From Candidatus Thorarchaeota archaeon (GTDB taxonomy: Archaea; Asgardarchaeota; Thorarchaeia; Thorarchaeales; Thorarchaeaceae): a DNA stretch of 61,586 nucleotides. The position numbers and the translations under genes were made by a program. Numbering within the stretch: position 1 is the first letter of the stretch; each line of letters begins with the position of its first letter. Under the pieces are notes generated by a model. It was given only the letters and a program-made list of their open reading frames with translations, was not told where the DNA came from and did not search any database. The stretch is from positions 1 to 61,586 of the forward strand of contig JAGSHN010000024.1 of NCBI GenBank assembly GCA_029855935.1, given 5' to 3'. Shown here piece after piece: positions 1-61,586 of the stretch.

Positions 1-682
1 CAAATATGTCGTGCGTGTCCTCTGTCACACGCCCCAGATCGTTGCTGTTTATTATCGGTGGGAGGCTCAGTGTCCGGCCTGCTGAGTCGACGAGGAGAGG
101 CCATCTCTTGTAGTCAGCTATGATATGCCCGTACTCAATCCCCTTCTCGTGTTTCTGCAATATCTCTGGACCACTCATCTCCGTCTCGGTGCCAAGAGGC
201 ACAAACCTGATCTTGTCCGGGCGCTCCGCTCGGTACACCACAGGGAACTTGATGTCCCTGTATACGTAGAGTCCAATGCTTGCCTTTCTCCTGTTCCTGC
301 CGTGTGTGGCCGTCAGAGACTCCTGAAGTCTCATATAGTCCTTGATTAGCGCGTCGGACATCTCGACGCCCTTGACCACGCCACAGGCGATGTACCTTCG
401 TATCTTCTCCAGTCCCCTCTGAACAATAATCTGCTTGCCGGACTTGCGCACAGGAAACACTGGCAGACCCGGCGCGATTCCGAGGAACGCCCTGACTGCT
501 CTCGCAATGCCCTCTTCCGAGAGCATATCCTGACGGTCGGGATTGATCTCGACCTCAATCAGGTCACCCTCCACTCTCTCGACCTCGGCCTTGAGAAGGA
601 AGAGCGTGTTCTCCAGCTCCTCAAGCGACATCTTTCGTCCTATGAGCCGTTCTAGGCCCTGAATGCTGCATTCGACAATCAT
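1..682 (-). CDS. pheT: Phenylalanyl-tRNA synthetase beta subunit (partial, 3' end outside window)
   Basis: This is the N-terminal 227 residues of the archaeal-type PheT, the large subunit of the (alpha-beta)2 enzyme that charges tRNA-Phe. Reading from the ATG at 682, the protein begins MIVECSIQGLERLIG and then carries the stretch EINPDRQDMLSEEGIARA, which is diagnostic of archaeal/eukaryal PheT. The rest, including the B3/B4 and catalytic-like domains, lies to the left of base 1. It starts 13 bases after the stop of pheS on the same strand, so the two subunits are co-transcribed, as is common in archaea. Confidence 0.95.
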   Translation of the reverse strand, partial: MIVECSIQGLERLIGRKMSLEELENTLFLLKAEVERVEGDLIEVEINPDRQDMLSEEGIARAVRAFLGIAPGLPVFPVRKSGKQIIVQRGLEKIRRYIACGVVKGVEMSDALIKDYMRLQESLTATHGRNRRKASIGLYVYRDIKFPVVYRAERPDKIRFVPLGTETEMSGPEILQKHEKGIEYGHIIADYKRWPLLVDSAGRTLSLPPIINSNDLGRVTEDTHDIF

Positions 683-695
683 CTGTCCTCTCACC

Positions 696-2210
696 TCATC
701 TCACAAAGTACTTTCTGCGGAGCCAGGTCAGGTCACGAGAGTATAGCTCCCTGATGTCCCCTATGTCCATCGCCGCCATGTACATTCTCCCGGCGCCGAG
801 TCCCCAGGCCAGCACTGTGTCCTTGATGCCAAGCGGGTAGGTCACCTCTGGCCTGAAGATGCCGCCGGGAGCCACCTCAATCCATCCCAGCGTCTCATGC
901 TTCGCATAGCCCTCTACACTCGGCTCCGTGAACGGGAACTGTCCGGGCTTGAACTTCATCTTCTTGATGCCGACCCTGCGGCAGATCTCCCTGATGTATC
1001 CCATCAGGTCGCGGAGGGTCAGTCCCTTGTCCCAGATTATGCCCTCGCACTGGTTGAACTCCTGTGCGTGCTTGGCGCTGAGCTTCTCCGCTCGGAAATT
1101 CCTGTCGATGATGAACATCTTGTGTGGCGGACTGTCGTGCGACCACAGGTATCTCATCGAGACAGGTGTAGTGTGAGATCGCAGGACGAGGCGCGTTGTG
1201 ATCTCGCGCGAGAATGGCGCTTGCCACCCTGTGGACCCAGTGTCGCCTCCGTTCTCGTGGACGGCCTTGACGGCTCTGTAGTGTTTCTCGTCTATGATGT
1301 CACCGTGGTCGTACGGCTCTGCAACGCGGAACTGGTCTTGGACCTCTCGGGCCACATGGTCCTGTGGGACAAAGAGCACGTCGTTGTTCCAGAACTCTGT
1401 CTCGACATAGGGGCCGAACCACTCTGTGAATCCAAGTCCTACCAGTATCTCCTTGAGCCAGTCGAGAAACTCCGCGTATGGATGCTTGCGCCCCAGATTT
1501 GCATAGGGCGGGACAATCTCCACATTGAAGGGTCGAAATGTCTTCCCCCTCCACTCGCCCGTTGCGAGCAACTCAGGTGTTAGCTCGACGAGCCCACCAG
1601 TCTCGCCGCTGAGGAGCTGTTCAATGGATTCCTTGTGTGCTTCGACCACACATGCTCGGAACACCTTCGTGACCACTGTCCGAACGAGTGTCCTGTCACG
1701 CGCCTGCTTGAGTCCCTCGGACAGGGACTCGGGCACCGACTCATCTCCCCTGGCGAGAGCTCTGAGGACTTCGGCCACCACGGAATCGGCACTCTTGGTC
1801 TTGGCTCTGAGGGTGGTCCGGCCCTCTTGTTTTGAGATATCGATCCAGCCGTTCCTACGGGCCCAGTTTATGGCAATGCCTCTCTCTCGCGGATTCAGGC
1901 CCGCAGCTTCAACAGCATCGTCGAGCGTGGCCTCCCCCCCAAGCTGAATCACAGCGTTGAGGAGCCGCTGCTCCGGTAGCCCCTTCTCGGCGTACGACCG
2001 TCCCTCTTCCGTCAACACGTGAGACTCAAGTTCATCAACGTGTATCTCCACAAGTCCTCGTTCCGCAAGTGCGTTGAGGATTGAAACGACGCGTTCGACC
2101 CTCTCGTTCAGGGAAACGGCCACCTCCTGCGCGGAAACTAGGCCCGAATGTTTCACGAGTTCTGCGAGAACAGTACGCTCTCCTTCTGTCAGCTGGATCT
2201 GGTCACTCAT
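696..2210 (-). CDS. pheS: Phenylalanyl-tRNA synthetase alpha subunit
   Basis: Catalytic subunit of phenylalanine-tRNA ligase, about 504 residues, close to the usual archaeal length. The N-terminal third is made of winged-helix repeats (tRNA-binding side). The C-terminal class II core is clear: motif 2 around residue 370 (RNFRAEKLSAKHAQEFNQCE) and motif 3 near residue 470 (GLGAGRMYMAAMDIGDIREL). I prefer the ATG at 2210 because GAGG lies just upstream and MSDQIQLTEGE resembles family N-termini; an ATG at 2234 would add eight residues. pheT follows directly. The gene diverges from aRF1. Confidence 0.96.
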   Translation of the reverse strand: MSDQIQLTEGERTVLAELVKHSGLVSAQEVAVSLNERVERVVSILNALAERGLVEIHVDELESHVLTEEGRSYAEKGLPEQRLLNAVIQLGGEATLDDAVEAAGLNPRERGIAINWARRNGWIDISKQEGRTTLRAKTKSADSVVAEVLRALARGDESVPESLSEGLKQARDRTLVRTVVTKVFRACVVEAHKESIEQLLSGETGGLVELTPELLATGEWRGKTFRPFNVEIVPPYANLGRKHPYAEFLDWLKEILVGLGFTEWFGPYVETEFWNNDVLFVPQDHVAREVQDQFRVAEPYDHGDIIDEKHYRAVKAVHENGGDTGSTGWQAPFSREITTRLVLRSHTTPVSMRYLWSHDSPPHKMFIIDRNFRAEKLSAKHAQEFNQCEGIIWDKGLTLRDLMGYIREICRRVGIKKMKFKPGQFPFTEPSVEGYAKHETLGWIEVAPGGIFRPEVTYPLGIKDTVLAWGLGAGRMYMAAMDIGDIRELYSRDLTWLRRKYFVR

Positions 2211-2425
2211 CGTCCTCAGAAACTCCTTCGTCATTGCAGGTGTTCAGGTGGGCAATCCCCGTGGAGCCTAACATGAACGGAGAAGTAACACGCCCAGTCA
2301 GTATGTAAATTGGCGGGGATCCATCCGTCCTTCACCTGCTCTTCGGACACGGCCGTCTCTCGCCCACCTTTTTAATCTGTCGCCTGTCTGGCTCCTCTTG
2401 CTGTAGTAGTGGTGGCCGTGTCGCA

Positions 2426-2436
2426 ATCTTAAAATA
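2426..2436 (+). promoter_or_regulatory. TATA-like element upstream of aRF1
   Basis: The AT-rich run atcttaaaata stands out in a GC-rich intergenic stretch and resembles an archaeal TATA box. It lies about 75 bases before the GTG of the release factor gene, implying a 45-50 base leader. The assignment rests on base composition and position only. Confidence 0.45.
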
Positions 2437-2508
2437 CGCCGCTCTTGCGCTTCTCGTGAGTCCTCGCTGCGGTCTCTCCTTCTGAGGTCGGCTACTCATG
2501 TCATATCC

Positions 2509-3606
2509 GTGTCAGGTGAGGCGAAGGAATTGAGCTTGGAAAGACATCAACTGAAGAAGAAGATACAACAACTAAAGGCACTGCAGGGGCGGCACAGTTC
2601 CTTCACTACGCTCTATATACCCCCTAGCAAGAGCCTGACAGATGTCATCAACTTCGTGAGGACCGAGCTCTCTGGAACAGACAACATCAAGAGCAAGACG
2701 AACCGAAAGAACGTTGCTGACAACCTCACTGCAATCCTCAGTGAGCTGACAAAGATCAAGCAGATTCCCAAGAATGGTATCGCCTTCTTCTTCGGCATTC
2801 AGGAGGAGGGCGGGTCGACAAAGGAGATTCGTGAGATCATAGTGCCCCCATCACCAATCACGCAGTTCCTGTACATCTGTGGTCGCGAGTTTGTGACCGA
2901 TGAGCTCGAAGAGATGGTGAAGCCGAAGAGCCTGATTGTGATTGTCCTGATAGAGGGCGGGAAGGTCGTGGTGGGTTATCTGCGAGGAAAGCACGTGGAG
3001 CTTGTCCGAGAGGAGGACTTCTACATCATGGGCAAGACGCGTGCCGGCGGTCAGTCCGCAAGAAGATATCAGCGCATCCGCGAGGAGAAGATGCAGGAGT
3101 TCTTCAAGCATGTGGCCAAGCTCTTGGCCGACCTGCTGCTTGACAACATTGACAGTGTCGATGCCATTGTCCTCGGCGGGAACACCATACGTGCTCAAGA
3201 GTTTCTTGAGAAGAGCGACCTCGACTACAGAATCCGGAAGAAGATTGCTGAGAGAATAATCCCGGTCAGCGTAGTCGACGAGACAGGACTCATGCAGGCG
3301 GTCAAGGAGGCCTCTCGAATCCTTCGCGACACAGAGATATACGAGGAGCGTGAGGCCTGGGAGAAGTTCATGGAGTCCCTGTTGAGAGGCGAGAACACGG
3401 TCACGTACGGTGAGAAAGAGGTGCTCTCGGCCCTACGCGAGGGGCGCGTGGAGACCGTGATGGTGGTGGAGGACAGTCCTCTCCTAGACGAGCTGGTCGA
3501 GGAGGTAAGCAAGTACGGTACTGAGCTGATGGTCTTCTCTTCCCAGACAGAGTCGGGCGCGCAGCTGAAGTCCTTCGGGGGTATCGCTGCCAGGCTCAGA
3601 TGGTAG
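2509..3606 (+). CDS. prf1: Peptide chain release factor aRF1, short form
   Basis: Translation termination factor that reads all three stop codons and triggers peptidyl-tRNA hydrolysis. The NIKS stop-codon motif is at about residue 60 (TDNIKSKTNRKNV) and the GGQ catalytic motif at about residue 180 (RAGGQSARRYQRIREEKMQ). It ends with the usual GGIAARLRW. At 365 residues it is roughly 50 shorter than the family's usual 410-430; the missing part is inside domain 3, where no Cys-rich minidomain is seen between YGEKEVLSAL and the C-terminus. The start is GTG; the nearby ATG at 2498 is out of frame. Confidence 0.96.
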   Translation: MSGEAKELSLERHQLKKKIQQLKALQGRHSSFTTLYIPPSKSLTDVINFVRTELSGTDNIKSKTNRKNVADNLTAILSELTKIKQIPKNGIAFFFGIQEEGGSTKEIREIIVPPSPITQFLYICGREFVTDELEEMVKPKSLIVIVLIEGGKVVVGYLRGKHVELVREEDFYIMGKTRAGGQSARRYQRIREEKMQEFFKHVAKLLADLLLDNIDSVDAIVLGGNTIRAQEFLEKSDLDYRIRKKIAERIIPVSVVDETGLMQAVKEASRILRDTEIYEEREAWEKFMESLLRGENTVTYGEKEVLSALREGRVETVMVVEDSPLLDELVEEVSKYGTELMVFSSQTESGAQLKSFGGIAARLRW

Positions 3607-3621
3607 ACACTGCCAGATTCT

Positions 3622-4035
3622 TCATTCTCTCGGTGGCCGAGGAAGACTCACTGCCGTCTCGAGGTCGACGATCCAGCGGTCGAGCTCATGACTGATTGAT
3701 TGGACGTATTCGGCGAGACTCTCAAAGTACCTATGAAGATGCGATTGCGTCGATGACTTGTACTTCTCTCTGTAGTCCTTCACACGCTGGGGGAGCCCGA
3801 TTGTCCATCTGCTCAGTGTTGCAGTCAATGTCCGATCGTCGATGAGTCTCCGTGCGGTCCTGGAGCTTCTCGCAAGCTCGATCATCCTCTCAAGCTGGTC
3901 CTGCATTCGAATCAGGCCTGCCACGAGCTGCTTCGAGTCGCTCTTCGTGTCGGCATCGCGAGCAGTGTAATAGACGTGTTTGAGGTGGCGCTTGCAGTTG
4001 CCCACCTCTCTCAGAAAGCCTGTGATGGCCTGCAT
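3622..4035 (-). CDS. Hypothetical helical protein
   Basis: A 137-residue protein rich in charged helices (for example IRMQDQLERMIELARSSR). No signal peptide, membrane segment or known motif is visible, and I do not recognise the family. It is the third gene of a run that starts with the split Cas4-like pair at 4991, with 45 bases between it and the nuclease gene, so it may be co-transcribed. It converges with aRF1, the stops being 15 bases apart. Confidence 0.65.
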   Translation of the reverse strand: MQAITGFLREVGNCKRHLKHVYYTARDADTKSDSKQLVAGLIRMQDQLERMIELARSSRTARRLIDDRTLTATLSRWTIGLPQRVKDYREKYKSSTQSHLHRYFESLAEYVQSISHELDRWIVDLETAVSLPRPPRE

Positions 4036-4080
4036 ATCTGAGGGCTTGCAGGATCACATCATTACTCTTTGTATCACTTC

Positions 4081-4728
4081 TCATCTTGACACGGAGTGCG
4101 GACAGATGTCCGCAGAGAAGGGGCAACGTCCGCATCTGTCGCGACGCGAGGCGGGTCTTGCGTCTCTCTGGCCCCTCCAGTAGCCCTCCATCGCCTTGAG
4201 TTTCCGTTCTGTGAGAGCTCTGTCGTATCTTGCTGTACTGACCCTGGCCTTTCCGCAGGAGATGCAGTGCTGAAGGTCCCTGTTTCTACACCTCTCCGCA
4301 TTTGTCTGGGCACAGTACACCACGACGGCAAGTGCATTGTCACATTGCAGTCCCATCTCCTCAAGCGCGAGGGCGTAGAGCGAGGCCTGGAAGAGGTCCT
4401 CACTATGGGCTGTCCTGGGGACCTGCACGCGAGGGAACTTCATCTCAATGACAGCATCAAGAGTCAATGCAGCCCCCTTCGACACAACGATATGGTCGGC
4501 TCTTCCGACATAGCCCCACCTTCGCGACTCAACACTCAACTCGCTGAGCACGTATCGCCCTGCTAGTGTCTTCGGGTCAGCCAGACTTCTCAGCCCTCCT
4601 CTCAACGGCGTAGCGCCCGTGAGAAGTTTGCTCAGTCCGATGTATTCTCTGGCAATAGCAACAACGACGAGCAACAGGAACGTGATGAGCAGAAGGAGCG
4701 GGAACACACCGTCGGCTAGTGGCGTCAT
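4081..4728 (-). CDS. Cas4/Dna2-like PD-(D/E)XK nuclease, C-terminal catalytic part with N-terminal TM
   Basis: The protein (215 residues) opens with a membrane helix (about residues 9-27). It then shows the core of a Cas4-type nuclease: GRADH with D78, the E95-x-K97 pair in VIEMKF, Q114 in the following helix, and a C-terminal CxxC-x6-C cluster (C199, C202, C209) like the Fe-S ligands of Cas4/AddB. The fourth ligand and the GxxLH motif, normally in the N-terminal part of the same chain, are in the preceding ORF. Start ATG and the upstream stop overlap as ATGA, suggesting coupled translation. No cas genes are nearby, so a repair or DNA-end-processing role is more likely than CRISPR adaptation. 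Confidence 0.8.
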   Translation of the reverse strand: MTPLADGVFPLLLLITFLLLVVVAIAREYIGLSKLLTGATPLRGGLRSLADPKTLAGRYVLSELSVESRRWGYVGRADHIVVSKGAALTLDAVIEMKFPRVQVPRTAHSEDLFQASLYALALEEMGLQCDNALAVVVYCAQTNAERCRNRDLQHCISCGKARVSTARYDRALTERKLKAMEGYWRGQRDARPASRRDRCGRCPFSADICPHSVSR

Positions 4729-4991
4729 CCTGCAGGCCCCCAGAGGTATAACAGCACGAGCAGGATGAGCGTGACGAGAATTACGATGGCAATATTGCTC
4801 ATTGTGCCTCTGCGTCGTCTGTCCGCCGGGCGAATCTCTCTGTGGAGACGCGTCCCGACAAGGGCCTCCCTAGTGGCCTCCGTCCGGATGATCTTGTCGA
4901 GATACAGGAAGTACTCACAGAAGTATTGCTGTTTCAGCTCTGAGACCGTTCTGGTCCTGCCCGAATGGGCGTCAGCCGTCCTACGAGTCAT
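4725..4991 (-). CDS. Cas4-like nuclease, N-terminal part with C-terminal TM
   Basis: An 88-residue ORF that looks like the front of a Cas4-family nuclease: VSELKQQYFCEYFLYLDKI supplies the first Fe-S cysteine (C25) and ALVGTRLH the conserved GxxLH histidine (H50). It ends with a membrane helix (about 66-84) where Cas4 would continue into the PD-(D/E)XK core. The next ORF starts with a second TM and contains that core. The two TMs would form a hairpin if the chains were one. This is either a real split gene with coupled translation, a programmed frameshift or a sequencing error. Confidence 0.7.
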   Translation of the reverse strand: MTRRTADAHSGRTRTVSELKQQYFCEYFLYLDKIIRTEATREALVGTRLHREIRPADRRRRGTMSNIAIVILVTLILLVLLYLWGPAG

Positions 4992-5012
4992 CTCGATACG
5001 ACGTTTGCACAG

Positions 5013-5024
5013 CCTCTTTTAGCC
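5013..5024 (-). promoter_or_regulatory. TATA-like element for the split Cas4-like genes
   Basis: On the minus strand the bases read ggctaaaagagg, about 25-30 bases before the ATG at 4991. That spacing fits a leaderless archaeal transcript. Confidence 0.45.
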
Positions 5025-5145
5025 ACCACTCATCGGTGCAAAGTGTGTCTCCGCGCCGCCGATAGCGTCCGTCCTAGTTTTGTTTATATCCCGATGTGTG
5101 AACGCCGCCCACGTGGGACACTTGTCCGAGAGTCCTTCGGAGCTT

Positions 5146-5156
5146 CATTTATATTG
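5146..5156 (+). promoter_or_regulatory. TATA-like element
   Basis: The run catttatattg lies about 50 bases before the ATG at 5203, with a purine-rich ribosome-binding stretch (ggaaagga) between them. Confidence 0.5.
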
Positions 5157-5202
5157 AAGGGGCGAGATGTCGCCATGGAGTGTCCCGTTCCTGGAAAGGA
5201 AC

Positions 5203-5646
5203 ATGCTGGTGAAGATGATAATGACCGAGGAGAATGCATACGAGGGTGCAACAGCGGGTAGGTTGCTGGACTTCACGGACTCGAACACGATTGAGTTCCC
5301 TGAGTCCTTCAAGGCGGCTCTCGGGACCGACCGTGCACTGATGGTTCTCGTCTACAAGGACAAGCAGGTCCGCATCTTTCCTCTTGAGAGTGATGAGGTC
5401 TATTATCTCAGTATAGTCATAGGGAGACTCACGAACGATTTCCTGACACAGCTGTCAAGAACCTTCAAGGACTACGGTCTTGTCGATCTGTTGTATTCAA
5501 CGGGAGTCTGCCTCCGTGGCACCAAATGCTACTATGAGTGCTACTTCGCTCCACACCAGCTCACAGGTTCCTCCGACGATCTCGGTAGAGCGCTCAACTC
5601 CCTCGACGGAGTCGTGTCTGTGGTCATCGAACCCGTGAAGACATAG
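5203..5646 (+). CDS. Possible AbrB-like/ACT-like small regulator
   Basis: A 147-residue protein of uncertain function. The N-terminal part (TIEFPESFKAALG ... VYKDKQVRIFPL) resembles the swapped-hairpin AbrB/MazE pattern. The C-terminal part (ALNSLDGVVSVVIEPV) resembles the end of an ACT domain. Both are weak matches made by eye. I placed the start at the ATG at 5203 because GGAAAGGA lies three bases upstream and the TATA-like box is 50 bases before; upstream in-frame ATG 5167 lacks this. It is followed by the DedA-like gene on the same strand. Confidence 0.65.
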   Translation: MLVKMIMTEENAYEGATAGRLLDFTDSNTIEFPESFKAALGTDRALMVLVYKDKQVRIFPLESDEVYYLSIVIGRLTNDFLTQLSRTFKDYGLVDLLYSTGVCLRGTKCYYECYFAPHQLTGSSDDLGRALNSLDGVVSVVIEPVKT

Positions 5647-5754
5647 AAGCCTTGAAATGGCTGGCGATACAGGCCCAACACCCAGGCCGTGCCCCGAACC
5701 ATCGTGGTGGTTTCCCTCGCAGCGTACGTACATCAGCATAACGGTGGATCTACA

Positions 5755-6414
5755 ATGCAGGATCTTCTCCAGTTCGTCACCGACCTTATTCTTCAGGGGT
5801 ACCTTGGTCTGTTTCTTGCCTGCTTTCTCATCAATATGATACCCTTTCTTAGTCCCAGCAACATGGTACTTGCTGGTGTCGCATCTCTGTTGCTCCCGTG
5901 GATGAACTGGGTCTTGGTCGGCATCACAGTGGCCGTGGCTGCCACGCTTGCAAAACTCATCCACTACTTTGTGGTCCGTGGGTCCAGAATTGTTCTGTCG
6001 GAGGAGCGTCTTGCTGCACTCGAGTCGGAACGCGAGCGGGTGAACAAGTGGGGCGCCCTCGCACTCTTCATAGCTGCAGCCTCTCCGGTCCCTGACGACC
6101 CGTTGATAGTGTACGTTGGGCTGACACGATACAGCGTCAGCAAGTTCCTGTTCTTCTACTTCACCGGAAAAGTCTTGGTCACACTGGCAGGCGCGCTGAT
6201 TGGGTACACAGTTGGAGGCTACTTCGAGTCAATGCCCATAGTTGTTGCGTCGATTGCACTGACGGCTCTCATAACGGGCTACCTCTTCAAGCGTAAGACT
6301 GAGAAGGACGAGTCAGATCTCCTTCAGGACATCCTTGAGGAGGAGATCCGGCACTCTCACGACGATGGCGAGGCGAGAAATTCCGCTAGTGACCCCCATC
6401 GCCGAGAATGGTGA
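5755..6414 (+). CDS. DedA/VTT-family membrane protein
   Basis: A polytopic membrane protein of 219 residues. The region ASPVPDDPLIVYVGLTRYS followed by a glycine in the next helix matches the VTT (SNARE-associated/DedA) fold, whose members are linked to lipid scrambling or transport across the membrane. About five hydrophobic segments are visible, with a charged cytoplasmic tail (KRKTEKDESDLLQDILEEE). The start ATG at 5755 avoids an unlikely 22-residue extension. The substrate is unknown. Confidence 0.75.
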   Translation: MQDLLQFVTDLILQGYLGLFLACFLINMIPFLSPSNMVLAGVASLLLPWMNWVLVGITVAVAATLAKLIHYFVVRGSRIVLSEERLAALESERERVNKWGALALFIAAASPVPDDPLIVYVGLTRYSVSKFLFFYFTGKVLVTLAGALIGYTVGGYFESMPIVVASIALTALITGYLFKRKTEKDESDLLQDILEEEIRHSHDDGEARNSASDPHRREW

Positions 6415-6418
6415 GAAC

Positions 6419-6499
6419 CAGCAGGACATCGGTGGAGCGCTGTGAGCCTCGCCGCGGGGAACGCAGGTTCTGCAGCCGATTGTGGAGTCCGTCCTGCTG
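6419..6499 (+). other. Long imperfect stem-loop after the DedA-like gene
   Basis: The 9-base arms cagcaggac (6419-6427) and gtcctgctg (6491-6499) are perfectly complementary. The next bases inward, atcgg (428-432) and ccgat (476-480), also pair across an asymmetric bulge. A pyrimidine-rich run with tttt follows. It could be a 3' structure or terminator of the preceding gene. Confidence 0.4.
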
Positions 6500-6617
6500 C
6501 GGCTCCTCTGTTTTCTGTCTCGTGGTATCTGTACAGACGATGAACAACAATCGGTGCATGACCGCACAATTCATAAGAACCGTACCGAGAACTCCGCTAT
6601 GATTCAGGTGGCGTAGG

Positions 6618-7013
6618 ATGCCGGGTGTCAAGACTACCGAGGTCGAATGTGAAAAATGCGGTCACAGGTTCGAGGCCACCGTCATCGACCACGTGGATCT
6701 CACGGAGGACCGCGACCTGCTGAAGAAGGTCAAGAGTGGCAAGGTGAACCGAGTTCAGTGTCCGAAGTGCAAGAAGGTGATGTTCCTGCAACGCAGCATC
6801 GTCATCAACTTCGAACCGGAGAGTCTGATTGTCCTCTACGACCCCGCCGCCACGGACTCCGAGCGCCGGGAGGAGTTGGAGCGCGACTACAAGACAGTGG
6901 TCACATACAATGAGGTCCTTGAGGAGATAGGCGAGGAGATCGACTTCCGAATCATCTCGGATCTCACCGAGTTGAAAAAGCTGGTCACAACCTACGAGAA
7001 GAATCACAGCTGA
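6618..7013 (+). CDS. CpXC-domain zinc protein
   Basis: A 131-residue protein with two Cys pairs, CEKCGHRF near residue 11 and CPKCKKVMF near residue 55, separated by a basic segment. The arrangement, with LKKVKSGKVNRVQCPKC, matches CpXC-domain proteins, which are widespread and of unknown biochemical role. The acidic C-terminal half contains a stretch with a helical look (ERREELERDYKTVV). It stands alone on the plus strand, converging with the inositol-phosphate synthase gene. Confidence 0.8.
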   Translation: MPGVKTTEVECEKCGHRFEATVIDHVDLTEDRDLLKKVKSGKVNRVQCPKCKKVMFLQRSIVINFEPESLIVLYDPAATDSERREELERDYKTVVTYNEVLEEIGEEIDFRIISDLTELKKLVTTYEKNHS

Positions 7014-7242
7014 GCTAGCGTCCCGTCCTCTCCCAAAGGCTTTCGTGGGACAAGTTGTTTCGTTATGTGACCCCAGGTAGAAGTTCCGTGCTGGGCGGTG
7101 TCTGACGAACTGGAAGACTAACGTTATGGGGAAGACAAGGCCTTGAGGCGGCCCTGGAGAGCACATTCCTGTGGCTCGCCAGGACCGCGCGTGCCGTCAG
7201 TGGTCCTGCACTGGACTTGGCACACAGGCTACGGAGTGTGTA

Positions 7243-8310
7243 CTATGAGCGTCTCTTGCCGAGCAGGAACTCTTCCACCCACCGTTCGGCCTTGTACATA
7301 GTCGTGCTCTTCGGGGGCATCTTGAACCCATAGGCAGAGATGGACTCAAGAGCACCGCCTATTCCTCTCTTGAGCGCGAGCTTTGCGCCTCGAATCACGT
7401 CAAGGAGGATTGGCCCAGCGTTCGGTCCGTCGGTGACCTCCATCCGAATGTCTATCACCACTGGTGCGCCACCGAACTGTTTGCCACGCACGTAGAAATA
7501 AGACTCCCTGCCGTTCTTCAGGAACGGCACATAGTCAGAGGAGCCTGCAACGAGCGGGGCCTCATACGGCAGGTCCTGACCGATGGCTCTTGTCTTGACC
7601 TCTCGCTTCCTCATTCTGCCACGGTAGTGTGAGTCGAGGGACTCAGCCCCTCCGCCGACATCCAGCTGGTAGCTCTTTTCGACCCTGACGCCCCTTGCAA
7701 CGAGGAGTTGAAGCAGATTCCTGTGGAGAATGGTGGAACCAAGCTGGTCCTGCAGATCATCGCCAACCAGCGGGAGCCCTCTCTCCTCGAACTTCTTTGC
7801 CCATTCGACATCGGATGCGACTGGAATCGGTGTCGCATTGACAAAGGCGCATCCGGCCTCAAGCGCCGCCTGCGCATAGAATGCCGTTGCCTTCTCAGAG
7901 GATCCGGGGATGAGGTTGAGTACAATCTCTGCGCCTGAGTCCTTCAGCGCCTGCACCACATCCACCTCTGGTTCGTCTGAGATCTTGACAATCGCCTTGA
8001 GGAGGTCGTCGACTCCATCGAGAACAGGTCCTCTCAGAACAGTCACTCCTGTCTTCGGGACATCAGCAAAGCGCATCACGTTGTTTGGCTCCGCAAAGAT
8101 TGCATCTGCGAGGTCCTTGCCGACCTTCGACTCTGCAACGTCAAAGGCGGCCACAAACTCTATGTCGCTGACGTGATAGCCTGCAAAGTCCGGATGGCTC
8201 AGCCCTATCACGTCATCATTCATTTTGGCATCCTTATAGTACTCGACCCCCTGCACGAGGGCACTCGCGCAGTTTCCGATGCCTACAAGGGCTACCTTGA
8301 TTGAGTTCAC
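7243..8310 (-). CDS. ino1: Myo-inositol-1-phosphate synthase
   Basis: Converts glucose-6-phosphate to 1L-myo-inositol-1-phosphate with NAD as a recycled cofactor, the first step to inositol phospholipids or inositol-based solutes in archaea. The 355-residue protein starts with a Rossmann loop (VALVGIGNCASALVQG). It carries the family stretches NATPIPVASDVEWAKKFEE, GDDLQDQLGSTILHR and the DVGGG segment. I chose GTG at 8310 because GAGGTG is six bases upstream; GTG at 8319 would overlap that site. Confidence 0.93.
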   Translation of the reverse strand: MNSIKVALVGIGNCASALVQGVEYYKDAKMNDDVIGLSHPDFAGYHVSDIEFVAAFDVAESKVGKDLADAIFAEPNNVMRFADVPKTGVTVLRGPVLDGVDDLLKAIVKISDEPEVDVVQALKDSGAEIVLNLIPGSSEKATAFYAQAALEAGCAFVNATPIPVASDVEWAKKFEERGLPLVGDDLQDQLGSTILHRNLLQLLVARGVRVEKSYQLDVGGGAESLDSHYRGRMRKREVKTRAIGQDLPYEAPLVAGSSDYVPFLKNGRESYFYVRGKQFGGAPVVIDIRMEVTDGPNAGPILLDVIRGAKLALKRGIGGALESISAYGFKMPPKSTTMYKAERWVEEFLLGKRRS

Positions 8311-8357
8311 TGGCTTCACCTCAGGCTCTTTCGACCCTGACCCGCTTCTGCTGGTGA

Positions 8358-8368
8358 CCTTATAAGTT
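8358..8368 (-). promoter_or_regulatory. TATA-like element for ino1
   Basis: Reads aacttataagg on the minus strand, about 50 bases upstream of the chosen GTG, leaving a leader of about 25 bases that includes the GAGGTG ribosome-binding site. Confidence 0.55.
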
Positions 8369-8757
8369 CTATGGCCATAGAATAGTGGACCTATGGCACG
8401 TAATCCTTATCTGTGTTCGGGCCCCCCTATATTCTGGACGGCGGACAGACTCTGAACGTATGTGGCCTTTCAGGGTGGTGGCCACGTCTTTCGTGACTAG
8501 TGCACCGATCCGAATGTCCTGCAGAAGGAGATTCGGCTCTCACCCAAGGGGTTCAGAGAGAAGGTGCAACAGGCGCGAGGTGTGGAGAAAGTCACGTTCA
8601 CGATGAAGAGAGTACGAGTCCAAGAGCCTGTGGGCAAGATTCGTATGTCTGTCCCCGTCCACCTCTTGTTGTCTACTGACAATCTCCTACCTCTCGCTCT
8701 CTGTACCCGCCCTCTGCCATTGTCGGAGATTGTGCTGCAGGTATGAGCGGGCCCATA

Positions 8758-8767
8758 AGCTTAAACG
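8758..8767 (+). promoter_or_regulatory. TATA-like element for SSB-like gene
   Basis: The run agcttaaacg is the only AT-rich box in this stretch. It would give a leader of about 110 bases before the ATG at 8904. Confidence 0.4.
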
Positions 8768-8903
8768 CACTTTGAGCTGATAATGTGACAGGCGAGACTG
8801 CAACGGAGAGCCAAGGACTCCTGAGGGGATCCAGCAGAGCCCTCTCAGGTCTACGCGGTTTTTCGACCCAACAGTCTTGCTTACCATACTAACGTGAACA
8901 ACC

Positions 8904-9404
8904 ATGAGTGAGTCAAGAGAGCCTGTCGAGGCTACCATTTCTGAACTGAGACCGAGAATGAAGAATCTCACGATATCCTTCAAGGTGCTCGAGAAGGGCG
9001 AGGCACGAGAGGTTGCCTCAAGGAAGGATGGCAGCACACATCGCGTCCTGGACGCGGTTGTTGGTGACGCCACGGGTATTGTGACTATGCCTCTCTGGGA
9101 TGACACTATTGACAAGGTCGAGAGTGACAAGACCTACAAGTTGGAGAACGGCTACACGACGCTGTATCAGGGCCATCTCAGGTTGAACATCGGACGCTAC
9201 GGCGTCGTCACCGAGGCGGAACCGATCGAGAGCGTCAATGAGGAGCTGGACATGTCAGCTGAAGAGCACGAGCGGCCCGAACGAAGGCACTTCTATCAGG
9301 GCGGTAGGGACTCGTATTCCGGTGGGTACGGCTCCTCTCGTGACTGGCGAAGTCAGCGTGGCGGCCGTGACCGGCGCGGCAGAGGCCGGAGGCGGCGCTA
9401 CTAG
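8904..9404 (+). CDS. Single-stranded DNA-binding protein, single OB fold with Arg/Gly-rich tail
   Basis: The 166-residue protein has one N-terminal OB fold (about residues 5-115; ISELRPRMKNLTISFKVLEK, then VVGDATGIVTMPLWDD) of the type found in crenarchaeal SSB and RPA-like proteins. A flexible tail rich in Arg, Gly, Tyr and Ser follows (GGRDSYSGGYGSSRDW, ending RGRGRRRRY). The OB fold should bind ssDNA or RNA. The tail is basic, unlike the acidic protein-docking tip of bacterial SSB, so it may add nucleic-acid affinity. A terminator-like hairpin follows. Confidence 0.88.
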   Translation: MSESREPVEATISELRPRMKNLTISFKVLEKGEAREVASRKDGSTHRVLDAVVGDATGIVTMPLWDDTIDKVESDKTYKLENGYTTLYQGHLRLNIGRYGVVTEAEPIESVNEELDMSAEEHERPERRHFYQGGRDSYSGGYGSSRDWRSQRGGRDRRGRGRRRRY

Positions 9405-9459
9405 TTCAGCGATAGACCTGGTCCAGACGAACACAGACCGTCTCCAGTTTCTGGTAGGC

Positions 9460-9506
9460 CGGGAACAGGTATCAGTTCCCGCCACCCGCCCTCCTTTTTC
9501 TTTATC
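9460..9506 (+). terminator. Hairpin plus T-rich run after SSB-like gene
   Basis: cgggaac (9460-9466) and gttcccg (9475-9481) form a 7-bp stem with an 8-base loop. They are followed by the pyrimidine run cctttttctttatc. It lies between convergent genes and fits a transcription end for the plus-strand gene. Confidence 0.6.
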
Positions 9507-9513
9507 TCAATGC

Positions 9514-10665
9514 CTACTTCAGTCTGCGTGCCACAAGACTGACAATATCGACAACGTCGATGGCGTCCCCCTCGAGCCTGGCTCCCTCTGAGAGGTTATG
9601 TTCGCAGAACGGGCACGCGGTCACAACCATCTCTGCCCCGGTCTCCCTCGCCTCTCTGATTCTGTCCCGTGCTATCCTCTTGGCCAAGTCACTGTCAAAC
9701 GAGCGAAGGCCGCCTCCAGCACCGCAGCACATTGCCTGCGCACGGTTGGTCTCCATCTCCACAAGAGTGACTCCCGGTAGGCTGCTGACAATCTGCCGCG
9801 GCTCCTCATAGACCCCCGTCTCGCGTCCGAGATGACAAGGGTCGTGGTACGTGACGGTGACACTCTCCTCCACCGCAGATCTCGTGAGGTCCTCTCCTGC
9901 CTCCCCGGCGAGCAGCTGTGAGACGTGTAGCACAGGAGGGAGGTCAACTCCCATCTCCGCAAAGTCCTCTTTCAGGGTCTTGTAGCATCCAGCACACGAT
10001 ACGACAATCCGGTTGGCGCCTGTGGCCGCAATTCTCTCTGCCACGCGTTCAGCGTTCTTCACGGCCTCCTCACGCTTTCCCGTACGAAGGAGGACAGAGC
10101 CACAACATGGCTCATTCCGCATCACTGCAAACTCTATGCCAGCATGATGCAACACCCAGGCTGTGTCCTTTGCAACATCAGTGGTGCGCAGAGCTGATGT
10201 GCAACCCACGAAATAGATGGTGTCTGCTCTCTCTGGGACATCAAAGTCCAATTCCTCCAGCCACTTGGTCTTGGCAGAGGCAGTTTCCCCGTAGGGGTTG
10301 TCCTCTGCGGCTACCTTCGCGGCGAGGGAGTCCCTCACGTCGTTGGGCGCATCGGACAGCAACGCACGGACCTGCTCGATGATCTTGTTGGGCTGGAATT
10401 CCGCCGGGCATATCTGTGTGCAGTTCCCGCACAGTGTGCACTCAAATAGCGGTCGGACATTGTCAGCAGTCTTGTCGAGTCGGTTCTCAAGGAGCGCTAG
10501 AGCGACCATTATCTTCCCGCGCATATAGGCTGTTTCAAAGCCGCTTGTGTTCCTCCACACCGGACATATTCCATTGAACCCCTCCTCAGCATAGACAGCC
10601 TCTCTACACAGACCGCATCGTCGACACTGGAGGAGTTCCTCTATGACCTCGTCGCTGTCAAACAT
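9514..10665 (-). CDS. Fe-S oxidoreductase, GlcF-like
   Basis: A 383-residue protein with two ferredoxin-type 4Fe-4S motifs near the N-terminus (CRRCGLCREAV and CTLCGNCTQICP). Two CCG domains follow (NEPCCGSVLLRTG and AMCCGAGGGLRSF), as in glycolate oxidase GlcF and the HdrB/D group. It should pass electrons from the partner flavoprotein to an unknown acceptor. The ATG at 10665 is seven bases past the stop of the flavoprotein gene with GAGGAG upstream, so the two are translated together. Confidence 0.9.
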   Translation of the reverse strand: MFDSDEVIEELLQCRRCGLCREAVYAEEGFNGICPVWRNTSGFETAYMRGKIMVALALLENRLDKTADNVRPLFECTLCGNCTQICPAEFQPNKIIEQVRALLSDAPNDVRDSLAAKVAAEDNPYGETASAKTKWLEELDFDVPERADTIYFVGCTSALRTTDVAKDTAWVLHHAGIEFAVMRNEPCCGSVLLRTGKREEAVKNAERVAERIAATGANRIVVSCAGCYKTLKEDFAEMGVDLPPVLHVSQLLAGEAGEDLTRSAVEESVTVTYHDPCHLGRETGVYEEPRQIVSSLPGVTLVEMETNRAQAMCCGAGGGLRSFDSDLAKRIARDRIREARETGAEMVVTACPFCEHNLSEGARLEGDAIDVVDIVSLVARRLK

Positions 10666-10672
10666 TGCCGTC

Positions 10673-12082
10673 TCACTCCTCACCTCTGAGAATATGCGGG
10701 TTCAGAATGTTGTTCGGGTCAAGCTCCTCTTTCAGACGCTTCACAAAACGTAGGTACTCATCCATCTCGGGAACATCCTTGAACCAAAAGGGTGCGATCT
10801 TGAAGGGCACCGCTCCGCGCTCGAAGACCTCCCTCGCGAGCCAGCTGTGCATCTTCTTCACCTTCTCCTTCTCCTCCGGGTCGGCCGGGTCAAAGTAAAG
10901 GTGCGGATAGAAGTTGAAGCTAGAGTGTCCTGTCGCAAAGCCCGCAGTGTGACCTAGGATGCCGAACTCATCAAGGCCCTCCCAGATCTTCTCGATGACG
11001 CGGTGCCAGCTGCTGGGCGTGTGATGATGATATAGAGTCCTCCAGTGCCATCCGTGCGCATAGGAGGCTCTTGCGAAAGTCCAGAGGCGGCGGTCCCACT
11101 CACCACGTGGGAGCTCCGGTACGTTCAAGACACTCCCGCCGAGTCGCTCACATATCTCGCGTGCGAGTCTTGCATCGGACTGCAGGATGTCCTCACGCAC
11201 GTGACCGAGAATGGCGGACACGGTATATGGGGACCAGTCGGTCTCGGGGATGCCGTATTCCTCTCCCAGCATGTCCATAAAGAACTCTAGAATCTGGCCC
11301 TCGTATATGGACGCGAAGATGACATTGATCTCGTTGTGCTTCGTCTCAATGATGAATCTCTCGGCCTGCTCATACTCATCGAAGCCATAGGTGTTGTAGT
11401 CGAAGTATTTCATCCGCTTGAATGTCTTCAGCGAGACTGCAGTGACGACCCCAAACATGCCGAGCGAACCTATGAACAGTCCCGTTATGTCTGGGCCGAA
11501 GGAGTACCTCAGATACGGGCCGGGCGCGTTGGGATTCGCTTCTGAACCAGTCTGGATGATCTCACCTGTTGGGAGAACGACCTCCAGACCGAGCACCATC
11601 TCCGCGATGCTGCCATACTTGGTCGAACCGGGGCCAGCACCGTTCACGACGACGTTCCCAGCGACGGTGCACGCTAGGGAGGACTCCGGGTAGACAGGGA
11701 CCCACAAGTCATGTCCAAGCAGAAACTTGTCTAGCTGCCCAAATGTGACACCTGCTCCGACGCGTACCGACCGCAGCTCCTCATAGAGTGTCATCTCCTT
11801 GAGTCGCAGCAGATCAATCACTATGCCCCCGTGCCTCGGGATCACCTCGCCCTGTAGGCTCGTCCCGCCTGAGCGAGGCGTGACGGGAATCTTGTGACGA
11901 TTGGCCAGTCGGAGTATCTCGGCGACCTCCTCGGCGTTGGCCGGCCGGACAACAACATCCGGCATGGCCCCCTCGTAGCCGACTGATGCCGAGTGGGAAT
12001 AGGCAAGTAGCACAGCTGGCTGTGTCGAGACAAACTCGTCACCCACAATTCCTACAAGGTCGTTCACGATCTGAGCCTTCAC
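10673..12082 (-). CDS. FAD-linked 2-hydroxyacid oxidase/dehydrogenase, GlcD-like
   Basis: This 469-residue flavoprotein has the PCMH-type FAD-binding domain (RPANAEEVAEILRLA, then TPRSGGTSLQGE and GAGPGSTKYGSIAEMV). The C-terminal domain ends ELDPNNILNPHIL, as in D-lactate dehydrogenase, glycolate oxidase GlcD and alkyl-DHAP synthase. Its histidine-rich stretch WHWRTLYHHHTP recalls the alkyl-DHAP synthase branch. With the GlcF-like gene downstream it probably oxidises a 2-hydroxyacid such as lactate or glycolate. The start is GTG with GGAGG ten bases upstream. Confidence 0.9.
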   Translation of the reverse strand: MKAQIVNDLVGIVGDEFVSTQPAVLLAYSHSASVGYEGAMPDVVVRPANAEEVAEILRLANRHKIPVTPRSGGTSLQGEVIPRHGGIVIDLLRLKEMTLYEELRSVRVGAGVTFGQLDKFLLGHDLWVPVYPESSLACTVAGNVVVNGAGPGSTKYGSIAEMVLGLEVVLPTGEIIQTGSEANPNAPGPYLRYSFGPDITGLFIGSLGMFGVVTAVSLKTFKRMKYFDYNTYGFDEYEQAERFIIETKHNEINVIFASIYEGQILEFFMDMLGEEYGIPETDWSPYTVSAILGHVREDILQSDARLAREICERLGGSVLNVPELPRGEWDRRLWTFARASYAHGWHWRTLYHHHTPSSWHRVIEKIWEGLDEFGILGHTAGFATGHSSFNFYPHLYFDPADPEEKEKVKKMHSWLAREVFERGAVPFKIAPFWFKDVPEMDEYLRFVKRLKEELDPNNILNPHILRGEE

Positions 12083-12113
12083 GGGTCGTCGACCTCCCTA
12101 CTCTTGACACTAC

Positions 12114-12470
12114 CTAGAATATCTTCCTTATCCTCATCAGGTCCTTGGGTGAACCCTTCACCTTGAGCTTCCGTTTCACGAGAGCGGCTGCTGCGCTCAT
12201 CTCCTCTAGGAACAACTTCCTCACGGTCTCCTCATCGCTCTCAATGACCATGTCATACTCATCGATGGCACCCGGCTCGACAGTCAAGTTGCCGCTCTCG
12301 ACAATGAAGTGATACCTGCGTCCGTCCTTGAGCTTCAGAAGGACCTTTCTGTCCCAGCCTTGAATTGCCTCCCTTGTATCGGGCCTCTTGAGTCCAATTG
12401 CGATTCTCTCGCGCATCAGTTCCAGTAATTCGTCGTTCAAGTCTTCAACTCCTCGGCGGGTAGTGTCCAT
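12114..12470 (-). CDS. SCP2 sterol-carrier-like protein
   Basis: A 118-residue protein matching the SCP2 fold by eye: the strand pattern KVLLKLKDGRRYHFIVESG followed by YDMVIESDEETVRKLF and a C-terminal KGSPKDLMRIRKIF. SCP2 proteins bind acyl or isoprenoid lipids or form parts of lipid enzymes. It lies 30 bases upstream of the GlcD-like gene on the same strand and could share its transcript. The bound ligand cannot be told. Confidence 0.75.
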   Translation of the reverse strand: MDTTRRGVEDLNDELLELMRERIAIGLKRPDTREAIQGWDRKVLLKLKDGRRYHFIVESGNLTVEPGAIDEYDMVIESDEETVRKLFLEEMSAAAALVKRKLKVKGSPKDLMRIRKIF

Positions 12471-12564
12471 CTATGCTTTAGTTGTTTCTGCTGTTGGTCT
12501 CAAGAACAACACAGTTGCGCCCGTCGGTCGGTGTCGTTTCTCGGCCCCGCCACTGGAGGCCATC

Positions 12565-13128
12565 ATGAGTAACTATAAGTGGCAATCGGTGGATGGCGTT
12601 CTGATTCCGTTGAACGAAGAGGATCCTAGAGCCTCCGAGGCTGATGCAGTAGACTTGAAGCCAGTCTACGTGGTCACGCCACGGGACGAGATGAAAGAGA
12701 TGCTGCTAACACTCCTCTCGCACCACCCACCATCGCAGTACGGTCACTGCCTCAGGCTCTCTGTCTTCGGACGGTCCATCTACTTCTGTGGCAGATGCTC
12801 TGGAATCTACAGTGGTCTCGGGCTGGGGCTGATAGCACTGACTCTGTTGCGGGTCCAGCTGCAGCCTGCATGGCTGTGGTTCTTTGTTGCTCTTGCAATG
12901 GGGCTCTCGACCGTGGTGGAGTGGATGACGCAACGTCTGACCCCGAGAAAGACGACGGTATATCAGAGGTTCGCCACGGGCCTGCTCAGCGGGCTAGGTC
13001 TCGCCATAATCATGATTCTTCGCGATATGGTGTTTATGCTGGTCACGCTGATTGTCATGATGGTCTCAATTGGCAGCGTCAGCCTCGCTGAGGGTCGTGC
13101 CGGGCGACGTGCCGAAGGAAACAGTTAA
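12565..13128 (+). CDS. DUF2085 membrane protein
   Basis: This 187-residue protein has a hydrophilic N-terminal part followed by the DUF2085 signature (SHHPPSQYGHCLRLS, then YFCGRCSGIYSG) and three to four membrane helices. The conserved His and Cys residues suggest a metal site near the membrane. The family has no known function. The ATG at 12565 has GGAGG five bases upstream; the reading frame extends further left but only as the antisense of the SCP2 gene. Confidence 0.8.
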   Translation: MSNYKWQSVDGVLIPLNEEDPRASEADAVDLKPVYVVTPRDEMKEMLLTLLSHHPPSQYGHCLRLSVFGRSIYFCGRCSGIYSGLGLGLIALTLLRVQLQPAWLWFFVALAMGLSTVVEWMTQRLTPRKTTVYQRFATGLLSGLGLAIIMILRDMVFMLVTLIVMMVSIGSVSLAEGRAGRRAEGNS

Positions 13129-13154
13129 AGTGTCGGCGCAACACGAGGTCGTCA

Positions 13155-14303
13155 GTGTCTGCCATGATACCCATCGCCAAACCAATTGTTGACAGAGAAG
13201 AGATAGAGGCCGTCGAGAGAGTCCTTGAGTCTGGGATGCTGGCCGAGGGCAAGGTGTCAAGGGAGCTCGAGGAGAAGTTCGCCAAGTTTGTCGGGACCAA
13301 GTATGCCACAGTGACAACGAACGGCACCACAGCTCTGTTCACAGCCCTAGAGGCCATTGGCGTTCAGCCGGGCGACGAGGTAATAACCACTCCTTTCACG
13401 TTCATTGCCTCTGCAAACACGATTGCCCAGGTTGGGGCGATTCCTGTGTTTGCCGACGTCGACCCAGAGACCTACAACATTGATCCGGAGAAGATTGAGA
13501 GCGCGATAACGAAGAAGACACGTGCCATAATGCCCGTACACATCTTCGGTAATCCGTGCGACATGACGCGCATAATGGAGATAGCCGAGAAGCACGACCT
13601 GTACGTCATCGAGGACGCATGTCAGGCGCACGGTGCTACCATTGACGGAAGGCATGTGGGATCCATTGGTCACGTGGCCGCCTTCTCCTTCTACGCGACT
13701 AAGAACATGATGACTGGCGAGGGTGGAATGATAACGACGGATGACGAGGAGATAGTCGAGGCGGCGAGGTCCATAAAGAATCACGGGCGCGGCGCAAAGG
13801 GTGGCTACAGCCACTTTCGGATTGGCTATAACTTCAGAATGATGGATCTCGTTTCCGCCATAGGACTAGTCCAGCTGAAGAGGCTACCGGAGATTGTGAA
13901 ACGTCAGCGCGAGCACGCGGCCAGATTTGACGAGGCATTCTCCGATCTCAAGGAACTTCGACCGCAGAGAGTGATTGAGGGTGCAGAGTCTGCCTACCAC
14001 GTCTATGCACCTCGGCTCTACTCAGACACGATATCTCGTGACGAGATGATAGAGTTCCTCAAGGCACACGGTGTCGGAGCAAGAAGCGTCTACGCCACAC
14101 CGTGTCACAAGCAGGGGACGTATCTCAACATTCACCAGTGGCGATGGGCCAAGTTCGTCAGGTACCCCGACTACTCCAAGATGTCGTTCCCTGTTGCAGA
14201 GGAGATTGGCCGTCGACACTTCCAAGTGCCCTCTCACGCTCAGGTCACCGATGACCAGGTGGAGATCATTATCGAGACCGTCCGGCAGGCCCTCTCCAAG
14301 TAG
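13155..14303 (+). CDS. DegT/DnrJ/EryC1/StrS-family PLP aminotransferase
   Basis: A 382-residue sugar aminotransferase-type enzyme. The N-terminus IPIAKPIVDREEIEAVE, the segment TTNGTTALFTAL, EDACQAHGA (cofactor-binding Asp) and the PLP lysine in FSFYATKNMMTGEGGM are all typical. Such enzymes aminate nucleotide-linked keto-sugars for surface glycans. No sugar-nucleotide partners lie beside it, so the substrate is unknown. GTG at 13155 is chosen because GAGGT is five bases upstream; ATG at 13164 is the alternative. Confidence 0.93.
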   Translation: MSAMIPIAKPIVDREEIEAVERVLESGMLAEGKVSRELEEKFAKFVGTKYATVTTNGTTALFTALEAIGVQPGDEVITTPFTFIASANTIAQVGAIPVFADVDPETYNIDPEKIESAITKKTRAIMPVHIFGNPCDMTRIMEIAEKHDLYVIEDACQAHGATIDGRHVGSIGHVAAFSFYATKNMMTGEGGMITTDDEEIVEAARSIKNHGRGAKGGYSHFRIGYNFRMMDLVSAIGLVQLKRLPEIVKRQREHAARFDEAFSDLKELRPQRVIEGAESAYHVYAPRLYSDTISRDEMIEFLKAHGVGARSVYATPCHKQGTYLNIHQWRWAKFVRYPDYSKMSFPVAEEIGRRHFQVPSHAQVTDDQVEIIIETVRQALSK

Positions 14304-14306
14304 CTG

Positions 14307-14354
14307 ACCGTCCGCTGTGTGTCGAGGGGCGTTCCCAATCCTCGGCTGGACGGT
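14307..14354 (+). terminator. Stem-loop after aminotransferase gene
   Basis: accgtcc (14307-14313) pairs with ggacggt (14348-14354), with an inner cgagg/cctcg stem. It sits four bases after the stop codon. No long T run follows, so the terminator call is tentative. Confidence 0.45.
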
Positions 14355-14406
14355 TGTTGGGCAACACTAGATAACCTGAAATCCAAGTCTGTTTCATGGA
14401 CTACGT

Positions 14407-15555
14407 ATGAATATCTTCGGCCCCCGAGGCGGAGTGAACGAACTCAGGGCGGATGAGTCGAAACGAGAGATAGACCTTGACAGGGAGTTCCCGCTATCGA
14501 AGATACCTCACGAGCTGACGAGGCGTTTCCTCATCGCCTGTGGTACAGTCCCCTCAGAACAGCTGGAAACATACGCAGCAGCTGCAAAATCGATTGAGGC
14601 TGACTTTGTTCGGATTCGCGCTGGTACGTGGCACGATACTCTGAAGCAACTGAGGAATGCCTATGACCCCAGTCTGCACAGGGCAATCCTTCTCATAGGT
14701 CACGGCGGACAGGTGCCATCGAAGATTGTACGTTATGATGGCACGCCCGCCTACTCCGACTGGTTCCTTCAGGACATCGATGGTGACGGCACTCCCGACG
14801 TCCCCATCGGGAGGGTCTTTGGCGACACAGAGACAGTTCTATCCCACCTAGACCCCAATATGATTGACAGTGACATCGCAGTGATATTCGACAGCACGCC
14901 TTGGCGGTCCGACCGACACGTGGTTGCCCTGAGGAAATTGGGCTTCAACGTGTATATCCTCCCCCGGTTCAAAGAGAAGCATGCACGGCTGCTGGCCGTG
15001 AGCGAGTTCGTTCTCCAGTTCTCCGATGGTCGCTATGAGAAGAGGATCCACGGCTCTCCCGAGGCATGGCTGTCCCACAACTCCCTCGTTCTCGACTTCA
15101 AGCAGGCACAATCGATACAGTTCGTGGGCTATCCGGTCGTGTTCTCGGAGGCGTGTACAACGGCCCGTGAGGGACCGCTGCTTCGTGCCTTTCTGTCCCG
15201 AGGGGCCTGTTACGTGGGATCACCCCTTGAGACCGTCAACAATACTGAGCCGTTCGATAGTTGGCGGGAGTGCATAGCTGCCGATGGCTGGAAGTTCGGG
15301 TTCCTTGATCTGCTGGACTCGTACTCAACGATTGGCGAGGTAAAGGTCAATGTTGATGCGACACTGTTCCAGAATCTCCCTGACAAACTTCGGAAGGTCG
15401 TCAATGCCATGGCAAGAGAGAAGGGTGCCTCGGACATCAAGCACGATGAGGTCCTCAGCGTTCTTGAGTGGCACCTGTTCGGAAATCCCCTACGACTCTC
15501 GACCAGAGGCCCGAATGCCTCATTCGAGCCGGACCGGATAGTCGTGGACACGTAG
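14407..15555 (+). CDS. C25-like (caspase-fold) cysteine peptidase
   Basis: This 382-residue protein carries features of clan CD peptidases of the gingipain (C25) type. A histidine in ILLIGHGGQVPS follows a hydrophobic strand, QDIDGDGTPDVPIGRV matches the common DxDGDGxPDxxxGR segment, and a cysteine in VFSEACTTA precedes SRGACYVGSP. The H/C pair would be the catalytic dyad. I see no signal peptide, pro-domain or membrane anchor, unlike most secreted gingipain relatives, which suggests a cytoplasmic protease. Target unknown. Confidence 0.8.
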   Translation: MNIFGPRGGVNELRADESKREIDLDREFPLSKIPHELTRRFLIACGTVPSEQLETYAAAAKSIEADFVRIRAGTWHDTLKQLRNAYDPSLHRAILLIGHGGQVPSKIVRYDGTPAYSDWFLQDIDGDGTPDVPIGRVFGDTETVLSHLDPNMIDSDIAVIFDSTPWRSDRHVVALRKLGFNVYILPRFKEKHARLLAVSEFVLQFSDGRYEKRIHGSPEAWLSHNSLVLDFKQAQSIQFVGYPVVFSEACTTAREGPLLRAFLSRGACYVGSPLETVNNTEPFDSWRECIAADGWKFGFLDLLDSYSTIGEVKVNVDATLFQNLPDKLRKVVNAMAREKGASDIKHDEVLSVLEWHLFGNPLRLSTRGPNASFEPDRIVVDT

Positions 15556-15566
15556 TCAATGAGCAT

Positions 15567-15980
15567 CTATCCGTGCAACCGGACTCCCCTCAGGCGTAGT
15601 CCTAAGAGGCCGCCAACGAGGCCAATCAGTGCCATAAAGAGTGATCCCGCAATGATGTCAATTGGAGATGCCGTGAGGCTGGTCGCTTCGGCAACGTAGT
15701 AGAATAGAGCAAGATAGGCCACAAACGAGCCGACCGTGGCCCCGGTCACAGAGTGCGTGCGATGGCCCAGTAGGTATCCTATCACCGCACCGGCCACGAT
15801 GGGTGTGACAACGTAGAGGATGAAGTACAGGCCCACGTTCAGCATCGCGCACGCAATGGTCATGCCCAGAAGCCGCCCACGGTGCCGTGTGTCACTGATC
15901 GGAATCTCCAGTGTCTGCAGCGCTCTCACCAGCTCTGGGTCGATAGCCACCCTCTTTAAGTCTGGCGAACGGTGACCCAT
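15567..15980 (-). CDS. Small membrane protein, glycine-rich helices
   Basis: The protein has about four membrane helices with GxxxG-like patterns (AGAVIGYLLGHRTHSVTGATVG; ALIGLVGGLLGLRLRG) after a short soluble N-terminus. I do not recognise the family. The reading frame is open to 16118, but that would overlap the start of the divergent glycosylase gene. The ATG at 15980 (MGHRSPDLKR) is my choice, giving 137 residues; a GTG at 15947 is also possible. Confidence 0.65.
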   Translation of the reverse strand: MGHRSPDLKRVAIDPELVRALQTLEIPISDTRHRGRLLGMTIACAMLNVGLYFILYVVTPIVAGAVIGYLLGHRTHSVTGATVGSFVAYLALFYYVAEATSLTASPIDIIAGSLFMALIGLVGGLLGLRLRGVRLHG

Positions 15981-16083
15981 ACGTGAGGGTGTCTCTCTCG
16001 CAGCGTCTGAAGAGTACAATGGGCTTTGTGCGGCCATCACCAGACCACATAGGTTTTCAGGGGCTCTCAATCTCCTGTGTCGT

Positions 16084-17028
16084 ATGCGCGTGAAGATAGT
16101 ACCCCCCGCTGAGTACAATATGCTATTGTCAATTCACGCGTGGATCTATCCAGACATCCAGCCAGTACCCGAGAGAACATCCTCTGATGGTCTCTTCTCC
16201 CGGATGATGACGATTGAGCTGCAGCACGTACCCGTTCTGGCAAGGCAGGAGGGAACTGGCGGCGAGATCATGGTGATGGCGCGCCCGTACCCTGACGACA
16301 ATGCGACCAGCACACGGGCCCTCAAAACAAAGATGCGACGGACGCTGTGTCTTGACCTTGACCTGACTGGCGTTCACAATCTGATGGCGGACGACCCTCT
16401 ACTCTCTGCAGTGAGCAAAGAGATTCTCTCTGTGAGACCCTACCTCACTGACACACCATTCGAGGCTCTTGCCAAGTCGATAATCCAGCAGCAGATATCA
16501 TATCGAGCCGCGAATTCTGTCACGCGGCGCCTCATTCTGAGGGCCAATCTACGTGCGGATGTTCAGGGCGAGACCGTGTATCACTTTCCCCCACCATCCG
16601 AGATTCTGGCCATTGGCGCTGAGGGCCTTAGAGAAATTGGACTGGGCCGGAAGTCCGAATACCTTGCCGACGTGGCTCGTCTTGTCGAGAGGGGGGAGTT
16701 GGATCTTGACGGACTGTTCGGCGCAACATATGATGAGATACGCGAGGTTCTCCTGCCAGTGCGGGGCGTGGGTGTGTGGACGGTGCAGGCCACCGCCATC
16801 GCAGGACTTGGAGAGTTCTCCACCTTTCCGTACGGTGACCTTGGGATACGTAATCTGCTGGCCCGACTTCTGGAACGCCAGTCCCCGCTCCCGACCGCCG
16901 AGGTTGAGCGGACGGCCGAGAGATGGGGGGAGTTCGGTCCCCTCGTCCTCTACCTTCTGATGTGTGCGGATGTGCTTGGCCTTGTCAGAGAGAGCAGGGT
17001 ATGGATGTCGAAAACGCATAAAAGGTGA
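16084..17028 (+). CDS. DNA glycosylase, HhH-GPD (AlkA/Ogg-like)
   Basis: A 314-residue base-excision repair glycosylase. The N-terminal 110 residues form an AlkA-type beta domain. The HhH-GPD part begins at PFEALAKSIIQQQISYRAA and contains the hairpin LLPVRGVGVWTVQATAI, with the catalytic Asp in FPYGDLGI. No C-terminal Fe-S cysteines are seen, so it is the AlkA/Ogg type rather than EndoIII/MutY. It probably removes alkylated or oxidised bases. Its stop overlaps the start of the ABC-2 permease gene, an odd pairing. Confidence 0.88.
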   Translation: MRVKIVPPAEYNMLLSIHAWIYPDIQPVPERTSSDGLFSRMMTIELQHVPVLARQEGTGGEIMVMARPYPDDNATSTRALKTKMRRTLCLDLDLTGVHNLMADDPLLSAVSKEILSVRPYLTDTPFEALAKSIIQQQISYRAANSVTRRLILRANLRADVQGETVYHFPPPSEILAIGAEGLREIGLGRKSEYLADVARLVERGELDLDGLFGATYDEIREVLLPVRGVGVWTVQATAIAGLGEFSTFPYGDLGIRNLLARLLERQSPLPTAEVERTAERWGEFGPLVLYLLMCADVLGLVRESRVWMSKTHKR

Positions 17029-18218
17029 GCAAAGATAGCAGGCATAGCCTGAGGGTGAGTCTGTTGTCCGAGGCGAAGAGGAAGAACACCAAGACTTGGC
17101 GTATCTGGTCTATGTTCCTCAAGGAGCTTCGGTTGATTCAGAATGACAAATTCGCTCTGTTGATGATCTTCATTCTTCCCGGAATGATAATGGGTACAAT
17201 GTACATCGCCATCAACCAACAGTCAGCAAAAGTGGTCTCTACGGAGACGGGGAAGAACGAGGACGCAATCATACTCGGAGTGGTCGACCTTGACACGACG
17301 GACACATTTCCGGGTCAGGACCTCTCGGCCAATTTCACGTGGTATCTTAGTCAGAGCCCGGACCTGATAGTGATACAATACAACACTGAGGAAGAGGCTC
17401 TTGATGCGCTGTATCGTGATCAAGTAGACGCATACGCAGTGATTCGATACGGGTTCGAGGGAAACATCACCAACGATGTCCCGGCCATCGTTGATGTCCA
17501 TATCAGTAGTACGAATTTCCAGTCGCAGGCCGCGGTCTTCTCAGCCTTCTCCGATGTCGTCACCAGATTTCGCGCAGACCACGGATGGATTAAGGGCGAG
17601 GTCCGACTTCAGGAGGTACGCGAGTTCCAACCGACTGGGAACTACAACGCGGCCACGTTCGGCGTGTTCCTGTTGGTGTTCTCGGTGTTCGTTGCTGTTG
17701 CGGCGACTGCAGCTCAGGCAATCGTCGGTGACATTCCTCTGGGGCGAATGCTCCTGACTCCGGCGACGAAGCTTGAGGCCATATTGGCAAAGTGGCTTGC
17801 CTACTTCTTTCTTGGTATGATACAGGCCCAGTTTCTCCTTGTTCTATGGATGGGCCTCTTTGGCATTGTCCCAAACACGGACTACCTCACGCTGAATGCT
17901 GTTCTTGCTCTAATGTCAATCTCCGGGTCTGCACTGGGCATTCTGATCTCCACGTTCGTATCCACGCGACTGCAGGCCAATCAGTCTTTTCTCTTCTTGC
18001 TCTTCGGCTCTATGATTCTGGGGACGGGTTTCCTTGACGTTGGTCCAGTCGACGATGTCTATCCTCTGAATCTCGGCAGGAAGATGATAGTCGACACGGC
18101 ATTCAAGGGGGTTTCACTGGCAGTCTATCAGAGTCAGGTGCTGCTCATTCTTGAGATAACGGTGTTCCTCCTGTTCTTTGCCTGGGTCGTCTTCAGCGCG
18201 AAACAGGTACTCGCTTGA
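17025..18218 (+). CDS. ABC-2-type transporter permease without adjacent ATPase
   Basis: This 397-residue membrane protein has the ABC-2 layout: a TM near residue 45 (FALLMIFILPGMIMGTMYIA), a large extracytoplasmic loop of about 170 residues, then five TMs starting at TFGVFLLVFSVFVAVAATAA. The cytosolic segment after the second TM (VGDIPLGRMLLTPATKLEAILAKW) is typical of NatB/YhaP-like exporters. No ATPase gene is beside it; the nearest ABC ATPase is at 35.9 kb. The GTG start overlaps the glycosylase stop (GTGA). Confidence 0.85.
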   Translation: MSKDSRHSLRVSLLSEAKRKNTKTWRIWSMFLKELRLIQNDKFALLMIFILPGMIMGTMYIAINQQSAKVVSTETGKNEDAIILGVVDLDTTDTFPGQDLSANFTWYLSQSPDLIVIQYNTEEEALDALYRDQVDAYAVIRYGFEGNITNDVPAIVDVHISSTNFQSQAAVFSAFSDVVTRFRADHGWIKGEVRLQEVREFQPTGNYNAATFGVFLLVFSVFVAVAATAAQAIVGDIPLGRMLLTPATKLEAILAKWLAYFFLGMIQAQFLLVLWMGLFGIVPNTDYLTLNAVLALMSISGSALGILISTFVSTRLQANQSFLFLLFGSMILGTGFLDVGPVDDVYPLNLGRKMIVDTAFKGVSLAVYQSQVLLILEITVFLLFFAWVVFSAKQVLA

Positions 18219-18289
18219 CTGTCCGCGGTACCAAAAGGCCATAAGCAGCCGCGCGTATCCAAGTCTACTCCCCAGGGAGGAGATAACAG

Positions 18290-18493
18290 ATGGGTGTAGT
18301 CAAAGTCATAGAGCTCATTGGAGAGTCACCGGACAGCTGGGAGGATGCCGTCAAGCAGGCTCTTGCGGTTGCAACAAAGACCCTCCGCGGAATCGTTGGA
18401 ATCGATGTCGACCATTTCACCGCAAAGGTGGAGAACGGCAAGATCGTTGCGTTCAGGGCCGACATCAAGGTAGCCTTCACGTACGAGGGATGA
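18290..18493 (+). CDS. Dodecin-family flavin-binding protein
   Basis: A 67-residue dodecin: VVKVIELIGESPDSWEDAVK is the family signature and KVENGKIVAFRADIKVAF the closing strands. Dodecins form hollow 12-mers that store or buffer flavins. The tryptophan that usually stacks on flavin in the DxW segment is replaced by Phe here (GIDVDHFTAKVE), so the ligand could differ. A strong ribosome-binding site (AGGGAGGAG) lies just upstream, with a TATA-like ccataagc near 18237. Confidence 0.92.
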   Translation: MGVVKVIELIGESPDSWEDAVKQALAVATKTLRGIVGIDVDHFTAKVENGKIVAFRADIKVAFTYEG

Positions 18494-18575
18494 GGTGACA
18501 ATCTCTCTAGTAGTCTGGTGTCATAGATTCGGCGGGCAACGGTGCGGTCATCCGCACCAGCCCTGCCCCTTCTCT

Positions 18576-19379
18576 CTACGGCAGAAGCAAGTAGAAGAGT
18601 AGAACAAGCGTGTTGTTCAGGCCGTGAGCGACCGACGGAGCAACAACAGAGTAGCGTCTTCTCCGCGCTGCAAAGCCAAGAAAAGCACCCAGTACAAAAC
18701 GGGTGGGAAGCCCGATGATGTCGAGGTGAGTCGCAGCGAAGATGAGCGAGGCGATTGCAATTGCCATTGCTCCATATCTGGTCCGGTGTCCAAAGAAGTA
18801 CATCTCGAGTCTGCGCTGAAGGAATCCACGGAACAGCACCTCCTCTGCAGGCCCAACGATGACAAACATAACGAGGGCCCATCCCGCGACATCCCATATA
18901 CTCAGCGTCCGGCTCAGACTGCCTGATCCTGGTTCCGGTACGCCGGGTATCATATCGACCGCCCAACTCACGGCCACGTTAGCGAGAAACATAACAAGCC
19001 CAAGACCGAGGCCGTAGAGAATGTCAGACGGCAGACTGATCTTCTTTATGCCAATTGACGCTGCCGGAAGGCCCCGTTTCTTCACGTACCAGAGTGGTGG
19101 TACTATCAGCGCCAGTTCCGAAGCGCTCAGTAGAATCAGTACGCTGAACGGCTCCACCTGGCCTGTGCGAAGGTTCACGTGGACAACTCCCATCGCGATC
19201 AACGGGACCAACATGAGGGCAGAGATCAGTACCATCAGTCCGAGTCCCAGCAGGACGTATCCAACCACGCGTAGCACCTGGCCCCGTGAGACGTGGCGCT
19301 CAAGCAGTTTTCCCGGCACAAATATGTCAATGGTCACCGTCTGCGTCATTGCATAGCGGTCTGGGTCTTCCATCACCAT
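18576..19379 (-). CDS. CPBP-family intramembrane metalloprotease
   Basis: This 267-residue membrane protein has the CPBP/Abi motifs: EExxxR in VGPAEEVLFRGFLQRR, a histidine in FAATHLD and HGLNN near the C-terminus. These residues coordinate metal in Rce1-type proteases. About seven TMs are visible. Such proteins process prenylated or peptide substrates in the membrane; the substrate is unknown here. It diverges from the subtilase gene. Confidence 0.9.
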   Translation of the reverse strand: MVMEDPDRYAMTQTVTIDIFVPGKLLERHVSRGQVLRVVGYVLLGLGLMVLISALMLVPLIAMGVVHVNLRTGQVEPFSVLILLSASELALIVPPLWYVKKRGLPAASIGIKKISLPSDILYGLGLGLVMFLANVAVSWAVDMIPGVPEPGSGSLSRTLSIWDVAGWALVMFVIVGPAEEVLFRGFLQRRLEMYFFGHRTRYGAMAIAIASLIFAATHLDIIGLPTRFVLGAFLGFAARRRRYSVVAPSVAHGLNNTLVLLFYLLLP

Positions 19380-19511
19380 TTTCTTGGCCTCGCTGTTGTC
19401 CCACCAGTCGCCTCTGTGCAGAGATAAGCATTTGTGTATCAGCCGCCTGCGCCGTCCGCATACTCTTTATGACAAGGCTCCATCGCCTGATTGGGCCTAC
19501 GGTGAGCGACA

Positions 19512-21512
19512 ATGGATGACCACGACACTGAGTTCTCGGCAAGGAGAGGAACTGCAGTATTGGTCATCTCAATTGTAGTTGTTGCAAGCCTCGTCTTTGC
19601 TGTACTCACGGGGCCCGGCGCCCAGATGACGGGACATGTCCGCGTTGCAGTGATAGACTCTGGCATAGAGTCTGACGTCGATTTCGCCTCCCGGATTGTT
19701 GCCCAACGCAGCTTTATCAGCGCCGAGTTCGGCTACTCCACGGTCGACAATTCAACAGACGACAGTCTCCCCGGAGGATCCGCGCACGGCACGTATGTCG
19801 CATTCCTGATCGCACGGGGGTCCGCTCGAGCCGAGATTGTGAATGCCAAGGTTGTCACCTCGTCCAACGAGGCCACAATATCGGCCATCGTCGCTGCCGT
19901 CCGCTGGGTTGTTCTGGAGGAGCACTGTCAAGTCATCAATCTCAGCTTGGGTGGTACACCAACACGGGAGGATCCGCTCTCAGAGATTGTGCAATGGGCG
20001 TTTAGGAGGGGTGTTGTTGTCATTGCAGCTGCTGGCAATAGCGGTGAGAATGGCGTGGCAGGCTCGTCAATTGAGAGTCCGGCCACCGTGCCGGAGTCCA
20101 TAGCAGTCGCAGCTCTGGACACAGATGACCACCTGCTCGGATTCTCGTCGATAGGTCCCCTCCGCAATGGAACGTGCAAACCGGACATCGCTGCTCCGGG
20201 CTATTTCTCAGGCAATGGAGCCACAGTCTTTGGTACCAGCTTTGCGGCTCCAAGAGTATCGGCGGCTGCCGCAGAGATTATCGGATACTGTCTGGACCAA
20301 GGTTGGTCGTGGACACCAGGAATGGTAAAGGCGGTCCTGATGGCCAGTGCACAGCATCTCTCTGAGGCGCCCTACCGTGTTGGCGCCGGCCTCCTTGACA
20401 CTGAGATGGCTCTTAGGTATCTCGATCACGTGCCGAGGCGCGATGGGCTACCTCTTGTTTCATACGTCAGTCCACGGCACGGACCATGGGACTTTGAGCG
20501 CTGGTTTGTCAACTCGACCTCCCTCGTCCAGCTCTCTGTCTTTACGAGTTCGAATGACACTTGGATTGTGACCCTTCACGGTTCAGCATCATACTGGGCA
20601 GGAGCACCGATGATGGTCCAGGTCGACCAGGTTGGGTCTCTTGAGGTCCGCGTTAGAGTGATATCTGACCGGAGGCTGCCGGACCTGCGTCTCACGGTCA
20701 CGCTGAGTGCGGCAGACTATAACTACATGTACGCGTCATTCACGTTTGATGCCGACCTCCCCCTCGCAGTGGCGGCATTTGAGATCGCCCACTCCCCATG
20801 GCCACATGACTCGATGTACGGACAGTTCCGGGAACTCTATCGGCTCACCACAGAACTGGGCGTTGCAGTACAAGAGATTCGTGACCCCTCAGAGGTCACC
20901 TATGACAATCTGCGTGAATACGACCTCGTGTTCGTCCTCGACCCCTGTGCGTATCAGACGCGCATCATCGGCAATCAGTTCGTCCTGGAGCCGTTTCGGC
21001 GGTACAGTACCCCGGAGATCTATGCCTATGAAGAGTATTGGAAGAACGGAGGCAGTCTCTTCGTCATAGGACTGGGCAATAGCAGTCTAGACCTCAGCGC
21101 TGTGAACGTCTTGGCTGGGCGTTTCAACTTCTCATTTGCCTATGACAGGGTGCCTGCTGTGAGCATTGTCATCAACGGTCACATCTCGACACAGCTTGTC
21201 ACGGACATAAGAGAGCATCCGCTGACTCAGGGAGTGACATCTTTCGACTACTACGGTTGTTCGATCAACGTTGGTCAGAATGTGACATCTCTTGCCACAG
21301 TCTCCATGAGAAGGATGCTTGACAACGGGACGGTGGTCGAGGAGAACCGTACAGTCCTGGCGGCTGTCGAGAACGCCAACGGAGGGCGCTTGGTCGCCAC
21401 GGGCTCGAATTTCTTTGTGGACAACTGGGGCCTTCTCGGTCTGTACAAGTCCAACGAGAATGCGAAACTGACGCGACAGATAGTCCTTTGGCTGTTTGGT
21501 ATAGTCGGCTGA
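19512..21512 (+). CDS. Membrane-anchored subtilisin-like serine protease with C-terminal extension
   Basis: A 666-residue S8 protease. A membrane segment (about residues 13-33) anchors or exports it. The triad is visible: Asp in VAVIDSGIE, His in GSAHGTYVA and Ser in FGTSFAAPRVSAAA, with Asn in AAAGNSGENG. No obvious pro-domain is present. After the catalytic domain (about 40-300) comes a beta-rich part and then a segment like a class I glutamine-amidotransferase fold (YEEYWKNGGSLFVIGLG; GRLVATGSNFFVDN). It probably acts at the cell surface. GGTGAG precedes the ATG. Confidence 0.92.
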   Translation: MDDHDTEFSARRGTAVLVISIVVVASLVFAVLTGPGAQMTGHVRVAVIDSGIESDVDFASRIVAQRSFISAEFGYSTVDNSTDDSLPGGSAHGTYVAFLIARGSARAEIVNAKVVTSSNEATISAIVAAVRWVVLEEHCQVINLSLGGTPTREDPLSEIVQWAFRRGVVVIAAAGNSGENGVAGSSIESPATVPESIAVAALDTDDHLLGFSSIGPLRNGTCKPDIAAPGYFSGNGATVFGTSFAAPRVSAAAAEIIGYCLDQGWSWTPGMVKAVLMASAQHLSEAPYRVGAGLLDTEMALRYLDHVPRRDGLPLVSYVSPRHGPWDFERWFVNSTSLVQLSVFTSSNDTWIVTLHGSASYWAGAPMMVQVDQVGSLEVRVRVISDRRLPDLRLTVTLSAADYNYMYASFTFDADLPLAVAAFEIAHSPWPHDSMYGQFRELYRLTTELGVAVQEIRDPSEVTYDNLREYDLVFVLDPCAYQTRIIGNQFVLEPFRRYSTPEIYAYEEYWKNGGSLFVIGLGNSSLDLSAVNVLAGRFNFSFAYDRVPAVSIVINGHISTQLVTDIREHPLTQGVTSFDYYGCSINVGQNVTSLATVSMRRMLDNGTVVEENRTVLAAVENANGGRLVATGSNFFVDNWGLLGLYKSNENAKLTRQIVLWLFGIVG

Positions 21513-21520
21513 TGTCTGCT

Positions 21521-21904
21521 CTATATCAGTGGAGCTATCCTGTCCGCCGCGCTCTTGGCGGCATAGACAAGGAGACCTGGTTTCATGTCCCTACGAGCCG
21601 CAAGGACGATTATCGCCTTCTCGCCCGCACTCTTGAGGATGATCTGGCCGTGCTCATTCGTGATGAGGACCTCCTCAAGCTGACCTTGGTCCAGCCTCTC
21701 AGCCGCTAGGTCTGCAACACCAAGAATTGATGCCGCCATTGCGGCTATCTCTGCAGCCTCCAGGCTCTCTGGAACCGCCGCATCGATAGGTAGACCCTCC
21801 TTTGAGAGGAGCATCCAAGCCTTGATACCGGTAGCGAGTGAAGTTGCCTCCTCCACTATTTCCCGGATCTTTCCTCTTAGCTCCTCGAAGTCCACATCCA
21901 TCAT
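21521..21904 (-). CDS. Roadblock/LC7-domain protein
   Basis: A 127-residue single Roadblock/LC7 domain, with the pattern GIKAWMLLSKEGLPIDAAVP, a central helix rich in Ala (AAEIAAMAASILGVADLAAE) and the closing strands ILKSAGEKAIIVLAA. Such proteins bind small GTPases (MglB, LAMTOR) and are expanded in Asgard archaea. No GTPase gene is in the window. A TATA-like box lies about 50 bases upstream. Confidence 0.88.
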   Translation of the reverse strand: MMDVDFEELRGKIREIVEEATSLATGIKAWMLLSKEGLPIDAAVPESLEAAEIAAMAASILGVADLAAERLDQGQLEEVLITNEHGQIILKSAGEKAIIVLAARRDMKPGLLVYAAKSAADRIAPLI

Positions 21905-21948
21905 AGCGGCAGCGTCCTTCGACTCGTGCTGGTCTTGGTGCTCTTGAC

Positions 21949-21962
21949 ATATTATTAAGCTT
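21949..21962 (-). promoter_or_regulatory. TATA-like element for Roadblock gene
   Basis: On the minus strand this reads agcttaataatatg, the most AT-rich run in the intergenic region and in the right orientation for the gene that starts at 21904. Confidence 0.5.
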
Positions 21963-22190
21963 TGGTTGGACCTACCCGCTGCTATTCTCCCCCGTGTATG
22001 TCCATGACCTTGGTTGTCATTGCCACCGTGCCTCTTCCCCTACTCCGCGGGTGTCACCTGCAGCCATGTCTCCCGACTCTCTTGGCGACGACATCGGAGA
22101 AACATCGTTCTCCGAGAGACTAAAGACCAAGCATTCTGACATCTCATTGTGTGGTCACCTCTGATCACTGTACGAGGAGCTGTATCACCT

Positions 22191-22814
22191 GTGGCCGAAA
22201 TACTTGACATTGTGCCTGATTCCCCAGAGGAGCATCCGGCGAGGTCGTGGAAACAAGGAGTGCGCGTGCTTGGAGTGGCTGAGAGCTTTGATAGGGGACA
22301 GGAGCACAGCGTTGTCGTGGGTGTAGTGATGCGAGGCGACCTCCGTGTGGACGGCCTAGGCGTCTGTTTTCCTGAAGTGGGCGGTACTGACTCTACAGAC
22401 AGACTGCTTGAGATGGTGGAACGGGTGTCAAGGCCGGACATCAGGGCATGGATGCTTGGTGGCTCTGTCATCTCCTGGTTCAATGTGGTGGACCTCAACA
22501 GGCTCCACGAAGAAACAGGTCTGCCAGTCATCAGTGTCACGTATCAGCCCTCAAATGGAATCTCCAAGTATCTCAGAGAGTACTTCCCAAGCGACTGGGG
22601 GACGAGAGAACAGATCATCGAGAGGAACGGGACCCGCCGTGCTGTTATTCTACGGACTGGTTGTCGTGCATATCTCAATGCAGTGGGTCTGCGACTGCCT
22701 GACGCAGTGAGTCTCGTCAATATGTTTACGCTGGATGGTCGTGTCCCCGAGCCCATCAGGCTTGCCAGAGTGGTTGCGTCGGCCCTGCGACGTGACCTGC
22801 CTCTACTGCCCTGA
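22191..22814 (+). CDS. DUF99-family protein
   Basis: A 207-residue protein matching the archaeal DUF99/UPF0215 family: KQGVRVLGVAESFDRG, VVVGVVMRGDLRVDG, the GGTDSTDRLLEMV segment and MLGGSVISWFNVVDL. The family has an endonuclease V-like (RNase H) fold in published comparisons, but the function is unknown. I place the start at GTG 22191; the frame is open to a GTG at 22149. The 3' end overlaps the convergent HD gene by 12 bases. Confidence 0.82.
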   Translation: MAEILDIVPDSPEEHPARSWKQGVRVLGVAESFDRGQEHSVVVGVVMRGDLRVDGLGVCFPEVGGTDSTDRLLEMVERVSRPDIRAWMLGGSVISWFNVVDLNRLHEETGLPVISVTYQPSNGISKYLREYFPSDWGTREQIIERNGTRRAVILRTGCRAYLNAVGLRLPDAVSLVNMFTLDGRVPEPIRLARVVASALRRDLPLLP

Positions 22815-23423
22815 GGACTCTGCGTGTGCGGCCAGCGCCTCGGCCAATCTCACAGCCTGCTCAACACCGAGGTCACGCAGGCGCCTCATTCCAGAATCGA
22901 AGAACTGCTGAAGCAATGATATCGCCACGCCCCGTTGTTTCAGGCGCACAGCGCGAACTAGCATGTCGATGGTGTCGGCACTCCTGACGACTCTTGCCTC
23001 GATCGAATAGGCGCTCTGGTACTCCTCCATCAGTTGGATTACAGAGTCCTCAATAGGAGTCCCCTGCAAGACTTGTGCCACCACGCGATTCTCCAACCTC
23101 TCCTTGGCGGACCGAAGATCGTCCCACTCCGGGATACCACCCCGCTGCGGAATATCAGATGTGGTGGCCTCAGCGATGTCGTGTATCACGGCCATTGCTA
23201 GAGCCCTCTCGCTATCAATGCTATCCCCTTCACGTGTCACCAGACTGCACAGGAGAATCGTGACAAAGGAAACGCCCCACGAATGCGATGCAACAGACTC
23301 CACCGTGTTCTTGTCGCATCCCGCAAGAATCCATCCTGTCCGCGGAACGTCCTTCAGAGTCTCGACACTGAGGAGCAGCTCGGCGATTCTATCCATGCTC
23401 AGTGCTATATCCCCCATCATCAT
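22803..23423 (-). CDS. HD-domain hydrolase, YfbR/HDDC2-like
   Basis: This 206-residue protein has the HD signature of the YfbR/HDDC2 5'-deoxynucleotidase group: ESVASHSW (His), AVIHDIAEATTSDIP (HD pair) and an Asp in VRSADTIDMLVRA. It starts with LKDVPRTGWILAG, also typical. It probably removes phosphate from (deoxy)nucleoside monophosphates. It overlaps the convergent DUF99 gene at the 3' end and follows the BMP gene on the same strand by 100 bases. Confidence 0.88.
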   Translation of the reverse strand: MMMGDIALSMDRIAELLLSVETLKDVPRTGWILAGCDKNTVESVASHSWGVSFVTILLCSLVTREGDSIDSERALAMAVIHDIAEATTSDIPQRGGIPEWDDLRSAKERLENRVVAQVLQGTPIEDSVIQLMEEYQSAYSIEARVVRSADTIDMLVRAVRLKQRGVAISLLQQFFDSGMRRLRDLGVEQAVRLAEALAAHAESSGQ

Positions 23424-23482
23424 CAGAGTCCATAGAAACAGAACAGCGACACATCGGGTCTATCCGTAGAACAGGAGGAGAG

Positions 23483-23502
23483 GAGGAGGACAAGTCCTCC
23501 TC
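23483..23502. repeat. Perfect inverted repeat (hairpin)
   Basis: gaggaggac and gtcctcctc are separated by two bases, forming a near-continuous palindrome between the BMP gene stop and the HD gene start (both minus strand). It could act as a weak terminator or an operator; no T run follows. Confidence 0.5.
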
Positions 23503-23524
23503 GCGTGTCAACTAGGAGATTTGA

Positions 23525-24631
23525 CTATGGGTTGGGCTGCACCACGATCGTGCCGTTCACGACAGCGTGATAGTAGTCCCAGACGATTGGTCGGTATGGA
23601 TCCGTGTACTGAGTGCTGTAGGTGAAGTCAGTTATGTTGACTCCTCCGTTTGCCAGGTCATAGATCACCTCTTGCGCGCCTGGAAAGTCCTGCCAGAGAG
23701 TTGCATTGATCACCCTATATGCGGCGAGGTCTGTTCTCGGGACCACGCTCAGTGGTATCCAGCTCTCACCAGACTCTACCTCGGGGTCGGGGAGTCCATA
23801 GTAGTCTTGGTCACCCTCTGCAGCAATCACCAAAGGCTTCCTATCGTACTTCTCCTGCTTCGTCAAGTTGTAGAGCGATGAGAGGGAGTGGTTCGCCTCC
23901 AGCATTCCTAGTCGGACTCCTGTGATGCTGGCCCGCACAGGCGCGAAGATGATGGATGCCTCCTTCTGGATGAACATATTGTAGGTCATATTGCCTGCCG
24001 TGTACGTGTCGTTATAGCTGCCGACGAACTCTGGCTCGAGGACATCGACATCAAGAGCCATATCGTTCTTTGCACGGTTGACACCCTGTATGAAGCCATC
24101 AATCATGTTGGCCACACGCGGGTCGGCCTCGACGGAGCCGATCACTCCAACGATATGGGTGAGGTTATCTGCCATCAGGGCAGCGAAGACACCAGCAACG
24201 AAGGACGCCTCGTATGTCCTGAACGTGGAGGAGAAGACGTTCTCACGCGGGACAATGCCGTCAATCATTCCAAAGTCCTGCTCTGGATAGGCTGCAGCAA
24301 CATTGTTCAGAGGGTCCTGAAGTTCTGGCCCGAGTACGAGAATGAGGCTGTATCTGCCGGACGCGGCCAGCTGCTCCAGCAGCTGTTGTCCCTCCGCTGG
24401 CGTATCCACCGGATCCTGAATGGCGTACTGCACCGGGATGTCCGCAGCTAGGGCCTGTAGGCCACGCATCAGCTGATCCGCATAACTTAGGTCCCCAAAA
24501 CCGGGTTCCATCACAACAACAGCGACTCGAGAGGGCTCATACGGACTCGTTGTGTAGAGCAGACCACCAACGGCACCGAATACGATGATTACTATAACAA
24601 GCGACGCAATAAGGCTCGATCGCGACTCCAC
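23525..24631 (-). CDS. BMP/PnrA-family substrate-binding protein, membrane-anchored
   Basis: A 368-residue receptor of the basic membrane protein family, which bind nucleosides or related solutes for ABC importers. A TM (SLIASLVIVIIVFGAVGGLLY) anchors it, followed by VAVVVMEPGFGDLSYAD, FGMIDGIVPRENVFSSTF and the segment FIQKEASIIFAPV. GTG at 24631 is the start: GGAGGA lies five bases upstream and a TATA box about 50 bases upstream. An ATG at 24709 is further left but upstream of that TATA box. No transporter genes are adjacent. Confidence 0.87.
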   Translation of the reverse strand: MESRSSLIASLVIVIIVFGAVGGLLYTTSPYEPSRVAVVVMEPGFGDLSYADQLMRGLQALAADIPVQYAIQDPVDTPAEGQQLLEQLAASGRYSLILVLGPELQDPLNNVAAAYPEQDFGMIDGIVPRENVFSSTFRTYEASFVAGVFAALMADNLTHIVGVIGSVEADPRVANMIDGFIQGVNRAKNDMALDVDVLEPEFVGSYNDTYTAGNMTYNMFIQKEASIIFAPVRASITGVRLGMLEANHSLSSLYNLTKQEKYDRKPLVIAAEGDQDYYGLPDPEVESGESWIPLSVVPRTDLAAYRVINATLWQDFPGAQEVIYDLANGGVNITDFTYSTQYTDPYRPIVWDYYHAVVNGTIVVQPNP

Positions 24632-24675
24632 AGCGGTTCCTCCTGTGTCGGTAGCCGAGCTTCGCCGTGTGGTTG

Positions 24676-24686
24676 ATTTAAATATG
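24676..24686 (-). promoter_or_regulatory. TATA box for the BMP gene
   Basis: Reads catatttaaat on the minus strand. Together with the GGAGGA site before GTG 24631 it fixes the start codon and argues against the longer reading frame. Confidence 0.65.
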
Positions 24687-24709
24687 TCGCTTGGCCTGAG
24701 TCTCATCAT

Positions 24710-25543
24710 TGGGCGGCAATGTACGTCAACACACGCACCACAACCCGCCGAATCTTGGGCGGCCGTATTACATGGGCCACCGGTTGCTCAGGTGGCGGAC
24801 GGCCGACGGACTCTCTCGAAACTTGAGGCACTACTCTGTAGTCGGTCTACTCCCGTATCGCCACCGCGGTCAGAGCATCGGACCGCGGGCACCGGATAGC
24901 CCTTGGCTTCCTTTCCTCCGTCCGGATCTCTGCAGGCCTCAACATGCCCGAGAATGTCATGCAAGGTCTCAGAAAGGCAGTGTATCCCGTGCTCCAAATG
25001 GTCTGCGAATCCTCTCTCCACGTGGGAACTCGGCCCCACGGGGTCCGCAAGGATTCCGGATGCACAGGATCTGTCTGCAAGACCTGGGCCCTCTTCTTGT
25101 GACGGGGGAGAACGTCACCGCCACGAAAGAAGTGACCGGGCCTAGGAGGATGACAGGCCGTTCTAGGCGGTCCTCGTGACGGATGCAGATGCTGGCCTCA
25201 GAACGTGACGGGTCCACTTGAAAGGACATAGACCGCCTATCGAACACCCCCTGACACTACCTGAACATTCTTGTTCTGCTTGGAGAGCTTCCGCGCAGGC
25301 CGGATGTTGAGACCGTTTCTGACTATGACGCTCACATTCTTGGTACTGACACTCCCGGGGCCAGACGCGAACCAAGTCGTCGTCCAAGCGCACGATGGAG
25401 TCGGGAACCCTCCTCTCGGGCCGCCTCAGCTCCCGAGGGCCCCATCTGAGTGTCCGATGAAAAACTGGGCACGGGAACGTGCTATAGTGCATTCGAACTT
25501 GAGCAAGCTATTAAATAGGGCTAGTTACCACAGCGTGGACCGG
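24710..25543. other. 834-base gap with hairpins, no convincing gene
   Basis: Short ORFs on both strands here show no recognisable protein. Several inverted repeats are present: ccgcggtc/gaccgcgg around 24864-24888, gtgacg/cgtcac near 25100, and cgtggg/cccacg near 25021. I checked by eye for RNase P and SRP RNA core motifs and did not find them. A structured RNA is possible but unproven. Confidence 0.4.
25509..25517 (+). promoter_or_regulatory. TATA box for tandem Roadblock gene
   Basis: The run tattaaata lies 27-35 bases before the ATG at 25544. That is the spacing of a leaderless archaeal transcript, and it excludes the longer reading frame to the left. Confidence 0.65.
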
Positions 25544-26272
25544 ATGGATGCGACCTTGTCCGCCGAGATGTTGACACAAGTGGCAGAACTCCTTGGTGGC
25601 ATTCTGGAGCTGCACGACCACATCGAGCACGTCATCCTCTGTACGCGAGAGGGAGTCATCGTGACGGCTGTCGCGCGTCGCGAGCGGGTCGATCCTCGTG
25701 TACTGGCGACGGTCACATCCGCAATCGCTTGGGCTGGCAACACCACCTTTGAGAAGATGTCACAGGGCCCGCCTGAGACAATTCTCCTGACTACTGCGGA
25801 TGAGCGGATTGTGGCGCTGTCACAGGGAGGACACCACCTCGTGTTGGTGTTCAGTCCGCCCCAGGTCAGTGACACTGAGCTCTCTAGCATGTTACCAAGC
25901 GTCCGTGCGGCTGGTGCTCGCATTGAGATCCTGATGCGATCAGCGAGGTCTCAGGCCGAGTCCGACATCCTTGGAAACATATTCAAGTTGGTCCCTAATG
26001 TCACGCGCGCAATGCTACTGACAGTCGATGGTCTTCCGCTCGGCTCTGTGGGATTCGAGAACGAGATTGAGCTGGCTGGGCTGATAGGCTCTATGTTCGC
26101 CAACGGACTGACTTTCTCAGAGACCACAGACCACATTGTTCTCGAGTCTGGCGACTACAGCCTGCTCATAGTCAGAGTCGACGAAGCTCGGTTGCTCGCA
26201 GTCACTCTCACAGGCGAACGTCGCGAGGATCAGTTCGATCACGTCATAGACATTGTGCATCAGAGTGTGTGA
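25544..26272 (+). CDS. Tandem Roadblock/LC7-like protein
   Basis: A 242-residue protein that appears to hold two Roadblock-type units. Unit one is about residues 1-110 (HIEHVILCTREGVIVTAVAR ... RIVALSQGGHHLVLVFS). Unit two is about 125-240 (VTRAMLLTVDGLPLGSVGF ... ESGDYSLLIVRVDEARLLAV). A fused pair would mimic the dimer formed by single-domain Roadblock proteins. Such proteins usually regulate small GTPases. The reading frame runs left to 25271, but the TATA box at 25509 makes ATG 25544 the likely start. Confidence 0.75.
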   Translation: MDATLSAEMLTQVAELLGGILELHDHIEHVILCTREGVIVTAVARRERVDPRVLATVTSAIAWAGNTTFEKMSQGPPETILLTTADERIVALSQGGHHLVLVFSPPQVSDTELSSMLPSVRAAGARIEILMRSARSQAESDILGNIFKLVPNVTRAMLLTVDGLPLGSVGFENEIELAGLIGSMFANGLTFSETTDHIVLESGDYSLLIVRVDEARLLAVTLTGERREDQFDHVIDIVHQSV

Positions 26273-26979
26273 GCCTTCTCGACCCTCTGGTCAGGACCTG
26301 CATCAGCTGACCTGACGACGTCTGGCTCGTCAAACTCGCTGAACTGCCACTCTCTCAGATTGATGGTTATGAAGCAGTCCTTGCCCCTATCAGGACAGTC
26401 GATTCTAATCGTGACACGGTCAGGAGTCTTCTCGCGAATCTCGGGGTTGAGACATCCCTGCTCAAGCTTCTCCATCAGGAACATCACGAATGTTTCTGAG
26501 ATGCTGTTCAGTCCTCCCTCAAGTAGTGCGCGGCCCAGCCTCTCAAGGTAGTGCTTCTTCTTTCGACCGACCTTCTCAACCCGAAGCAGTCCGGTCTTGA
26601 TCATTCTGTCAACGTGCCATCTTATTGTGTCGTGGTGGACCTTCAACGCCTCCGCCATCTCCTCTTGATGGCATCCCGGATTGTTGACCACGTAGAGGAA
26701 GATCCTCTGGGCCGTCTTGCTGCGTAGTGTGAGGAATGCCAACTCAGCCTCCTCGCTCCTGAGCATGTTGGGGTAGTAGACCCTCTTTCCCGCGAACTTT
26801 GTGGACTTCACGAGGCCCTCTCTCTCAAGGATTCTCAGATGCCACGTCAGCGTTCCCAATGGCGACTCAAGCATGTCTGCAAGTTCAAGGAGATAGGTGC
26901 CAGGGCTCTCACATAGTATTGTGAATAGCTCTCGACGAAACGGATGAAGAAGGAGGCTCATTCGTCGTTGCCGCGGCAT
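26260..26979 (-). CDS. Transcription regulator with two winged-helix domains
   Basis: A 239-residue regulator. The first winged helix (about residues 8-75; RRELFTILCESPGTYLLELADMLESPLGTLTWHLRILEREGLV) is ArsR-like. The second (about 95-160; QRIFLYVVNNPGCHQEEMAEALKVHHDTIRWHVDRMIKTGLL) repeats the fold. The C-terminal 70 residues contain two cysteines and may sense a ligand or metal. The ATG at 26979 has GGGAGA upstream; the frame is open to 27096. It overlaps the tandem Roadblock gene tail by 13 bases and diverges from glmS, which it might control. Confidence 0.85.
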   Translation of the reverse strand: MPRQRRMSLLLHPFRRELFTILCESPGTYLLELADMLESPLGTLTWHLRILEREGLVKSTKFAGKRVYYPNMLRSEEAELAFLTLRSKTAQRIFLYVVNNPGCHQEEMAEALKVHHDTIRWHVDRMIKTGLLRVEKVGRKKKHYLERLGRALLEGGLNSISETFVMFLMEKLEQGCLNPEIREKTPDRVTIRIDCPDRGKDCFITINLREWQFSEFDEPDVVRSADAGPDQRVEKAHTL

Positions 26980-27072
26980 TCTCCCTATCCTCTCAGAACG
27001 GTATCGAAGAGATGCCGTCCGTGAGATAAAAGGACTTCGACTCGGTGGCTGTGGTTCTTGGTCTCTTGCGAA

Positions 27073-27083
27073 CTCTTTATTTT
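27073..27083 (+). promoter_or_regulatory. TATA-like element for glmS
   Basis: The run ctctttatttt lies about 55 bases before the TTG start of glmS, leaving a leader of about 30 bases that includes GGGAG. Confidence 0.5.
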
Positions 27084-27135
27084 GACATCTTCGCACAACC
27101 GACGGGTCAGTAGCCTTGGACCCAGAGGGAGAACG

Positions 27136-28968
27136 TTGTGCGGAATCACAGGAATCGTCACACAGAATCGTGATGACATTGGCGCACTGCTGGTCATGTG
27201 CAGCAGAAAACTCACCTATCGCGGCTACGACTCGGTGGGCGTGGCTGCGGTGAAGGACGGTGTGGTCAATTTACGCAAGGATGTCGGCACGATTGACGAC
27301 GTTGACCGCGCACTCGGGCTGTCGAAGATGCGTGGCGACCGCGGCATTGCACAGCTGCGTTGGGCGACCTATGGTGCGCCGACGAAGGTCAACGCCCAGC
27401 CTCACTTTGGCTGCACCGAGGACTTCTATGGTGCGCACAACGGGAATATCCACAACTTCGCCGAGTATCGAAAGGAACTGATCGACACTGGGCATATCGT
27501 GCGTTCCGAGAATGATGGCGAGCTCTGCGTTCATGCGGTCGACAAGTACTACGAGCAGACTGACGATATGTTCGAGGCTGTCCGTCTCTCCACGAGGGAC
27601 TTGAAGGGCGCATTCGCCTTTGCTGTCGGTCGGGCCGATGAGCGCAAGATCTATGCCGTGAAGATGGGCTCGTCGCTCGTGGCTGGCGTTGCTCCCGACG
27701 CCACAATTGTATCAAGCGACCTGCCGTCGATTCTCCCCCTCACAAATCGGGTGGTCTACCTTCGCGATGGGGAGATGGTCGTCCTCACTCCCGAGGAGGT
27801 CAAGGTCTATCGAATTGAGGACGGACGCGAACTTGACCGTAGGCCTGAGGTGAGCAATGTCGATCCTCACGCTGCCGAGAAGGGCGGCTATCCACACTTC
27901 ATGCTAAAGGAGATCAACGAGCAACCACAGGTCGCAAGGGATGTCATGGGGGTTCTAGAGGGGGCGAAGTCTGACGACTGGCTCCGTCTGATAGAAGATG
28001 CCTCGCAGAAGTACCTCGTTGCGTGCGGCTCATCTTACAATGCTGGAATTGTCGGTACCTACTACTTCAACCGGTTGGCTGGTGTTCCACTGATTCCCGT
28101 GATTGGGGGCCAGTTCATCCCTATGTACGGGAACGCTCTGAAGGACGACTCTCTCTGCATTCTCGTCTCGCAGAGCGGCGAGACAAAGGACATCATCAAT
28201 GTCCTCAACCTTGTCCGCGATACTGGACGCGGCAAGACTCTCGGTGTTGTGAACGTCATCGGGAGCACGCTGATGTTTGGTGCCGATGCGTATATCCCGA
28301 TGGCCTGCGGCTATGAGGTGAGTGTGCCAGCCACAAAGACATACTTCTCACAGACAATCATCTTTGCCTATCTGGCTGCGCGTCTGGGAGAACGCAACGG
28401 CACACTTGACCCCTCAGAGGCGAAGAGGTTCGTCGGCCTTCTACGTGACGACCTGCCACGCTTGGCTCAGACGACAATCGATCGGACCGGTATTCTGACA
28501 AAGAACCTTGCTCAGACGTTGATGAACGAGCGCGACCTCTACTGTCTCGGCTACGGCTTCACGGACGGCGTGGCACGTGAGGGCGCGTTGAAGATAAAGG
28601 AGATATGCTACAATCACTGTGAGGGCATGTACTCCTCGGAGTTCAAGCACGGCCCGCTGAGCATAGTCACGGACAACTATCCCGTGATATTCGTCACGAC
28701 ACGTGAGGACAGCTGGATGGTGATAAACCACATCAATGAGGTCCGTGCTCGTCACGGGAGGACAATCGTGGTCGGCGAGTATGAGGAGTCGCTATCCCAC
28801 TACGTAGACCGTGAGACAGACTACCTACGGGTTCCTGAGTCTGATGTCCTGATCAACCCGCTGCTCGATGTCATCCCACTTCAGATGCTCAGCTACTATC
28901 TGTCTGTGGACCTTGGCATCAATCCAGACCTGCCACGGAATCTGTCCAAGACGCTCACCGTGGACTAG
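27136..28968 (+). CDS. glmS: Glutamine--fructose-6-phosphate aminotransferase
   Basis: Makes glucosamine-6-phosphate, the entry to amino-sugar nucleotides for surface glycans. The start is TTG at 27136, followed by TGC, so that Cys2 (CGITGIVTQN) becomes the N-terminal nucleophile after Met removal; GGGAG lies five bases upstream. The glutaminase domain contains LRWATYGAP and AHNGNIHNF. Two SIS domains follow (VACGSSYNAGIVGTYYFNRL; LVSQSGETKDIINVL). The C-terminus LPRNLSKTLTVD is typical. The protein is 610 residues, the normal length. Confidence 0.96.
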   Translation: MCGITGIVTQNRDDIGALLVMCSRKLTYRGYDSVGVAAVKDGVVNLRKDVGTIDDVDRALGLSKMRGDRGIAQLRWATYGAPTKVNAQPHFGCTEDFYGAHNGNIHNFAEYRKELIDTGHIVRSENDGELCVHAVDKYYEQTDDMFEAVRLSTRDLKGAFAFAVGRADERKIYAVKMGSSLVAGVAPDATIVSSDLPSILPLTNRVVYLRDGEMVVLTPEEVKVYRIEDGRELDRRPEVSNVDPHAAEKGGYPHFMLKEINEQPQVARDVMGVLEGAKSDDWLRLIEDASQKYLVACGSSYNAGIVGTYYFNRLAGVPLIPVIGGQFIPMYGNALKDDSLCILVSQSGETKDIINVLNLVRDTGRGKTLGVVNVIGSTLMFGADAYIPMACGYEVSVPATKTYFSQTIIFAYLAARLGERNGTLDPSEAKRFVGLLRDDLPRLAQTTIDRTGILTKNLAQTLMNERDLYCLGYGFTDGVAREGALKIKEICYNHCEGMYSSEFKHGPLSIVTDNYPVIFVTTREDSWMVINHINEVRARHGRTIVVGEYEESLSHYVDRETDYLRVPESDVLINPLLDVIPLQMLSYYLSVDLGINPDLPRNLSKTLTVD

Positions 28969-29354
28969 TCTTGGTCGCCCGTTTCCCCAATCCGGATGGC
29001 TCGCATCGCAAATGAGGCGACGTTGCCAGAGTCGAAGCCCTCCTTTATGTTGACGACATCTGCCTCCGACACCTCAAATACGCCGAGGAGCTCGTTGTAT
29101 TCGCATAACATCCACTGCCCGTAGACTGTTCCTCCTCCCTCAAGTTCACTCTCCAGGAGACCAACTGTCCCCGAGCTCGACCACCAGTTGACGAACCTCT
29201 TGACCGGCATCCCCAGCTCCTGAAGAAGGTCTGCCCATAACCTGCTCAACTGTGTAGGTCCATGCATGTTCCTGAACGTTATGAGATACGATCGGTCTTT
29301 CGACCTGATGACCTCACGGATACGCTGCATCTCTTCATCTGAGAACAACTTCAT
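28965..29354 (-). CDS. Hypothetical protein
   Basis: A 129-residue soluble protein, starting MKLFSDEEMQRIREVIRSKD, with a paired Trp motif (VNWWSSSGT). The family is not recognised. No signal or membrane segment is seen. Its stop overlaps the glmS stop by four bases (convergent), and it diverges from the RimK-like gene. Confidence 0.65.
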   Translation of the reverse strand: MKLFSDEEMQRIREVIRSKDRSYLITFRNMHGPTQLSRLWADLLQELGMPVKRFVNWWSSSGTVGLLESELEGGGTVYGQWMLCEYNELLGVFEVSEADVVNIKEGFDSGNVASFAMRAIRIGETGDQD

Positions 29355-29431
29355 GCTACCCGTTCAGCCTGAGAAGGTCAGATGTTAAAAGGCCGCTGTT
29401 ATGACAAATATGGAATGAAGAGTGAGTCCCA

Positions 29432-30361
29432 TTGAACGGCACGGCGTTATCGTCAATCGGTCTGTTCTCGTCGGACCCACTGTCACCCAGATGTGCTCTC
29501 CTCGAGCGGGCGTTCTCCGATATTGGTGTCCGAGCAGTGCGCGTTCTGCCGTGGAAGGTCAGGACCCTTGGAGCGACGGGCGCTATGTCTCTGACTGCTG
29601 ACGGAGCAGACCTCACTGCGCTAGATGCCGTTCTCGTTCTCGACCTCGGTGGGCACGATATTGGCACCTTCTTCAGCCGCGTGGCTGTGCTGAGTGCGCT
29701 TCAGGAACTGGGTGTCACGGTGATCAATTCAGTCCGGTCAATCCTCTGGATGCGAAACAAGGCGGAATGCATACGACGGCTGATTGCCCACGGCGTGCCC
29801 GTCCCAAAGACGCTCATCACGGAGTCGATTGAGGCCGCGGCAGAGTTTGTCCGAGAGAATCATCCCGCCGTCATCAAGCCCATCACCGGTTTTGGTGGTG
29901 CTGGCGTGCATCTCATTGCTCGTGAGTTTGATCTTGAGAATATTCTGGACTATCTGAAGTTCCACAGCTTCGTCACAGGCAAGGGCGCCTTCCTCCTTCA
30001 AGAGTACGTGAAGAGCCCGGGGTTTGACATCAGGGCCCTCGTTGTCGATGGCGAGGTCATCGCGACAATGCAGAGAGTTTCCACCACCGGTTTCGTCACA
30101 AACATCCACGCCGGGGGCATCGCGAGGCGGAACAATATTGACGTGACTGATATTGCCATTCGAGCGAGCCGGGCTGTGAGAGGTAGGTTTGTTGGCGTTG
30201 ACATAATTCCCAACCAGTCCGGCGATCTGCTCGTGCTCGAGGTGAATGCCACTCCTGGCTGGGCCGGGCTCCAGTCCGTGACTCAAAAGGACATTGCAGC
30301 AGAGATCGCGCAACTCTTCTCCGGCACCCAAGGGCTCTCTGTGCACAGTCCACGACAGTGA
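29432..30361 (+). CDS. RimK-type ATP-grasp ligase
   Basis: A 309-residue ATP-grasp enzyme of the RimK/LysX/MptN group, which add amino acids (often glutamate) to a carboxylate acceptor. Seen are RNKAECIRRLIAHGVPVPKT, the phosphate loop IKPITGFGGAGVHL, the FLLQEYVKSPGFDIRALVVD strand and the metal-binding VLEVNATPGWAGL. A substrate such as a cofactor (tetrahydromethanopterin or F420 type) or a protein tail is possible. The start is a TTG with a GAGTGAG stretch just upstream. Confidence 0.9.
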   Translation: MNGTALSSIGLFSSDPLSPRCALLERAFSDIGVRAVRVLPWKVRTLGATGAMSLTADGADLTALDAVLVLDLGGHDIGTFFSRVAVLSALQELGVTVINSVRSILWMRNKAECIRRLIAHGVPVPKTLITESIEAAAEFVRENHPAVIKPITGFGGAGVHLIAREFDLENILDYLKFHSFVTGKGAFLLQEYVKSPGFDIRALVVDGEVIATMQRVSTTGFVTNIHAGGIARRNNIDVTDIAIRASRAVRGRFVGVDIIPNQSGDLLVLEVNATPGWAGLQSVTQKDIAAEIAQLFSGTQGLSVHSPRQ

Positions 30362-30621
30362 GTTCAGGCCTACAGACCAGACAATCAGAAGTCTCACTCT
30401 AAGTAGTTGTGGCCACTTGTCTTTTCCCAATCTAGCCTACTTGATGACCCTCTACACAGAGCGAACCGGTCGGCAAGGCTTATATGCGTGTCTGTAGCAA
30501 TCAGCAATCGAGGACGGGATTCTCGTAGACGAGGCGAGAACAGTGAGTTGTGTAGTGAGCGCACTTGAGAATCTAGGTCGGTCGTCAGAACAGCAGGATC
30601 TATAGACTTGAGACTGTCCTG

Positions 30622-31068
30622 TTGATGATTGTCATGCTGTCGCCTCTCTGGATTGTACCGATCTCGGCGTCCCCGCCTGTTCAATCACAGACCAACGGTG
30701 GGCCGGAACTGTCAAACTACCCAGCGCGTCCGTCATCACCTATTCTGACAGGCCCCCGGGGTCTCAGACGAGCCGATGCCGACCCGCTGGACATGGGTCT
30801 GCGGACCACTGGACATGGGTCTGCGGACTACTGGACATCGGTCCATATGGATCCCACTGTGAATCTGTGGGACAGTCCTGGATTCTACAGACAGAACTGG
30901 CAATACTATTGGTTCAAGGTCGATATCAGATTCGATGACTCTCTATACAGCTACCTTTCGTATGGGGACGGATCCGCAACAAATCGAGTCTTGGCAAATG
31001 GTCCAGCAGGTAGTACTTACAGCGATCTGGACTATGAGATTGACTATGGCGGTCCGAACAACTACTAG
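30622..31068 (+). CDS. Short exported protein with internal tandem repeat
   Basis: A 148-residue ORF with a hydrophobic N-terminus (MIVMLSPLWIVPISAS) that looks like a signal peptide, then a low-complexity segment and a Tyr/Asp-rich, probably beta-structured C-terminal part. A 22-base tandem duplication at 30787-30830 lies inside; because 22 is not a multiple of three the two copies are read in different frames. The TTG start is uncertain. The next gene, 14 bases on, also encodes an exported protein. Confidence 0.5.
   Translation: MMIVMLSPLWIVPISASPPVQSQTNGGPELSNYPARPSSPILTGPRGLRRADADPLDMGLRTTGHGSADYWTSVHMDPTVNLWDSPGFYRQNWQYYWFKVDIRFDDSLYSYLSYGDGSATNRVLANGPAGSTYSDLDYEIDYGGPNNY
30787..30830 (+). 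repeat. 22-base tandem repeat, two copies plus a partial third
   Basis: The units at 30787-30808 and 30809-30830 begin ctggacatgggtctgcggac and differ at one base near their ends. A decayed partial third copy begins at 30831 (ctggacatcggtcc). Confidence 0.85.
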
Positions 31069-31082
31069 GGAGGTTATGAGCG

Positions 31083-32192
31083 ATGTCTGCCAACGTGAGG
31101 CCCTGGTTCTGGCCCTTGGTCATTCTGTTTGTATTGGTAGGTGGATTCTTTGCCACAAGTGGCCCGAAGACCATCTTGGGGGGAGACTCTTTCTTGTCTC
31201 GCGATTCGATGGAAACAGCGGAGGAGGACGATACAGTTTCGTGCAATGTCACACTTCGCGGGCAGAACTACACCTATTCGTCTCCCGACATTGCATCATT
31301 TCTCAACAATACTGAAGACTACGCCTTTCTGTTAGAGAACGAGTCATTTGCTGCCTCTATTGTCCAGTTGGCTCATATGGTATGTTACCCTTTCCTTCAT
31401 AACTACAAATTAATTCCGGAGAACATGAGCAGCTCGGATAACACAAGCAGCACGTGGCTGCGGCCACCCCCCATTGGTCATGAGGTTATCTACTTCACGT
31501 TCTTCAATGAAACCGACTACGTTGTCTTGTTTGTTCATATCTTCTACAATGAAAACACTCACGTAAGGAGGCTTGTCAACCAGCGGCTTATCACCCTGGC
31601 CGAGCTGAACGCCTCCAGTCATCTTGCAATATTGGAGTCTGTTCTTGAGGATGCACCTCAGCACTCCATCTATCCAGCAGGATGGACCTGGACCTATAAC
31701 ATTCGAGAGTTTCCGACGACACATGTCGGTGCTCCAGGAATACCGTTCATCATTGGTGGGTGTAATATCACCCGTTGGCTCAATATCACCGGCTGGGAGA
31801 TACCCGCTGAGTGGTTCCATCTGTCAGAGTTCTATTCATCAATCTATCTTGAATACACCTCGCCGAAGTACGATGACTCGTTGCTTGAGGAACCGACGTG
31901 GAACGTGATTGTTCGAAACTCGACTCACTATCCGGGCGACCCGTTCTCTCCCCGGACCTACACGTTCATCTACACACTGAATGGCACACTGCTTGCCATC
32001 TCAACACCTGTGATCACTGCGCCAACGACCTTCACATCCACAACAGATAGTTCTCACGGGCAAACATCATCCACATCCGTGCCGGCTGGTTCTCAGGTTC
32101 CTCTCGAGTTCCTGGTTGTGGGAGTTCCGACCGTCATCACGATTGCTATTGTAGCCACTGTTCTACACATCAAGAGAAGGAAAGGCTCTTGA
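31083..32192 (+). CDS. Surface protein with signal peptide, Ser/Thr-rich stalk and C-terminal TM
   Basis: A 369-residue type I membrane protein. An N-terminal hydrophobic segment (FWPLVILFVLVGGFFA) serves as signal or anchor. The ectodomain has many N-glycosylation-type NxS/T sites. A Ser/Thr/Pro-rich stretch (TTFTSTTDSSHGQTSSTS) precedes a TM (VVGVPTVITIAIVATVL) and a basic tail HIKRRKGS. This is the layout of archaeal cell-surface glycoproteins. The family of the ectodomain is not recognised. GGGAGG lies eleven bases before the ATG. Confidence 0.78.
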   Translation: MSANVRPWFWPLVILFVLVGGFFATSGPKTILGGDSFLSRDSMETAEEDDTVSCNVTLRGQNYTYSSPDIASFLNNTEDYAFLLENESFAASIVQLAHMVCYPFLHNYKLIPENMSSSDNTSSTWLRPPPIGHEVIYFTFFNETDYVVLFVHIFYNENTHVRRLVNQRLITLAELNASSHLAILESVLEDAPQHSIYPAGWTWTYNIREFPTTHVGAPGIPFIIGGCNITRWLNITGWEIPAEWFHLSEFYSSIYLEYTSPKYDDSLLEEPTWNVIVRNSTHYPGDPFSPRTYTFIYTLNGTLLAISTPVITAPTTFTSTTDSSHGQTSSTSVPAGSQVPLEFLVVGVPTVITIAIVATVLHIKRRKGS

Positions 32193-32199
32193 TGTCAGA

Positions 32200-32622
32200 C
32201 TATGCCCCGCCAATGCCCCTCTTGTCTCTAGAGGGGGAATTGCATCGTGGGAACTCGTAGTCCTTCAACCTCTCAGCGGTGTCTTGACCACTCCAGCCCG
32301 CAATAGCCGATGTTCCATTCTCTACGCAGATGCAGTTCTCAAGCCTCGGATGCCGGACGCCGTGGCGTCTTCCGAGCATAGTCGCGTGGCCGGAAACAAT
32401 GAAACGCACCTGTCCTGAAGGTACTGTTCTCATACAAGGGTGCCGGCGCCGGGAGAAACGATGAACTTGGTGGGGGATAGAAGATTGAAGTGCTGTAGGA
32501 GCCAGTTCCCAATCTTCCATTCGCAGACTATCTGAAAGAGCACTCCGTGATGTCAGGTTCCGCGACGACGATGAGCCAAGGCAGATTGCCCTACCAGTCT
32601 TCGGCCACGACGACGGTTCCAC
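32200..32622 (-). pseudogene. Possible decayed ORF
   Basis: The last 70 codons read like protein (GHATMLGRRHG, ENCICVENGTSAIAGWSGQD), whereas the upstream 70 are Ser/Arg-rich and lack hydrophobic cores. Other minus-strand frames upstream are broken by stops. I cannot name a family. It could also be a chance open frame. Confidence 0.25.
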
Positions 32623-32898
32623 AACTTGAAGCCTCGTGAGGACTGGCGCCCCTAGACCGACGGGAACGCCCGCGAGGGGCTGGTGTTCTCTAGCTCAGGA
32701 GTGCTAGCTCCAACTGAGTCCCAACTTGTCAACGTCGTGTCCAGAGAGCGCAGCCTGAGCGAGGTGGTTTCGGTCACTGACGCAATGCAGCCCGTCAGGT
32801 GAGACGGAAGTGGGTATCACTCTAGGAACTATTGTGGCCATCGTCCTCTCTGATTCGGATCTAATTGATAATTCTTCCACAGGGCCGCACTCAAGGAT

Positions 32899-32909
32899 AA
32901 ACTTAAAAG
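32899..32909 (+). promoter_or_regulatory. TATA box upstream of the coiled-coil gene
   Basis: The run aaacttaaaag is a close match to an archaeal TATA box. It would give a leader of roughly 105 bases before the TTG at 33040, which has GAGAGGT upstream. Confidence 0.5.
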
Positions 32910-33039
32910 CGGGCTTCTTGGCGAGGGGGCCTGAATCAGACTCGTGTAGCTCTCCTGAGAGCATGACGTAATCCGTCCCAACCACCGGGACCGCAAAACG
33001 AAGTTCTGGTACCAACATCCTCCGAGAGGTAAACACATC

Positions 33040-34173
33040 TTGACAGAGGCCGCCAAAACCACTGTAGAGGATCTCGACTACCTGCGCGCAAAACTCCGCG
33101 AGTTGAAGTCGCAGGCGAGAGATGAGCTTGAGCAGCTCAGACGTGACAGGGACAAGATGCGTGAGTACAAGGCGATTCGTGATGAGCACAACAAAGAGGT
33201 CCGTGCACTGATCGAGTCGGTGAAGGCTGAACGCGAGGCACGCGACAAGATCAACAAGGAGATTGCAGAGTACAAGGCACGGAGGAGCGCCATTCATCAG
33301 CAGCTCAAGGGAATATACGACGAGATACGTGAACTCCGGAGCAGCATAGTTGGGAGTCCCTCCAACGATCAGCGGCGTATGATGCGTCGCGTGGAGGAAC
33401 TCGAGTGGCGCCAGCAGACAGCACTCCTCACTCCTGAGGAGGAGCGTGCGATAATCGAGGAGATTGCTAGGATAGAGGCCAAGCTCGTCAAGATTGGCCA
33501 GGAGAAGGAGAAACAGGACCGTATCAGTGAGCTTCGAAGGATGGCTCGACGCCTGAAGGCAGAGGCCTCTGAGGTCCACAAGAAGGTCCTCGAGCTCTCT
33601 CAGGAGAGTCAGGTTCATCATCAGGAGGTCGTCCGTATCCGGCCACAGCTTGAGGAGTACAAGAGGTCGGCTGATACCGCACATCAGAACTTTGTTGAGT
33701 GGCTGAAGAAGGTAAAAGCTGGCGAGGCACGGCTCAAAGAGATCAGACAGCAGATTGAAGAGACCGAGGGGAAGATTCGAAAGCTGCTCGCTGAACGCGG
33801 AGAGCGCCCTGAGCGGAGGGCCCAGCGTGAACGCGAGAAGGAACGTGTTGAGGAGGTAATTGCAAAGCTTCAATCTGGCGGCCGGCTCACATTCGACGAG
33901 TTCATCATCGCGCAACGAGTTCTCTCAAGCGAGGCCCGCAAGGCTCGCAAGAAGGCGCAGAGCTCCTCGAAGCCAAAGGAGGATGAAGAGGCGACATCTC
34001 AGCCACTTGGGGCCTCAGAGTCAATGGAGGACTCGGGGCAGGCAGAGCAGGAGGCTGAGAAGACAGAAGAGGCAGAGGCCCCGGACGCCATCGAAGAGGC
34101 GGAGCCTTCGCCTGCGCAGACTGAAGAAGAAGATTCCTCAGGCTCTAGTACCGAGGCGTCTACGGAGGAGTAG
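33040..34173 (+). CDS. Long coiled-coil protein with acidic tail
   Basis: A 377-residue protein that is almost entirely alpha-helical coiled coil from residue 5 to about 290 (heptads of Leu/Ile with Glu/Arg/Lys). An acidic, Ser/Glu/Pro-rich disordered tail follows (ending SSGSSTEASTEE). It resembles the coiled-coil proteins that archaeal annotations call phosphoserine-phosphatase-like or SMC-like, but no ATPase or phosphatase motif is present. A scaffold or cytoskeletal-type role is possible. The start is TTG. Confidence 0.8.
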   Translation: MTEAAKTTVEDLDYLRAKLRELKSQARDELEQLRRDRDKMREYKAIRDEHNKEVRALIESVKAEREARDKINKEIAEYKARRSAIHQQLKGIYDEIRELRSSIVGSPSNDQRRMMRRVEELEWRQQTALLTPEEERAIIEEIARIEAKLVKIGQEKEKQDRISELRRMARRLKAEASEVHKKVLELSQESQVHHQEVVRIRPQLEEYKRSADTAHQNFVEWLKKVKAGEARLKEIRQQIEETEGKIRKLLAERGERPERRAQREREKERVEEVIAKLQSGGRLTFDEFIIAQRVLSSEARKARKKAQSSSKPKEDEEATSQPLGASESMEDSGQAEQEAEKTEEAEAPDAIEEAEPSPAQTEEEDSSGSSTEASTEE

Positions 34174-34263
34174 TAGGCTCCTCTCGGGCGCACAAGCGTC
34201 CTGCTTGACTCTCCTGCGTCAGATGAGTCCCATACGATAAGCGTCACTTGGAGAGGGTGGACT

Positions 34264-35526
34264 GTGAGCAGTCGGAGCGAGAGACCCGTCAGCCGCCGTT
34301 CCAGTCGTTCAGTGTTCTACGGAATGGCCCTCGGTGCGGGCGTGTTCCGTACAGTCTCGGTCGGCTTTGATGTCGTAGCAGTGAACACGGTTGAGGTCCT
34401 CGACTCGGTCGCCTTCGGCTTCCTGTCACAATGGATCTCCTTTCTCGTCACTCTCGTACTCGTTGCGTTTCTCAGTATCAGGCGCAATGTCAATGGCAAG
34501 AGGCGCCCACTGGGATACTCTCTTGACCCCGACTTCGGACGCCTTGGCCTGTTGCCGCGCAGGCCCCTGATGTACGTCATTCTGTCGGGTCTGTTTGCCG
34601 GAATCTCCACTACTGCCTACTATATTCTCGTTGGTTCGGCAGACGCCTCTGCTGTGCTGCCATTCGGGCAGTTGGTCATCATCTACCTTCTAGTTGGTGA
34701 CCTCGCGGCAGAGAAGGACACGCCGACAATGGTCGAACTACAATGTGTCCTGTCAATCCTCTTCGGGGTCCTTCTGGTCGGCGTTCGCCCTGGCGGATTC
34801 GACCTTCCTACCTTGCTGATTGTACTTGGTCCTCTCAACGTGTCCTCTGCGTTGTTCACGTACTACCAGCGGCTCGCCAAGAGGTATGAGATATCTCCCG
34901 GCCTGCGACCCGATACCCTGAACATGAGGGTCTGGTCCCTCCTCTTCATGAACCTCGTGTTCTCGGCCTATGCTCTTCTTGTCATGCCATCGGACGTGTG
35001 GGACGCGATGGAGGCATCTCTGTGTCCTATGCTGGGCCTTGCCATTGGTTCCTCGGTAACAATCTTCCTGTCACTGGTACTCTATGTTCGAGCTCTTGCA
35101 AGAGGCTCTATGGCGATTGTCAACTCGCTCTCGTCGGTGTCGGTGGTTCTTGGAATCCCGATAACACTTGTGGGGAACCTCCTCATGCCCGGAGCCTTTG
35201 GACAGATCAGCGGGGACGCCTTCATCTGGATTCTGAGAGCCATAGGCGTTGTCCTGGTGACGATTGGAGTGATAGCCCTTGAGTCGTCGGAAGTCCGGGC
35301 AGTTGTGCTGATAAGGGTGCGTCCGCTCACTGGCGACCTTCTTCCCGACCTGTTCGCAATCAAGGGAGTCGAGACCGCGGCCTCACTTGCTGGAGAGTAC
35401 GACTATATCTTGACGATACGCAGTAGAAGTCTGGGTAAGACGCGAAAGATGATTCTCAAGAGAGTACAGCAGGTAGAGGGTGTGAAGAGCATCGAGACTC
35501 TGGTTGTGCTTCGTGACTACAGGTGA
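34264..35526 (+). CDS. DMT/EamA-like transporter fused to an Lrp-type RAM domain
   Basis: A 420-residue protein. Residues about 15-345 form roughly ten TMs in the drug/metabolite transporter pattern (GLFAGISTTAYYILVGSADA; VNSLSSVSVVLGIPITLVG). The last 75 residues (VLIRVRPLTGDLLPDLFAIKGVETAASLAGEYDYILTIRS ... GVKSIETLVVLRDY) match the Lrp/AsnC ligand-binding RAM fold. A sensor domain on a transporter suggests control by an amino acid or similar effector. The next gene encodes a free RAM domain. Confidence 0.82.
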   Translation: MSSRSERPVSRRSSRSVFYGMALGAGVFRTVSVGFDVVAVNTVEVLDSVAFGFLSQWISFLVTLVLVAFLSIRRNVNGKRRPLGYSLDPDFGRLGLLPRRPLMYVILSGLFAGISTTAYYILVGSADASAVLPFGQLVIIYLLVGDLAAEKDTPTMVELQCVLSILFGVLLVGVRPGGFDLPTLLIVLGPLNVSSALFTYYQRLAKRYEISPGLRPDTLNMRVWSLLFMNLVFSAYALLVMPSDVWDAMEASLCPMLGLAIGSSVTIFLSLVLYVRALARGSMAIVNSLSSVSVVLGIPITLVGNLLMPGAFGQISGDAFIWILRAIGVVLVTIGVIALESSEVRAVVLIRVRPLTGDLLPDLFAIKGVETAASLAGEYDYILTIRSRSLGKTRKMILKRVQQVEGVKSIETLVVLRDYR

Positions 35527-35532
35527 TGAACG

Positions 35533-35787
35533 ATGAGTAGAGAGATGGTAACAGCATACGTGTTGATGAAACTGGAGATTGGAACGACAGACGACGTGCT
35601 CGAAAGGCTTCGTTCTGTCGACGAGGCGACGGTGATTGCTGTGACCACTGGAGCCTACGACATCATCGTTAGATTGGAGGTGCCGAGCCTTGAGGCCCTC
35701 TATGACATAACGATTCACGAGATCCACAAGATCCCGGGCATTATCGAGACCTCCACGGCCGTCGTCGAGAAGATGTATTCCGTCTGA
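35533..35787 (+). CDS. Stand-alone Lrp/AsnC ligand-binding (RAM) domain protein
   Basis: An 84-residue RAM domain without a DNA-binding part: AYVLMKLEIGTTDDVLERL, then ATVIAVTTGAYDIIVRLEV and GIIETSTAVV. Such proteins oligomerise through RAM domains and bind amino acids. It starts six bases after the stop of the transporter-RAM fusion, so the two are coupled and could form mixed assemblies that regulate transport. Confidence 0.88.
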   Translation: MSREMVTAYVLMKLEIGTTDDVLERLRSVDEATVIAVTTGAYDIIVRLEVPSLEALYDITIHEIHKIPGIIETSTAVVEKMYSV

Positions 35788-35887
35788 GACTCAGGTGTTT
35801 CAGGGCGCCTGCGCCGCTAGGAGCCTTCATATCTGTGTTGTGACGCTATCACGGGAAGTATCAAGCCATAGCACGCTGGTGGCAGAT

Positions 35888-36829
35888 ATGGACAGAGTGA
35901 AGACTGAGGGCCTCACAAAGATCTTTGGCGACATCATAGCTGTCAACAAGATCGACTTGGCAGTGCCGGAGGGCTCCGTCTTTGGTCTTCTCGGTCCAAA
36001 TGGAGCAGGCAAGAGCACAACGGTCCGTCTTCTCTGCACCCTCCTTCGGCCCACGGAGGGGACTGCTATCGTGTCCGGTCACGATATACGTGATGAGCCT
36101 CTGGCTGTGAGACAGACCACCGGACTACTCCCCGAGGAGGGCAGTCATACTCTCTATCCGAGAATGTCGGCATACAGGAACTTGGAGTACTTTGCCAAGC
36201 TCTACGGGATTCCTGACAAAGACATTCCCGGACGCATCGAGGAGCTACTCAGATTCATGGGACTGTGGGAGCGCAGAGACGATCCTGCTGGCGAGCTCAG
36301 CACCGGCAATCGACAGAGACTGGCATTGTGCAGGGCAATTCTTCACAGTCCAACCGTCGCGCTTCTTGACGAACCCACTGCCTCGCTAGACCCGATAGCT
36401 GCTAAACGTGTGCGCGAGCTCATTCTCAGTCTGGCTAGGGAGTACGGCATCACCTTCTTCATCAACAGCCACAATCTTGCCGAGGTGCAGCGTATCTGTG
36501 ATCGGGTAGCGATAATCGACCACGGAAAGATACTGCTGGCAGGAGAGACCGAAGAGATACGGTCCCAGCTTGGGACGGGCCGAGTTTTCAGGGTGAGAGT
36601 TGTCGGTGACCCGAGTGCTGCACTCTCCGTTGCAGAGAGCGCAGAGTTCGTTGAAGAGGCTAGGCTTGATGATAACACTCTGGTCGTCAAGGTCCGTGAT
36701 CCCGAGGCCAACAACTCGCGACTGATGATGATGTTGATAGAGCGCGGCGTGAGGATTCTTGAGTTCGCACAGGAAGAGATGTCTCTGGAGGATGTCTACC
36801 TGGCGGTTGTTGATGGGGGCGAGGACTGA
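35888..36829 (+). CDS. ABC transporter ATP-binding protein
   Basis: A 313-residue ABC ATPase of the NatA/drug-export type. Walker A (GPNGAGKST) is near residue 38, the signature LSTGNRQRLAL follows, and Walker B is ALLDEPTASLDP, then an H-loop (FFINSHNLAE). The C-terminal 80 residues are the usual extension of this subgroup. The ATG at 35888 is chosen; the frame runs 31 codons further left without similarity. The ATGA overlap with the next gene marks a two-gene exporter. Confidence 0.95.
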   Translation: MDRVKTEGLTKIFGDIIAVNKIDLAVPEGSVFGLLGPNGAGKSTTVRLLCTLLRPTEGTAIVSGHDIRDEPLAVRQTTGLLPEEGSHTLYPRMSAYRNLEYFAKLYGIPDKDIPGRIEELLRFMGLWERRDDPAGELSTGNRQRLALCRAILHSPTVALLDEPTASLDPIAAKRVRELILSLAREYGITFFINSHNLAEVQRICDRVAIIDHGKILLAGETEEIRSQLGTGRVFRVRVVGDPSAALSVAESAEFVEEARLDDNTLVVKVRDPEANNSRLMMMLIERGVRILEFAQEEMSLEDVYLAVVDGGED

Positions 36830-37581
36830 TGTCTAGGAACAAGTCACTCGTCATAGCGATTACGGATCTCAGGATGGCGATGAAGGCCAGATATGTCCGG
36901 TATAGCCTGATTGGTGTGGCGGCACTGGGTCCGGTCGTTGCCATAGTGACCATCATCGGCCTGCTTATGACAGTCCCTGCCACCTCCTCGGAGTTTGGCC
37001 AGATGTTGTCGCTGGTGATGCCTATGGGATCTGCGATGCTATCATTGATGGCAGTCATTCCCGCAGGACTCATCTCAGCCAATGCTCTCGTGGGAGAGCG
37101 CGAGCAGAACACGCTTGAGCCGCTTCTGGCGACACCCCTAACTGACCGAGAGCTGATCTTGGGAAAGGCCCTCAGTTCAATCATCCCCTGCGTCCTCCTG
37201 CTCATCAGCGGGACGGCCGTCAGCTCCGTGGTCATCTATCTCTTCACGGTCTTCAACGGTCTGCCACCAGTACTGTTTCCTGACCTTCCAGGACTCTTTC
37301 TCATTCTGGTTGTTGGGCCTACAGTCGTGGTGGCTATAGTGGCAATGATGATATTGATCAGCGGGAGGGTCTCGCGTGTGTACGAGGCCTACCAGACGGG
37401 GACGGCTGCAGTGGCCGTACTGCTCGTGCCGATTGTCGCCCCCTCGATAGGACTGACCGACCCTCGTTCGGTATGGCTCTTTGACCTCATTACGTTTGCA
37501 GTGGCCCTTGTACTCGCTGCAGTGGCCTGGTACTTCGCCGTCAGGTTCTTCAACAGGGACGCAATGGTGTCGAGAGTCTGA
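36829..37581 (+). CDS. ABC-2-type permease
   Basis: Membrane partner of the preceding ATPase: 250 residues with six TMs. The cytosolic segment ISANALVGEREQNTLEPLLATPLTDRELILGK is the conserved ABC-2 stretch that docks to the ATPase. The short length and lack of a large outer loop fit the NosY/NatB-like group. Substrate unknown. Confidence 0.93.
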   Translation: MSRNKSLVIAITDLRMAMKARYVRYSLIGVAALGPVVAIVTIIGLLMTVPATSSEFGQMLSLVMPMGSAMLSLMAVIPAGLISANALVGEREQNTLEPLLATPLTDRELILGKALSSIIPCVLLLISGTAVSSVVIYLFTVFNGLPPVLFPDLPGLFLILVVGPTVVVAIVAMMILISGRVSRVYEAYQTGTAAVAVLLVPIVAPSIGLTDPRSVWLFDLITFAVALVLAAVAWYFAVRFFNRDAMVSRV

Positions 37582-37593
37582 TGGTAGTCTCTC

Positions 37594-38151
37594 TCAGTCC
37601 TCTCCCTGCGAGACGTGCTCCCAAGGGCCATAGAGTCTCTTTAGGCCGACGGGGTATCTGCGTGCAAGCGACCGATAGGTCCTCTTGAACTCGAGGAGAA
37701 CGTGTCTGGCCTCTTCAGAGACATCGGCGACGACCTTGGCTGGGACGCCCACCGCCACCTTTCCCGCTGGAATCTCGTCCCGGGCCTTGACGACTGCACC
37801 CTCGGCCACGACTGCCCAGTTCCTCACAACGGCGTAGTCTGAGACAATGGCCCCCATCCCAATGACGGCGTCGTCCTCGATTGTCGCGTTGTGAACGATA
37901 CAGCCGTGGCCAAGTGTCACGTTGTTTCCGATGACGGTGACCTCATGGGGCCTTGCATGGACGACCACGTTGTCCTGCACACTCGTGCCATCTCCTATCC
38001 GGATGGAGCCGTAGTCGCCCTTGACGACGGCACCTGGCGCAACGTAGCATTCCGTACCGAGGATCACATCTCCTATGACCGATGCGGTCTCGCTCACGTA
38101 CGTGTCCCGTCCTATCTGCGGTTTCCTTCCCTCGAACTCGTAGACGCCCAT
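37594..38151 (-). CDS. Gamma-class carbonic anhydrase-like hexapeptide protein
   Basis: A 185-residue left-handed beta-helix protein built of hexapeptide repeats (IGDVILGTECYVAPGAVVKG). The three zinc-type histidines are in VVHARPHEV, LGHGC and IVHNA, so catalysis (CO2 hydration) is plausible; members such as YrdA/PaaY carry the same set. The ATG at 38151 sits about 25-30 bases after a TATA-like run on the minus strand, fitting a leaderless message. Confidence 0.92.
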   Translation of the reverse strand: MGVYEFEGRKPQIGRDTYVSETASVIGDVILGTECYVAPGAVVKGDYGSIRIGDGTSVQDNVVVHARPHEVTVIGNNVTLGHGCIVHNATIEDDAVIGMGAIVSDYAVVRNWAVVAEGAVVKARDEIPAGKVAVGVPAKVVADVSEEARHVLLEFKRTYRSLARRYPVGLKRLYGPWEHVSQGED

Positions 38152-38173
38152 AGGATGTGCAGAATGCTTAAGA

Positions 38174-38185
38174 ACCATTTACGCA
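38174..38185 (-). promoter_or_regulatory. TATA-like element for the gamma-CA gene
   Basis: Reads tgcgtaaatggt on the minus strand, 25-35 bases before the ATG at 38151. Confidence 0.4.
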
Positions 38186-38225
38186 TATCGGAGTGTGTTA
38201 CGGTTCTTATCGGGACGTGAATCTG

Positions 38226-38621
38226 ATGAGTGACAGTCAGGAGTCGCAAGGGGACCGCGCTCTTCCTCTACTGAAGGGAGAGTCCGTCGGAGTGAACGGG
38301 TCGTTCACCGGGCGGGCCGTCTTGGTGTGTCGACCCGAGCATATTCGCCGCGAGTGGGCTGCCGACGAGATACCGGTGCTGAGCCGGGATATCGTCGAGC
38401 ACCTCTCTCAGAATCCCGGTGATATGGACTATCTGATGCAGAATGTTTCAGCGATGATCAGTGAGGGTGGCGATCCTGTTGGCGACCTCGCGTCTATGGC
38501 ATTCATCCGTGAGATTATCTGCATTGTACGAGTCGATGATGCCTGCTACGTCCTCGATGAGGGCATGAACATTCTTGTCACTGCGATGGAGAACGTCGGC
38601 GAGGTCTACTTTGTAGATTGA
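38226..38621 (+). CDS. Stand-alone PEP-utilising enzyme swivelling domain, catalytic His absent
   Basis: A 131-residue protein with the pattern of the mobile phosphohistidine domain of PEP synthase and PPDK: GESVGVNGSFTGRAVLVCRP at the start, a central VSAMISEGGDP segment and the closing DEGMNILVTAMENVGEVYFVD. In active enzymes the central part reads like T-x-x-GG-x-x-SHaAI; here it is ISEGGDPVGDLASMAFIRE, so the phospho-carrier histidine is missing. It may bind but not carry phosphate. The ATG at 38226 is preferred over 38193. Confidence 0.7.
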   Translation: MSDSQESQGDRALPLLKGESVGVNGSFTGRAVLVCRPEHIRREWAADEIPVLSRDIVEHLSQNPGDMDYLMQNVSAMISEGGDPVGDLASMAFIREIICIVRVDDACYVLDEGMNILVTAMENVGEVYFVD

Positions 38622-38657
38622 GTGGGAACTCTCGGACCCCACCGAGGAAGCACCACT

Positions 38658-40397
38658 TTATGTTGCTCCTCCAAACGGAATGTTCTCCCGATGGGACTTG
38701 TCTACTTCAGAGAGTTCTCCACTTGGGAGCGTGACGATGAACTTTATTCCCCCCTCTGGGGTGCCAGGCACTCTCTCCTGAATCTGGATAGTACCACCAC
38801 TCCTCTCAATGATTATCTTGGCCAAGGGGAGTGATAGAGATTCACCGGGCTGAACCCCCGGAGAGTACCAATCCAGTAGTGAAGGGAGTGACTCGGGTCC
38901 TAATAACGAACTGAAGGTTGTCACCTCCACCTTGACTCGTGTACCGTCGTCGATCGGGGACACGTCGATATTCAGCCGGTCGTTCTCGGGCGCTATGTGA
39001 GTCATACATATTCGGAAGACATCTGCCAATGCGTGTTCTATCATAGGATCGGCTATCACTGCCAGTTCTTCTTGTGGATATCTCACACCCACCCTCACGC
39101 CGGGGTCTTGGGATAGTGACTTGGCCGTTGTGACTGCTCGGTTGATCAGGTCCCGGACTTCCAGCGTCACCTGTTCAAGCTGAGAGGTCTGTGTCTTTCT
39201 GAGTATCTTTACTCTGTTGATAAGATACTCTATGCGCCTAGTCGACTCAAGTATCATCTCAAGCGCACCCTCTAGGGCGCCCCTATCATCAATGACTGAT
39301 CCGGCGAGCTCCACAGCAAGTATTATCTCCTGAACCATGTTGCTGACATCGTGCTGCAAGAGATCGGCCAGTCTCAGAGCGTTAAGACGCTCCTTGGAGA
39401 CTCGGAACAGGGCATTCCGAAGCTGTTCACGATCCTTCTCACGCATCAGGGAAGTAGCATCCGTGAGCATCAGGAGCACGTTGCAACAGCGCCCGTCAGG
39501 TGTCCAGTCGTGGGGGACTATGTCGACCCTAAAGGGTCGTTCAGGGTCAATCACATCGAGCGAGGCCTCGAGAATGGTCTTCCTCTCACCTGTGGCCATT
39601 ACCTCTCTCACCTCCGCCCTGAAGAGGTTCAGGATCTCCCTCGCCTTGTTAACGCCATCGGTTCTCCAGTGACCGTCTTCGACAAGCCCGCCGAGATTGG
39701 TACTCTCGACAGTTTCCTCATCGGAGGCGACTATGAAGAGTGTGTCAAGACTCTCATATAGCGATGCAAAAGTGACAGTCCTGACAATTGCCACCCCGCT
39801 GTAGACAAACAGCGCGCCTGTGGCAACTGCGGCCAGTCCTATGTCCACGAGCCCAAGGAGTCCCCCGCCAATCGCCTCTCCAACAAAGAAGAACGCGTAT
39901 CCCGCGGCTATGAACCTGAAGCCGCGAGTGACCTCTGGCCGGCGTCTCTTGTGTGAACTGCGGAACATGACTCTTGCATACAGGACCGACACTATTGAGA
40001 CACTGACAATCACTGTAGGAATGAGGACTGCCCTTGCTGCTCGGACGCCGAAAAACAGAGTCAGCGGAACGGCCAGTGTTGCCACAATGATGGCCATCCC
40101 ATAGACCACTATCTCGCCACCTCTTTGGGACCACCCGGTCGAAGGGGGCAGGTAGGTCTTCGCCATAATCAGCCCGAGCGGCAGTATCAGTGCTGACACG
40201 ACAAAGTCGGGGGCGCGCACCAGCGCTTGAGCTGTCTGGGATGACGCGTTGAAATAGAGGTACAGCAGCACTCCCCTGACGGCATAGACCCCCATCAGTG
40301 TTGTAAGTGCCAAGTCTATTCTGTTTCTCGTGCGGAATGTATAGTATGCGGCCATCACAGCCAGGCCAGATGCAAGGACTGTCAGGTACAAGGCCAT
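38658..40397 (-). CDS. Membrane histidine kinase with 7-TM input and PAS-like domain
   Basis: A 579-residue sensor. The first 210 residues form about seven TMs. A PAS-like domain follows (about 215-318; SLYESLDTLFIVASDEE ... CCNVLLMLTDATSLMREKD). The H-box is LADLLQHDVSNMVQEI (His near 349). The ATPase domain ends with a G-box-like GESLSLPLAKIIIERSGG and FIVTLPSG, but the N-box asparagine is not obvious (MIEHALADVFRI), so kinase activity is uncertain. No response regulator gene is beside it. An in-frame TTG at 40406 is an alternative start. Confidence 0.82.
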   Translation of the reverse strand: MALYLTVLASGLAVMAAYYTFRTRNRIDLALTTLMGVYAVRGVLLYLYFNASSQTAQALVRAPDFVVSALILPLGLIMAKTYLPPSTGWSQRGGEIVVYGMAIIVATLAVPLTLFFGVRAARAVLIPTVIVSVSIVSVLYARVMFRSSHKRRRPEVTRGFRFIAAGYAFFFVGEAIGGGLLGLVDIGLAAVATGALFVYSGVAIVRTVTFASLYESLDTLFIVASDEETVESTNLGGLVEDGHWRTDGVNKAREILNLFRAEVREVMATGERKTILEASLDVIDPERPFRVDIVPHDWTPDGRCCNVLLMLTDATSLMREKDREQLRNALFRVSKERLNALRLADLLQHDVSNMVQEIILAVELAGSVIDDRGALEGALEMILESTRRIEYLINRVKILRKTQTSQLEQVTLEVRDLINRAVTTAKSLSQDPGVRVGVRYPQEELAVIADPMIEHALADVFRICMTHIAPENDRLNIDVSPIDDGTRVKVEVTTFSSLLGPESLPSLLDWYSPGVQPGESLSLPLAKIIIERSGGTIQIQERVPGTPEGGIKFIVTLPSGELSEVDKSHRENIPFGGAT

Positions 40398-40548
40398 CTC
40401 ATGCAACGTTCTACACCGTTTCGGTAGCGGACGGCACTTTCACGTCCCCCTGCTGGTACGGTGGGAAGATATTACAGGGTCTTTTGAAACAATCTATGAC
40501 GTCCTCAGTGAACTCGGGGCCGCGCTTCGGACTGCAATTGTCACGGGA

Positions 40549-41574
40549 TTGAGCAAGATGAATGAATGTGAGGACCACCTGAGATATATCGACCGGCTAT
40601 CAATGGTCAACACCTCACCAGCTCTTCTCAGAATTCTGATATTCTCCCTTGTGCTTGTCCTGCTCGCCGGGCCCTACGCTGGTCTACTCTTCTGCTTATG
40701 TCGCGCTGCCCTACATCCCGTCGTGAGTGGTGTGCTTCTCTTGTCTGTGCAGGTGGTTGTGGGACTGCTGGGCTCCAGATGGTTCTTTGAGGTCGGACTA
40801 CGTCTCAAGTCCTCGCTTGTCCCTCATTGTCCAGGCCCCTCGTCCTCTCTGCGTGTGGTGGAGTGTGACGCGAACGACATAGCGCGCCTCTTCGAGAGGG
40901 CACACATGAGCTTGGCACCGCGCGCCTCAAGAGTACCCGATGATCTCACCGACTTGGCCTGGTTTGGTGTGGTCGTTGTGGCTGTGGTGACAGTAGCGGC
41001 GACAGTAGTATCCTCATATTCTGTCTGTGTTGCTGTGATCTCCTCCCCCTTTCACGTGGCTCTGTTCATACTTCTCCTGGCAGCTGGCTACAAGAGCGGG
41101 TCGCTACAGAACCTCGATGACGCACTGACACATCTCGAATTTGTCATCACTCGAACGATGAAGGCCCTCTCTGAGGCGGTTCCTGAAGGCGAAGCGCGAG
41201 TCTTCGTGTCGTGGGCGATGGGCAGACGGAGATGCTGCATCTATGATATGGGAGTCTCGGTCACCAGTAGGGGACCAGAGAGTTACGTTATCAGATACCA
41301 CTTTGGGCTGTCGAAGGGGTCAGGAGAGATCATTGAGTTTCTGCCAGTCATGGGCGAGGGGCACGTGAGGCGAGCCATCAGCGAATGTCTGTCGTCTGCG
41401 AGAGAATGGGTCTTGCTCCCGTCCCCACTCTCACAACCTCTTCTTCAGGGCCCGTTGAAGTTGTCATGGTCGCGTCCAGAGGGCTGGCTGCTCAATCCTT
41501 CCTCTGTCGAAGAGCATGCGGCGTCTCTTGCAACACTCCTCTTGTGCCTTCTGAGGCCTCTGCGTGGTTGGTGA
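40549..41574 (+). CDS. Hypothetical membrane protein
   Basis: A 341-residue protein with two pairs of membrane helices: about 27-75 (LRILIFSLVLVLLAGPYAG and VVSGVLLLSVQVVVGLLG) and about 137-185 (FGVVVVAVVTVAATVVSSYS and FHVALFILLLAAGY). A soluble C-terminal half of about 150 residues follows. I do not recognise the family. It diverges from the histidine kinase gene across a 150-base gap. Confidence 0.68.
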   Translation: MSKMNECEDHLRYIDRLSMVNTSPALLRILIFSLVLVLLAGPYAGLLFCLCRAALHPVVSGVLLLSVQVVVGLLGSRWFFEVGLRLKSSLVPHCPGPSSSLRVVECDANDIARLFERAHMSLAPRASRVPDDLTDLAWFGVVVVAVVTVAATVVSSYSVCVAVISSPFHVALFILLLAAGYKSGSLQNLDDALTHLEFVITRTMKALSEAVPEGEARVFVSWAMGRRRCCIYDMGVSVTSRGPESYVIRYHFGLSKGSGEIIEFLPVMGEGHVRRAISECLSSAREWVLLPSPLSQPLLQGPLKLSWSRPEGWLLNPSSVEEHAASLATLLLCLLRPLRGW

Positions 41575-41661
41575 ACCAACAACTCGATGGCTATTTGGGC
41601 ATAGAGCACGTGGTAGGTTTAATACGCAGAGTGTTGCGAAGAATGACTGCGGGGTCACGTG

Positions 41662-42975
41662 ATGAAGATCCGAATGAAGGTCGACGCTCTCTGGCTTGAA
41701 CTAGAACGCAAGTACATGCGGAAACTGCTGGAGCAATATAGACAGTGGGAGTCGCAGACGCTGGAGAAGGTCAGGCAGGCCCGTGATCTTCGTACCCTCC
41801 GTGAGTTCTTCTACGAGCTTGGCGAGCGCTGGGAATGGGACCAGGTCACAGGCGACTGGCTTGCTCACGGCGAACCGCTTGATGCCGTCGCGTTCATGCT
41901 GCGCGTGCCAAGCCTGCATCCAGACCGCGATCGGTACGTGCTCTATGCGGTCATGGCGTATAGCAAAGGTGTGACTGACCAGTTTGACCATCTGGGTGAC
42001 AAAGAGCGTGTGATACTCGAGCGCGATACGCGGACCGGGAAGCTGTATGTGTGGTCCACAACAGGGCACGGGGCCGTGGACCTCTTTCCCGCAGACCTCA
42101 CTCCACTCGGGTCAATTGACGAGGTGTTGCGTCAGTGCCATCTCATTGCCCAACCCGGCGACCACGCCCTTCGCCTTGTACCTCCCCTGTCAGACAAGCG
42201 TTTCTGGAGTCTTCATCAACGCCTCTGGGACATAGCAAGCGGCACCACCTCATTCACGTGGAAGACGATTGATGTCCTCACGCCCGACGAGATTGAAGAA
42301 CGGATGGACTTCAAGTTCTACCGATTCGCAAAGGCTGTCATCGATCTTGAGAACGCGTGGCGCGAACTACAGATGACTGTGAGCGAGAGGGTCCGCGAGG
42401 TGGCCGCAGATGAGATACCGGACGCGGTCGAGCGGCGGAACCGTCGGACTCTCAGAAGAGTGGAGGGCCTTCTCCACGTGCTCTGGTTCCAACCTCCAGT
42501 TCGAGGTCTGCTCCCTGCGCGTCTCCTCTACGAGGAGCTCCGGAATGATGATGACCTCACAAATGTTGAGAAGAACATATTGCCCCGACTGGGTGAGCTC
42601 GTGTACGCCCTCAACGATGTCATTGAGAAGGCAAAGTACCTAAAGTGGAAGTCTGTGGTCGAAGCGCAGGGACAAGTGGAGAGCTCGATATTTGATGGGC
42701 TTGACATATCTCCTCTCGCCCGGGAGGCTGTTGTTGTCGCTCTTGACGACATCCTCAAGGAGCATACCCTCGCCTATGTGGCCTATCCTGAGCGTGACAC
42801 GATGGTTGGCAAGGCAATGCGCATCTCGTTCGGGGTACTCGTGCTTCCGCTACGCATTCTCTCGGCCTTCTTGACCGTGGTCAGCAGGAGAGCGAGACAG
42901 ATCCTGTCGAGATTTCGCTCATCACCAGAGTCCCCCTCCGATAGCACTGAGGAGTCGGCCGTTGCCGAGGAATAG
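41662..42975 (+). CDS. Hypothetical protein with amphipathic C-terminus
   Basis: A 437-residue protein, mostly helical and charged, starting MKIRMKVDALWLELERKYMRKLLEQYRQWE. Near residue 400 a hydrophobic stretch (ISFGVLVLPLRILSAFLTVVS) could be a membrane or peripheral anchor, followed by a basic then acidic tail. No family is recognised. A TATA-like gtttaatac at 41617 lies 35-45 bases before the ATG. The stop lies 117 bases before the start I assign to the next gene. Confidence 0.7.
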   Translation: MKIRMKVDALWLELERKYMRKLLEQYRQWESQTLEKVRQARDLRTLREFFYELGERWEWDQVTGDWLAHGEPLDAVAFMLRVPSLHPDRDRYVLYAVMAYSKGVTDQFDHLGDKERVILERDTRTGKLYVWSTTGHGAVDLFPADLTPLGSIDEVLRQCHLIAQPGDHALRLVPPLSDKRFWSLHQRLWDIASGTTSFTWKTIDVLTPDEIEERMDFKFYRFAKAVIDLENAWRELQMTVSERVREVAADEIPDAVERRNRRTLRRVEGLLHVLWFQPPVRGLLPARLLYEELRNDDDLTNVEKNILPRLGELVYALNDVIEKAKYLKWKSVVEAQGQVESSIFDGLDISPLAREAVVVALDDILKEHTLAYVAYPERDTMVGKAMRISFGVLVLPLRILSAFLTVVSRRARQILSRFRSSPESPSDSTEESAVAEE

Positions 42976-43057
42976 TGTGGTTGCACTGTCACAGCACTGT
43001 TGTCCTCCACGATTGGCTCCCTTGTCCTGAGAGACCTATCTACGACCGCCGTCGTCG

Positions 43058-43068
43058 CCTTTATCTGG
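43058..43068 (+). promoter_or_regulatory. TATA box for the oxidoreductase gene
   Basis: The run cctttatctgg is 24-34 bases before the ATG at 43092, fitting a leaderless transcript. It rules out the longer reading frame that starts at 42975. Confidence 0.6.
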
Positions 43069-43091
43069 GAGTACCCCATCGGCCCCTCACG

Positions 43092-44279
43092 ATGAGAGTC
43101 GGGATTGTTGGCAACGGAGTGGCTGCGGTGACTGCCGCAACCGAGATCTTGCGTCTTGACCCGTCGGCCGAGATTCACATCTTCTCAGGTGAGCCCCGTG
43201 GCTACTATCAGCGGCCGAGACTCATTGAATTACTTGCGGGTCGCGCCAACATAGACGGGGTGATACGCTATGGCCCCGAATGGTACGAGAGCCGCGGCAT
43301 CCATCTTCATCTCGGTGTGAGGGTCACAAGACTTGACCGCGAGCGGAAGGAACTGGCCACCGATACCGGTGGTCCTATGGGGTTTGACAGAGTCCTCATA
43401 GCAACGGGTGGACTGCCCTTTGTACCCCCAATTGAGGGCACTGATAAGAAGGGCATATTCACCATAAGAACACTGGACGATGCAATTGCCATAAGGGAAT
43501 GGACCGAAGAGCATCGCAAGGTCCTCGTTGTGGGTGCTGGTGTGCTGGGAATTGAGGTGGCTGCTGCCCTTGGCGACACTGGCTGTGACGTGACCGTCGT
43601 CTCACACATTAATAGGGTGCTCGACGTGCAGCTGGACGAAGGCGCCAGCAAGGTGATGGTCGCGCTCTTGAAGAGGAGGGGCCTGAAGGTCGCCCTGAAC
43701 TTTGCGTGCAGGGCTATGCTCGGAGATGGCTCCGTGTCTGGCGCCCTTTCAACAGATGGGAAGACACTAGATGGTGAGAGTGTCGTCGTGGCCACGGGTG
43801 TACGACCTGACGCCACCCTCGCGCGCGATGCAGGCCTTGAGATTGCGCATGGTATTGTCATAGATGACTTTGCCCAGACCAGTGCGTCAGGAATCTTTGC
43901 GGCTGGCGACTGCGTGGAGTGGAACGGGGTCTGCCTTGGCATAATACCTGTGGCACTGAACACGGCGCGCGTTGCTGCGCAGAACATAGTCGAGCACGGG
44001 AGTGTAAGATACAGTGGGACAACACCCGTCAACGCGTTGAAAGTTGCAGGAATCGATATGATGTCCATAGGAGATGTACACGTCACAGACAATGCTGAGA
44101 TACTCACTCATAGCGACGCCGATGAGGGGCTCTACTACAAGGCGGTCCTACGCAACGGTCGGGTGATTGGCGCCATTGTGATTGGCAACCCCACGCTAGC
44201 GCGCCGGCTGTCACGACTTGTCCGAACAGCAGAACCTGTTGGGTCTGATGCTGATGCCTCTCTGCTCTTTGATGTCTGA
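43092..44279 (+). CDS. NAD(P)/FAD-dependent oxidoreductase (NirB/rubredoxin-reductase-like)
   Basis: A 395-residue two-dinucleotide-fold flavoprotein. FAD-binding GxGxxA is at the N-terminus (VGIVGNGVAAVTAA), the NAD(P) loop is VLVVGAGVLGIEVAAAL near residue 150, and SASGIFAAGDCVEW is the closing FAD motif. No redox-active CxxC is seen, which places it with NADH-dependent reductases of the NirB/NorW/rubredoxin-reductase type. The electron acceptor is unknown; no rubredoxin gene is adjacent. Confidence 0.92.
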   Translation: MRVGIVGNGVAAVTAATEILRLDPSAEIHIFSGEPRGYYQRPRLIELLAGRANIDGVIRYGPEWYESRGIHLHLGVRVTRLDRERKELATDTGGPMGFDRVLIATGGLPFVPPIEGTDKKGIFTIRTLDDAIAIREWTEEHRKVLVVGAGVLGIEVAAALGDTGCDVTVVSHINRVLDVQLDEGASKVMVALLKRRGLKVALNFACRAMLGDGSVSGALSTDGKTLDGESVVVATGVRPDATLARDAGLEIAHGIVIDDFAQTSASGIFAAGDCVEWNGVCLGIIPVALNTARVAAQNIVEHGSVRYSGTTPVNALKVAGIDMMSIGDVHVTDNAEILTHSDADEGLYYKAVLRNGRVIGAIVIGNPTLARRLSRLVRTAEPVGSDADASLLFDV

Positions 44280-44284
44280 AGAGT

Positions 44285-45586
44285 CTACGTCTCGACAGTG
44301 ACACGTGGGGGTCTGTCCTTCCCTTGAGGCTCAAGAGTGATCACGGTGTCGGCGGCACTCTTGAGTTCCTCCATATGGGTCACCACAATGACCTGCCTGA
44401 TGCTCTGCAGCCCGCTGATTGCCTCTGGAAGCCATCTCCGGCGCTGCGAGTCAAGGCCCATTCCGGGCTCGTCCATTATCAGCAGCCCAAGTGGTCTCAG
44501 AATGCCTCTCTCTCCATCTGCGGCGATCCTCTGGAGTGCGCTGTTGACCGCCACACGCAGTGAGAAGTTCACGCATACGTCCTCTCCCCCCGAGGCATTG
44601 CTCAGCGAGACCGGGTTGCCCCTGATGTCGTATAGTCTGACATCGTATTCGTCAGTCAGCTCCAAGTCGCTGTACCTGTCACCGAAGATCTCCAGAAAGA
44701 TGTTCCTCGCCTCGGTCTGGATGAGCGGCTTTATCTGTTGTTCCGCGACCTCTGGTATCTGACCGAGTATCCTGCGAAGGTCGGTGGCTATGGCCTCCTG
44801 TTGATCTGCCTCCCTCTCTCGCTGCTTCAGTTCGGGTGATGAGATCTCGTTATTCAGTTCCGTGACCGTGCCGTAGAGCCTGTCAAGGACCGATCTGATT
44901 GGTTCCAGCTTGTCGGACGCGACACTTGCTGCAACTGATTCCACGGCCTCTCTTGCAGCTGCTATCTCATCAGTTGTCGGCAGGCGGGAGAGCATGTCGC
45001 CCAATCTCTCCCTATGCTCGCCAATCTCTCTCTTTGTCTCCTCTATTTCCTTGATCAGTTTCTTGACTCCTCGTGTGAGGTCCTCGTACTGGCCCAGGCC
45101 CATCATATTCCTCAGAGTCTGCCTCTTCTTGCTCGGAGCTAGACGTGAGAGTAGATCTATGTCGCCCTGCCTCACATAAGTCAGTGCCGCGAAGGTATCC
45201 CTGTCCATCCCCAGTAGTTCGACAATCTCATTGTCCACATCCCGCACCCTCACGAGAGTCGCGCTCTCTTTCCCCTGCTCGTGGAGTTCTGCCGTCGTCT
45301 TGTTTGGAAAGATGTCCCTTCTCACGGTGTAGACGCGGCCGTTGACCGGGGACTCGAACATGAGCTCTACACTTGCTCTCCTACGGCCATGTCTGATGAG
45401 CTCCCGGACCGACCTCACGTCCTTCTCCTTTCGTTTTACCCGCTTGAACAGAGCGAACTCAATGGCCTCAAGGATCGTCGTCTTGCCTGAGCCGTTGGGG
45501 CCAACAATCGTGGTGACTCCGTTGCCCAAGGGAATCTCTTGGTCGCCATAGACTCTGAAGTCTGACATTCTCAGTCTCCTCAGCAT
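44285..45586 (-). CDS. rad50: Rad50-like ATPase, very short and without zinc hook
   Basis: SMC-type ATPase partner of Mre11. Walker A GPNGSGKT is at 29-36, the Q-loop is YVRQGDID (Q140), the ABC signature region SNASGGED at 329-336, Walker B LLIMDEP (E373) and the H-loop VVTHMEE (H404). It has only 433 residues, about half the usual archaeal length. The coiled-coil part is limited to roughly 165-275 and contains no CxxC zinc hook. The reading frame shows no break. It starts seven bases after the Mre11 stop, so both are made together. A hookless Rad50 could not tether ends in the usual way. Confidence 0.9.
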   Translation of the reverse strand: MLRRLRMSDFRVYGDQEIPLGNGVTTIVGPNGSGKTTILEAIEFALFKRVKRKEKDVRSVRELIRHGRRRASVELMFESPVNGRVYTVRRDIFPNKTTAELHEQGKESATLVRVRDVDNEIVELLGMDRDTFAALTYVRQGDIDLLSRLAPSKKRQTLRNMMGLGQYEDLTRGVKKLIKEIEETKREIGEHRERLGDMLSRLPTTDEIAAAREAVESVAASVASDKLEPIRSVLDRLYGTVTELNNEISSPELKQREREADQQEAIATDLRRILGQIPEVAEQQIKPLIQTEARNIFLEIFGDRYSDLELTDEYDVRLYDIRGNPVSLSNASGGEDVCVNFSLRVAVNSALQRIAADGERGILRPLGLLIMDEPGMGLDSQRRRWLPEAISGLQSIRQVIVVTHMEELKSAADTVITLEPQGKDRPPRVTVET

Positions 45587-45593
45587 CGTAGAA

Positions 45594-46667
45594 TCACCTC
45601 ATTATCTGCTGTAGTAGTTCTAGGATGTCCTCCACGTTGCTGAGACCCTCGAAGACTGCATATTCCTTGACCGACATGACAGGGTCAAGAGGGTCGGTCA
45701 GCATGACTGGCCGCGGACCGTGAACTCTCCATTTGGGCTCGATGTGAATCATGAGGGGTCTCAGTCTCTTCTCGGCGCGACTGATTAGTTCCTGCCTGTC
45801 AATGGCTGCCTGAGTATCGGTGTTGATGTCGCCAGTGACCTCGACTATCACTATCGCATTCCTGCCCACATCTCCTATCCTCTCAATCTTCTCTGTGAGA
45901 AACTCGTTGACCTCTTTGGGGCCCATTCCTGTAATGTTCAGGCCCGAGATCAGCCTCACCGTCCTGACATCTCTGAGCTCCTCTGTCGTGAACTCCGCCC
46001 CCGATGAGTCCACATCCGCCACGATGAGTCTCCTTGTCCTGTTTCTACCGAGTTCCTTCCGCCAGTCGACGATGCAGGTCGAGCCCGGTGTGCCAACGCA
46101 TAGTTCCTCGTCGAGCCTGAAGTTGTGGTGATGCCCCTCTCCGATGTAGTCAAAGCCTGGCAGCTCGCTCCACTTGGTGGAGGTCGTGTGGGCAAAGAGG
46201 AGGCTGATACCATCCGTGGTTGGCCGCAGGGAAGCGATCTTTGCAAGTGTCGCCCTCTTCGAGCCCCACGACAGGAGATGAATCTCTACTCGCTGTGCAT
46301 CGTAGCCTCGTTTCACGCGACGATAGTTGCTGTCCCCGGTTGAGGTGACAAGACCTGTGGTTTCCAGCACCGTGATGGGTGACGCCGACCTGTGTCGACC
46401 TGCCAAGTCATGGTTTCCCTGAAGCACGAACACATCTATGTCGTGGTCTTGAGCGCGCCTGAAGACCTTCGTTGCCGCAGTGATCTCCTCTGTCGTGGCA
46501 TCAGGACTATCGAAGAGGTCCCCCGTGTGGACTAGGATGTCGGGACTGTGTTTCATGGCCATCTCAACAGCCCTCTTCAAACAGACCCTCGCGTCTTCTC
46601 TTCTCTCCACGAGCTGGAACATCGCCGCTCCAAGATGGGAGTCTGAGATATGCGCTATCCTTACCAT
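45594..46667 (-). CDS. mre11: Mre11-like DNA double-strand-break nuclease
   Basis: A 357-residue calcineurin-type phosphoesterase with all Mre11 motifs in order: HISDSHLG (I), HTGDLFDS (II), LQGNHDLAG (III), LLFAHTT and GEGHHHNFR (IV-V). The C-terminal 120 residues contain the capping domain and a Rad50-binding tail (SNVEDILELLQQIMR). Together with the Rad50-like ATPase it should process DNA ends. The typical archaeal partners HerA and NurA are not adjacent. It diverges from a membrane protein gene. Confidence 0.94.
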   Translation of the reverse strand: MVRIAHISDSHLGAAMFQLVERREDARVCLKRAVEMAMKHSPDILVHTGDLFDSPDATTEEITAATKVFRRAQDHDIDVFVLQGNHDLAGRHRSASPITVLETTGLVTSTGDSNYRRVKRGYDAQRVEIHLLSWGSKRATLAKIASLRPTTDGISLLFAHTTSTKWSELPGFDYIGEGHHHNFRLDEELCVGTPGSTCIVDWRKELGRNRTRRLIVADVDSSGAEFTTEELRDVRTVRLISGLNITGMGPKEVNEFLTEKIERIGDVGRNAIVIVEVTGDINTDTQAAIDRQELISRAEKRLRPLMIHIEPKWRVHGPRPVMLTDPLDPVMSVKEYAVFEGLSNVEDILELLQQIMR

Positions 46668-46750
46668 TGCGGCCCTCTCTTATCTGATGCTGGTGTTCCT
46701 CCTCCGTACCTGATTCGGTACACCATTGAATCATATCTCTGCATCTGTGA

Positions 46751-46759
46751 TATTTAACG
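46751..46759 (+). promoter_or_regulatory. TATA box for the 46782 gene
   Basis: The run tatttaacg is 23-31 bases before the GTG at 46782, indicating a leaderless transcript. Confidence 0.5.
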
Positions 46760-46781
46760 ATGGCGAGTAGGAGTCAACTCT

Positions 46782-47522
46782 GTGGTGCCTATATACTCTG
46801 ATTATGACAGTAAGTTGGTGACGTGGATGCAGATTGAGCCCTCATTCCTCCTCAGCGTGTCTGCCGCCCTGTTCAGCATTGCAGTCTCAGTATATCTTCT
46901 GTTCCTATGGTCATCGTATCCGAACAGGCTGATGACGGACCTCCCCCTGCTGTTTGGCCTCAGCTTTGCCTTTCAGGGACTCAACTCGCTGGTGCAGGCG
47001 CTGATTGCGGACGGTAGCATTCCTGACACTCTTGAGGTGCTACGTCTCCGTGCCATAGTCGTCTTGCTCACCGTCCTACCAATGTTTGTCGCAACGCTCG
47101 TCATCTGGGCCCATAGATATCGACGGTATCATCGCAGGGCCGTCGTAGCATTTGTCTCATACTGGCTCCTCGTGGACGCACTGGCACCAACGCAGGCAAT
47201 CCTGCTTGGACTGTTGATTCCCCTAATGATGGTGGTGCTTGTCGTCCTTCTAACCACGTTTATCGTGACTTGGAGGACAGGGCGCCTCAAGGAGGTCCGA
47301 AGTGACCTGATGGCATTGGCCCTAGTATTGATAGTTCTCAGTCAGGCAGTGAGAGTGCCCCTGCTCAACTCTGGCCTCTCCTACGTCCCAGTGCTGATCA
47401 ATGCAGTGGCGACAATTCTCGCCATCTCCTCGTTCGTCATTCCCAGACTCGGCAAGGGATCTGCCTCCCCTGAGGAGAATGCGGCTGTGGTGACCGCAGG
47501 TGCCTACGGGACGATGACGTGA
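46782..47522 (+). CDS. Seven-TM membrane protein of unknown function
   Basis: A 246-residue protein with seven hydrophobic segments, a short N-terminal tail and a short C-terminal tail. The topology resembles the membrane input domain of the histidine kinase at 38658-40397, but no soluble output domain follows. The start is GTG (leaderless with the TATA box at 46751). Function unknown. Confidence 0.68.
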   Translation: MVPIYSDYDSKLVTWMQIEPSFLLSVSAALFSIAVSVYLLFLWSSYPNRLMTDLPLLFGLSFAFQGLNSLVQALIADGSIPDTLEVLRLRAIVVLLTVLPMFVATLVIWAHRYRRYHRRAVVAFVSYWLLVDALAPTQAILLGLLIPLMMVVLVVLLTTFIVTWRTGRLKEVRSDLMALALVLIVLSQAVRVPLLNSGLSYVPVLINAVATILAISSFVIPRLGKGSASPEENAAVVTAGAYGTMT

Positions 47523-47533
47523 TCGCTCAGCCC

Positions 47534-47573
47534 GGCTGGAGAGGGGCGGCCCCTGCGGACGCCCCAGCCAGCC
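47534..47573. terminator. GC-rich stem-loop between convergent genes
   Basis: ggctgg (47534-47539) pairs with ccagcc (47568-47573), and ggggcg (543-548) with cgcccc (560-565), around an 11-base loop with a small internal bulge. It lies exactly between two convergent stops and could end transcription from both sides, although no long T run is present. Confidence 0.55.
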
Positions 47574-47576
47574 CAC

Positions 47577-49124
47577 TCACGCATTGAGAATCTCCTCGAG
47601 CTCTCCCGTCTTGCACATCGCTGGCGGCTTTCCCTGTTGGCCTCTCTCCCTGATTATGCTCTCATAGGTGTCCCAGTCCATCTCGCGGAGTTCGGTCGGA
47701 CCAATCGCACCTGTCTCCCTGACCACACGGAACTCCTCGTTTATGCTCTTCATTGCCTCCTCGAAGGTGCTGATGAACTCCTCTCTATCAAGATTAGAGC
47801 TGTCGTAGAAGCAGGCGTAGATGACGTAGTGTCCGATTCCGTCCTCGACGACGGTGGAGACGACGTAGCCCACCAGGGAAGTATCAGTCTTGGCCAGCGC
47901 TGCGGTCAGCGCACTCTCTATGTGGGCCTTGGAGACCTTCTCGCCAGACAGGTTGAGAACATGACCACGCCTGTCTACCGAGCGAATCGTCAGCGGGTCA
48001 GTACGAGCAACTGTCACTAGGTCGCCAATGCGGTATCTGTAGTATCCCTCTGCATTGGTGATCACCATCTCGTACCTCTTACCCGGCTTGAGGTCCGTTA
48101 TCGGTACGGTTTCCGGTTCGACCTCGTCGACCGACTCCACGGGGATGAACTCAAGGTAGTTGAGGTGAGGATACAGCTGCATGCCCTGTATGTCGCCGTA
48201 GAGCTGGCCTGCAAAGATGCCCTCTGAGGCGCCATAGACCTCGCGGATGTCAACCTGTGGAAACATCGCCTTTATCCATGGCCTGTAGGGCTCGGTGTTG
48301 ATGCCGGATGCAAGAAAGAACCTCACGTTCGGCCAGAGCCTACCGACGTCTATCCTGCCCTCGCTGTCCATCACGCTCCGCAGCCTGTCCTCGTACTTTG
48401 TCCCGGAGAATCTCTTCAAGAGCCACGGACCGAGGTCGTTCCGGACCCGACGTATCAGCATCATTGACAGTGAGGTGATTCCCTGAAAACCAGTCACGTT
48501 CTCCCTGACGAGGTACTCGGCATACGCGCGTACCTTGGCCTCCATATCCTGTATGTTGAATATGTCCTCTCCCGGTTTTATCAATCGCCTGAAGATGACA
48601 TTGGCCGTCTTGGCGTAGACTCCTGTCGCATATCCTACGCTGACGCCGTTTATCTCGTCTAGCTTTGAACTTGCACCAAAGGTTATCAGCGAGCCATCAA
48701 GAATCTTCGCATGCTCCGGGTCCTCTGCTATGTAGGACATCCAGACCATTGCGCTACCCGTGGACACATCTTTCAGGCCACGTTTGGTCACTGGCATTCT
48801 CTTCGGTCTGCCCGTACTGCCCGCGGTCTGCAGATAGTAGATTACCGGGTCCGCAGTCAGAACCCGTCCGCGGGGCTGCTGGTAGACCATCTCCAGATAC
48901 GGCTTCAACCTGACCGCATCAGTCAGGGGGACCTTCTGGGAATAGTCCTCGGGGCCCGTGATGCTGTCAAAGCCAAAGCGCCGTCCGTATATGGTGTCCC
49001 TGTTTCGGCGGAGAATCTCCATCAGCTTCTCTTGGGTCACCTCCCACGGGTGATCAAGGATGTACTCGTATTCTCGCATCTTCCTTGATGCCACCAGTGG
49101 GACTATGCGTCGCAACAATCCCAT
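47577..49124 (-). CDS. GH3-family acyl-adenylating enzyme
   Basis: A 515-residue protein of the GH3 (auxin-responsive promoter) family, part of the ANL adenylating superfamily. Motifs seen: YLQTAGSTGRPKRMPVT (ATP loop), VYGASEG and YYRYRIGDLV, then the C-terminal lid HVLNLSGEKVSKAHIE. Plant members join amino acids to plant-hormone carboxylates; prokaryotic members are poorly known. The substrate is unknown. The ribosome-binding site GGAGGT lies eight bases before the ATG. Confidence 0.9.
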   Translation of the reverse strand: MGLLRRIVPLVASRKMREYEYILDHPWEVTQEKLMEILRRNRDTIYGRRFGFDSITGPEDYSQKVPLTDAVRLKPYLEMVYQQPRGRVLTADPVIYYLQTAGSTGRPKRMPVTKRGLKDVSTGSAMVWMSYIAEDPEHAKILDGSLITFGASSKLDEINGVSVGYATGVYAKTANVIFRRLIKPGEDIFNIQDMEAKVRAYAEYLVRENVTGFQGITSLSMMLIRRVRNDLGPWLLKRFSGTKYEDRLRSVMDSEGRIDVGRLWPNVRFFLASGINTEPYRPWIKAMFPQVDIREVYGASEGIFAGQLYGDIQGMQLYPHLNYLEFIPVESVDEVEPETVPITDLKPGKRYEMVITNAEGYYRYRIGDLVTVARTDPLTIRSVDRRGHVLNLSGEKVSKAHIESALTAALAKTDTSLVGYVVSTVVEDGIGHYVIYACFYDSSNLDREEFISTFEEAMKSINEEFRVVRETGAIGPTELREMDWDTYESIIRERGQQGKPPAMCKTGELEEILNA

Positions 49125-49717
49125 TCTCTTGACCTCCGATACTGTTGGCCAGAACGGGGTTAGTCAGAATGGCATTGGCCTTTGCCACTCAGTGGCCAGG
49201 CTGGTGATAGCAGCGCTCTGTACGTTGTTGGTCCTATGGTTACTCTTTCTACCTTGCGGGGAGCAATGCGACCCGTTGTCTTTGTCATCATCTCTCTGGA
49301 ATTGAGTTCCGGAGAGGGACTGTAACTGTGCCCCTTGTCTTGAGGTAAATCCGTATTCTGACTCCCGCTCCAACCGCTACTGATCGTTCTCTTCTGAGTA
49401 TGTCTCGTGCACATTTACTGATATAAGCAATACGCCCTGTCCTTTTCTGAGAGCAGTCCTCAAGTGGCTAGACTCGTCACTCTGGGTCACGTTCTTCAGA
49501 TAGTGGGAACTCGGGTACACCTCTCATCTCGCGTCTTGGACACTGTTGCGATGGGGCTCACAACGGGCCAAATTCGGGCATCAGATTGGAATTTTCTCGG
49601 CTCATAATGCGTCGCAATGGGATTGTGCCGACGTGGGCCTCTGATTCAGGAGAAATTGGCCGCAGCGGGCCACTCTGGTCACGGCCCAAGACTGAATTTC
49701 TCTGTTGGCCCTTTGTC
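49125..49717. other. Intergenic region before the DNA-processing operon
   Basis: About 590 bases between the divergent GH3 gene and the operon. A TATA-like tgatataagc is at 49419. The region from 49586 is open in the frame of the first operon gene, so the true start could be TTG 49586 or ATG 49607 rather than the ATG at 49718. No RNA gene was recognised. Confidence 0.45.
49419..49428 (+). promoter_or_regulatory. TATA-like element, possible operon promoter
   Basis: The run tgatataagc is the best TATA-like match upstream of the operon, though about 300 bases before the start I assign to the first gene. It could also serve the minus strand. Confidence 0.35.
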
Positions 49718-50494
49718 ATGATGGTGAGCAATGTGATCAGGAATCTGACGGAGCAGTTCTCAGAGGCGTGTGACTCCCAGCCCACCATTGCCGGGATGCT
49801 CGACGTGACGAACTACATGCAGGTGTCATTCAATAGTGAGGACTGGACAATCATCCGAGCAAGATTGGGGCGTCCGAGTGAGGGGAAGCGTGCGCCAATT
49901 CTTGTCCTGGTGATAGGCTTCCGCAGCGAGATGCTCCGTCCCTTTGGACAAGTCCGACTACGCTCTGGAGACTATCTCCCCTGCGACATCCCGGGACTAG
50001 TGCCGGGTCTGGCCGCGGTTGTCGATGGACGCCACAGAGGCTTGGTGGCGAATGCGCTGGTCCGGGGGGATGTCACACGAATGGTGCTGGTCTTCGAGGG
50101 CAAGGTGTCGCAGAGCTCACGCAAGGCACTTCGCTCGCTGGCAACGTCTGTGTATAGATTCTTCACCACGTGGAGAGAGTGGCGTCAGGTGCTGCTGGCC
50201 ACAGTGGAGCGAGATCCTGTTGTCAGTGAGTGGCCACTTGACTGGAGAGAGTTCCTTGCGGGTGAGAGCGGCTTTGTTGTTATGCCCTGGTTCAGGCCAA
50301 TGAGTTACTCAGAGCGCGCGACGGCAATGGACCGTGTTGTTCTTGCGGCGCGGGCTCTGCTTGCCTCTGTCCTCTCACAAGAAGGACTGGAGGACCCTCT
50401 CGTAGTCTCACTGCAGCGGTGGCTCGACGATCTGACGCCACTGCCTCAGGTGCTGTACGAGAGTCGCATTCTGGGGGAGGCTGAGGTTCAATGA
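49718..50494 (+). CDS. Operon protein A, unknown
   Basis: A 258-residue soluble protein. Recognisable only as a mixed alpha/beta protein with hydrophobic strands (RAPILVLVIGFRSEML; VTRMVLVFEGKVSQ), a Trp-rich middle (FFTTWREWRQVLLATV) and a helical C-terminal part. No signal peptide or membrane helix. It is the first gene of a coupled series; its stop overlaps the next start as ATGA. The start is uncertain: ATG 49718 is used because the segment before it looks non-conserved in composition, but TTG 49586 is possible. Confidence 0.65.
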   Translation: MMVSNVIRNLTEQFSEACDSQPTIAGMLDVTNYMQVSFNSEDWTIIRARLGRPSEGKRAPILVLVIGFRSEMLRPFGQVRLRSGDYLPCDIPGLVPGLAAVVDGRHRGLVANALVRGDVTRMVLVFEGKVSQSSRKALRSLATSVYRFFTTWREWRQVLLATVERDPVVSEWPLDWREFLAGESGFVVMPWFRPMSYSERATAMDRVVLAARALLASVLSQEGLEDPLVVSLQRWLDDLTPLPQVLYESRILGEAEVQ

Positions 50495-50967
50495 TGACTG
50501 GCCAGATGATGATGGAGCAGCGGCCTTACGTCGATGTTGCCAATCAATTCTCCCAGGGCTGGCTCGGTGGAGCTGCCGCGGGTCTCATCAGCATACGGGG
50601 GTCCGTTGTGAGTCCGCGCTGGATGGACTTCATCGTTCGTGTCACGTCTGCCCTGAAGCGGAGCGGGCGGGTCTTCCCCGTCTGGCCTGGCGAGACGGTA
50701 TCCCCGCCCCGTGGTCAGCCAATCTCGATGTTCGATGCACTCGCAGGGTATGTGAGCCTCACGGGTCGGGTCCGTGATGGATGTCTAGTCTTCCCTGTCC
50801 CCGCACCCAGGGTCTCTGCAGTGCTCAACATGCTGGGCACCGGAACCGCAATGGGCACGGGAGCGAGAACTCTAGTTGTCGTAGACACCGAGTGTCTCTC
50901 TCAGGTGGTGGCCCTGTTACCAGTCGCTGGCCCTGTGAGAGACGATCTTGAGGAGGCGATGTCGTGA
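50491..50967 (+). CDS. Operon protein B, unknown
   Basis: A 158-residue protein without recognisable motif. A central basic segment (RVTSALKRSGRVFPVWPGE) and a hydrophobic strand (RTLVVVDTECLSQVVALLPV) are visible. It overlaps the gene before (ATGA) and after (GTGA). Its position immediately upstream of the RadA paralogue suggests it is a partner of that ATPase, by analogy with other coupled pairs; this is inference. Confidence 0.68.
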   Translation: MMTGQMMMEQRPYVDVANQFSQGWLGGAAAGLISIRGSVVSPRWMDFIVRVTSALKRSGRVFPVWPGETVSPPRGQPISMFDALAGYVSLTGRVRDGCLVFPVPAPRVSAVLNMLGTGTAMGTGARTLVVVDTECLSQVVALLPVAGPVRDDLEEAMS

Positions 50968-52031
50968 AGCCACTGGAGGAGGTCCGTGGCATAGGCCCCA
51001 CAATTGCTCGGAAGCTGAAGAACGCCTTCATAACAACGGCGGAGCTACTTGCCGTGCAGAACCCCGCAGAGCTACATCAGAAGACAGGTATTGCTGAGGG
51101 CACGGCAAAGAAGATCATCGCGAACGCCAGAGAGGCTCTCGGGCTTCAGGACTTCGTGCCTGGCCTGCAGGTCGAGAAGGAGATGATGGAGCAGCCCAAG
51201 CTGACAACTGGTGTACCAGCAATTGACCAGGCACTGATGGGCGGCATAGAGTCGGGTTCGATTGTCGAGTTCTACGGTCCCGCAAAGGCTGGCAAGACGC
51301 TGTGGTGCTCTCAGTTGGCGGTGAGAGTGCAACTGCCCTTCGAACAGGGTGGTCTTGAGGGGCGTGTACTGTGGCTAGACACAGAGAACGCCTTCAAGCC
51401 TTGGCAGATACGCGCTATGGCAAAGAGGTTCGGTCTGGATCCTGAGGCCGCGCTGGGGAACATCCGGAGGGCGAAGGTGATTCTCTCAGCGCAGATAATT
51501 GACATCTTTGAGTCGATCCCGCAGAGGTGCGCGGAGGAGGATGTCCGGCTTGTAGTCATCGACTCGCTTGTCGGCCTATTTCGTGCCGAGTATGTTGGCC
51601 TTGATCTGCTGCGGCTGAGGCAACAGGACCTCAATCGTCTACTGAACCTGATGCGAAGGACCTCTGCGGCAACGGGCGCGGTGTTTGTGTACACCAATCA
51701 GGTGATGGCCTCCATCGGCACATGGGGATCGAGCGGGATTGCTCCCGCGGGCGGACACATTCTCTCGCACGGCTCCGACTATCGCTTCAGGCTGACGGCG
51801 CGCAAGGATGACTTGCGTTCAATCACGCTTGTTGACAATGCTGGTGTGCCCGAGTTCTCCATTGTGCTTCGCGTCGGGTGGGGCGGCTTCTATCCAGACC
51901 CGAAGGAGAAGAAGAGCGCTGAGCCTGAGATACTCGAGTACCTGTCAGAGGCAGGATACAGATGGCGTAGTGTTGACGACAAGACCGAGCCTGCCAGGGC
52001 CAAGATTGAGTCAAAGGAGGTCCGGACATGA
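50964..52031 (+). CDS. RadA-family recombinase paralogue with N-terminal HhH domain
   Basis: A 355-residue RecA-superfamily ATPase. Residues 1-62 are a helix-hairpin-helix domain (VRGIGPTIARKLKNAF; TGIAEGTAKKIIANAREAL). Walker A is GPAKAGKT (105-112), the catalytic Glu is in LDTENAF (E141), Walker B is LVVIDSL (D200) and TNQV begins the L2 region. L2 is altered (MASIGTWGSSGIAPAGGHI) compared with the usual RadA loop. Full-length RadA architecture but a divergent core suggests a specialised paralogue rather than the housekeeping recombinase. GTG start overlaps the previous stop. Confidence 0.88.
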   Translation: MKPLEEVRGIGPTIARKLKNAFITTAELLAVQNPAELHQKTGIAEGTAKKIIANAREALGLQDFVPGLQVEKEMMEQPKLTTGVPAIDQALMGGIESGSIVEFYGPAKAGKTLWCSQLAVRVQLPFEQGGLEGRVLWLDTENAFKPWQIRAMAKRFGLDPEAALGNIRRAKVILSAQIIDIFESIPQRCAEEDVRLVVIDSLVGLFRAEYVGLDLLRLRQQDLNRLLNLMRRTSAATGAVFVYTNQVMASIGTWGSSGIAPAGGHILSHGSDYRFRLTARKDDLRSITLVDNAGVPEFSIVLRVGWGGFYPDPKEKKSAEPEILEYLSEAGYRWRSVDDKTEPARAKIESKEVRT

Positions 52032-52486
52032 GCGGGCACGCTGGTCGCAACGAGCGCGGGATGTTCAGGGTCTATAGGTGCAGGTCATGTCGCCACGTTG
52101 GGTATGATAGAGTTGAGTCTGAGGAGGATACCACCCACTGCCCGCTGTGCGGTGCTGCTGTGGAGGACGACCCCTCGGTGGTCTACGTCGCGACACTGAG
52201 CGAGGCGGAGGATTTGATGCGCCAAATGGTCCTGACATCTAGATCGGTACATACCGCGAGGGCTGCCTTTCCGCGCAACCTCGGTGTCAAGAGGCGAGTT
52301 GAGAACATCATCCGCGACCTGATTGCTCTCAATCGAGGCCGTCCGGTCAGTCTCTCTGTCGTGCTTCAGGAGTGTTCGTATGCGGGTATTGCCCCTGAAC
52401 GGGCGGTGCGTTTTATGGCCGCACTTGAGGCTGAGGGCCGGATTCGTAATGATGGGCTGGTTGTAGAAGTAACGGAGGAGTGGTAG
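52028..52486 (+). CDS. Zinc-ribbon plus winged-helix protein (DUF5817-like)
   Basis: A 152-residue protein. An N-terminal zinc ribbon (C18-x2-C21 ... C38-x2-C41) is followed by a linker with TLSEAEDLMRQMVLTSRS, recalling archaeal DUF5817 proteins. A C-terminal winged helix (about 85-150) follows, with AGIAPERAVRFMAALEAEGRI as recognition part. It probably binds DNA, either as an operon regulator or as a DNA-loading factor for the neighbouring ATPase. Its ATG overlaps the RadA-paralogue stop (ATGA). Confidence 0.78.
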   Translation: MSGHAGRNERGMFRVYRCRSCRHVGYDRVESEEDTTHCPLCGAAVEDDPSVVYVATLSEAEDLMRQMVLTSRSVHTARAAFPRNLGVKRRVENIIRDLIALNRGRPVSLSVVLQECSYAGIAPERAVRFMAALEAEGRIRNDGLVVEVTEEW

Positions 52487-52490
52487 TCAG

Positions 52491-53120
52491 ATGGTAGTGA
52501 GTGACAGCGCGGCTCCAGACACGCTGGCGGAACGCGGGCGCCACCGGAGGACCATTGCGGGAAAATCGTTGCTGAACCTCACGAATCTCCTGTTGCGACA
52601 GACCGACCATCGTGTCGTCACGCTGCAGCGAGATACAGAACCAGATCCCGAGATCTACGTTGTGACCCGGGTCGAGTGGAGGGACCCCAGTGTTCATCGC
52701 CCGGTCTTGCCCCAGCTACCGCGACTTCTGTCGGTGCTTGAGGCGCTCAGAGGTACTCAGGGAGTCCCCACTGAGATATACCTTGACAGCACGGAAGGCC
52801 TCACGGTCTATCTGAGGACTGGCGTTAGGCTCTCGGAGCTACCAGCCAGTTCGAGAGATGCTGTCGCGCTACTGACTGGGGTGGTACACCGCACAGTGTC
52901 TCATCTGTATTCCACGGTGCGTGATGTAGAGGAGTACTTCTGGATGGCGGCTCGGAGGCACGGTTTCAGTCCCGAGATTGTGGAGAAGATGGCGCTGGGA
53001 GTGAGGCACTTCGACTCTCCGGCGCTCCGACTGCGGTTCTCTGAGCTGATGCATTCCTACTTCTCAATCCGTTTCCGAATACATCGCGCAGAGGGCTGCC
53101 TCAGAGTCGAGGGAGGCTGA
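52491..53120 (+). CDS. Operon protein E, unknown
   Basis: A 209-residue mostly helical protein. The middle has a beta-like segment (PTEIYLDSTEGLTVYLRTGV) followed by a long helical part (VHRTVSHLYSTVRDVEEYFW). No known motif. It sits four bases after the zinc-ribbon gene and seven bases before the XPD-like helicase, so it is very probably a partner in the same assembly. There is no similarity by eye to Bax1, the usual archaeal XPD partner. Confidence 0.68.
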   Translation: MVVSDSAAPDTLAERGRHRRTIAGKSLLNLTNLLLRQTDHRVVTLQRDTEPDPEIYVVTRVEWRDPSVHRPVLPQLPRLLSVLEALRGTQGVPTEIYLDSTEGLTVYLRTGVRLSELPASSRDAVALLTGVVHRTVSHLYSTVRDVEEYFWMAARRHGFSPEIVEKMALGVRHFDSPALRLRFSELMHSYFSIRFRIHRAEGCLRVEGG

Positions 53121-53127
53121 TCACACC

Positions 53128-55083
53128 GTGGCTGCGACGACGAGCGATCCGATGCGGTACTTTCCCTACGTGCCGAGGCCGCATCAGGACAGGGCCGTTC
53201 GTCTTGCGGCCAACGTGTTCTCACGTGGAGGCGTCGGCCTGTTGTCGGCAGACTGTGGTGTGGGCAAGACCATTGCAGTGTTGGCCGGTTACCTAGCAGC
53301 GAGAGCTGAACAGCCCGGGTCACGCCTGTTCATACTCACCAGAACACACTCTCAGACAAGTGTCTTCGAGTCGGAGATTGCCGTTCTTCGATCCTCCTAC
53401 GGTCACATCACCGCGACGTCCCTTGTGTCGAGAGCGCATATGTGCCCCATGCGGGAAATGATGGGAGAGACCTCCCTAGCTGGCTTTCTTCGGACATGCG
53501 CCCTATACATACGTTCCGGTAGGTGTTCGTACTTCTGGGACCTCTACAGAAGAGGTCCTGAGGGCCGTGTGCTCAGAGACGATGCGCGGGAACTGGTCGA
53601 CGAACTCCTCTCGGGCGGTGTAGTCACGCGTGCTGTAGTTGAGGCTGCCTCCGAGGACAATGCAGTCTGTCCCTATGAGCTTCTCCGCTGCGCTGCTCGC
53701 GAGAGCAGGATTGTCATCGGCCCCTACCCTTACCTCTTCAAGTCCACAGTCCGGCGCGCAACTCTGGCCTCATTGGGTATCACGCTGGACGACCTTGACA
53801 TAATAGTCGACGAGGCGCACAACCTCCCTGAACACGTTCTTGAGGCCGAGACCGCACGTCTCTCCGCTCACGATCTGCTGTGGCTGAGAGAGAACCTGGA
53901 TGATGTCTGCAAGATGACGGGCATCTCGTGGACGGGAGATGTCGTGGACTTCTTCTGGGAGTCGATGATGACGGCATTGGACCGGGTCGCGGACAGTTCG
54001 GAGATACGTCTTGAGAAGTGGGATGTGGCTCCTAGATTTGTGCAGCCTCGTGATCTTGACGCCCTGGCAGAATCGGCACGGCCAGACATCACCGACCCGG
54101 ACGGCGCGGTCAATGCCGAGACGCCGCTTGACCGGCTCATCGAGTTCCTCTATGCTGCACTCCACACGGTGCAGAGTGAGGACTGGCTTGTGACTCTCAA
54201 CATAGCTCCACATGGCGATGACACTCCGAAGTTTATGAGCGCCAGTCTGACTGTGCGGCCATTCAACGCGGCTGCCTTGGCTGGTCCTGTTCTCAGGGGT
54301 GCTCGAGCTGCGCTGTTAATGTCCGGCACCCTGAGACCTGTCAGGCACTACTCCACACTCCTCGGAATCCCTGACGCAGTGGCCGAGGAGCTGGCAAGTC
54401 CCTATCCTCAGGGGACGAGGATGGTCTTGGTCGACACGGTCCTCTCGACCAAATACCGCGAGCGGTCTGACGACCTCTGGAGACTCGTAGCGGAACGGAT
54501 TGGCGCAGTCCTCTCAACGGTCCCAGCGGAGAAGAGCGCGCTGATTGCCTTTCCCAGCTATGCAGTCATGCGCGAGGTGTTGGTGTATGCGCCCGACACA
54601 GGTTTTCGTACGCCTCTTGTTGAGTCACCTCGATCTCAGCTCGCTGAACTCGCTGACGCCATCGCAACGGGGCCTCACGCAATCTTCTGCGTCTATGGCG
54701 GAAAGTTCTCGGAGGGTGTGGACCTTGTCGAGAGCGGGTCGAGCATGATTGATGTCATTGTTGGTGTTGGTATACCTTTCTCTCCGCCGTCTTCGTATCA
54801 GCTCGCGCTCCAGAGGTGGCTGGATGAGAGGTTTGGGAGGGGCATGGGGTACTACTATGCCACGACTATTCCCTCGTTACGGAAGGTGACGCAGCTGATA
54901 GGACGGCTGCGCCGTTCCCCGTCGGACTGGGGGATTGTCGTGCTCATTGACAGACGATTCCTTCGTCATCTCTCGCTATTGGGCGAGGATGTGTATGCGG
55001 ATCTGTGGCCGTACTCCACGGTCGAGGAGTTGACTTACGCAATCGCCGAGTATCTTCGTCTGAAGGGGGCTGGTGCAATTTGA
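53128..55083 (+). CDS. XPD/Rad3-like Fe-S DNA helicase
   Basis: A 651-residue SF2 helicase. Motif I is ADCGVGKT (41-48), motif Ia LTRTHSQ, the DEAH box is IIVDEAHNLPEH (228-231) and motif VI QLIGRLRRSPSDWG. Between I and II lie the cysteines C106, C124, C133 and C181 (with C188 nearby), in the position of the XPD 4Fe-4S cluster. XPD enzymes unwind DNA 5' to 3' in nucleotide excision repair. Here it is embedded in the coupled operon, so it may serve a dedicated pathway. The start is GTG. Confidence 0.92.
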   Translation: MAATTSDPMRYFPYVPRPHQDRAVRLAANVFSRGGVGLLSADCGVGKTIAVLAGYLAARAEQPGSRLFILTRTHSQTSVFESEIAVLRSSYGHITATSLVSRAHMCPMREMMGETSLAGFLRTCALYIRSGRCSYFWDLYRRGPEGRVLRDDARELVDELLSGGVVTRAVVEAASEDNAVCPYELLRCAARESRIVIGPYPYLFKSTVRRATLASLGITLDDLDIIVDEAHNLPEHVLEAETARLSAHDLLWLRENLDDVCKMTGISWTGDVVDFFWESMMTALDRVADSSEIRLEKWDVAPRFVQPRDLDALAESARPDITDPDGAVNAETPLDRLIEFLYAALHTVQSEDWLVTLNIAPHGDDTPKFMSASLTVRPFNAAALAGPVLRGARAALLMSGTLRPVRHYSTLLGIPDAVAEELASPYPQGTRMVLVDTVLSTKYRERSDDLWRLVAERIGAVLSTVPAEKSALIAFPSYAVMREVLVYAPDTGFRTPLVESPRSQLAELADAIATGPHAIFCVYGGKFSEGVDLVESGSSMIDVIVGVGIPFSPPSSYQLALQRWLDERFGRGMGYYYATTIPSLRKVTQLIGRLRRSPSDWGIVVLIDRRFLRHLSLLGEDVYADLWPYSTVEELTYAIAEYLRLKGAGAI

Positions 55084-55673
55084 GATGGCGCGACAGCAGC
55101 TATACTGTCTACTATCTTCTTGGCGCGATTGTCACTGGTACGCTAGTCCGGCTCATACTGCTGGATCAGAGCATCGTCTCTGCAGCAATGGTCGCTGTCG
55201 CGGCGGTCCTCTCCACGGCAGTCGCATTGCTCATCCGGAGCGACTATTCTCCGGTCGTACTGTGGAATCCGCGTCTGAAGACGATGGCTGTGATTCGGCG
55301 CTGGTCGGTTGAGGTGAGCGCTGGTTGTCTCTTCTCCAGCGTCCCAATGGGGATTGACCTGAGCCGCAGCGCAAAGTTTCTCCTCAGAACACTTCACGGC
55401 CTCTTCGGGCGCGGCGAAAACTCGTCACTGCGATTCTTTGTAGTCCGTCCCCTCGGTGACGAGCCCACCCGCGTCGGGTTGATGCTGACTCGTCGTATGC
55501 TGTGTCTTGGCAACGTGACTTCAAAGGTCGCCAGTCTGGCAGAGACGGTCAGCAGGGAGCTCACTAGTCTGGAGAGCGCCGTCCGGTCGGTCTATCCTCA
55601 TACTCCTGTTGACATTGCGGATCGCGACGACCTCATACACGTCTATTCTGGAGGTGCGCCCAGTGCTGCCTGA
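55080..55673 (+). CDS. Two-TM membrane protein upstream of HerA-like protein
   Basis: A 197-residue protein. Two membrane helices lie near the N-terminus (YYLLGAIVTGTLVRLILL; AAMVAVAAVLSTAVALLI), then about 140 soluble residues. The TTG start at 55080 overlaps the helicase stop as TTGA, with a GGGGG run upstream; the frame runs further left inside the helicase gene. The layout (two-TM protein just before a VirB4/HerA-like gene) recalls PrgI-VirB4 pairs of conjugation systems, but sequence similarity is not visible. Confidence 0.7.
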   Translation: MRWRDSSYTVYYLLGAIVTGTLVRLILLDQSIVSAAMVAVAAVLSTAVALLIRSDYSPVVLWNPRLKTMAVIRRWSVEVSAGCLFSSVPMGIDLSRSAKFLLRTLHGLFGRGENSSLRFFVVRPLGDEPTRVGLMLTRRMLCLGNVTSKVASLAETVSRELTSLESAVRSVYPHTPVDIADRDDLIHVYSGGAPSAA

Positions 55674-55950
55674 GTGTCTGTCGTCTGCTCGCAGAATAGC
55701 CCTGCCCTCGGGGCTACGCACAGAGTCTGTGATGAGTCTGCTCAGGCGCTCTCTGTCGTATCACTGGCTGATTGTCCTTCGGACGCCGCAGCTGGTGGCA
55801 TACGGCCTGCCGCCACACGATGCTGTCTCGGCACTTGCGATTATCGGCAGGGATCTCTTCGTCATTCAAGACGATGGTGGCAGCACGATGTCCGCGTTGG
55901 CACGTCTGCTGGCCGCACTATCTGCATCGCAGGAGGTGAGTCAACGATGA
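55663..55950 (+). CDS. Small operon protein H, unknown
   Basis: A 95-residue protein without TM or known motif; it reads MLPECLSSARRIALPSGL at the start and has a helical C-terminus (MSALARLLAALSAS). GTG at 55663 is chosen because GGAGGT is seven bases upstream and the start overlaps the end of the previous gene by 11 bases. Its stop overlaps the next ATG (ATGA). Confidence 0.62.
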   Translation: MLPECLSSARRIALPSGLRTESVMSLLRRSLSYHWLIVLRTPQLVAYGLPPHDAVSALAIIGRDLFVIQDDGGSTMSALARLLAALSASQEVSQR

Positions 55951-58310
55951 CCAAGACCGTGATGGGCGCGAGTCCGGAGGTGGAGCCGGTTGAGCGGATG
56001 CTGAGGCGGTCAGAGGAGGCACCATCACGCGAGTATATACAGTGGGAGAACCGGAACAGACCTACAGGTCTGAGGGGCGTGCAGGCGCTCATCGGGCTCG
56101 CCCTTGTTGCCAGTGTGTTGTCACCGCCACTTGTCCTGATTGCCCTTGGAGTGTCTGCAGCCACCGTGGCTCTGCTCCGCTCAGGCCGCTCAAGGGCCAG
56201 AGGGACGTGGCGTGGACTGAACGGATGGAGGCGAATTCGACACCGGACGTCTCGATTGCGATACCATAGCACTCACGTCACCCTGCGGCGAGGCAGGTAC
56301 CTTGGCGGCGCCAGTCTGTCAGACGCAGCCCCCCATCTGTCTGGAAGACTGAGTGGACTGCTGCGGGCACTGTCGTCGCGCCACGGGTTTGCTCTTCTGG
56401 TCGAGCTGTCACCAGAGAGTGCAATCGGCCTGGATCCATCTGCACTGACCGAGTGGCAGGCTGAACATCTGCCCGGGTCTGAACGACAGCTGGAGTCACT
56501 GTTCTGGCGTCACGGATGTCTCTGGAGTGCGAGGGCCGTGATCTTGGCCCATGGACGGACCGAGCAATACGTGTCCACCACCCTAGACATTGCACTTGGC
56601 GCCCTAGGTGATGCAAATTGGGCGCGTCTTGACGGTCGTTCCCTGATGAGGAGGTATTGCAGACTGGACCTGCTCCCCGAATCGTCATTCTATGCCACAG
56701 GCGAAGAGCTCTCAGGATGGCTTGTACAATTGGCCAGCGAGCTATCCTCTGATCTTGGCAGCAACGTACCCGGGGAGTTTCTGACGCCAGCAAAGGTCGA
56801 GAAGTGTGATTACGTCCTTGGCAGAATCATCGACCCGGAGACTCTGCGACTTGGACCTGAGACCGGGCTGACCGACAAGGACCTTCAGGGTGGAGTATGG
56901 ATCGCTGGTGGGACGGATGTTGTGCGGAGAGAGGTGCTTGCGAGAGTCGTCTGCAGGCTGCTGGAGAGGGGCCAGAGAGTGGTGTACATCGCTACAGACT
57001 CGGCCGCAGGTGCCATCGCTTCCCTCGCCAGAGAGGCTGCGGTCTTGCAGCTCGGGCACAACCTGATATTGAACCCCGTCGACCCGGATGGCCTCCCTGC
57101 GAACAGATATGCTGTGCTCCTCCTGCGGGCGCTTGAGGGACTTCTTGAGCGTGACCGCCCGCGGGGCGACCTTGAAGGGGCTGTCGAGCTTGAGATGGCT
57201 CTTGCGCGAGCGATCTCGAGAAAGGATGCGACCCTCGCCGATGTATCTATTGACACTGCCGCTCTCAGCCCGACCGACTCCAGCTCTGGGGCTGGACCGC
57301 CCCGCCAGTCGAGCCCGTCGATGTATCGTTCGATGCTTGGTCTCACACTCGTAGAGGAGCTGTACAAAGGCAGTGCTGCGTCCGCATTCTACGGTAGCCA
57401 GACGCTCAGCGCCGAGGAGATGGCCTCAGGTGATCTCACAGTCATCACCCTACCTCTACCAACACGCGAGCTCCAGCGATTCGCTCTGGATCTTCTGCTT
57501 CTCAAGCTCAGTGGTGTTCCGCGTGACGACGCTCTTGTAGTTGTCGTGGAGAACGCCCACAACTTTGCTGGCAGGGAGTCTTGGTCACTTGCCCTCGTTG
57601 ACAGGCTGTTCCGTCGAGGACCGCTCATCCTCGGAACGGAAGCATTGTCCAAGATGCCAGACGTACTCCGCGGTCGTTTCTGCTCAGCCGGTGTTCTCCA
57701 GATGAGCGATTCATCGGACATCAGGGCAGCCGCGGACCTCCTCGGTCTGGGTGTCATAGCGACAGGTCTGCATAGCAAGAGTCGAAGTTCTCTGCGAGAG
57801 ACCTCGTTTCTGCGGACGATGGGACAAGACACCGTTCTCCTCAGGTCCGGTTCGCGTAGGCTGGCTGTGGCCGTCCGATTGTCGCCGGCTCCAGAACTGG
57901 AGAGTCGCCCGCTCTCTGATGTTCAGTCCACTGCGCGTCAGACCGAGTCAGTACGGCGAGATGATCGTGTCAGAGGAGATCGCTCTCTCACGTTGATCGA
58001 GGAGGTCGCCGGGCGTCAGGCCTCCCTTGCTGCCAGGATACTGCGGCTGCTGGAGAGATACGAGCCTCTCACGGTACGTGCGCTGGAGCAGTTTCTTGCG
58101 GCCAGTGAGGACAGCTCACCAGCCAGCTCCGCATCCGCCCCCGACGGTGAGGTGGACAGCGTGATAACACGTCTTGAACGCGCGAGTCTTGTGTTGCGTG
58201 GACACGAGGTCCACGGCAATGTCTCGTACACCAACTATCGCCTGACGATGAAGGGGCGGCTGGCTCTCAGACAGACGGAACAGGAGGAGAGGGAGGGACT
58301 AGCGGAGTGA
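55947..58310 (+). CDS. Membrane-anchored HerA/VirB4-like protein with eroded Walker motifs
   Basis: A 787-residue protein. A TM hairpin (about 44-78) precedes a VirB4-like N-terminal region (about 105-280). An FtsK/HerA-like domain follows: GVWIAGGTDVVRREVLARVV (from 316) stands where Walker A should be, then LERGQRVVYIATD, LILNPVDPDG, VVVVENAHNF (531-540) at Walker B, and GPLILGTEALSKMPDVLRG matching the HerA ATQRPS sensor region. The GK(S/T) of Walker A and the DE of Walker B are both missing, so it probably cannot hydrolyse ATP. The C-terminus (about 680-787) is a winged helix. Confidence 0.8.
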   Translation: MTKTVMGASPEVEPVERMLRRSEEAPSREYIQWENRNRPTGLRGVQALIGLALVASVLSPPLVLIALGVSAATVALLRSGRSRARGTWRGLNGWRRIRHRTSRLRYHSTHVTLRRGRYLGGASLSDAAPHLSGRLSGLLRALSSRHGFALLVELSPESAIGLDPSALTEWQAEHLPGSERQLESLFWRHGCLWSARAVILAHGRTEQYVSTTLDIALGALGDANWARLDGRSLMRRYCRLDLLPESSFYATGEELSGWLVQLASELSSDLGSNVPGEFLTPAKVEKCDYVLGRIIDPETLRLGPETGLTDKDLQGGVWIAGGTDVVRREVLARVVCRLLERGQRVVYIATDSAAGAIASLAREAAVLQLGHNLILNPVDPDGLPANRYAVLLLRALEGLLERDRPRGDLEGAVELEMALARAISRKDATLADVSIDTAALSPTDSSSGAGPPRQSSPSMYRSMLGLTLVEELYKGSAASAFYGSQTLSAEEMASGDLTVITLPLPTRELQRFALDLLLLKLSGVPRDDALVVVVENAHNFAGRESWSLALVDRLFRRGPLILGTEALSKMPDVLRGRFCSAGVLQMSDSSDIRAAADLLGLGVIATGLHSKSRSSLRETSFLRTMGQDTVLLRSGSRRLAVAVRLSPAPELESRPLSDVQSTARQTESVRRDDRVRGDRSLTLIEEVAGRQASLAARILRLLERYEPLTVRALEQFLAASEDSSPASSASAPDGEVDSVITRLERASLVLRGHEVHGNVSYTNYRLTMKGRLALRQTEQEEREGLAE

Positions 58311-60532
58311 CAGTGGCCGCGATCAAATCAGAGGTCCTCGACCTTCTCTCATCGGCTTCGTTGGAGCCGCGGGGAGTCCAGAGAGAGGCGATTGAGAGAG
58401 GCCTACTAGAGGGTGCCAGCCTAATGGTCTGCAGTCCGACAGGCTCGGGGAAGACTCTTGTTGGCGAGATGGCGGCTCTACGTGCCGTACTGTCTGGGGA
58501 GCGCGCCCTCTATCTCGTGCCCCTTCGTGCCCTCGCGGCCCAAGTCAGTTCGGTGATGAGGGAGCGCTACCAGGCCCGCGGAGTCCGAGTGGGCGTCACA
58601 ACGGGCGACTTTCAGACGGACGCTGAGTATCTTGCGGATGCCGAGATTATTGTGACAACCTTCGAGCGCGCGGACTCTCTGATGCGCCGTCGGGCACCTT
58701 GGCTCGACGAGGTCGGCACGGTGGTCGTTGATGAGGTCCAGACGATTGGAGAGCGCGGTAGGGGTGCCCGCCTTGAGTCGGTCCTGATGCGTCTGAGGAG
58801 ACTGCTGCCAGAGGTCCAGATCGTTGCACTGTCGGCGACAATAGGCGCTCCTGAGGAACTGGCTGAATGGCTTGGTTGCGACCTGATAGTTTCTGAGCAG
58901 CGTCCGGTGCCACTGCACTACTCAATCGTTCCCACTCGTGACAAGGTGCAGACGTTGAGAAACATCGTCCTTGCGACGGTACGCGCGGACGGCCAGTCAA
59001 TAGTCTTCGCAAGGACGCGGCGTGATGCAGAGAGCTTGGCCTCGCATCTTGCCCCTGAGATCGGACGGCATATGACATCAGCGGAACAGCGTGAGGTGAG
59101 CTCGGAGCTCGACTCTGTTGAGAACTGGTATGTCTCGCCGCCAAGGGCTCTTCGCGGTCTGTTGCATCACGGTGTCGCCTTTCATCACGCGGGCCTGTCC
59201 TATTCTGTCAGAGATCTGATTGAGCGGCTCTTCCGACGCGGGCTGCTTCGCGTTGTCTTCGCGACGTCGACGCTCTCCGCCGGAGTTGACTTTCCGGCAC
59301 GGACGGTCATTGTGACCGATGTCCGTTCACCTTCAGATCACCGGACTCTGATATCCGCGAACCAGCTTCATCAGATGCTCGGCCGAGCAGGCCGCCCCGG
59401 TCACGATACCATGGGGATGGGCATCGTACTAGTGGGAAGCAAGGGCGAGGCTGAGACGGTGCGTGACAGGTACTTCGACGTCATGGAGGACGCTGAGACT
59501 GGCGAAACAGTTCTGTTTCCACGGTACGACCGCGTGAACAGCGTCTTGAGCGACCCGGAGGCTCTGACCGAACAGGTTCTCGTCGCTCTGGCCACACTGG
59601 GAGAGTCTAGTCCCCAGAAACTGGTTGACGAGTATTTCAGCGACTCCTTTCTCTCATTCTGCAGCGTCCGGGACTCGAGAGCGCCAGCGAGGGTGCTGCC
59701 GATAGATGCCGTGGACGCGCGCGTGGCAATGGAGTGCAGGGCCTTCTCGGACACCGTGAGAGCCGCCAGCGAAGGGGTTCTAGGACATGCGACAATCCGC
59801 GAGAAGACGGAGACGACCATTGGCGGAATCGTTCGGGACTGGGACGGCAACCAGCACACATGCCGCTTCTCGTCTAGGACCGACGCTACTGGTCTGGTGG
59901 AGGGTCCGATGTGTTCCTGTGGCCAGCCCGTGGACAGACACGGGATACTCTGCCCCCATCTTGTCTGTCTTGGTATCACAGCCGCAACAGAGCTAGGCTC
60001 GTTGGCCGACTATGTGGTCCCACTTTCTCTTGATGTGACCAGTCCCGTGCAGGTGCTGGTGCGGCTGGGGCTGATTGAGGGTGCAGAGGGGAATGCGCTC
60101 AGAGCAACGCGTCTCGGTCGACTTGTGTGCCGGTTGTATCTCAGAATCTCGACCACGCGAGAGATGCTCGCTCTGCTGCCCCTGGTTGACAATGGTCAGG
60201 ACGTGGTAAGTCTTCTACGACACTTGGTCTCGCTGGAGATGGGGGCGAGACTACCCGACTCGTTCGAGTCGTTCATCGCGGGCCTGGCCTCGACAGGTAT
60301 TCCCCTCTCGAAGCTTGCTGCAGATGCGGAGATTGATGAGGGTGATGCCCTCGGTCTGGTGGACGCGTCGCGCTGGCTGCTCTCGGCCATGGCTGCAGTT
60401 GCGGACCACGGGGGCCTCGATACAGCTCGCGAGATCATCCAGTCGCTTCTGGTCGCGCTGGATGGTCGTAGTGAGGCATTTGGCAAGACAGTTGACGGAG
60501 AGTGTGAAACAGATGGCAATACTGAGCCGTGA
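58307..60532 (+). CDS. Ski2-like (Hel308-type) helicase with SWIM zinc finger
   Basis: A 741-residue SF2 helicase. Motif I is SPTGSGKT (43-50), the DExH position reads DEVQ (about 142-145), SAT is present and motif VI is QMLGRAGRPGHD. After the RecA cores comes a SWIM zinc finger, C536-x-C538-x10-C549-x-H551, which is not found in Hel308. The C-terminal 180 residues are helical and lack an obvious Sec63 or ratchet signature. It should be a 3' to 5' DNA translocase. The GTG start overlaps the previous stop (GTGA). Confidence 0.9.
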   Translation: MTVAAIKSEVLDLLSSASLEPRGVQREAIERGLLEGASLMVCSPTGSGKTLVGEMAALRAVLSGERALYLVPLRALAAQVSSVMRERYQARGVRVGVTTGDFQTDAEYLADAEIIVTTFERADSLMRRRAPWLDEVGTVVVDEVQTIGERGRGARLESVLMRLRRLLPEVQIVALSATIGAPEELAEWLGCDLIVSEQRPVPLHYSIVPTRDKVQTLRNIVLATVRADGQSIVFARTRRDAESLASHLAPEIGRHMTSAEQREVSSELDSVENWYVSPPRALRGLLHHGVAFHHAGLSYSVRDLIERLFRRGLLRVVFATSTLSAGVDFPARTVIVTDVRSPSDHRTLISANQLHQMLGRAGRPGHDTMGMGIVLVGSKGEAETVRDRYFDVMEDAETGETVLFPRYDRVNSVLSDPEALTEQVLVALATLGESSPQKLVDEYFSDSFLSFCSVRDSRAPARVLPIDAVDARVAMECRAFSDTVRAASEGVLGHATIREKTETTIGGIVRDWDGNQHTCRFSSRTDATGLVEGPMCSCGQPVDRHGILCPHLVCLGITAATELGSLADYVVPLSLDVTSPVQVLVRLGLIEGAEGNALRATRLGRLVCRLYLRISTTREMLALLPLVDNGQDVVSLLRHLVSLEMGARLPDSFESFIAGLASTGIPLSKLAADAEIDEGDALGLVDASRWLLSAMAAVADHGGLDTAREIIQSLLVALDGRSEAFGKTVDGECETDGNTEP

Positions 60533-61586
60533 CGATGATGATGTTGGAGAGATGATGCCCCTTGCGGGTAGCGAGAAGAGCCACGATGTGGCCCGTGTTC
60601 TCCTCGACAGTGGGCACAGAGTGGCACAGCTGCCCAATGGCGTGACATTGGGTGTGCGGCTTGAGGGAATTCCGTACTCCTGCGGCGTTCACGTTGATGT
60701 GGTCTTCGTGGTCGACCTTCGTCGAGCGCGATTCGGAAGAGGCCCATTCGCTATGAAGACTGCTCTATGGCCGATTGTCACGCAGCGCCTTGACAGCCTC
60801 CTAGAACACGTCGCCCTCTCGGATGTGCTCAAGACGCGAACGATTCTCACTCAGCGCGGGAGGATCTCGTTTGACGTCCTGGAGCATCCAGACGGTCGCA
60901 GTACGTCCTTCATCCACGAAACCCGCACAATATACGTCGTCACAGGTGACCTGCGACCGACAGTTGACCTGTCCTGGCTGACGAGGCCGAGTCGTGTGGT
61001 CACGGCAGAGGAGTTTCCTCTCGTCCGTGCGAGCGACATTCGCGCCTCACGACCAGTCCTTGAAGAGGTGGTTGACGCCGAGAAGTGGGAGGACCTTGAG
61101 TCCCTAATACGATCGACTTGGATCTCGATCTTTCTCACCGGGCTGGCTGCTCTGCTATTCCTGAGCTACGCCGTGGGCCTTGGTTCGACGTCACTCCTCG
61201 TACACGGACCACTAATCATCGCGGCTGCGGGCCTAGCTGTCGTGGTGGTGTGGCTGCAGCTCAGAGCTGGTCGGCTGTTCAGGGCCTTTGTCGAGACCAC
61301 AGAGCGTGAGATCAGAGCGCTCCAGAGGTCTGATGACGTTGGGATTGTCGAACGCCACTTCAGCGAGGCCGGCGATGCACTACGTATCCTGGAGAGCCTG
61401 CAGATCAGAGTACCTCCGCTCCTTATCTCCGCAGCCGAGGCTCTCCGTTCCCATGATTGCAATGTTGCTGTGCAGCTCGCATCTGCCATCCTTGACGACT
61501 GCGTGACGCTCTCGACCTTTGGCGTTGTTTCCGATGACGAGTTTGCCACAGCTGACACGGGACTGGGCGTCTTCCTCGGGCTCTTC
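60513..61586 (+). CDS. Operon protein K, TM protein (partial, runs off the window)
   Basis: At least 358 residues, open to the last base. The N-terminal 190 residues are soluble and rich in beta strands (GVTLGVRLEGIPYSCGVHVDV; RTIYVVTGDLRPTVDL). Two membrane helices follow (about 200-250; ISIFLTGLAALLFLSYAVGL and GPLIIAAAGLAVVVVWL). A helical segment with charged repeats comes next. The family is unknown. The ATG at 60513 overlaps the helicase gene by 20 bases. Confidence 0.68.
   Translation, partial: MAILSRDDDDVGEMMPLAGSEKSHDVARVLLDSGHRVAQLPNGVTLGVRLEGIPYSCGVHVDVVFVVDLRRARFGRGPFAMKTALWPIVTQRLDSLLEHVALSDVLKTRTILTQRGRISFDVLEHPDGRSTSFIHETRTIYVVTGDLRPTVDLSWLTRPSRVVTAEEFPLVRASDIRASRPVLEEVVDAEKWEDLESLIRSTWISIFLTGLAALLFLSYAVGLGSTSLLVHGPLIIAAAGLAVVVVWLQLRAGRLFRAFVETTEREIRALQRSDDVGIVERHFSEAGDALRILESLQIRVPPLLISAAEALRSHDCNVAVQLASAILDDCVTLSTFGVVSDDEFATADTGLGVFLGLF

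Follow-up and report, generated by a model that had tools for sequence, protein, structure and literature searches.

The stretch of DNA analysed here (hereafter the window; 61,586 nucleotides, Candidatus Thorarchaeota archaeon, contig JAGSHN010000024.1) contains two short overlapping reading frames, ORF1 and ORF2, each of which resembles one part of a Cas4-like nuclease. The question raised by this locus is whether they are the pieces of one interrupted or recoded gene, or two proteins that assemble into one enzyme. We consider it probable, at about 80%, that the products of ORF1 and ORF2 are the two subunits of a single membrane-anchored PD-(D/E)XK nuclease of the Cas4/EXO5 type with a [4Fe-4S] cluster. 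The locus has the following features:

4725..4991, reverse strand: ORF1, N-terminal half of the nuclease, 88 aa, ATG start, with Cys25, GxxLH (His50) and a C-terminal transmembrane (TM) helix
4081..4728, reverse strand: ORF2, C-terminal half of the nuclease, 215 aa, ATG start, with an N-terminal TM helix and the PD-(D/E)XK core
4725..4728, reverse strand: ATGA, overlap of the ORF2 start with the ORF1 stop
4737..4793, reverse strand: TM helix 1, ORF1 residues 67-85, predicted N-in by the positive-inside rule
4651..4707, reverse strand: TM helix 2, ORF2 residues 8-26, predicted C-in by the positive-inside rule
4917..4919, reverse strand: Cys25 codon in ORF1, predicted first Fe-S ligand
4842..4856, reverse strand: GTRLH motif of ORF1 (G46-x-x-L-H50), containing His50
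4438..4497, reverse strand: catalytic core of ORF2, D78 ... E95-x-K97
4387..4389, reverse strand: Gln114 codon of ORF2, in the DxFQxxLY motif that includes Y118
4255..4314, reverse strand: extra four-cysteine motif of ORF2 (C139-x7-C147-x7-C155-x2-C158), invariant, possible second metal site
4102..4134, reverse strand: C199, C202 and C209 of ORF2, predicted remaining Fe-S ligands
3622..4035, reverse strand: ORF3, located downstream within this operon-like unit and encoding a conserved helical protein of 137 aa

The full set of Cas4/EXO5 motifs is present only over ORF1 and ORF2 combined. The earlier note on this DNA had placed the leading cysteine and GxxLH in an ORF1 that closes with a TM helix, and D78, E95-x-K97, Q114 and the three remaining cysteines in an ORF2 that opens with one, with the two frames overlapping as ATGA; each of these observations was reproduced here, as was the coincidence of the split with a membrane hairpin.

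Among 99 related genomes, relatives of ORF2 were detected in 37 of the 47 belonging to the window's own family and in none of the 52 outside it; when 227 genomes of the phylum were searched by profile, the matches outside the family were short and weak, with no clear ORF2 homologue among them. In 34 of these 37 genomes ORF2 is immediately preceded by an intact ORF1, the three exceptions being two transposon-like insertions in ORF1 and one internal stop or frameshift (G028). The earlier note had wavered between two subunits joined through paired TM helices and a frameshift; it had proposed a search of relatives for fused and split forms, and would have given up its reading had they all been fused and devoid of the TM hairpin. 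The pair is split in 34 separate assemblies, and no fused ORF1-ORF2 form was found among the ORF2-carrying family genomes. All three frame relations occur in the 34 pairs (+1 in 18, +2 in 14, and 0, with an intervening TGA, in 2), which favours two subunits.

The gene order is fixed, with the g159 gene, ORF1, ORF2 and ORF3 followed by an eRF1-type release factor gene on the opposite strand and by PheRS genes, and this constant place across the family points to vertical inheritance of the thorarchaeal pair. Carriage by viruses or plasmids was rejected, as the thorarchaeal version was not found in viral contigs, phages or plasmids. Several neighbouring elements were recorded in passing. The gene beside the pair at window positions 5167-5646 encodes a 159-aa protein conserved across the family and without a Pfam match. 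The transposon-like insertions within ORF1 in G030 and G017 (L131 6440-8611 and L132 1-387) carry a 723-aa TnpB/Cas12f-like protein. A giant protein of 1400-1800 aa is encoded beside the locus in three genomes (L131 891-6257, L129 3235-7500, L122 10622-15913); that of L131 has no Pfam or PADLOC match and contains, by eye, a PD-(D/E)XK-like stretch (GRADFVLF..MVIELKTKS..QVELYAQAIL).

Analysis of the junction revealed a recurrent signal. The ORF1 stop lies within GGTGA in at least 24 of the 34 pairs, compared with 16 of 536 other genes of the same loci, and ORF2 usually starts at an ATG 4 or 5 nt past that stop; the window pair has its ATGA overlap in place of this arrangement. The 3' tail of the 16S rRNA was taken from relatives (a search of the window's own genome for a 16S end found none) and reads GGATCACCTC, because of which GGTGA(T) can pair with it, so that the ORF1 stop likely doubles as the ribosome-binding site of ORF2.

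Both ORFs are under purifying selection, with dN/dS values of 0.07-0.21 for ORF1 and ORF2 in all pairs where these were computable. They are also lost together by deletion, as surveyed in those genomes of the family that yielded ORF3 (in G025 the locus is interrupted by a contig end). In G046 an internal deletion runs from about residue 19 of ORF1 into ORF2, of which the final 20 residues are left, and in G006 a truncation leaves about 51 ORF1 codons and the extreme end of ORF2, the flanking genes being kept in both; G013 and G023 have an empty site, from which the pair is cleanly absent, with the flanking genes, including ORF3, retained. The divergence of the ORF2 sequence (mean column identity of 45%, versus 60% for ORF3) and the repeated loss would be in keeping with a function that is dispensable, for example the handling of incoming DNA at the membrane. 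ORF3 belongs to the unit in nearly all genomes, yet it is kept where the nuclease is lost, and it was therefore rejected as an obligate partner and regarded as not specific to the nuclease. Its model is a confident helix bundle (pLDDT 94.5), with no Pfam family and no PDB match at E <= 0.001.

These data bear directly on two readings in which ORF1 and ORF2 would be parts of one gene. A sequencing or assembly indel, or ongoing decay, might have split a single frame: the window ORFs overlap by four bases only, one relative has a broken ORF1 (G028) and two loci have decayed (G046 and G006). Against it stand the recurrence of the split in 34 separate assemblies with three frame relations, the conserved ORF2 start with its Shine-Dalgarno-like signal and the purifying selection on both halves; frame relations, selection and junction signals together rule out error or decay as a general explanation, and the probability left to it is negligible. 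Alternatively, ribosomes could shift frame in a programmed way, or read through the stop, at the ORF1-ORF2 junction and so produce one chain, an idea to which the covalent hairpin, as a natural fold, and the good modelling of the fused chain lend some appeal. However, the 0, +1 and +2 relations would each demand a different recoding event, the junctions of most relatives possess a start codon and an SD-like GGTGA, and the bacterial pairs described below have either an ATGA overlap or GGTGA followed by 4 nt and ATG. Programmed frameshifting was rejected as a general explanation on the frame relations and junction signals, and such recoding is highly improbable.

Each half is homologous to a different part of single-chain nucleases. 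In a profile of single-chain Asgard EXO5/Cas4-like proteins, ORF1 aligns to columns 22-70 and ORF2 to columns 101-276, and hhalign comparison with these relatives is colinear, with E values of 8e-8 for ORF1, 3e-7 for ORF2 and 1e-12 for the joined sequence. ORF1 alone matched none of the profile models searched. ORF2 matched PDDEXK_1 just short of the cut-off (E 2.7e-4), the NCBIfam cas4 model (TIGR00372; E 6.8e-6, 26 bits against a curated cut-off of 65) and the PADLOC Cas4 model (3.9e-8), all PADLOC matches being weak Cas4 ones, while Exonuclease V (PF09810) reached 11.3 bits, below its gathering score of 25. A sequence search of the PDB gave EXO5 as the sole match at E <= 0.001 (E 1.9e-4); the alignment covers, in order, the ORF1 cysteine (VTDLATQNWCELQT vs vsdLriQflCeyrl), DxFQxxLY and the C-terminal cysteines, the first two segments being far too weak alone. 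The locus is not adjacent to cas1 or cas2 and lies between the eRF1-type release factor gene and the gene at 5167-5646; the same genome has a separate single-chain Cas4 within a cas locus on another contig (C29). The predicted nuclease also departs from a one-polypeptide enzyme, its coding sequence being divided in two, with all three frame relations represented in the family. The designation as Cas4-like in the earlier note thus holds for the motifs and the predicted fold, but the sequence falls between Cas4 and EXO5 and below the Cas4 cut-off.

The residues expected of such an enzyme are strictly conserved. C25, D78, E95, K97 and Q114 are invariant in all 35 aligned family loci, and G46, H50 and C199/C202/C209 in 34 of 34, one of the 35 sequences being cut there. 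The catalytic H50 ... D78 ... E95-x-K97 ... Q114/Y118 pattern of the Cas4/EXO5 superfamily is present, with all positions invariant, and in ORF1 invariance falls precisely on the positions of the Cas4/EXO5 pattern (LxxQxxC, GxxxH). One N-terminal cysteine (C25) and three C-terminal ones match the cysteine order of EXO5, in which C92 and three C-terminal cysteines are the cluster ligands (PMC12004521); Cas4 has the same cysteine pattern, and one tested member is a 5'-3' exonuclease (PMC3466216). ORF2 carries four further invariant cysteines (C139, C147, C155 and C158), overlooked in the earlier note, which were not seen in EXO5-like or plasmid Cas4 relatives and possibly form a second metal site.

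The fold was predicted with AF2 for the relative L045, in which both ORFs are in one frame, with the TGA read through and other relatives supplied as unpaired rows. The joined model (pLDDT 82, pTM 0.75) has a Cas4-like fold by Foldseek (E 2.8e-5), and its best PDB structural alignments include Cas4 7mi4 (VIA Z 12.8 over 154 residues, rmsd 4.2, model 8..300), Cas4 8d3l_J (VIA Z 10.3), EXO5 (VIA Z 10.2, 22% identity) and MGME1. In this model the two halves fit one Cas4-like fold; the linkage was imposed, so that contact between them in the cell is a prediction. Peak hydropathy averages 2.8 and 2.7 in the ORF1 and ORF2 families, as against 0.8-1.15 in single-chain Asgard relatives. Across the family, ORF1 ends a median of one residue past its TM helix, and ORF2 has a median of four residues ahead of its own. 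ORF2 has 0.09 positive charges before the helix and 3.1 in the 15 residues after it, while the charges of ORF1 before TM1 are nearly neutral (2.0 positive vs 1.8 negative). From the position of the helices and this charge distribution, with the ORF2 charges carrying the argument, both soluble parts are predicted to lie in the cytoplasm, as in a hairpin with a severed outer turn.

Two further readings accept that ORF1 and ORF2 are separate products and dispute what these do. ORF2 by itself might be a nuclease or an inactive DNA-binding protein, with ORF1 a membrane adaptor of the same ancestry; each ORF is indeed a complete membrane protein, and their contact comes from prediction. This is unlikely given that ORF1 preserves precisely the superfamily residues listed above and that the pair is lost as a unit. 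It is also conceivable, though very unlikely, that the two proteins assemble into a membrane-bound structural or regulatory Fe-S protein devoid of nuclease activity, as might be read from the extra Cys4 motif, suggestive of an altered function, and from an activity deduced by analogy; the invariance of H50, D78, E95, K97 and Q114 in all complete sequences speaks against it.

In the two-subunit reading preferred here, ORF1 would insert in the manner of a tail-anchored protein and ORF2 as a signal-anchor protein, in both cases with the soluble part facing the cytoplasm. The TM helices would pair as a hairpin whose outer turn is cut, and the soluble parts would join into one fold, with ORF1 contributing the His region of the active site and a single Fe-S cysteine, and ORF2 the D, ExK, Q and three cysteines. 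Because the ligands are divided between ORF1 and ORF2, binding of the cluster would need both subunits. Translational coupling would allow these to be made in step, since the signal at which ORF2 translation starts contains or overlaps the ORF1 stop. By analogy with Cas4 and EXO5, the assembled enzyme probably trims DNA ends, in this case near the cytoplasmic membrane. A role in clearing or processing incoming DNA is a tentative suggestion, and neither ORF3 nor the surrounding housekeeping genes give any hint of a function in defence.

The membrane-inserted arrangement recurs beyond this family. A TM search among Asgard Cas4 proteins recovered from another Asgard family a single-chain Cas4 of 338 aa (L193; G169:C229), in which several TM segments are inserted between the GxxLH and GRPD motifs. 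With L193 as query, a two-ORF membrane pair, more Cas4-like than that of the window, was located at positions 3972-4819 of L207 (G020:C112), in a thorarchaeon (G020) that also has a window-type pair. A tblastn search with the G020 pair identified similar pairs on plasmids of Bacillus subtilis, Paludisphaera and Singulisphaera, with the first ORF annotated as 'hypothetical protein' and the second as 'Dna2/Cas4' or 'PD-(D/E)XK nuclease'. In this second lineage the first ORFs (81-91 aa) contain C..GxxxH and a TM helix at the end, and the second ORFs (162-169 aa) have one at the start; the B. subtilis halves match positions 1-44 and 61-179 of the cas4 profile. The junction is GGTGA, 4 nt and ATG in Bacillus and an ATGA overlap in planctomycetes, both forms also occurring in Thorarchaeota. 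Profile comparison between the two split lineages is moderate (E 1e-5 and 8e-6), and they may have either a common origin or arisen by convergence, as this result fits both. The earlier note called a membrane-bound Cas4-type nuclease outside any CRISPR locus unusual; the window pair does lie outside a cas locus, but membrane insertion of Cas4 is not peculiar to it, being found elsewhere in single-chain and split forms.

While the kind of enzyme is known, its two-gene membrane form appears to be undescribed. No description of a split Cas4 or a transmembrane solo-Cas4 was found in the literature searched, which is weak evidence, most subscription journals lying outside it; the words 'transmembrane' and 'split' are absent from a Cas4 phylogenomics paper (PMC5704561). 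The Fe-S ligands and active-site residues are divided over two membrane proteins, an arrangement kept in a whole Asgard lineage and recurring in bacteria, and with such a pair one can ask directly if two subunits may be assembled into an enzyme with an Fe-S cluster as their joint. The B. subtilis pair makes this idea experimentally accessible. With the first ORF labelled as hypothetical, half of each such enzyme escapes current annotation. As a speculative extension, two-gene membrane Cas4 proteins might constitute an unrecognised class of archaeal and bacterial nucleases, in which cluster and active site would need two TM subunits to meet, and membrane and Fe-S supply would serve as a safety catch, confining the nuclease to the membrane face, where its targets would be membrane-bound or incoming DNA; a second metal site would then be an addition of the thorarchaeal branch.

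To our knowledge, Cas4 and EXO5 proteins have so far been described as soluble and made of one chain. The window pair resembles Cas4 (Pfam PF01930, TIGR00372, including solo-Cas4) in motif order, the four-cysteine Fe-S pattern and the fold of the joined model, but differs from it in consisting of two polypeptides, in the two TM helices between GxxxH and GxxD, in the extra Cys4 motif, in scores under the family cut-off and in its position outside a cas locus. With EXO5 (PF09810; human 7lw7-7lwa) it shares DxFQxxLY and C-x2-C-x5-C in the same order, although EXO5 is soluble, consists of one chain and lacks the extra Cys4 motif. The single-chain Asgard EXO5/Cas4-like nucleases (f24, ~312 aa; G099, 279 aa; G153) are colinear with both halves and, unlike the window pair, have neither a TM helix nor a break. 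L193 has TM segments at the same position of the fold, but it is unsplit and has several of them. Finally, the second-lineage pairs share with the window pair the split point and a matching topology, whereas they, like L193, are more Cas4-like and without the extra Cys4 motif, the bacterial ones being plasmid-borne.

Follow-up and report, generated by a model that had tools for sequence, protein, structure and literature searches.

What a set of recombination enzymes does when it is encoded in one run with membrane proteins is the question raised by a locus at the end of a Thorarchaeia contig. The window, by which we mean the whole stretch of DNA analyzed here, is an entire contig (C10; 61,586 bases) from a Thorarchaeia genome of 2.97 Mb. 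A preliminary description, made from the sequence alone, had proposed that a run of tightly coupled genes from position 49718 to the window end encodes a candidate DNA-processing system linked to the membrane. The analysis presented below supports the existence of such a coherent system, with corrections to its extent and components.

Layout and extent of the operon

Gene calls and inspection of start codons and joins yielded eleven coupled plus-strand genes (g01 to g11) between position 49718 and the contig end, as first described. Most joins had been reported as ATGA, GTGA, or TTGA overlaps, and 6 of the 10 were indeed 4-nt overlaps (ATGA, GTGA, ATGA, TTGA, ATGA, and GTGA); at the remaining four, the genes were either separated, by 4 and 7 nt, or overlapped more widely, by 11 and 20 nt. 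The eleven-gene run was real, but it did not represent the full extent of the operon. The last 27 bases of C10 are the reverse of the end of contig C4, and the g11 reading frame runs on into C4, where its remainder is followed by g12, g13, g14, and g15 and then by a minus-strand gene. Since the same junction was found inside single contigs of Thorarchaeia relatives, the joining of C10 to C4 is well supported by contig comparison. Extension of the contig, one of the checks suggested beforehand, gave an operon of 15 same-strand genes, mostly with start-stop overlaps, and the window end is the end of the contig, not of the operon. The genes and the upstream flank are as follows.

47577..49124, minus: GH3-like gene, usual upstream neighbor; boundary of the operon, not a component
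49718..50494, plus: g01, protein of no assigned family, 258 aa, conserved in Thorarchaeia
50491..50967, plus: g02, protein of no assigned family, 158 aa (alignment A3)
50964..52031, plus: g03, paralogue of RadA; HhH domain present, Walker A intact as GPAKAGKT (Pfam Rad51, E 2e-51)
52028..52486, plus: g04, zinc-ribbon and winged-helix protein (CxxC..CxxC in 18/18 sequences)
52491..53120, plus: g05, alpha/beta protein of no assigned family, 209 aa, only in Thorarchaeia
53128..55083, plus: g06, XPD/Rad3-like Fe-S helicase paralogue (Helicase_C_2, DEAD_2)
55080..55673, plus: g07, membrane helices and a domain akin to the N-terminal membrane part of the VirB4-like protein (hhalign)
55663..55950, plus: g08, small protein of no assigned family, ~95 aa, start uncertain (19 Thorarchaeia sequences)
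55947..58310, plus: g09, VirB4/HerA-fold protein anchored in the membrane, with a winged helix at the C terminus, without P-loop (AlphaFold, Foldseek)
58307..60532, plus: g10, Hel308-like Ski2 helicase with SWIM zinc finger (DEAD, E 1e-33)
60513..61586, plus: g11, membrane protein with two helices flanked by cytosolic parts, interrupted by the window end and continuing to extended position 62036 on C4
C4 (locus L033) 18848-19519, minus strand of L033: g12, RecA-fold ATPase with intact P-loop
L033 17945-18799, minus strand of L033: g13, membrane protein
L033 17218-17955, minus strand of L033: g14, RadB-like protein without P-loop
L033 16237-17214, minus strand of L033: g15, intact FEN1-like nuclease

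Family assignments originally made from the sequence were corroborated for the RadA paralogue (g03), the zinc-ribbon/winged-helix protein (g04), the XPD-like Fe-S helicase (g06), the eroded HerA/VirB4-like protein (g09), and the Ski2-like helicase with SWIM finger (g10), and the two further proteins with membrane helices proved to be g07 and g11. In the small proteins, g01 homologues shared 24-57% identity with invariant Trp residues (alignment A2); g01 gave only a sub-threshold match to Pfam DUF632 and one chance-level match (E 1.7) in a PDB sequence search, and g02 had no Pfam match. The g05 protein (43-60% identity) was found in 28 of 228 Asgard genomes, every one of them from Thorarchaeia, and its confident model (pLDDT 83) had no significant PDB relative by sequence or fold search.

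Conservation in Thorarchaeia and other Asgard archaea

Profile searches recovered this gene set, with its order unchanged, from 20 Thorarchaeia loci, including the present one and several truncated by contig or locus ends, so the operon is more than a chance arrangement. Some deviations were seen: g02 was undetected in G015 (L050); in G022 (L038), a single-contig genome, g01 to g03 were not detected next to the operon; and reading frames split in two were observed for g06 in G014 and for g10 in G009. Searches of 47 Thorarchaeia genomes detected the operon in 29. The 18 genomes without it, compared to about 6 expected from incompleteness alone, indicate that it is probably absent from some Thorarchaeia lineages; among others, it was missing from the single-contig genome G024, which is rated only 77% complete. 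With this patchy presence, the system looks dispensable.

Such a distribution would also suit a defense system acting at the cell surface to recognize and destroy DNA as it enters, and helicases, nucleases, and HerA-fold proteins do occur in defense systems. When ten of the proteins were compared to PADLOC models, only helicase models were matched and no specific multicomponent system: g10 matched defense helicases and g06 a type IV CRISPR-associated DinG model. These are, however, broad helicase models, the other eight proteins tested matched no defense model, and a single 15-gene order kept across the whole family is atypical for defense islands. We therefore consider a defensive function improbable.

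The surroundings of the operon are conserved as well. Downstream of g15, a minus-strand gene (~560-685 aa), a membrane protein gene (~200 aa), and a giant surface-protein gene form a trio present in nearly all Thorarchaeia genomes examined. Here, the giant surface protein, which is conserved in Thorarchaeia, comprises 2671 aa (L033:5537-13552), with a prenyltransferase-like toroid and many Ig-like repeats. On the other side, 3-5 kb upstream of the operon (44285-46667), a divergent pair codes for an Mre11-like phosphoesterase and a 433-aa Rad50-like protein too short for a long coiled coil. The pair is conserved upstream in four Thorarchaeia genomes, and no close second copy of either gene was found in this genome.

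Conserved flanks bear on whether the operon could be a remnant or domesticated integrated conjugative element that moves as a unit. Its VirB4-like protein and patchy presence are in keeping with such an origin, and genes for VirB4 and HerA occur in integrated mobile elements of other archaea (PMC9259645). Yet the flanks are conserved downstream and often upstream, no tRNA gene was found in the window, g09 had no relative in IMG/VR contigs or plasmid records, and RadA and the SWIM helicase form deep Asgard-wide clades (see below) that do not suggest recent transfer. Among the explanations weighed here, this one appears the least probable. A viral or plasmid origin was likewise rejected: g09 lacked relatives there, and the plasmid matches of g10 were partial and to generic helicases.

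Searching with a g09 profile revealed relatives in many other Asgard genomes, in neighborhoods containing homologues of several of g03, g04, g10, g12, and g15 within ~15-40 kb. These islands are located in the following families and loci.

f2: L158, L216, L217
f4: L108
f6: L101, L161
f9: L099, L159
f11: L102, L103, L109, L112, L162, L166
f12: L104
f25: L106, L160

Core islands are thus present in at least seven Asgard families besides Thorarchaeia, i.e., at least eight in all. The core consists of the RadA paralogue, the zinc-ribbon/winged-helix protein (g04 homologues being present in other Asgard islands), the Hel308-like SWIM helicase, the RecA-like ATPase, the FEN1-like nuclease, and the membrane-anchored VirB4/HerA-fold protein. 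No g10 homologue was recognized in the f4 island and no g15 homologue in those of f6 and f12, the f12 contig being short and showing only g09 and g10. In most islands outside Thorarchaeia, g09 is represented by two genes, one coding for the membrane part and the other for the ATPase-fold part; f2 has a single long gene instead. Neighbors scattered in all related genomes, the outcome that would have spoken against the preliminary proposal, were not what we found, because gene order is conserved across Thorarchaeia and the core recurs in other Asgard families.

The membrane and surface components were less uniform. Near the core, surface-protein homologues with toroid and/or Ig-like domains are encoded in Thorarchaeia, f6, f9, and f11; the last two families also have an M28-peptidase-like membrane protein nearby. 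A giant surface protein was often, though not invariably, seen near the core. Profile comparison did not support the identity of Thorarchaeia g11 with c6, of g13 with other polytopic proteins, or of F4 with c5. Since the polytopic membrane proteins of Thorarchaeia and of the other islands share no detectable homology, the membrane part may differ between lineages. Both this and the islands next to which no surface protein was seen count against a role in DNA uptake or exchange.

Several variant loci were observed in addition. In an f2 island, a Hef/FANCM-like helicase gene with a weak ERCC4 match (L217:11709-13793) directly precedes the zinc-ribbon gene. In f16 (L107:183-8971) and f5 (L111:3-8163), a fused P-loop-less VirB4-like protein is found in a different conserved membrane-protein neighborhood (clusters c21-c24) without recombination enzymes. 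Genome G058 (f16) has a RadA-like gene beside an XPD-family helicase gene and several membrane protein genes (L163:4178-8977), which is possibly another layout of a similar system.

Dedicated enzyme paralogues and a VirB4-like protein without P-loop

Housekeeping RadA, FEN1, Hel308-like, and XPD genes are located elsewhere in the same genome, and catalytic motifs are intact in g03, g06, g10, g12, and g15. In trees (IQ-TREE, LG+G4) with few taxa and some long branches, island RadA proteins (f1, f4, f9, f11) formed one clade apart from all housekeeping RadA (UFBoot 100), and island FEN1 proteins (f1, f4, f9, f11, f25) fell on one side of a split (UFBoot 100). The g03 protein, 39% identical to the housekeeping RadA on C16, has the features of RadA (Rad51-type core, HhH, and Walker A); it passed model NF003301 (270 versus 259) and failed TIGR02236 (249 versus 361). 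A second RadA clade of Asgard archaea has been reported (Matsuo et al. 2025, PMC12722695), in a text from which the words "Thorarchae" and "operon" are absent. Like that study, the present work deals with Asgard RadA paralogues; in our tree, island RadA branches separately from the one or more canonical-like copies encoded by the same genomes. The island supplies a genomic context for an extra Asgard RadA lineage.

The g15 protein shows the XPG fold and catalytic acids of FEN1 (PDB FEN-1 1a76, E 4e-38; acidic residues invariant) and scored below the fen_arch equivalog cut-off (112 versus 352). In g10, the SWIM finger (CxC-x10-CxH) was conserved in 16/16 sequences, and its score against the NCBIfam Hel308 equivalog was 302, compared to a cut-off of 1200. 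All 12 operon or island helicases in the tree carried the finger and none of the canonical Hel308 group, from which they separated; the long-branch sequence G000_C21b, with a SWIM-like motif, had no firm placement. G041 encodes a second full-length SWIM-bearing Hel308-like helicase (G041_C12, L218:10187-12526) on another contig, outside its island, which fell within the SWIM group.

The g06 helicase is distinct from the housekeeping XPD on C14 and retains GxGKT, DEAH, and four cysteines (positions 106, 124, 133, and 181) in 18/18 sequences. It was rejected as a core component: its closest relatives outside Thorarchaeia (G051, G058) lie outside islands, and the helicase encoded near the G131 island falls among canonical XPD proteins. 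The XPD-like g06 is a later addition to the Thorarchaeia operon, not part of the Asgard core.

The AlphaFold model of g09 had a confident core, most blocks between residues 281 and 600 reaching a mean pLDDT of 70-94 (63 for the whole model). Foldseek matched it to VirB4/TrwK of R388 (5e-14) and to HerA (1.5e-12), with a TM-score of 0.68 by target length for the VirB4 C-terminal domain; by sequence search alone, the similarity to HerA was only weak (E 0.05). At the P-loop position, the typical sequence is GG[TS]xxxR, and no GKT or GKS was present in any of the 20 Asgard homologues compared. ATP binding thus appears to have been lost, and since the P-loop is missing in every Asgard homologue examined, g09 is probably a scaffold, not a pump; judged from its sequence, its most likely role is that of a scaffold or of a hub for DNA binding. 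That many Asgard families have kept the VirB4 fold while lacking its P-loop predicts that the fold serves a structural purpose. The g07 protein matched c1N, the N-terminal membrane part of the VirB4-like protein, with an hhalign probability of 93%.

The domain order of g09 (membrane helices, RecA/HerA-type domain, and C-terminal winged helix) resembles FtsK and brings up the main rival explanation, i.e., a membrane-tethered complex serving the cell's own chromosome, with the recombination enzymes acting at the membrane to resolve or repair chromosomes. Every enzyme of the set acts on recombination intermediates, and the Mre11-like and short Rad50-like genes 3-5 kb upstream in four genomes would fit as well. 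Without a P-loop, however, g09 could not pump in the manner of FtsK, it is not obvious what giant surface proteins would do in segregation, and the 18 Thorarchaeia genomes without the operon argue against an essential function. We regard repair or segregation as rather unlikely, though clearly less so than defense or a conjugative origin.

Proposed function and comparison with known systems

We infer that the island proteins act together at the envelope on DNA. The reading that best fits the surface proteins together with the enzyme set, put forward tentatively and somewhat short of an even chance, is that the operon encodes a dedicated membrane-anchored machine, conserved across Asgard archaea, that couples DNA uptake or exchange to recombination. 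Surface and membrane proteins would form an envelope site where DNA from outside or from a partner cell enters or is held, with the P-loop-less VirB4-like g09 as assembly scaffold. ATP-driven helicases (Hel308-SWIM and, in Thorarchaeia, also the XPD-like protein) would pull or unwind a strand, the FEN1-like nuclease would trim 5' flaps, and the RadA-like recombinase, aided by RecA-like partners, would load on single strands and direct chromosomal integration. Since g09 has no P-loop, the helicases and not VirB4 would have to supply the power for transport, which is the weakest step of this reading. No VirB6/CedA-like channel, pilin, or ComEC was recognized among the island proteins scanned with Pfam, and this speaks against DNA import. 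The more specific idea of an ancestral Asgard machine for intercellular DNA exchange, i.e., a complex anchored in the envelope that has a RadA-family recombinase, a Hel308-SWIM helicase, and a FEN1-like nuclease of its own and is organized by a VirB4-derived pseudo-ATPase, is doubtful. If true, the lineage closest to eukaryotes would possess a dedicated DNA-exchange-and-recombination apparatus. The accessible literature does not establish by what means DNA is exchanged and recombined in Asgard archaea, a question relevant to how eukaryotic recombination and sex arose; a defined gene set across at least eight families makes the question testable.

Among known systems, DNA import by Ced (Sulfolobales) and Ted (Thermoproteales) shares with the islands a VirB4/HerA-fold membrane protein, VirB4-like N-terminal parts split over several proteins and, for Ted, co-located recombination genes (PMC9905601, PMC11868833): Ted loci combine a VirB4-like gene with herA and rad50 (PMC9905601), and CedB and CedD are homologous to different parts of the VirB4 N-terminal domain (PMC11868833). 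In contrast, the island VirB4-like protein lacks the P-loop in 20/20 homologues and so, despite its fold, does not qualify as a VirB4/CedB-like ATPase. No CedA/VirB6 or CedA1/VirB2 homologue was recognized, as none of the polytopic island proteins was identified as such by Pfam, with distant homology possible, and neither the RadA, Hel308-SWIM, FEN1, and RecA-like paralogues nor the giant surface proteins have been described for Ced/Ted. Ced itself is induced by DNA damage. The VirB4-like protein without P-loop likewise does not fit type IV secretion or conjugation, and no relaxase or VirD4 was found among the operon genes. As in the HerA-NurA-Mre11-Rad50 end-resection operon, a HerA-fold protein lies near recombination genes, but g09 is membrane anchored and has lost the P-loop of an active HerA, no NurA match was found in the operon, and the Mre11/Rad50-like pair is a divergent neighbor in only four genomes.

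Bacterial natural transformation (ComEC/ComFA/DprA/RadA) joins an envelope site, a helicase, and a recombinase. The logic is the one proposed here; the parts are unrelated, with no homologue recognized. By comparison of components, the Asgard system appears similar in logic to Ced/Ted or bacterial competence, built from different parts, and not a member of Ced/Ted. The preliminary description knew of no named system with this gene set, and we found none in the searchable literature, which covered only a minority of subscription journals and no preprints. The operon seems new as a gene system, and its mechanism may prove to be a variant of DNA import.

Follow-up and report, generated by a model that had tools for sequence, protein, structure and literature searches.

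The window analysed here is a stretch of 61,586 nucleotides from a Candidatus Thorarchaeota archaeon (assembly GCA_029855935.1, contig JAGSHN010000024.1, positions 1 to 61,586 of the forward strand). Toward its end lies the gene for a 787-residue protein, pHerA, which in Thorarchaeota belongs to a conserved operon with about 15 genes. The window ends inside gene 11. The operon genes found in it are as follows.

49586-50494, forward strand: orf302, conserved in the operon
50491-50967, forward strand: orf158, conserved in the operon
50964-52031, forward strand: RadA paralogue with an intact Walker A motif
52028-52486, forward strand: Zn152, a Zn-ribbon protein of 152 aa (sub-threshold Pfam matches)
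52491-53120, forward strand: orf209, marker of the operon
53128-55083, forward strand: XPD/Rad3-like helicase with intact Walker A (ADCGVGKT) and DEAH motifs
55005-55673, forward strand: TM222, two TM helices and what is probably another copy of the pHerA N-domain; uncertain start codon
55609-55950, forward strand: orf113, conserved in the operon
55947-58310, forward strand: pHerA, predicted pseudo-ATPase of VirB4/HerA fold, 787 aa (ORF, model and motif alignment)
58307-60532, forward strand: Hel308-like helicase with intact PTGSGKT and DEVQ motifs and a SWIM-type CxCx(n)CxH motif
60552-61586, forward strand: 5' part of gene 11 (TM488), two TM helices in the middle of the protein; runs off the contig, start approximate

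The pHerA reading frame begins with ATG at 55947 and ends with a stop codon at 58310 (787 codons). Its ends overlap the neighboring genes by 4 bp each, orf113 on the upstream side and the Hel308-like gene on the downstream side. The gene order from orf302 to the Hel308-like gene is the same in nearly every relative with a sufficient contig. Among the examined loci, Hel308 is a neighbor in 22 of 22, and XPD, TM222, orf113 and orf209 in 21 of 22 each. At loci L038 and L040 the RadA matches come from other RecA-fold genes and not from the operon RadA; in L038, no RadA, orf158 or orf302 adjoins Zn152. A second RadA, encoded at another place in the same genome, shares 39% identity with the operon RadA. 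The first-pass annotation had placed pHerA in an operon with two active helicases, and the intact motifs of the XPD-like and Hel308-like proteins predict the same. The SWIM-type zinc motif of the latter (CSCG...CPH) is located in its C-terminal half. No NurA family, the nuclease of the HerA-NurA pair, was found among the operon products scanned with Pfam. In a promoter and terminator scan, terminators were not above chance, and the promoter model is for sigma-70 and not applicable to archaea.

After Hel308, the operon continues with TM488, a RecA-fold ATPase with an intact Walker A motif, a 4-TM protein, a pseudo-RecA protein and an XPG/FEN1-like nuclease. All five genes are found in 14 of 16 loci, and the other two contigs end early. 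The pseudo-RecA protein is the second pseudo-P-loop protein of the operon. It is RadA/RadB-like (L026:17108-17836 and equivalents), and its RecA fold lacks Walker A in 14 of 14 loci, the P-loop being replaced by an HGPxRxPL-type sequence; a RecA-fold gene at another place (L037:1285) is not counted among these. The 4-TM protein is a polytopic membrane protein with a cytosolic domain. Its model matches EccE weakly (Z 8.8 at rmsd 13.8; Z 8.4 at rmsd 3.7), and VirB6 and CedA are not among its listed fold matches, which does not show that a resemblance is lacking.

HerA/VirB4 proteins are viewed as motors. Scans of the window pHerA with Pfam, NCBIfam and PADLOC gave no matches, and its structure was modeled with AlphaFold2 from the window protein and 18 Thorarchaeota homologues. 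The mean pLDDT is 72, reaching about 90 across most of the RecA-type core. The features located in the protein are listed below.

56073-56210, forward strand: two transmembrane helices, residues 43-88 (model and hydrophobicity)
56244-56696, forward strand: VirB4-like N-domain, about residues 100-250 (fold match, profile alignment)
56907-56930, forward strand: degenerate Walker A, GGTDVVRR, residues 321-328 (profile alignment, 19-row alignment)
57537-57554, forward strand: degenerate Walker B, VVVVEN, residues 531-536 (19-row alignment)
57771-57815, forward strand: invariant K-x-R-x-S-x-R-E-x3-L segment, within residues 609-623 (19-row alignment)
58017-58307, forward strand: C-terminal winged helix, about residues 691-787 (model, conservation)

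Structural alignment identified the RecA-type core fold of the FtsK-HerA superfamily in the model. The top match is VirB4 of Thermoanaerobacter (4ag5; Z 28.3, rmsd 2.7 over 324 residues, model residues 281-652), followed by DndH (Z 25.6), HerA (4d2i; Z 25.0) and TrwB (Z 21.8). These matches bear out the earlier assignment of a HerA/VirB4-like fold. R388 TrwK/VirB4 matches model residues 102-664 including the N-domain, but at an rmsd near 20, which leaves the orientation between N-domain and core unfixed. The pHerA profile aligns to that of intact Asgard HerA with a probability of only 46% (pairwise E 2e-4), and in a PDB sequence search with the pHerA alignment all HerA matches were sub-threshold (best E 0.046). 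A viral fold library returned generic HerA/FtsK-type and unrelated matches. The proposed membrane anchor is present as two N-terminal TM helices, with hydrophobic stretches starting at residues 40 and 59. The proposed winged helix is also seen, formed by helices and a beta-wing at residues 683-786 of the model and conserved in sequence among homologues. Pfam finds no winged helix in the window protein; it calls HTH domains in distant homologues.

The P-loop of pHerA is altered from GxxxxGK[S/T] to GGxxxxR(x), and reads IAGGTDVVRRE in the window protein. Profile alignment places this segment on the P-loop of intact Asgard HerA, with R327 on the lysine. G321, G322 and R327 are invariant in all 19 rows of the alignment. 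The second Walker A glycine (position 326) is found in none of them, and the Ser/Thr position 328 is T in two. The first-pass annotation was thus right that GK(S/T) is missing, but the motif has not been erased, since the first glycine and an arginine in place of the lysine are kept in 19 of 19. The same holds for Walker B. Its sequence VVVVENAHNF has no DE pair, as had been noted, but the first acid is retained (D/E in 18 of 19 rows; E535 in the window protein). The position of the catalytic Glu is E in three of 19 rows and N in the window protein.

The loss is shared by relatives. Walker A, defined as [A/G]xxxxG[K/R][S/T], is found at the aligned position in 0 of 19 full-length Thorarchaeota and 0 of 25 distant homologues; arginine occupies the lysine position in 20 of the 25, as read by eye from aligned segments. 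The pattern [GA]x4GK[ST] is found nowhere in the 19 full-length homologues. A K/R-tolerant pattern occurs off-position in two of them, at residue 75 of the window protein, near the TM helices, and, within the N-domain, at residue 204 of L044. Among distant homologues, strict or tolerant whole-protein matches lie at 234 in L116 and 468 in L106 (0-based), also off the aligned P-loop. An intact P-loop elsewhere in the chain is therefore ruled out. A local error or recent decay is ruled out as well, the loss being common to all homologues examined. From the alignments, the fragment L025 and the 5'-truncated L040 and L063 were left out of A1/A2, L039 out of A1, and the fragments L061 and L062 out of A2, which comprises 18 of 21 loci and the window protein. 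The distant set contains 26 ORFs, of which L099 lacks the P-loop region, hence the count of 25.

Column identity averages 54% over the 19 rows, and homologues are 31-40% identical to the window protein. Conservation is highest in the linker at residues 251-285 (0.78), followed by the winged helix (0.64) and the core (0.55-0.63), and lowest in the TM helices (0.34). Judged from these sequences, pHerA is under purifying selection. Together with the motifs, this profile is the pattern of a maintained pseudo-enzyme, and pHerA is very probably an ancient pseudo-ATPase. In the available part of PMC9436818, EssC D2 of the same superfamily is described as using GR[S/T]; by analogy, pHerA may bind nucleotide without hydrolyzing it.

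K611, R613 and R617, in the K-x-R-x-S-x-R-E-x3-L segment, are invariant in the 19-row alignment. This segment is a possible arginine finger. Such a role would suit a hetero-oligomer in which an inert pHerA provides the arginine finger or the geometry to an active membrane HerA, an intact VirB4-like ATPase encoded elsewhere. A candidate partner exists in the same genome, a TM-anchored HerA-like protein of 1296 aa with the motif GATGMGKT (L155:8268-12155, in G000:C17). It adjoins a protein that has a TM helix close to the N-terminus, and counterparts exist in three other family genomes examined. There is also precedent, as VirB4 subunits of two kinds, central and outside, are described for T4SS in the accessible text of PMC12624023. 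However, this HerA is encoded outside the operon, and proteins matching it in size are also found in genomes without pHerA (G004, G005, G016). In addition, CedB and CedD without their TM helices failed to co-purify (PMC11868833). We consider such a partnership improbable.

The pHerA profile matches 52 of 195 genomes of the phylum: 27 of 47 in the family of the window and 25 of 148 elsewhere, across 12 other family-level groups. Beyond Asgard archaea, peptide patterns were used and not the profile; their matches in public records are nearly all from Thorarchaeota, with a few labelled Lokiarchaeota or 'archaeon'. Among the 47 family genomes, orf209 and pHerA are both present in 26, one alone in three and neither in 18, absences being soft in draft genomes. 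The single genome with pHerA and no orf209 has a fragment. Of the two with orf209 and no pHerA, G011 has a contig ending inside XPD, and in G172 (L153) the downstream half is not adjacent, XPD having no adjoining TM222 or pHerA. The operon thus appears to be gained or lost as a unit.

This patchy presence would fit an anti-invader defence system, in which a HerA-type scaffold acts with helicases and a nuclease. Yet PADLOC gave only generic helicase cross-matches, with nothing for the other 8 proteins scanned, and no relatives of pHerA were found in viral contigs, phages or plasmids. RadA and XPD in one operon would also be unusual for defence. HerA-centred capture systems are on record (PMC12839542, as far as its available text goes); a defence role for the pHerA operon is nevertheless very improbable.

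Several other Asgard groups encode the protein in two pieces, an N-half ORF with the TM helices and N-domain and a C-half ORF with the core and winged helix. The N-half ORFs match the pHerA N-domain in hhalign with probabilities of 97-99. TM222 matches the stand-alone N-half ORFs with probabilities of 93-95, including a YPH-containing segment. The two matches together suggest that TM222 carries a second N-domain, although direct hhalign comparison of TM222 with the pHerA N-domain gave nothing (probability below 1%). orf113 gave nothing with any N-domain.

The distant loci, counted as 25, are from non-family genomes (G162 has a further locus, L114, which is left out of this count). They also hold RecA-fold ATPases (11/25) and Hel308 (8/25). 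Large proteins with terminal TM helices are located beside pHerA in 8 of the 25. Among these large proteins, an M28 peptidase domain is found in those of L095 and L103, and a prenyltransferase-type toroid in those of L041 and L110.

pHerA resembles VirB4 (4ag5, R388 TrwK) in its RecA-type core fold, the preceding N-domain and membrane association. Unlike VirB4, it has no P-loop or catalytic Glu, has a C-terminal winged helix, and is encoded in a recombination operon and not among T4SS genes. CedB and CedD of the crenarchaeal DNA import system share with it TM helices, a VirB4-like N-domain and a HerA-type core, and as in the pHerA operon there are two N-domain-bearing proteins per system. PMC11868833, the source for these likenesses, maps the CedB and CedD N-domains to different parts of the VirB4 N-domain and describes both proteins as ATPases, whereas pHerA is inactive by motif. 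The Ced system has a CedA1-type pilin, and none was recognized in the pHerA operon in an untargeted look. The NCBIfam CedD model matches two distant pHerA homologues weakly (E 8e-7 and 7e-5). These matches are generic and orthology to CedD was rejected on this basis, as the model matched 29 of 29 genomes and 8 of 14 control genomes. The degenerate D3 domain of EssC/EccC in type VII secretion is likewise an FtsK-HerA domain kept in a membrane machine; in the available text of PMC9436818 it is fused to active domains, whereas pHerA is a separate protein family.

The retention of an ancient dead motor in many Asgards, in a DNA-handling cluster, hints that pHerA may be a membrane-located ring or scaffold without motor function. 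The first-pass annotation had proposed a structural ring or a DNA-gating subunit; either role would be putative. Most likely, with a probability of about 0.5, pHerA is the nucleotide-independent membrane platform of a DNA-exchange or recombination complex, which works like VirB4/CedB systems but is not a member of them. pHerA would be descended from a VirB4/HerA-type DNA-translocating ATPase that lost nucleotide hydrolysis for good, and would have been kept as a structural, DNA-binding platform. It would oligomerize through the RecA core, be tethered to the membrane jointly with TM222 and the polytopic protein, and bind DNA through its winged helix. ATP-using partners would do the work. The two helicases may open or pull DNA, the XPG-like nuclease may trim it, and the RadA paralogue may load on the resulting single strand so that homologous recombination can follow.

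Such a platform would most likely serve to take up DNA, or to exchange it between cells, with recombination coupled to the process. Three features hint at transport: the VirB4 ancestry, the membrane proteins, and the large TM proteins beside pHerA in other Asgards. RadA and the helicases in the operon hint at recombination. We propose a transport purpose tentatively, at somewhat less than even odds. More doubtful is a complete Asgard machine for DNA uptake or exchange that is coupled to homologous recombination and powered by the helicases, with a VirB4-type ring and one RecA-fold protein as permanent pseudo-ATPases. RadA proteins near distant pHerA loci are 43-45% identical to the housekeeping RadA versus 35-39% to the operon RadA, so the RadA genes at these loci may not be orthologues of the latter. 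The lack of a recognized pilin argues against transport, as does the lack of a recognized VirB6-like channel. Both are consistent with the main alternative to uptake or exchange, a repair centre for the cell's own DNA. In it, a membrane-tethered complex would anchor the chromosome or broken ends for homologous-recombination repair, and no DNA would cross the membrane. The operon products are repair and recombination enzymes, which also fits. However, two TM-bearing N-domain copies, a polytopic protein and the large TM proteins exceed the needs of a tether, and we regard a repair centre as rather unlikely.

Degenerate superfamily members within larger proteins are already known (EssC/EccC D3; PMC9436818, in part). 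A VirB4/HerA-fold family that fails the ATPase-defining motifs as a stand-alone protein appears to be new. The literature covered, with most subscription journals and bioRxiv preprints outside its scope, describes in its available portions no stand-alone pseudo-HerA/VirB4 family like pHerA and no Asgard DNA-uptake or exchange machinery. In a motor-less clade kept across a phylum, nature would have uncoupled the ring architecture from ATP use. Asgard archaea are the group closest to eukaryotes. The pHerA operon suggests that they have a membrane-linked recombination system, and it supplies named genes for a direct test.

Upstream of the operon, Rad50 (44285-45586, reverse strand) is only 433 aa long, with a short coiled-coil region and no CxxC zinc hook, and adjoins Mre11. 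Rad50 homologues of the same size, in open frames of 428-443 aa, are found in seven other genomes of the family.
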